Both the position numbers and the translations under genes were made by a program. From positions 1-18,187 of the forward strand of contig PACG01000240.1 in assembly GCA_002699335.1 (NCBI GenBank): a stretch of 18,187 bases of DNA, in the 5' to 3' direction. Shown here one piece after another: positions 1 through 18,187 of this stretch. Position 1 is the first letter of the stretch. Each line of letters starts with the position of its first letter. This DNA is from Candidatus Poribacteria bacterium (lineage in GTDB: Bacteria > Poribacteria > WGA-4E > UBA9662). A model generated the notes under the pieces. The model saw nothing but the letters and a program-made list of their open reading frames with translations, was not told where the DNA came from and searched no databases.

Positions 1-11
1 ATCACAGTATA

Positions 12-49
12 GACAGGATGACAATCGGATGGTTAACAGGCATCCTGTC
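12..49. repeat. Perfect 9-bp inverted repeat (possible hairpin)
   Basis: GACAGGATG at 12-20 is exactly complementary to CATCCTGTC at 41-49, with a 20-base loop. No T-run follows on either strand, so it is not a standard intrinsic terminator. It could be an mRNA 3'-end structure of a gene lying left of the window, or an operator. Confidence 0.45.
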
Positions 50-80
50 AGAGTTAAAAACCATGAGCCTCTTCCCCTAA

Positions 81-94
81 TCACATAATTGTGA
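81..94. promoter_or_regulatory. Short dyad TCACA-N4-TGTGA, possible regulator site
   Basis: TCACATAATTGTGA has perfect 5-base arms around a 4-base centre. The shape resembles half-sites bound by CRP/FNR-type regulators, although the spacer is shorter than the usual six bases of CRP. No gene or promoter adjoins it, so its role is speculative. Confidence 0.2.
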
Positions 95-942
95 TATGGA
101 GTAAAGACTCTGAATATTTGGTTAGTACGAGTGAAAATATGATTTAGATTGCCATGATACAACTCCTGCTGAGGCGACTTGCCCATCAACTCAACTTAGA
201 GCTTTTAAACACCCCCTGAGGATCAGGACGGGAAACGTCAGATGCTTCCATCTTCTAATCCTTGGCATAAGCTTGATACCAGGAGATATATGATAGTCCG
301 AACACAAGTTCACTTTACGTATGTGTGTCGCTATGCAGAGTATCTGGTTGGACTTCCAAATTTTCTCTAAAAATCTAAAAATATCGAGGAGTATGAGTGC
401 CTGCATGCACTTTACAAGAAATGAAGTTACTAAACAACAAGGCAATGTAGGTTAAGTTTACGGAAATGGGGTCATAAATGATAGTCCCACAATGTCGGAG
501 CGGTCTTGCTGGTGAAGTTTTAATCGGTACTGATGATATCATAAGTGTTGTTGCCGTAGGCTGAGTCCTTACTTTTCTTAGAATCCTCCTGACAGCATGA
601 ACATTCACATTTAATCCTCGGGCCAGTACCGGCTATCTCGGCTAGATATGCCCTTGGCTGGAGGTGTAGCCAGAAGCCTTAAACCCGAATTGCGAAGAGC
701 TCAATCGTAGATTACAGATCGACCGGTTCGAGGATCGTCGTTTAAACTTGGCAAGCCTGTCGCAACATGATTTTATTTGGATGGGTGTTGAATTGTTGGG
801 TGGTCTATGGGACGGGTTCGTCTAGCAACCATACAAAAATATTTTGGCTTTTGCCAGTAAATCACATTTTTGTTTTGTGGTTGAAACTCAATATTCATAA
901 TTTCCCCCTAAAAACTGGTAGTAAGTCAGCCTACAAATCTTC

Positions 943-972
943 TTGACATCTTTGTAAATGGATAAGTATAAT
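943..972 (+). promoter_or_regulatory. Strong sigma-70-type promoter of tRNA-Gly
   Basis: A perfect -35 box TTGACA (943-948) and a perfect -10 box TATAAT (967-972) are separated by 18 bases. Transcription would start near 979, about six bases before the mature tRNA 5' end. No other promoter is visible before the TPR gene, so read-through from here may also feed the genes downstream. Confidence 0.88.
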
Positions 973-984
973 TGGCGCAATCAT

Positions 985-1056
985 GCGGGTGTAGCTCAGT
1001 GGTAGAGCATCAGCTTCCCAAGCTGAGGGCCGCGGGTTCAAATCTCGTCACCCGCT
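985..1056 (+). tRNA. tRNA-Gly (anticodon CCC)
   Basis: The 72-base sequence folds as a complete cloverleaf. It has a perfect 7-bp acceptor stem (GCGGGTG with CACCCGC), a D arm, a perfect 5-bp anticodon stem with loop TTCCCAA giving anticodon CCC (reads GGG), and a T loop TTCAAAT whose stem contains two G-T pairs. The discriminator base is T, as expected for bacterial tRNA-Gly. The 3' CCA is not encoded (TTG follows), so a CCA-adding enzyme is required. Confidence 0.95.
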
Positions 1057-1064
1057 TGTTTGTT

Positions 1065-1093
1065 AACCACAGTCCATCTGTGGTTTTTATTTT
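1065..1093 (+). terminator. Rho-independent terminator after tRNA-Gly
   Basis: AACCACAG (1065-1072) pairs perfectly with CTGTGGTT (1078-1085) around a 5-base loop and is followed by TTTATTTT. It lies nine bases past the tRNA and ends only 19 bases before the next start codon, leaving no room for a separate promoter for that gene. Confidence 0.8.
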
Positions 1094-1112
1094 ATAAGGC
1101 TCCCACCATTAT

Positions 1113-2249
1113 ATGCGAGAACAAGATCCGATTTTAGACAAGGAAGTTGTTCACGACCAATTCACAGATGCCATCTTAAAAGTTTGGGGGGCTATTCGGC
1201 AACACTCAAAATTTTTGATAACTTTATCCGTGGTTATTGTCCTAGCGGCGACAGTTATCGTTGGCTATTTCCAACGTCAATCAGCTAACCGGGCTGAAGC
1301 TTCTATCCGTTATCAAAAGTTGTCAGACCGGTATCAGGTTGCGGAGACAGAATGGCTCTCGGCAGAAAATACAGCCGAAAATGATGATTCACCAAAACCG
1401 TTCGAGAAGGTTGCGGGCGACTTCAAATCCTTTTTTCAAAACCCGAAATTTGCCAAAACCCCTTTCGCAGACCGAGCTAAATATAGCTACGCCAAAATCC
1501 AATTTTATCAGAGGAAGATTGATAGTGCGCTGGAGTACTATCAAGATCTAACCCAAAATGTGCATTCGGAAAATCAGCTGATCGCTGTTTACGCACATCA
1601 AGCGATTGCCAACTGCCATGAACAGAAAGGTGATTACCGGCAAGCAATTAGTGCCTACAAAAAGCTGGCGACTTTAACCGTAGACGGACTTTCATCTTTA
1701 TGGATTGAGCATCTTTCTAAGTCAGCTCAGTTAGGGATGGCAAGATGTTATGAAAAACTCAACCAGCCGCAAGATTTGGCTCGGATCTACAATCAGCTAC
1801 TGAAAGAAATAGAGGATAATATCAAGCAGGGAGTTGACGACAAGAGTCGCGAGCTAACCACTCAGGCAAAAGAACTTCTAGTTTCTTTACCTGATATTTC
1901 AGCCGAAGGAATCTCAGGTTCTACACCCTACAAAGCTTTCCAGGCCTATCAAGCAAAGATCCACCGATATAAGGTTCAAAAAGACATTGAAGGTAGATTA
2001 GGCGAGCAAACCAGAGAGAAACTTCGAACCTTTGAAACTCAAGCGACCGATTTCACCGAAAACCTCGACAAAGCCATCGACCACCAAGAACGAGGCAAAT
2101 TGACGACAGCCTGGCGATATTATCGGCTGGCCATTGGTGTTGACGGATACGACCCAGACTATGGTCGGCAGTCGATCTTCGATTTTGCTCCCAATCGGAA
2201 AGTCTACGAAGCCGCACTTTTTCATCAGCGTAGAATTGCTAATAACTGA
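1113..2249 (+). CDS. Membrane-anchored tetratricopeptide-repeat protein
   Basis: This 378-residue protein has one hydrophobic helix at about residues 34-53 after a short charged N-terminus, so most of it probably lies outside the cytoplasmic membrane face. TPR-like helix pairs follow, clearest at about 128-155, 159-188 (YAHQAIANCHEQKGDYRQA) and 206-232, with the usual small-residue/aromatic spacing. The layout (N-terminal anchor, then TPRs) resembles the YfgM/tol-pal-associated style of scaffold, but I do not recognise an orthologue. The ATG is chosen as the first in frame; a weak AAGG lies 13 bases upstream. It is the first gene after the tRNA-Gly terminator and is 42 bases from mutS2, so it probably shares its transcript. 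Function unknown; a role in protein-protein scaffolding is inferred only from the fold. Confidence 0.8.
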   Translation: MREQDPILDKEVVHDQFTDAILKVWGAIRQHSKFLITLSVVIVLAATVIVGYFQRQSANRAEASIRYQKLSDRYQVAETEWLSAENTAENDDSPKPFEKVAGDFKSFFQNPKFAKTPFADRAKYSYAKIQFYQRKIDSALEYYQDLTQNVHSENQLIAVYAHQAIANCHEQKGDYRQAISAYKKLATLTVDGLSSLWIEHLSKSAQLGMARCYEKLNQPQDLARIYNQLLKEIEDNIKQGVDDKSRELTTQAKELLVSLPDISAEGISGSTPYKAFQAYQAKIHRYKVQKDIEGRLGEQTREKLRTFETQATDFTENLDKAIDHQERGKLTTAWRYYRLAIGVDGYDPDYGRQSIFDFAPNRKVYEAALFHQRRIANN

Positions 2250-2291
2250 ATTGATCTAAGATCTAAACACCCGAGGTGTTGACTGAACTTA

Positions 2292-4682
2292 ATGTCACAC
2301 ATAGTCCTCGAATACGATAAGCTAAAGGGTCTCCTGAAGCAGCACACGCTATCGGATTTGGGGTCTGCGCTTGTGGACCAGTTGCAACCGAGTCATCAGA
2401 TCGATGACATCCAGTATCAGCAGCGACTATGTAGCGAAGTCAAAAACCACTATCTGACTTCAAACGGTTTTTCTCTGCGCGGGATTCAGGACATCACGGC
2501 GATTTTAGAAAACGCCTCTCGACTCGGACCGGTTCTACACATTGATCAATTACTCCGTATTGCTCGCTTGGCTGAGGTAGCCAAGAAAGTTAAAGCACAG
2601 ACCAGGAAGCTTGAGGTCAATGACCATCCGATACTGACCGATCTTACCCAAGATCTACCGACCTTCCCTGAATTACTGAATGAAACAGATCGTTGCCTCA
2701 CACCAGAAGGTGATGTTCTCGATAGTGCGAGCCCTACCCTAAAGTCGATTCGTAGAAGACAGGCCAATCTATACGAATCGATCCACAATCACCTTAGTTC
2801 GATTCTCAAATCCCCTAACTACCAGAAATCGATCCAAGAAAATATCATCACTAGTCGCAATAACCGATTTGTGATTCCAATCAAACAAGAGCATAAGTCG
2901 AATCTTAATGGTATCGTACACGGCCAATCTGCTAGTGGGGCGACGGTCTTTGTAGAACCGTTGGAAGTGATTGAAAAAAATAATCAGCTACTGCAACTCA
3001 CTGATGCCGAGCAGGAAGAGATTCGTCGTATTTTAAGAGCATTGAGTGAAATTGTCCACGAAAATGTATTTGGTCTAACGGTTGCACAACAGGTTTTAGC
3101 AGATCTTGAGTTTCAGACAGCTAAAGCTAAACTTAGCCAACAACTGAATGCTGTCGAGCCGGTACTTAATACCGAAGGATATCTGGAACTTATCGAGGCG
3201 AGACATCCCCTCCTAGAAATAAATCTGCAAGAAAACCCAACTAACGATACCCCCAAAGAAATTATACCCACCAACATTCACATTGGTGATGAGTTTAACA
3301 CCATCGTCATTACAGGACCCAATACCGGTGGTAAGACCGTTGTATTGAAAACAGTGGGACTTCTAGCTTTGATGGCTCAATCCGGTCTACATATTCCGGC
3401 TCAAGCTGGAAGTCAGCTGCCGATTTTTGAACAAATTTTCGCTGATATTGGCGATGAGCAAAGCATCGAGCAGAATCTAAGTACGTTCTCGTCTCATATT
3501 ACAAAAATCGTTGCTATTTTAAACGCAGCAAACGAGAATACGCTGGTTATGCTCGACGAAATTGGCGCGGGGACGGATCCAACGGAGGGAACTGCGCTCG
3601 GCATGGCTATTATCGATCACCTCTCTCGGGTGGGGGCAAAAACGATCACGACAACGCACTACAGCGCACTCAAAGCGTTTGCCCATGATCATGAGGAGAT
3701 GACAAACGCCTCCATGGAATTTGATTGGGAGACGCTAAGTCCAACCTACCGTTTGCAGCTCGGTGTACCCGGTAGTAGCAATGCGATTAAAATAGCTAAA
3801 CGCTTGGGAATACCAACTCAGGTGTTAGATGCGGCTAATGCAAAAATCGGCCAACAATCCGTTGCGGTTGAAAATCTAATCGTTGGGATGCAAGAATCCC
3901 AACGTCAGCTTGACCGACAGCAGCAACTAGTTGAACAGCGGATCCGGTCAGCAGAGGCTACTAAAACAAAATATGAGCGACTGATCAGTAAGTTCGAAGC
4001 CGAGAGCCAAGAGCTTCAACAAGCGGCAGAAAAGGAAGCAGCCGAGATTTTGAAACAGGCACGTCGCTTGGTTGAAAATACAATTTTCCAAATTCGCCAG
4101 AAAGAAGCTTCAAAAGAAGGTGTCCGTTCAGCCTTCACTGCTATTGAGCAGGCACAAGAAGAACTAAAGAGGAAACGATCGACACCGCAGAAAACCGAAG
4201 GCCAACTCCATACAGCCTTTTCCGTTCGTCCTGGTGATAAGGTTCTGGTTAAAGATCTAGATCAATTTGGTGAGGTTCTCTCTGTCTCAGAAAGAAGGAA
4301 AAAACCGATCCGGGTGCAGGTTGGCACCATGCAGTTATCCCTCTCTTATCACGATATTAGCCAACCTGCACCTGAGGCCCAACAAAAAATGGCCTCGGCT
4401 TCTGTCTTAACCCTCCAACATCGCAAAACCTCATCAGTATCTAGTGAGCTAAACCTGATTGGGCAAAAGGTAGACCCAGCTTTGGAAACAGTAGATAAGT
4501 ATCTAGATGATGCCTATCTGGCAGGTTTACTGGAGATCCGGTTAATCCACGGTAAGGGAACCGGAGCACTTGGATCGGCAATTCACGACTTTTTGCGAGC
4601 TCATTTGCTAGTGACTCACTTTTCATTTGCAACTGCGAATCAGGGAGGGTCAGGAGCAACACAAGTCAAACTGAAAGAATAA
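2292..4682 (+). CDS. mutS2: Endonuclease MutS2 (MutS-family ATPase with Smr nuclease domain)
   Basis: MutS2 proteins are cytoplasmic DNA- and ribosome-acting ATPases linked to suppression of recombination and rescue of collided ribosomes; they do not take part in classical mismatch repair. The 796-residue length is typical. The Walker A motif GPNTGGKT is at 342-349, Walker B LVMLDE at 418-423, followed by the ABC-type GAGTDPTEG. A long coiled-coil region spans about 524-640, a small beta-rich KOW-like segment about 642-692, and the C-terminal Smr domain 720-796 with the HGKGTG motif at 753-758. The usual DLRG at the start of Smr reads LIGQ here, so that acidic/arginine motif is degenerate. 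GAGGTG lies 13 bases before the ATG. dnaG begins 3 bases after the stop, which implies co-translation. Confidence 0.96.
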   Translation: MSHIVLEYDKLKGLLKQHTLSDLGSALVDQLQPSHQIDDIQYQQRLCSEVKNHYLTSNGFSLRGIQDITAILENASRLGPVLHIDQLLRIARLAEVAKKVKAQTRKLEVNDHPILTDLTQDLPTFPELLNETDRCLTPEGDVLDSASPTLKSIRRRQANLYESIHNHLSSILKSPNYQKSIQENIITSRNNRFVIPIKQEHKSNLNGIVHGQSASGATVFVEPLEVIEKNNQLLQLTDAEQEEIRRILRALSEIVHENVFGLTVAQQVLADLEFQTAKAKLSQQLNAVEPVLNTEGYLELIEARHPLLEINLQENPTNDTPKEIIPTNIHIGDEFNTIVITGPNTGGKTVVLKTVGLLALMAQSGLHIPAQAGSQLPIFEQIFADIGDEQSIEQNLSTFSSHITKIVAILNAANENTLVMLDEIGAGTDPTEGTALGMAIIDHLSRVGAKTITTTHYSALKAFAHDHEEMTNASMEFDWETLSPTYRLQLGVPGSSNAIKIAKRLGIPTQVLDAANAKIGQQSVAVENLIVGMQESQRQLDRQQQLVEQRIRSAEATKTKYERLISKFEAESQELQQAAEKEAAEILKQARRLVENTIFQIRQKEASKEGVRSAFTAIEQAQEELKRKRSTPQKTEGQLHTAFSVRPGDKVLVKDLDQFGEVLSVSERRKKPIRVQVGTMQLSLSYHDISQPAPEAQQKMASASVLTLQHRKTSSVSSELNLIGQKVDPALETVDKYLDDAYLAGLLEIRLIHGKGTGALGSAIHDFLRAHLLVTHFSFATANQGGSGATQVKLKE

Positions 4683-4685
4683 GAA

Positions 4686-6479
4686 ATGAAGCACTCGCCA
4701 AACTTCAAAACGAATACCAGTATCCCCGCTGATCTAATTGATCAAATCCGTGCGCAGAACGATATTGTAGAGGTCATAGGTGAACACGGTGTACATCTGA
4801 AGTCAGCTGGCAAAGATTTTAAGGGGCTTTGCCCTTTCCATGATGAAAAGACGCCCTCCTTTACTGTCTCCCGTGGTCGGCAGATGTTCTACTGTTTTGG
4901 ATGTCAAGCCGGTGGCAATGTTATTAGTTTTGTGCAAAGATTGGAGGGGAAATCTTTTGTAGAGACCATTGAATATCTGGCAGAAAGATCTGGTATCGCC
5001 TTACCTACGCCAGATCCTAAAATGCATCAGGCTCAACAGAAGCGACGTAAGCTTCAAGATCTCAATCAGTTAGCAATCGACTTTTTTCGCCAGAATTTAA
5101 TGGCACCTAGCATCGGTGGCCGGACGTTGGCTTATCTAAGACAACGGGGAATTTCAGAGCGCACTATAGAGGATTTTCAGCTCGGGTTTATTCCGGCAGG
5201 GCAGCGTCAGTTGATCCAATTCGCCCAACAAAAGGGCTTTTCCGCTCAACAACTGGTTGATGTCGGGTTAGCCAAAGAGGATCGCCGAGGTACAATCGAT
5301 CGCTTCCGAAATCGTGTTATTTTTCCAATTTTCGATGAGCGCAACCGTCCCGTTGCCTTTGGCGGCCGTGGAACGACCGATGATATTCGTCCCAAATACC
5401 TCAACTCAGCTAATACAATTATTTACGATAAAAGTAAAACGCTTTACAATCTTCAGAACGCTCGAAAGGAAATCCATCAAACGGGAGTTGCAATTTTAGT
5501 CGAAGGCTATTTTGATGCGATTACCCTCTATCAAGCTGGGTTGCGTAATGTTGTGGCGTCACTTGGTACTGCCTTTAGTGAATCCCATGCTCGCCTCTTG
5601 AATCGTTTCGCCGATCAGGTGATTATCATCTATGATGGTGATGTCGCAGGATTGCGAGCCGCAACTCGTGGCTTGAATACCTTGATTAAAGTTGGTTTAC
5701 AGGTCAGGGTTGTTCTTCTACCAGAAGGGGATGATCCCGACGAATTTGTTAAGAACCATGGCGTTAAAGCCTTTCAATCTTACCTCGACAAATCACTAAA
5801 TCTGATTGAGTTTCAAATTCAATTAGCTGTGGAGCAAGGCGCAATTCAGCGGATTGATGTTAAGTCAAAAGCGGTGAAAGAGATTGCGGCAACTTTAGCC
5901 AGCCTAGACAGCCCGGTGGAATTGAACGCATATGTCAACCAGGTAGCAGGAGAACTAGATCTAGATAGAGCCGTTGTTTACCAAGAGTTGGTACGGTTGG
6001 GCGTCAAGCCAACGGTAGAGGAAAAATCTACTTCTAAGAGACTAGCACCGGTTCGCCATCAAGTTTCGGCACGAGAGTCGATTGAGTGGCAACTGTTAGA
6101 GTCGCTGATCTTAGACCCAAGTCTAATTCCTAAGGCCAAAGATAAGTTTAACATCCAGGATCTGCACAATAAAACCTATGCTAAAGTTGGCCAGCTCCTA
6201 TATGAATCGGAACTGGTCGAGATCGGAGAATTAGTAAATCGTTGCGATGAAAGTTCGAAAGCAATTATCTCCCAAGCACTGGTGACCGATCAAGTTCCAC
6301 CTAATCTTGAAGCGAGAATGGTGGGCTGCATTAAGCGATTGAACCAGTTTTTGCTATTAGATTTTGAAAAACAGATGCGATCTTCTGCTTTGGCAGAAGG
6401 CAAAAATAACACAGCGACTTTGGTAGAGTTGGTGGAGTTATCAAATCGCAGGCGATTGGTGGGAAAAAGTGTTAGATGA
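4686..6479 (+). CDS. dnaG: DNA primase DnaG
   Basis: DnaG synthesises the RNA primers for DNA replication and works with the replicative helicase DnaB. The 597-residue protein has all three expected parts. The N-terminal CHC2 zinc-binding domain has ligands C49, H52, C70 and C73 and the PFHDEKTPSF signature. The Toprim catalytic core has the glutamate E273 in VEGYFDA and the paired aspartates D317 and D319 in YDGDVAG, which bind catalytic metal. A divergent C-terminal region from about residue 430 would be the helicase-binding domain. The start ATG lies 3 bases after the mutS2 stop; there is no strong Shine-Dalgarno, so translation probably depends on ribosomes leaving mutS2. rpoD follows after 125 bases, the common primase-sigma neighbourhood, here without rpsU. 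Confidence 0.97.
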   Translation: MKHSPNFKTNTSIPADLIDQIRAQNDIVEVIGEHGVHLKSAGKDFKGLCPFHDEKTPSFTVSRGRQMFYCFGCQAGGNVISFVQRLEGKSFVETIEYLAERSGIALPTPDPKMHQAQQKRRKLQDLNQLAIDFFRQNLMAPSIGGRTLAYLRQRGISERTIEDFQLGFIPAGQRQLIQFAQQKGFSAQQLVDVGLAKEDRRGTIDRFRNRVIFPIFDERNRPVAFGGRGTTDDIRPKYLNSANTIIYDKSKTLYNLQNARKEIHQTGVAILVEGYFDAITLYQAGLRNVVASLGTAFSESHARLLNRFADQVIIIYDGDVAGLRAATRGLNTLIKVGLQVRVVLLPEGDDPDEFVKNHGVKAFQSYLDKSLNLIEFQIQLAVEQGAIQRIDVKSKAVKEIAATLASLDSPVELNAYVNQVAGELDLDRAVVYQELVRLGVKPTVEEKSTSKRLAPVRHQVSARESIEWQLLESLILDPSLIPKAKDKFNIQDLHNKTYAKVGQLLYESELVEIGELVNRCDESSKAIISQALVTDQVPPNLEARMVGCIKRLNQFLLLDFEKQMRSSALAEGKNNTATLVELVELSNRRRLVGKSVR

Positions 6480-6556
6480 TAACATGGTAATCAGCATAAT
6501 TAGAAGGTTGAAGTAGTAGGTGCTGATATCAATAGATAACAAACTCGCATCGGAAT

Positions 6557-6565
6557 AAGGAGGTG
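6557..6565 (+). promoter_or_regulatory. Near-perfect Shine-Dalgarno of the rpoD leader ORF
   Basis: AAGGAGGTG is fully complementary to the usual 3' end of 16S rRNA and lies 4 bases before ATG 6570 (6 bases from the GGAGG core). It is too far (39 bases) from the rpoD ATG to serve it directly, so it decides initiation of the small leader ORF. Confidence 0.65.
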
Positions 6566-6569
6566 TAAT

Positions 6570-6608
6570 ATGGACGCTTTGGAAACGAGGAGATACAAAG
6601 CGGTATGA
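6570..6608 (+). CDS. 12-codon leader ORF overlapping the rpoD start
   Basis: ATG at 6570 opens a 12-residue frame, [12 protein letters not shown], ending in a TGA that shares ATGA with the rpoD start at 6605-6608. It has the best ribosome-binding site in the window. The rpoD frame itself has an in-frame stop at 6566 and no usable start between there and 6605, so this is not a mis-called rpoD N-terminus. It lies in a different frame. The arrangement suggests translational coupling: ribosomes loading on the strong site terminate at, and restart on, the rpoD ATG. The rpoD gene's own site, GAGGAG at 6587-6592, lies inside this ORF. Whether the peptide itself matters cannot be seen from one genome. 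Confidence 0.5.
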
Positions 6609-8365
6609 GCCAGCGTGTTATACAATTTGATGACAAACCAGGTCTAACCAGTCCTACCAATTTCCCAGAGATACAGGAACAAGAAGAAATCGGCGGCACT
6701 ACCGAAGCGAAATCGGAGGATCTCGATTTTGGTCTTTATCAGATGAATTTGGAAGAGTTAAATCTTACCACTAGCACAGATTTGGAAGCGGTTCGCGACA
6801 TAGGTGATAGGGAGTATGAAGCAATGGGTTTGAGAGATATCCGGTGTACGGAAAGTGTACAAAACGAGTCTTCCGACAGTCCACACTTTGACTTAGTTGC
6901 AGATGAAACCGATGGGGCAAATGATCCTGTTAAAGCCTACTTAAAGGAGATGGGGCGGACCCCGCTTCTCTCCAAAGAGGATGAAGTTAAACTTTCGAAA
7001 AAAATCCAAGATGGATTTTGGACCATACAGCGTGTCTTATTTGAGATGCCGTTTGCGGTCGCAGAGTTCCGAAAGGTTTTAAAGGATATTTTAGCTGAAA
7101 AGAAGAAGGCCTGGGAAGTATTTGAAATTAGACGCTTCAATTATACAAATGGTAATAAGGAAGAAGTGTATCTACGGAAAACTAAAGTCTTACTTGCCTG
7201 CCTTAAGAAATGTGAACTAGATATTCACAACTTTGAGTATCAACTGTCCATCGAATCTGAGAACACAGAGATTATTCGTGTCCAGATGAATCAAGTCTAC
7301 GAAGAGATGTTTTCGCAACTCAAATTGATCAAGGTCGATGCCGCCGAGATTAAACGAATTTGTACAATCATTCGTCAGATTCATACACGCATGAACTCAT
7401 ACCAAAAAACGGTCAAGAATTTTGAGTCGCTATCCGGGCTGAGCGCAACTCAAATTTTAACCGCAGTTCAACGCGAAGAGGAAACAAATGACATATCGTT
7501 CAAAACTTTAACCGATTACAATATCAGACTGGTTCAAGCCCAACGGTCAATTCTGCGCTTAGAGCGTAAAGTTGGGAAAACTCTTGAGCAGTTGCAGCAA
7601 ACCATCGACCGGATCCAAATTGGCGAGGAGATCGCCAGAGAAGCCAAGATGGAAATCGTCGAGTCTAATTTAAGACTTGTTATCAGTATTGCGAAGAAGT
7701 ACAAAAGCCGAATAACTAGCTTGGTATTCTTAGATCTAATTCAAGAAGGCAATATCGGTTTGATGAAAGCAGTCGATAAGTTCGATTACGAACGTGGCTA
7801 TAAATTCAGTACGTATGCTACCTGGTGGATTCGTCAAGGAATTACTCGTGCGATCGCCGATCAAGGTCGTACTATTCGCATTCCTGTCCACATGATCGAG
7901 ACAATTAATAAACTAATTCGGACCTCACGAGAAGTCGTGCAAGATGTTGGCCGAGAACCGACACCGGAAGAGATCGCCGCCCAGATGGAAATATCTGCTG
8001 ATAAAGTCCGTCAGGTGCTAGCAGTCGCTCAAGAACCAATTTCCTTAGAAACTCCCGTCGGGGATGAAGAAGACGGTCATCTCGGTGATTTTATCGAGGA
8101 TAAGAAAACCAAGTCTCCTGCTGCCGAAACAGCAATGGTCCTGCTCAAAGAGCGAATCATTGATCTCTTAGAGACACTGACAGATCGGGAGAAAAAAGTG
8201 ATTCGGCTGCGTTTCGGCATCGGTGATGGCTGCCCTCGAACTTTAGAAGAGGTCGGGTCCGAATTTGATGTGACCCGGGAGAGAATTCGGCAGATTGAGG
8301 CCACAGCTCTCCGTAAATTACGACATCCGGTTCGCAGCCAACACTTAAGGGGATTTCTGGAATAA
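6605..8365 (+). CDS. rpoD: Primary RNA polymerase sigma factor (sigma-70, RpoD)
   Basis: The 586-residue protein directs RNA polymerase to housekeeping promoters such as the two TTGACA/TATAAT pairs seen beside the tRNA genes here. Region 1.2 starts at about D107 ([20 protein letters not shown]). A poorly conserved, helix-rich stretch of about 200 residues follows. Region 2 begins near 341 and includes the -10 recognition part [19 protein letters not shown]. Region 3 has [12 protein letters not shown], and region 4 ends in the -35-reading helix-turn-helix [20 protein letters not shown]. No region 1.1 is recognisable; the first 106 residues are acidic and apparently unstructured. Residues 367-374 (KSRITSLV) replace the usual short NRG-type loop before FLDLIQEGN and add about two residues. 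The start overlaps the leader ORF by ATGA. Confidence 0.96.
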
Positions 8366-8379
8366 CGCCTTGATTTTAT

Positions 8380-8408
8380 TTGACTCTATTGAGAAACTAA
8401 CATATAAT
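8380..8408 (+). promoter_or_regulatory. Strong sigma-70-type promoter of the tRNA pair
   Basis: The -35 box TTGACT (8380-8385) and a perfect -10 box TATAAT (8403-8408) have the optimal 17-base spacing. Transcription would start near 8415, about ten bases before the first tRNA. It lies just 15 bases past the rpoD stop and may also supply the respiratory operon, since I see no equally good promoter or terminator after the tRNAs. Confidence 0.87.
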
Positions 8409-8424
8409 TACCGCCATCTTGAAT

Positions 8425-8497
8425 GGGCCCATAGCTCAGTGGTTAGAGCAATCGGCTCATAACCGATTGGTCCTAGGTTCGAGTCCTAGTGGGCCCA
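8425..8497 (+). tRNA. tRNA with CAU anticodon, probably tRNA-Ile2 (alternatively elongator Met)
   Basis: This 73-base cloverleaf has a perfect acceptor stem (GGGCCCA with TGGGCCC), a perfect anticodon stem ATCGG/CCGAT with loop CTCATAA (anticodon CAT), and a perfect T stem. The body, including GTGGTTAGAGCA in the D arm and TGGTC in the variable loop, resembles E. coli ileX more than metT. That favours the isoleucine tRNA whose C34 is changed to lysidine by TilS. Sequence alone does not fully exclude elongator methionine. It is not an initiator tRNA. CCA is not encoded. Confidence 0.9.
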
Positions 8498-8513
8498 TAT
8501 ATTATTCTCTTGA

Positions 8514-8585
8514 GGGGCGTTAGCTCAGGGGTAGAGCGCTACCTTCACACGGTAGAAGTCACCGGTTCAAATCCAGTACGCCCCA
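8514..8585 (+). tRNA. tRNA-Val (anticodon CAC)
   Basis: The 72-base cloverleaf has acceptor GGGGCGT with ACGCCCC, D arm GCTC/GAGC, and anticodon stem CTACC/GGTAG with loop TTCACAC (anticodon CAC, reads GTG). The T stem ACCGG/CCAGT contains one C-A mismatch at its middle pair. CCA is not encoded. It lies 16 bases after the previous tRNA and shares its promoter. Confidence 0.92.
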
Positions 8586-8679
8586 TGTGTTCAGCAGCAT
8601 ATTGTTTACAGCCAAGTTCGTTTATGTCGAAAGTGAACAGCTCGCTTTCTCAGCCTCGGTTTAGCGGTACCAAATACAG

Positions 8680-9618
8680 TTGTTAGCGAAGGAAACCGCA
8701 ATTACTTTAGATCGACCAGATCTTGAAACGTCCCCGGACGGTTCAGTGGAAGACCAACCTACATTGCCCACTGAAAACGTCACCTTAAACATCCACTCCT
8801 TTTTTCTCATCCCTTTTCTCATCCTTGTTGGTATTGGGATCCTATTCGGTATTTACATTTTAGGTGTTACCCTCCTGACTCAGGAAAGCCGGGACGTTTA
8901 CGACCTGCTAGAGACAATTAAAACAGGTCGTAATCACGACCGCTGGCGTTCGGCTTTTGAATTATCAGGCGTTTTGGCGCGGGACAGCAAAATAGGATTT
9001 GATAAAAGGTTCGTTGCCAAAATGACCAACCTGTTTCAGGATCCAGACGTTATTCAGATCACGACCCAAAACGGAGTAAGTCTCAAAGCCTATTTAGCAC
9101 AGGCGATGGGAAGCACTAAGAATCCTGCTTTCACCCAACTTCTTTTAGAGGCCATTGATGATATTCATCCAGATACTGCCTTCATCATCTCGGCTCTAGG
9201 CCTCCTTGGAGATAAGAGGTCTGCCCAGAGAATACATCCGTTGACACTGAATCCATCAGCGGCAATTCGCCTCGCAGCCGTTATTGCACTAGGGGAAATT
9301 GGCAATCTTACCTCCATTTCCATTTTAGAGCAGGCATTGAACGATGATGAGCCGAATGTTCGATGGGATGCGGCCGTGGCCCTCTCCAAAATGAAAAGTG
9401 AAGCTGGTAAAGTCGTTTTGCTGGATCTACTTCGGCCCGGCTACCTAGAGGAATTCAAATCTGTTGACCAAAATGAACGCAATCGGATCTTGGTTGTTGC
9501 TATCCGCTCCGCAGGGGAGTTAGACGACCCGGAACTCAATCAGGCAATAGGCCTACTCGCTGAAAACAGAAACTTAAATATGGACGTGCTAAAAACAGCC
9601 TTGGAGGTTAAGAGATGA
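8680..9618 (+). CDS. Membrane-anchored HEAT-repeat protein at the head of the bc-complex cluster
   Basis: The 312-residue protein has a short acidic N-terminus, one hydrophobic helix at about 41-67, and an alpha-helical C-terminal part with two or three HEAT-type repeats, clearest around 160-250 (IRLAAVIALGEIGN, VRWDAAVALSKMKS). HEAT repeats bind other proteins; a role in assembling or stabilising the neighbouring cytochrome complex is inferred from position only. The stop overlaps the Rieske start by ATGA, so the two are translationally coupled. The start is unclear. TTG at 8680 gives the longest product but has no ribosome-binding site. An ATT at 8701 has AAGGA exactly 7 bases upstream and would give 305 residues. 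No in-frame ATG occurs until well inside the HEAT region, after the membrane helix. Confidence 0.75.
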   Translation: MLAKETAITLDRPDLETSPDGSVEDQPTLPTENVTLNIHSFFLIPFLILVGIGILFGIYILGVTLLTQESRDVYDLLETIKTGRNHDRWRSAFELSGVLARDSKIGFDKRFVAKMTNLFQDPDVIQITTQNGVSLKAYLAQAMGSTKNPAFTQLLLEAIDDIHPDTAFIISALGLLGDKRSAQRIHPLTLNPSAAIRLAAVIALGEIGNLTSISILEQALNDDEPNVRWDAAVALSKMKSEAGKVVLLDLLRPGYLEEFKSVDQNERNRILVVAIRSAGELDDPELNQAIGLLAENRNLNMDVLKTALEVKR

Positions 9619-10439
9619 GCGAAGAAAACATTGAGGAGATGTCGCCATCAAAACGGAAAATGCTGGCTAAGTTAGGTAAATTGCCCGCTGACAGTACGGC
9701 CGCGGCTGAAACCTCAGAACCGCCTTCGTCTACAGAAGATGTCGGTGATATTGAAGAGATGTCACCATCACGACGAAAGATGCTCGCCAAGTTAGGGCAA
9801 CTCCCAAGCGATTCACCTTCGGCGTCACCACCGGCTAAAACGGCTGCTCCAGCGAGGAAAACACCAACTGCCAGATCTACTGCAACAGGCGAAGTGCATC
9901 CTTTCGTCAGTGGGAAAATCAAGCGAAGTGTCAAACCCAAATTGGAATTTAAGGTTGAAAGACGAGGTTGGTTTTCATTGGCCTTCGGTTGGTTGGCTTT
10001 TCTTCTAGGTGGAATTCCTGCCTTTGCCACCATGATTCTGCGCTTTCTGTTTCCCAATGTACTCTTCGAACCCCCACAATCCTTTAAGGCTGGCTATCCA
10101 GACGATTACACGATTGGTGCCATCGATGAGACCTACAAGGAAAAATACGGTGTCTGGATTGGGCGAACTGACAAATACGTTTATGCGCTATCAACGGTCT
10201 GCACTCATTTAGGTTGTACTCCAAACTGGTTAGCGGGTGAAAGAAAGTTCAAATGTCCCTGCCATGGAAGTGGGTTTCGAAAAACAGGTGTGAACTTTGA
10301 AGGGCCAGCTCCCAGGCCACTTGAACGGCATTGGATTGGTTTGGCAGATGATGGTCAGATTTTGGTAGATAAAAATATTAAATTTCAGCGCGAAAAGGGG
10401 CAGTGGGAAAGCGAAAATGCCTATCTACCTTGGACTTAA
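9615..10439 (+). CDS. Rieske 2Fe-2S protein of a cytochrome bc/b6f-type complex
   Basis: This is the iron-sulphur subunit that takes electrons from quinol at the Qo site. The 274-residue protein has a long hydrophilic N-terminus, one membrane helix at about 117-143, and a C-terminal Rieske domain. Box 1 is CTHLGC at 196-201 and box 2 is CPCHGSGF at 214-221, giving cluster ligands C196, H198, C214 and H217 and the disulphide pair C201/C216. The intact disulphide and serine after HG point to a high-potential cluster. The extra N-terminus (about 110 residues) is unusual: a 22-residue motif occurs twice (6-27 and 46-67, 19 of 22 identical), followed by an Ala/Pro/Thr-rich linker. The start overlaps the previous gene by ATGA; cytochrome b follows after 66 bases. 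Confidence 0.95.
   Translation: MSEENIEEMSPSKRKMLAKLGKLPADSTAAAETSEPPSSTEDVGDIEEMSPSRRKMLAKLGQLPSDSPSASPPAKTAAPARKTPTARSTATGEVHPFVSGKIKRSVKPKLEFKVERRGWFSLAFGWLAFLLGGIPAFATMILRFLFPNVLFEPPQSFKAGYPDDYTIGAIDETYKEKYGVWIGRTDKYVYALSTVCTHLGCTPNWLAGERKFKCPCHGSGFRKTGVNFEGPAPRPLERHWIGLADDGQILVDKNIKFQREKGQWESENAYLPWT
9630..9815 (+). repeat. Duplicated 22-residue coding motif in the Rieske N-terminus
   Basis: Codons 6-27 (9630-9695) and 46-67 (9750-9815) encode IEEMSPS(K/R)RKMLAKLG(K/Q)LP(A/S)DS. The protein copies differ at three of 22 positions while many third codon positions differ, so the duplication is old and the amino-acid sequence appears to be maintained. Confidence 0.85.
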
Positions 10440-10450
10440 TTCGGTTATGT

Positions 10451-10465
10451 CCGACTTCCAGTCGG
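10451..10465. other. Small GC hairpin in the Rieske-cytochrome b gap
   Basis: CCGAC (10451-10455) pairs with GTCGG (10461-10465) around TTCCA. No T-run follows, so it is not a terminator. A mild role in transcript processing or in setting relative expression is possible. Confidence 0.3.
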
Positions 10466-10505
10466 CAACTGTTACAATTCGGTAGGATGGAGAAAGAAGT
10501 TTAAG

Positions 10506-11324
10506 ATGAGAAACGGACAGGCAAAAGGACCTGGAATATTCCAGCGGGTCGGCGAAAGTATAGGGAATAACGTTATTGTACGCTCTATCTTTCGAACAGG
10601 TGGATTGCCAGTAAACTGGAATAGGCGTCAGCGAATGATGGGGGTACTAAACAACGTATTTCTACACCTCCATCCAGTACGACTTCCAAAGCATGCAGTT
10701 AAGGTTAAATATACCTGGTGCATGGGTGGATTGTCTTTCTTCACCTTCCTTGTACTAACGATTACCGGCATCTTGTTGATGTTTTATTATCGTCCCACCG
10801 CCGAACACGCTTATATGGATATGGTCGATATTGGTGAGCAAGTGCCGCTTGGCATCATGCGGGAAATTCACCGGTGGGGGGCACACCTAATGGTTTTAAG
10901 CGTTTGGCTGCACATGTTTAGGGTGTTTATGACCGGTTCATATAAACCACCACGAGAGTTCAACTGGGTTGTTGGTGTAATACTACTGACCCTAACTCTC
11001 TTACTCAGTTTTACGGGATATTTGCTACCCTGGGATCAGCTCGCTATCTGGGCCATTACGGTTGGTACCAACATGGGAAGAGCCTCTCCTTTCTTGGGTT
11101 ATGAAGGCCCGGGGGCATCGCTGATGCAAATTGGCGATGTGAAATTGGTGCACCCAGCCGCAGATGCGGCCTTTGTTTTGAAAGCCGGTCGATTTGTCGG
11201 AGAAGCAACACTTTTGAGGTTCTATGTTTTGCACTGTATTGGGTTACCTTTTATAATTATGATTTTTATGGCGGTTCATTTCTGGCGTGTTCGAAAAGAT
11301 GGTGGGATTTCAGGTCCAACATAG
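10506..11324 (+). CDS. Cytochrome b6-like subunit of the quinol-oxidising complex
   Basis: The 272-residue protein corresponds to the N-terminal, dihaem half of cytochrome b, with four core membrane helices (about 74-95, 124-142, 153-173, 240-260). The haem b histidines are H122 and H136 (14 apart) and H243 and H258 (15 apart), the spacing of cytochrome b6. C72 in TWCMGGL lies where b6f and related Gram-positive complexes carry the cysteine that binds haem cn (ci), so a third, covalently bound haem is likely. The C-terminus IRKDGG-like VRKDGGISGPT matches the end of b6. About 60 extra residues precede the first core helix. GGATGGAG lies about 14 bases before the ATG. The subunit-IV-like gene starts 13 bases after the stop. 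Confidence 0.94.
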   Translation: MRNGQAKGPGIFQRVGESIGNNVIVRSIFRTGGLPVNWNRRQRMMGVLNNVFLHLHPVRLPKHAVKVKYTWCMGGLSFFTFLVLTITGILLMFYYRPTAEHAYMDMVDIGEQVPLGIMREIHRWGAHLMVLSVWLHMFRVFMTGSYKPPREFNWVVGVILLTLTLLLSFTGYLLPWDQLAIWAITVGTNMGRASPFLGYEGPGASLMQIGDVKLVHPAADAAFVLKAGRFVGEATLLRFYVLHCIGLPFIIMIFMAVHFWRVRKDGGISGPT

Positions 11325-11337
11325 AGGGGGAGTTGAG

Positions 11338-12465
11338 ATGGATTTGATAAAAGATGTAATTAACAGGGTTACCGACCCAACAATTTCTTTCACTTTTTTG
11401 CTTGCTGTCTTTTTCATCATATTTCCACCTAACAACCTGCTTTTGCGTTTAAATAGAAAGTTAGGGTTAGATAAATTGTGGACTGATGCTGGGGCAATTA
11501 TCTTTTTTGGTTTACTCACTATCTTTATGATTTTTGGAGTGACCAGTGACGAAACATTCAGGGCAGTGATCACTAAACCAGATAATGTACCGATTGTTCT
11601 ACTGCTATATATCGTTCCTTTCCTAATCTGGGTTTGCATGAAACAAGGATTGGCAAATGATGCCCGGACTCTCAACAACGAAAAACCGGAAGAGTATTCA
11701 TCTCCAGACGATTTGGACAGTCAGATTCTAGTTTGGCCTGACCTGATCTACGTTGAGTTGATCGCCCTAGTCTTGTGTTCGGTTGTTTTGATCGTTTGGG
11801 GAGTATTATTGAAAGCTCCATTAGAAGAGCCTGCCAATATCGCTGATTCTCCGAATCCATCGAAGGCCCCCTGGTATTTTCTTGGCCTACAAGAGATGCT
11901 AGTCTATTTTGACCCGTGGTTGGCCGGAGTCGTTTTTCCAACGCTAATCATCGTTGGGTTAATGGCAATTCCATATATTGATCTCAATAAAAAAGGGAAT
12001 GGTTACTATTCCTTTGCAGAAAGGAAAGCGGAGATTTCCATTTTTCTGTTTGGCTGGCTCGGCTTATGGGTGTATATGGTTATCCTAGGCACCTTTCTCC
12101 GCGGTCCGAATTGGAATTTCTTTGGCCCCTTTGAAAAATGGGATGTACACAAGGTTTTAGTTTTAAACAATATTAACCTATCAGAACTTTTCTGGGTCAA
12201 ACTAGGGAGCCGGGCTCTTCCTCAGAACATTTTACTGCGGGAGTTGCCTGGTTTTGTTGTTGTCGGTGCTTACTTGTTGATTATGCCGGGGCTGCTGGCT
12301 AAAACTCTGCTGAAATCATATGTTGATAAGCTGGGCTTAGTTCGTTATAGCGTTTTCGTAATCTTATTGCTATCAATGGCGGCCTTACCGATTAAAATGT
12401 ATTTGCGTTGGACACTCAATCTCAAGTACCTGATTGCCATTCCAGAATATTTCTTAAATGTCTAG
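11338..12465 (+). CDS. Cytochrome b C-terminal half, extended subunit-IV-like protein
   Basis: The protein supplies the second half of cytochrome b, including part of the quinol-oxidation site. I start it at ATG 11338 because a strong AGAGGGGGAG (11323-11332) precedes it just after the cytochrome b6 stop; a GTG at 11287 would add 17 residues inside the previous gene. The 375 residues are far longer than chloroplast subunit IV (about 160). Three extra hydrophobic helices come first, then the conserved core around residues 130-260 and two more helices at the C-terminus, about eight in all. The PEWY motif reads APWYFLGLQE at 177-186: the glutamate is absent. The next gene starts 25 bases downstream. 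Confidence 0.9.
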   Translation: MDLIKDVINRVTDPTISFTFLLAVFFIIFPPNNLLLRLNRKLGLDKLWTDAGAIIFFGLLTIFMIFGVTSDETFRAVITKPDNVPIVLLLYIVPFLIWVCMKQGLANDARTLNNEKPEEYSSPDDLDSQILVWPDLIYVELIALVLCSVVLIVWGVLLKAPLEEPANIADSPNPSKAPWYFLGLQEMLVYFDPWLAGVVFPTLIIVGLMAIPYIDLNKKGNGYYSFAERKAEISIFLFGWLGLWVYMVILGTFLRGPNWNFFGPFEKWDVHKVLVLNNINLSELFWVKLGSRALPQNILLRELPGFVVVGAYLLIMPGLLAKTLLKSYVDKLGLVRYSVFVILLLSMAALPIKMYLRWTLNLKYLIAIPEYFLNV

Positions 12466-12490
12466 TTTGTATTGTGGAGTATAAATAGAC

Positions 12491-15400
12491 GTGCTAACAG
12501 AAAAAGAACAGAAACATTATCAACCAATCACACTCAACCGTATTTTTGCTGTCACCAGTCTCCTTTTTATGGGTTCTCTTATCTGGATGTTTGCTGACGA
12601 TTATGAACGGAGTTGGAAACGCTATCAGAAACAGTTTAGGCAACTAGAATCTAAAAAAGTAGAAATGACCTACAATAGTCAAAATTACGATGAGTGGCTG
12701 ATGTGGACAGAAGAAGAGAGAGTCCGGCTACGAGCTGAAGAAGATCGAAAGGCTGCTGAGAATAAACTAAAAAAAGCTAAAGACGAGCACTACAAGGTTG
12801 ATCAGAACTTCAAATTTGGAAAAGCTAAATACGATGAGTTGACTTACCGGTATAAAGAAGCACAAACCGGTCACAAAGGTGATCCGGTGGAGTTACGTCG
12901 GGAATTGGACTCTTTCACTTATGAAGGTCGCCCTCTATTCGAAGGAGACGATTCTTGGAAGGTGGCGTTAGGGAAGCTAGAAGCCAAAGTTACAAATGCT
13001 GAGAATGAACTGCAAGCGTTAAAAGAAAAAGAAAAGGATATCGACAAAAGGTTCGAGCAAGAACTTGGGCGAGAGCAGATCCTAGCCGCTAAGCAGCACG
13101 AAAAGCTCGAAGTTACCCGAATGTCAATGGCCAATAAAATTGCCGACAAAATCAGGGACCTCCCTATTTTGGATTTGACCAACCCCTATTATCGAGTGCA
13201 ACAAGTTGTAATTGATGATGTGATTGAGGAGATGAACTTTGCACAAGTCCCAAAAGTCGATCGTTGTATGACTTGTCACCAAGGTATGACCAAAAGCAGT
13301 TTCTCCGATGAACCACATCCCTATAAAACCCACCCTAATCTAGATCTATTTTTGACCAGTGCTTCACCACACCCTGTCGATGAATTTGGGTGTACCAGTT
13401 GCCATTCAGGTCGTGGTAGGGGAACTAGTTTCGTCAGTGCAGTTCATATGCCGTCTTCTCACCAACAGGAACTGGATTGGCATCATGGCCATATCGGTCC
13501 TATGCCCGAAGATAAATGGCACCAGATGCACCATTGGCCAAGACCGATGCGTCCTGCTAAGTACACTCAAGCAGGTTGCTTCAAGTGTCATGCGGAGACA
13601 ACAAATCTGAAAGGGGCTGAAAAGCTGAATCTCGGCTTGGCTTTGGTTGAAAGAGCCGGCTGTTACGGTTGTCACACCATCGAGCAGTACAAACCTAGGA
13701 TGGAAAAAAGGAATATCGGACCATCTTTACAACGGGTCGCTTCTAAGATTAAAGACCAAGACTGGGCGAAGAAATGGATCAAAAACCCTAAAGATTTTAG
13801 GCATAACACCTGGATGCCAACTTTCTACGGAAGTGGCTCTGAAGATCCGACAACAGGTACAGGACGTCTCCTGAACCACCGCTATCAAGATGGGAAGCGG
13901 CAACAGGATGAAGATCGTCGCACCGACACAGAAATTCACGCTATAACCCACTATATTTACAGTAACAGTGATAGTAGTTTTGACGCTGGCACCATTCCTG
14001 TTAAAGGAGATAAGGAAATTGGTAGAAACACATTTCAAGCGGTCGGTTGCCAAGGGTGCCACCAGGTAGCACCAGACCCCATTGAAGAAGCACTGGCAAG
14101 TTGGAACCCGACAGATATCGCAGAGAAGCGAAATCAGTTACGCCGGGAATACGGTCCCAATCTGATTGGTATTGGCAGCAAGACTTCCGCAGAGTGGATC
14201 TATAATTGGGTCAAGAATCCGCTGGAACACAATCCCAATACTAAGATGCCTAACTTGAGGCTAACTGATCAGGAAGCGGCTAATATTACCGCTTACCTGG
14301 TTTCGCTGGACCAAAAAGGTTTCGAGCAGACCACAGTAGGTCAATATGACGATGAAATGCTCGATACAATCGCCGGCGAGTTCCTACAGGGATCATACAT
14401 AAAAGAGGAAGTTGAGGCAAAACTTGCGAGTTGGGATTCAGGTCAAACACTCAGCTATGCCGGCCAAAAACTGATCAACCACTACGGCTGCTACGGCTGT
14501 CATGAAATTCCCGGTTTTGAAGACGCTAAGCCGGTCGGTGCAGAACTGACTTACCACGGCAGCAAAATGGTCAAAAAATTCGACTTTGGTCTAGTTCAAT
14601 CAGAATATGTTGATAGCCATGGGCATAAACATCGAAAAGATCATCTTCCGCAAACCAACTCCGATTGGTTCACGCAAAAGTTAAAAAATCCACGAATCTA
14701 CGACACGAATGCAAGTGTCGACCTAGATACGGAAAAACTGGCTAATTTAGATGAGGTACACGTCATCAACGAATTCAGAGCCTTTCAGGATAAACTTCAA
14801 ATGCCAAACTTTGGGTTTACCGACAGGGAGGTAGAGGCCATAGTGACCGCACTAATGGGCTTTGTTAAGCAGGAAGCACTGGATTCGAAGATAATGCCTC
14901 GAACAGCAAAAAATGTTTCCTACGAAAAGGGACAGAGCATCGTCGCTGAGAAGAACTGCCAAGGCTGTCACTTGATTGAGGATCAAGGCCACGCTATTGA
15001 ACCTTCACTGCTGGATTGGATGATGGAACAACCAGAATACGAAGATCTATCCCGAATGGAAGCCAAAGCCGATCTGGTCAGTTTTGTTCCACCCAACCTG
15101 ATTGGTGAAGGACAGAAGGTTAAACCAGACTGGCTGTACCGCTTTTTGCGTCAACCGGAAACGATTCGTCCAGCGGTACAGGTGCGAATGCCGACCTACA
15201 ATTTCACTGAAGAGGAAATCAATACGTTGGTCAAGTACTTTAGTTACCTGGAACCAGAAAGTGAGGGCTACAATTGGGTTGCTGTAGATGACTGGCAGGA
15301 TAACGCATTTCGTGATCCACATCAGTTGAATTTATCGACCACGGAACTAACTGCAGCAGAAAAATTAATATCTAAAGATGGACACCACTGTGGACAGTGT

Positions 15401-15685
15401 CACTGGATAGGAAATCAGGAGCCTGAAAATAAGGTGGCTAAAGATCAGGCCCCTAGCTGGGCATTAGCAAGTCAGCGACTAAAACCAGAATGGATGGCCC
15501 GCTGGATTGCCGACGCGCCGGCCTTGATGCCTGGAACAAAAATGCCCACTTACTATGACACTTATGATCCAGATCATCCAGACCTTGAAAGTTATACTAA
15601 CACCACCCCGTTTGCGACCGTATTAGATGGAGATGACGGGGCACAGGTGCATGCAATCCGCGATTACGTTTTGAAAACAGAATAG
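12491..15685 (+). CDS. Membrane-anchored octahaem cytochrome c
   Basis: The 1064-residue protein has one hydrophobic anchor at about 17-35, a long charged coiled-coil stretch at about 40-215, and eight CxxCH haem-c sites with first cysteines at 259, 301, 363, 391, 520, 667, 823 and 967. The last five each head a cytochrome-c-like unit followed by an MP motif (WMPTF, KMPNL, QMPNF, RMPTY, KMPTY) that could give the axial methionine. The first three lie in a histidine-rich segment and are probably bis-histidine. In position it replaces cytochrome c1 or f, carrying electrons from the Rieske protein towards the oxidase. The start is GTG with TGGAG ten bases upstream; no ATG exists near the anchor. 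It may instead be a stand-alone electron carrier. The family is recognisable as multihaem c but not by name. Confidence 0.9.
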   Translation: MLTEKEQKHYQPITLNRIFAVTSLLFMGSLIWMFADDYERSWKRYQKQFRQLESKKVEMTYNSQNYDEWLMWTEEERVRLRAEEDRKAAENKLKKAKDEHYKVDQNFKFGKAKYDELTYRYKEAQTGHKGDPVELRRELDSFTYEGRPLFEGDDSWKVALGKLEAKVTNAENELQALKEKEKDIDKRFEQELGREQILAAKQHEKLEVTRMSMANKIADKIRDLPILDLTNPYYRVQQVVIDDVIEEMNFAQVPKVDRCMTCHQGMTKSSFSDEPHPYKTHPNLDLFLTSASPHPVDEFGCTSCHSGRGRGTSFVSAVHMPSSHQQELDWHHGHIGPMPEDKWHQMHHWPRPMRPAKYTQAGCFKCHAETTNLKGAEKLNLGLALVERAGCYGCHTIEQYKPRMEKRNIGPSLQRVASKIKDQDWAKKWIKNPKDFRHNTWMPTFYGSGSEDPTTGTGRLLNHRYQDGKRQQDEDRRTDTEIHAITHYIYSNSDSSFDAGTIPVKGDKEIGRNTFQAVGCQGCHQVAPDPIEEALASWNPTDIAEKRNQLRREYGPNLIGIGSKTSAEWIYNWVKNPLEHNPNTKMPNLRLTDQEAANITAYLVSLDQKGFEQTTVGQYDDEMLDTIAGEFLQGSYIKEEVEAKLASWDSGQTLSYAGQKLINHYGCYGCHEIPGFEDAKPVGAELTYHGSKMVKKFDFGLVQSEYVDSHGHKHRKDHLPQTNSDWFTQKLKNPRIYDTNASVDLDTEKLANLDEVHVINEFRAFQDKLQMPNFGFTDREVEAIVTALMGFVKQEALDSKIMPRTAKNVSYEKGQSIVAEKNCQGCHLIEDQGHAIEPSLLDWMMEQPEYEDLSRMEAKADLVSFVPPNLIGEGQKVKPDWLYRFLRQPETIRPAVQVRMPTYNFTEEEINTLVKYFSYLEPESEGYNWVAVDDWQDNAFRDPHQLNLSTTELTAAEKLISKDGHHCGQCHWIGNQEPENKVAKDQAPSWALASQRLKPEWMARWIADAPALMPGTKMPTYYDTYDPDHPDLESYTNTTPFATVLDGDDGAQVHAIRDYVLKTE

Positions 15686-15692
15686 CCTCCGC

Positions 15693-16499
15693 ATGTTGTC
15701 GCGGATCTTGATCACCACCTCATTCAGCTTTGGTTGTTGTTACCCGTTGTTTTTTTGGATTAACAATCGCAAGTTGATTGAAACTGGTTTTTACCGATTT
15801 AATCTGGGTTTTAGCTGCTTCGCCGTGGGTATTGGCGTTGGAGGTATCTGGTTGTCTGATTTATCGGACTCGGTTGATAGTAGCAGCCTTTTGTTAGCTC
15901 GGTGGTTAGCCGTTGCCTGGTTTTTGTCGTTGCTAATTGTAACGGCTTTTTTCTGGACTCGTCAATGGATAAAGGGGTGGTTAGTTGCGTTACCATCAAT
16001 CATAGGTGTTGTTACGCTGTGCCAAATTAGTGGCCGAAATTTTCTGACGACGTCTAACTGGGAAATCGAAACTGCGCTGTCCTTCTTGGGCAGCGCGGTT
16101 CTTTGTGCCTCAATTTTTGCTGGAGTGCTCGGACATTGGTATCTGAATGCTACCAACTTGCCCATTAGCCTGTTGGCCCATGCAACTAGGATTTTGTGGG
16201 GCTTGTTGGGGGCGCGCCTATTGTGGAACTCATACGCGGCCTTTACGCTACAGATCGGCTATCGAGGAGATCAAGTTTCGATCTTCAGGTTTCTGCAGAC
16301 GATTGAAGGGTTATTGCTAGGCGTTGGTTTGTTCTTCGGTGTCGTTTTCCCGCTCATTTTGACCTATATGGTTTACGAAACCGTAAAGGTCAAATCGACA
16401 CAATCAGCTACTGGGATTTTGTACGTCGTCGTAACTTCGGTCTTGATGGGTGAATTGGCATATAAATACTACCTACTGGAATATGGGTTAGTTTTGTGA
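15693..16499 (+). CDS. Uncharacterised eight-helix membrane protein
   Basis: I do not recognise this 268-residue protein. It is strongly hydrophobic, with about eight membrane helices (near 4-22, 36-54, 70-88, 94-111, 128-147, 160-177, 203-225 and 240-262). Histidines H148 in GHWYLN and H163 in LAHATR lie at the ends of helices 5 and 6 and could bind haem or metal, though this is a guess. The start ATG is seven bases after the octahaem gene with no visible Shine-Dalgarno, and its stop overlaps the next start by GTGA. It is therefore probably co-translated with both neighbours. An accessory subunit, haem-handling or assembly role in the respiratory complex is inferred from context only. Confidence 0.75.
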   Translation: MLSRILITTSFSFGCCYPLFFWINNRKLIETGFYRFNLGFSCFAVGIGVGGIWLSDLSDSVDSSSLLLARWLAVAWFLSLLIVTAFFWTRQWIKGWLVALPSIIGVVTLCQISGRNFLTTSNWEIETALSFLGSAVLCASIFAGVLGHWYLNATNLPISLLAHATRILWGLLGARLLWNSYAAFTLQIGYRGDQVSIFRFLQTIEGLLLGVGLFFGVVFPLILTYMVYETVKVKSTQSATGILYVVVTSVLMGELAYKYYLLEYGLVL

Positions 16500-16948
16500 C
16501 TCCATCGATCGCAGGTGATTGTCCGACCTGCAATCAGGCATTCACCGTTGAGTTTTCTATCGAACCGCGACCGAATTTCCTAAAATGCCCCACGTGTGAG
16601 CAGGCCTGGCACTCCGGCGTCGTTCCACTTGAAGGATGTCCAATTTGTGCTTGCCGATACTTTTACCGACAAAAAGATTTCAACCAGCTGCTCGGCTGTG
16701 CTGTTGTACTTCTGGGAGCAGTTGTTGTACCTGCGATTACCGGATACTTTTTGGGGTACCGCTATCTATTGGTAATTACGATTTGTAGTTTGTCTGTTTT
16801 TACGGGAGTCGATGCCTTGCTTTACCGCCAAGTTTCCGATATGGCCATCTGTTACGATTGCCGGTGCGAATTTCGTGGTTTTGAGATCCCACCGGCAATC
16901 GTAAACTTCGAACATTTTCTGGCTGAAAGATTTGAAAAGGAAAATTAA
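16496..16948 (+). CDS. Membrane protein with paired CxxC zinc-ribbon motifs
   Basis: The 150-residue protein has four CxxC pairs, C9/C12, C31/C34, C48/C51 and C119/C122, with extra cysteines at 53 and 124. Two adjacent hydrophobic helices (about 64-85 and 88-106) separate the third pair from the fourth. This fits two zinc-ribbon sites: the first two pairs form one, and the third and fourth form another that closes across the membrane hairpin. The start is GTG, overlapping the previous stop by four bases (GTGA). I cannot name a family. A role in metal handling, protein interaction or assembly of the cytochrome complex or oxidase is inferred from its place in the operon. Confidence 0.75.
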   Translation: MTPSIAGDCPTCNQAFTVEFSIEPRPNFLKCPTCEQAWHSGVVPLEGCPICACRYFYRQKDFNQLLGCAVVLLGAVVVPAITGYFLGYRYLLVITICSLSVFTGVDALLYRQVSDMAICYDCRCEFRGFEIPPAIVNFEHFLAERFEKEN

Positions 16949-16951
16949 AAT

Positions 16952-17758
16952 ATGAGGCACCAACTTTTCCGAAAAACTAGCATTGGCTGGGCTACCCCCC
17001 TGATGCTTTTGCTAGCTGGACTTTACCTTGCCGGTTGTGGTGGAGATCAACCGGCACCGCAGCGCTCAACACCGCCCCCACCTACCTCTAGTGAAAATAC
17101 AACAGCACAGGAAACAACTGGAACTGCCTCAATTTCCGGTACAGTGAGCTTCACCGGGGAAGTTCCAAAATTGAGAACCATCGATATGGGTTCAGTGACC
17201 GAGTGTAAAGAACAGCACAGTACGGGGATAAAATCAGAGGCATTGATACTCGGCGATAGCAATACGATTGCTAACGTAATTGTTAAAATTAAAAGCGGGT
17301 TACCATCTAATGCCAAATACGCCCCGCCAACTAAGCCGGCTGAACTGGATCAGATCGGTTGCATTTACATACCCCATGTTCTCGCCGTACAAGTGGGGCA
17401 AACGGTAAAATTCAAAAATTCGGATAACGTAATCCATAATGTTCACACGCTATCTGAAAAAAACCCTGCCTTCAATAAAGCAGTTAATAAAGGCAGCGAA
17501 ACGGACCGGACTTACGACCAAGAGGAAACCTTCTTTGTTAAGTGTGATATTCACCCGTGGATGAAAAACTATATCAGTGTAGCCTCTCATCCATTTTTCA
17601 GTGTAACCAAACTAGATGGCAAGTTTGAAATTAAAAACCTACCTGCAGGTAAGTATACGGTTGGGGTTTGGCATGAACGGCTAGGCGAAAAAACGCAAGA
17701 AATTGAAGTCAGCGATGGCCAATCAGCTGAATTGAACTTCGCGCTGTCTAAATCTTAG
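16952..17758 (+). CDS. Cupredoxin-like lipoprotein with C-terminal regulatory-type beta domain
   Basis: The 268-residue protein begins with a lipoprotein signal: hydrophobic stretch about 12-27 and lipobox LAGC with lipidated C29. A Pro/Thr/Ser-rich linker (31-60) follows. The core resembles plastocyanin/cupredoxin: VQVGQTVKFKNSDNVIHNVH with H162/H165, then VKCDIHPWM with C198, H201 and M204. This gives the His-Cys-His-Met set of a type 1 copper site, although the C-x2-H-x2-M spacing is tighter than plastocyanin's. C85 and C137 could form a disulphide. Residues 222-265 (GKFEIKNLPAGKYTVGVWHE) look like a carboxypeptidase-regulatory-like beta domain. It lies 3 bases after the zinc-ribbon gene and just before oxidase subunit I, so an electron-carrier role to the oxidase is plausible; copper binding is inferred. 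Confidence 0.85.
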   Translation: MRHQLFRKTSIGWATPLMLLLAGLYLAGCGGDQPAPQRSTPPPPTSSENTTAQETTGTASISGTVSFTGEVPKLRTIDMGSVTECKEQHSTGIKSEALILGDSNTIANVIVKIKSGLPSNAKYAPPTKPAELDQIGCIYIPHVLAVQVGQTVKFKNSDNVIHNVHTLSEKNPAFNKAVNKGSETDRTYDQEETFFVKCDIHPWMKNYISVASHPFFSVTKLDGKFEIKNLPAGKYTVGVWHERLGEKTQEIEVSDGQSAELNFALSKS

Positions 17759-17783
17759 CCAGAAAATTTCAAATTTAAAAGGA

Positions 17784-17807
17784 GAAACAGTATATAAATA
17801 CTGTTTC
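17784..17807. promoter_or_regulatory. Perfect 10-bp inverted repeat before the oxidase gene
   Basis: GAAACAGTAT (17784-17793) is the exact reverse complement of ATACTGTTTC (17798-17807) around ATAA. It sits in the 69-base gap between the lipoprotein and subunit I genes, with AAAAGGAG just before it and AAGGAG (17815-17820) after it. No T-run follows on the plus strand. It could be an operator or an mRNA hairpin that separates expression of the two genes. A TATAAA-like -10 lies within the repeat but has no convincing -35. Confidence 0.6.
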
Positions 17808-17827
17808 ATAAGCGAAGGAGTCGCAAT

Positions 17828-18187
17828 ATGGTGGCACGCGGGTCACACCATGATCATCATCATCACGATGAAGGGTTCTGGCGTAAATATATCTTCTCTG
17901 TTGACCATAAAGTCATTGGCATACAGTATGGTATCACTAGCCTCTTTTTTCTTTTAGTTGGCTTCTGTTTTATGCTGGTGATGCGATATCAAATGGCTTG
18001 GCCAGAAAAAGGCATCATTACCCCTGATGAATACAATATGTTGGGTGCAATGCATGGCACCATTATGGTATTCCTAGGGGTGGTTCCTTTAGCCGTTGGT
18101 GCTTTTGGCAACTACATTGTTCCGGTTCAGATTGGGGCACCAGATATGGCTTTCCCACGTCTCAACATGGCCAGTTACTGGGTCTTT
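17828..18187 (+). CDS. ctaD: Cytochrome c oxidase subunit I, N-terminal part (runs off the right edge)
   Basis: The first 120 codons of the catalytic subunit of an A-type haem-copper oxidase, which reduces oxygen to water and pumps protons. Evidence is FSVDHKVIGIQYG at 23-35 (the conserved cytoplasmic entry to helix 1), helix 1 at about 31-52, and AMHGTIMVF at 74-82, in which H76 is the low-spin haem ligand. GNYIVPVQIGAPDMAFPRLN at 94-113 is a further family signature. The ATG has AAGGAG seven bases upstream, the best-placed site in the respiratory cluster. The extreme N-terminus carries a histidine-rich run (HHDHHHHD, 7-14) not usual in the family. No subunit II gene precedes it; a copper-type lipoprotein takes that place. 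Confidence 0.95.
   Translation, partial: MVARGSHHDHHHHDEGFWRKYIFSVDHKVIGIQYGITSLFFLLVGFCFMLVMRYQMAWPEKGIITPDEYNMLGAMHGTIMVFLGVVPLAVGAFGNYIVPVQIGAPDMAFPRLNMASYWVF

Follow-up and report, generated by a model that had tools for sequence, protein, structure and literature searches.

The one-haem cytochrome c1 or f of complex III is close to a textbook constant; in the operons considered here, which come from many mostly uncultured phyla, an eight-haem protein apparently takes its place. The actinobacterial bcc-aa3 supercomplex has the dihaem c-subunit QcrC. The closest described system is the Rieske/cytochrome b complex Kustd1480-1485 of Kuenenia stuttgartiensis, and a published model places the cytochrome on this complex (PMC12954380). 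The available text of that study treats two anammox complexes and does not specify to which of them the octahaem protein belongs. In the model of the anammox relative, the c-haems are arranged in groups of two and three, and the need for so many of them is described as not entirely clear (PMC12954380). For the cytochrome b subunit Kustd1481, with residues numbered His62, Arg266, and Lys267, the histidine is proposed as the ligand of a dimer-interface haem and is connected with NAD(P)H formation (PMC12954380). The class has so far been described mainly from anaerobic ammonium oxidisers. An open-licence literature search found no description of the family outside anammox bacteria, and none of its spread, its oxidase-linked form, or the invariance of the interface histidine.

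The window analysed here is the whole stretch of 18,187 nucleotides of contig PACG01000240.1 (GCA_002699335.1) from a Candidatus Poribacteria bacterium, and it contains a conserved operon with an octahaem cytochrome c gene (Table 1). An initial annotation had placed this gene between the Rieske/b module and oxidase subunit I. The neighbours are as described, but three genes that it did not mention, encoding two membrane proteins and a cupredoxin lipoprotein, intervene before ctaD. The b6 and subunit-IV genes overlap, and an NAD(P) oxidoreductase gene is absent between them. Among the 13 window ORFs scanned, Pfam gave no match to cytochrome c1 or f and none to the NrfD-like membrane subunit that marks alternative complex III; subunit A of the latter has a weak c-domain match to the octahaem protein. 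The probable copper ligands of the cupredoxin lipoprotein are His162, Cys198, His201, and Met204. The Rieske N-terminus (window 9615-9800) carries two near copies of EEMSPS(K/R)RKMLAKLG ahead of its membrane helix. Upstream of the operon (window 985-1056, 8424-8585, and 1113-8365) are genes for tRNA-Gly, tRNA-Met, and tRNA-Val and genes encoding a TPR protein, a MutS2-like protein, DNA primase, and a sigma-70 factor.

Table 1. Features of the operon and of the octahaem protein in the window (aa and residue numbers refer to the protein named in the row or, for its parts, to the octahaem protein).
Feature	Position	Strand	Basis
HEAT-repeat protein, probable N-terminal membrane helix, first gene of conserved operon	8680..9618	+	Pfam, hydropathy
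Rieske iron-sulfur protein (CTHLGC...CPCHGS)	9615..10439	+	Pfam, motif
b6-type cytochrome b; b-haem His 122/136, 243/258; haem cN Cys72; His54	10506..11324	+	Pfam, alignment
Subunit-IV-like protein, eight hydrophobic segments, PWYF motif	11287..12465	+	Pfam, hydropathy
Octahaem cytochrome c, GTG start, 1064 aa	12491..15685	+	Eight CxxCH
Membrane anchor helix, N-terminal, aa 12-38	12524..12604	+	Hydropathy (aa 13-31), predicted helix
Long helical stretch, aa 41-222	12611..13156	+	Predicted model
Trihaem part, aa 232-375, haems 259, 301, 363	13184..13615	+	Pfam Cytochrome_C7, conservation
Cytochrome unit 1, haem 391, Met442	13616..13987	+	Motif, HMM-HMM, conservation
Cytochrome unit 2, haem 520, Met586, SoxX-like fold	14000..14326	+	Fold search, HMM-HMM, conservation
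Cytochrome unit 3, haem 667, Met771	14408..14878	+	Motif, HMM-HMM, conservation
Cytochrome unit 4, haem 823, Met900	14906..15265	+	Motif, HMM-HMM, conservation
Cytochrome unit 5, haem 967, Met1018	15332..15682	+	Motif, HMM-HMM, conservation
Membrane protein, no family match; retained in some related operons	15693..16499	+	Pfam scan, neighbourhood
Small membrane protein without family match	16496..16948	+	Pfam scan, neighbourhood
Predicted lipoprotein, cupredoxin-like and carboxypeptidase-regulatory-like domains	16952..17758	+	Pfam, lipobox-like N-terminus
CtaD (cytochrome c oxidase subunit I), start; cut by window end	17828..18187	+	Pfam

The eight CxxCH motifs lie in the single ORF at the residues given in Table 1, and both their number and the ORF coordinates in the initial annotation were correct. 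Among 2000 composition shuffles of this ORF, 1985 contained no CxxCH and 15 contained one, which was the maximum. Each of the last five motifs is followed by an MP methionine, and a W-x3-[W/K/F] segment stands between the motif and the methionine in every unit (W425/W429, W569/W573, W726/K730, W881/F885, and W1001/W1005), in line with the WxxxWxxNP-like segment noticed earlier. Across 45 unit sequences, drawn from nine sources with five units each, the residues C, C, H, one W, M, and P do not vary. Pairwise HMM-HMM comparison gives a probability of 96.8-99.5% in nine of the ten unit pairs and 65% for the pair 3-5. The claim of five repeated units is thus upheld, and the class-I cytochrome c units are, as judged from their sequences, homologous and true repeats. 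The trihaem part aligns with the units over only 10-22 columns, with a probability of 27-62%. The predicted structure of the whole protein has a mean pLDDT of 84.4 and a pTM of 0.82, and it contains the anchor helix and about 180 further helical residues, which agrees with the membrane anchor and long coiled coil of the initial annotation. Predicted alone, the trihaem part folds poorly (pLDDT 51.7). With the whole model as query, Foldseek matched no PDB entry at an E-value of 0.001 or lower, and a second listing was taken up mostly by coiled coils, so that absence from it carries no weight. Residues 768-915 resemble ExtS of NCBIfam (51.5 bits, family cut-off 100). No HAO-type multihaem domain was matched in the window protein at E 1e-3, and PF13435 appears in precomputed lists for some relatives.

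Among the candidates scored, a protein search found 649 relatives with an E-value of 1e-10 or lower, and the best 120 of the 649 cover 96-100% of the query. In these 120 together with the query, a set of 121 that includes one 99% copy, the C, C, and H of all eight motifs are kept, and so are the residues in the roles of Met442, Met586, Met771, Met900, and Met1018 and of His281, His294, and His319; by the strict motif, one of the 121 counts seven CxxCH. A second alignment of 114 rows comprises 79 first-scan loci, 33 Planctomycetota loci, the Kuenenia protein, and the window, with frames shorter than 800 aa excluded. It keeps the eight motifs in 112 to 114 rows, the three distal His and four of the distal Met in all 114, and Met1018 in 111, with a gap in the other three. 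Each of the 16 axial-ligand positions is thus conserved in 111 or more of these 114 sequences, which between them bear ten phylum labels. The homologous octahaem protein of Kuenenia, P0152, shares 25% identity over 1106 columns and retains all ligands; from its name, length, and relatives, P0152 is inferred to be Kustd1485. When an anammox protein was the query, all 120 proteins among the matches listed had eight motifs each. Since the distal positions, three His and five Met, hardly vary, the protein is suggested to carry three bis-His and five His/Met haems, with His281, His294, and His319 as the probable distal ligands of the trihaem part.

A contig scan of genomes confirmed at least 524 relatives, and the best 80 loci (L001-L080) were retained. 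In 79 of these best 80 of at least 524, a subunit-IV gene precedes the octahaem gene, and the lone exception, L072, begins at a contig edge. The spacing between the two genes ranges from -31 to +443 bases (111 loci measured). The commonest order is HEAT, Rieske, b6, subunit IV, octahaem; the HEAT gene, matched in 63 of the same best 80 loci and frequently the first of the operon, possibly encodes an assembly factor or an extra subunit. In six Planctomycetota loci, whose octahaem proteins have 945-954 residues, the genes run Rieske, b6, NAD(P) oxidoreductase, subunit IV, octahaem. Hydrazine synthase alpha (HZS_alpha) was used as the mark of anammox and matched in seven of ten genomes. Almost the whole model is covered in the six genomes that carry these loci, and G062, the seventh, has a partial match and a different operon. 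In a Planctomycetota sample, 84 of 199 genomes have an octahaem match at E 1e-30 or better. An octahaem tree of 114 rows, made by a quick method, with 41 rows lacking a phylum label and several long branches flagged, tracks the phylum labels: ten groups need 11 changes, the least possible being nine and the shuffled mean 27.8. The window protein groups with two Poribacteria (SH-aLRT 100), and the sigma factor encoded in the window shares 53% identity with its counterpart in a poribacterial genome, which ranked first by E-value among 12 genomes.

Several loci depart from the common layout. An octahaem gene without a cytochrome b was considered for L118 (genome G066) and rejected, as the same strand carries, about 10 kb upstream, a b6 gene with 64% identity; at this locus, the Rieske gene is directly 5' of the octahaem gene. 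Among four genomes similar to G066, b6 is likewise upstream in G181 and G151 and on another contig in G120 and G086. A distinct cluster at L091 (G007 C72) has a relative of 584 aa with seven CxxCH beside a longer cytochrome b frame. Frames of 548 and 544 aa in G224 C46 and G225 C47 have four unit-profile matches each and represent a possible shorter repeated-unit cytochrome.

The conserved operon, the eight haem sites, and the match to the published anammox operon identify the octahaem protein as a c-subunit, and its proposed role in place of c1/f is strongly supported by the gene order and by the anammox counterpart as far as described in the available text of PMC12954380. The most satisfactory reading, which we hold to be likely, is that it serves a Rieske/b6-type complex, probably oxidising menaquinol, and that its acceptor in this operon is most likely the CuA of the adjacent aa3 oxidase. 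Quinol would be bifurcated, and we infer that one electron passes to the Rieske cluster and from there to the octahaem subunit, which the long N-terminal helices would hold on the complex. The electron would then move among the three bis-His and five His/Met haems and exit to a periplasmic acceptor, here most likely CuA, reached directly or via the cupredoxin lipoprotein. The haems would form an extended docking and transfer surface, replacing c1 and, in some genomes perhaps, a soluble cytochrome c.

The Rieske and b subunits fit such a complex. The ligands of the Rieske cluster motif CxHxGC...CxCHGS are present in 87 of 88 rows, the remaining one having an X. At the potential-tuning sites, Ser is shared with Kustd1480 and Tyr is mostly replaced by Phe, in agreement with the available text on Kustd1480 (PMC12954380). 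His122, His136, His243, and His258 of b6 and the b6-type 243/258 spacing occur in 94 of 94 rows, and subunit IV is separate. Cys72, which aligns with the haem cN cysteine of solved b6, is found in the window and in 87 of the 94 rows; seven rows are without it, one of these seven being masked at that position. Glycine replaces this cysteine in L115, L116, L117, and L123. The best PDB matches of the window b6 are b6 chains, with alignments that start at residue 67 and exclude the His54 region.

His54 (window 10665-10667), Arg263, and Lys264 of the window b6 align with His62, Arg266, and Lys267 of the anammox b6. They occur in 94, 94, and 93 of 94 rows, respectively, and 88 of the 94 rows lie outside the six anammox loci. 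The b6 of the anammox operons has the same His/Arg/Lys set: His62 is present in five of the six loci as translated, and L107, whose C-terminus is covered, has Arg266 and Lys267. This conservation would suit a complex that, as in anammox bacteria, bifurcates electrons for NAD(P)H formation while the c-haems serve the other branch. However, at E 1e-10 the NAD(P) oxidoreductase of the anammox operons had homologues in the six anammox loci and in none of the other loci read, with a place elsewhere in those genomes possible, and such a function is very improbable here. Since the histidine is invariant also where no oxidoreductase gene is nearby, an interface haem, if real, would characterise the class as a whole rather than go with NAD(P)H formation; His54 could also have another role.

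The proposed electron link to the oxidase was only partly sustained. Among the best 80 of at least 524 loci, 36 contain ctaD, always downstream on the same strand and 775-6708 bases away. When the 49 of these loci with at least 7 kb of downstream sequence are considered, 34 have the oxidase gene and 15 have no ctaD in that stretch. The ctaD-bearing loci belong to Poribacteria, Fidelibacterota, Omnitrophota, Planctomycetota, Hydrogenedentota, and Lentisphaerota, and some have no phylum label. The 15 others comprise five Acidobacteriota, four Fidelibacterota, one each of Omnitrophota, Latescibacterota, Spirochaetota, and Verrucomicrobiota, and two without a label; all five Acidobacteriota with the 7 kb flank are among them. 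The association is therefore frequent, but the oxidase gene as an obligatory partner was rejected on these 15 loci. Over 62 scored tree rows, the presence or absence of ctaD requires 12 changes. No ctaD occurs within the stretch read of the six anammox loci. A haem-copper oxidase match was found somewhere in each of 26 genomes tested; of the three anammox genomes among them, two gave a weak one.

The loci without ctaD and the anammox operons, together with the spread of potentials that the mixed bis-His and His/Met ligands suggest, would also be consistent with the haems storing electrons or feeding several periplasmic acceptors besides the oxidase. Against this quite unlikely arrangement, an unsystematic look at twelve loci noticed no other acceptor gene beside the operon.

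A firmer connection was suggested by the initial annotation as a built-in electron wire and possibly a permanent supercomplex. In such an arrangement, the octahaem protein would dock on CtaC and pass electrons straight to CuA within a stable III-IV supercomplex that needs no mobile carrier. The actinobacterial bcc-aa3 supercomplex with its dihaem QcrC is a precedent, and in 34 of 49 loci the oxidase genes share the strand, which points the same way. Moreover, all 41 CtaC-like frames of related loci, picked by their CuA motif, are without the CxxCH that a caa3 oxidase, with its cytochrome c fused to subunit II, would show (the ctaC of the window lies beyond its end). Other carriers were sought with PF00034, PF13442, and the unit profile in eight genomes and with the unit profile, which used alone misses some small cytochromes, in 14. 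In G010 (three matches to PF00034, none to PF13442, five to the unit profile) and G214 (three, one, and five), every class-I cytochrome c match lies inside the octahaem gene, so transfer without another cytochrome c is plausible from sequence in these two of the eight genomes, which are possibly incomplete. In contrast, the other six have further matches, including small frames of 127 and 129 aa in G212 and G210, and independence from other cytochromes c as a general rule was rejected. Operons without an oxidase, the cupredoxin gene in every ctaD-bearing locus, and the grouping of the c-haems in two and three in the available description of the anammox relative (PMC12954380), which is at odds with one even wire, make a permanent wire possible but rather unlikely.

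A shuttle, in which electrons travel from the octahaem protein to CuA on the cupredoxin lipoprotein or on a small cytochrome c, has close to an even chance of being correct. The cupredoxin gene is present in 36 of 36 ctaD-bearing loci of the best 80 (of at least 524) and in six of six among the Planctomycetota loci read, its probable copper ligands are kept in 65-66 of 66 sequences, its product has a lipobox-like N-terminus, and some genomes have the small cytochrome c frames. On the other hand, 25 of these best 80 loci carry the gene on the opposite strand and 15 have it without ctaD, and the second domain of the protein is atypical for a carrier. Both routes are accommodated by the preferred reading of a c-subunit that delivers electrons to CuA.

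A wider proposal is that the operon represents an old class of complex III in ten or more phyla, in which the octahaem protein replaces both c1 and soluble cytochrome c and the b-monomers share a haem, most members feeding aa3 by direct contact and the NAD(P)H use of anammox bacteria being derived; we consider this doubtful. The family does make two questions testable now: the purpose of so many haems in a complex III, left open in the available text of PMC12954380, and whether the dimer-interface haem concerns NAD(P)H formation, given a histidine that is invariant without an oxidoreductase gene nearby.

When compared to the Kuenenia operon, the window has no NAD(P) oxidoreductase gene separating b6 from subunit IV and has in addition the HEAT gene, the cupredoxin lipoprotein, and the oxidase gene; its subunit IV has about eight hydrophobic segments, whereas the anammox protein has five. 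The split b6/subunit IV, the b6-type His spacing, the haem cN Cys, and the Rieske protein are shared with the cytochrome b6f complex. In contrast to b6f, there is no cytochrome f match, an octahaem subunit is present, and b6 has a longer N-terminus with an HLHP motif. Similar to the actinobacterial bcc-aa3 system, a multihaem c-subunit of a bc complex is combined with an aa3 oxidase partner; unlike QcrC, it consists of five class-I units and a trihaem part, and the fold match is insignificant (7q21_C, E 1.6). The b subunits are near ExtP (267.6 bits, cut-off 290) and ExtQ (62.3 bits, cut-off 150) of the NCBIfam Ext operon, and neither these two nor the ExtS match reaches its family cut-off; the ExtS model is 262 positions long. 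Class-I cytochromes c such as SoxX are single domains, unlike the octahaem protein, which has five of its eight haems in class-I units. The octahaem protein belongs, as c-subunit, to a class of bc complex that is known but has been little described, present here without the NAD(P) oxidoreductase and often upstream of an aa3 oxidase.
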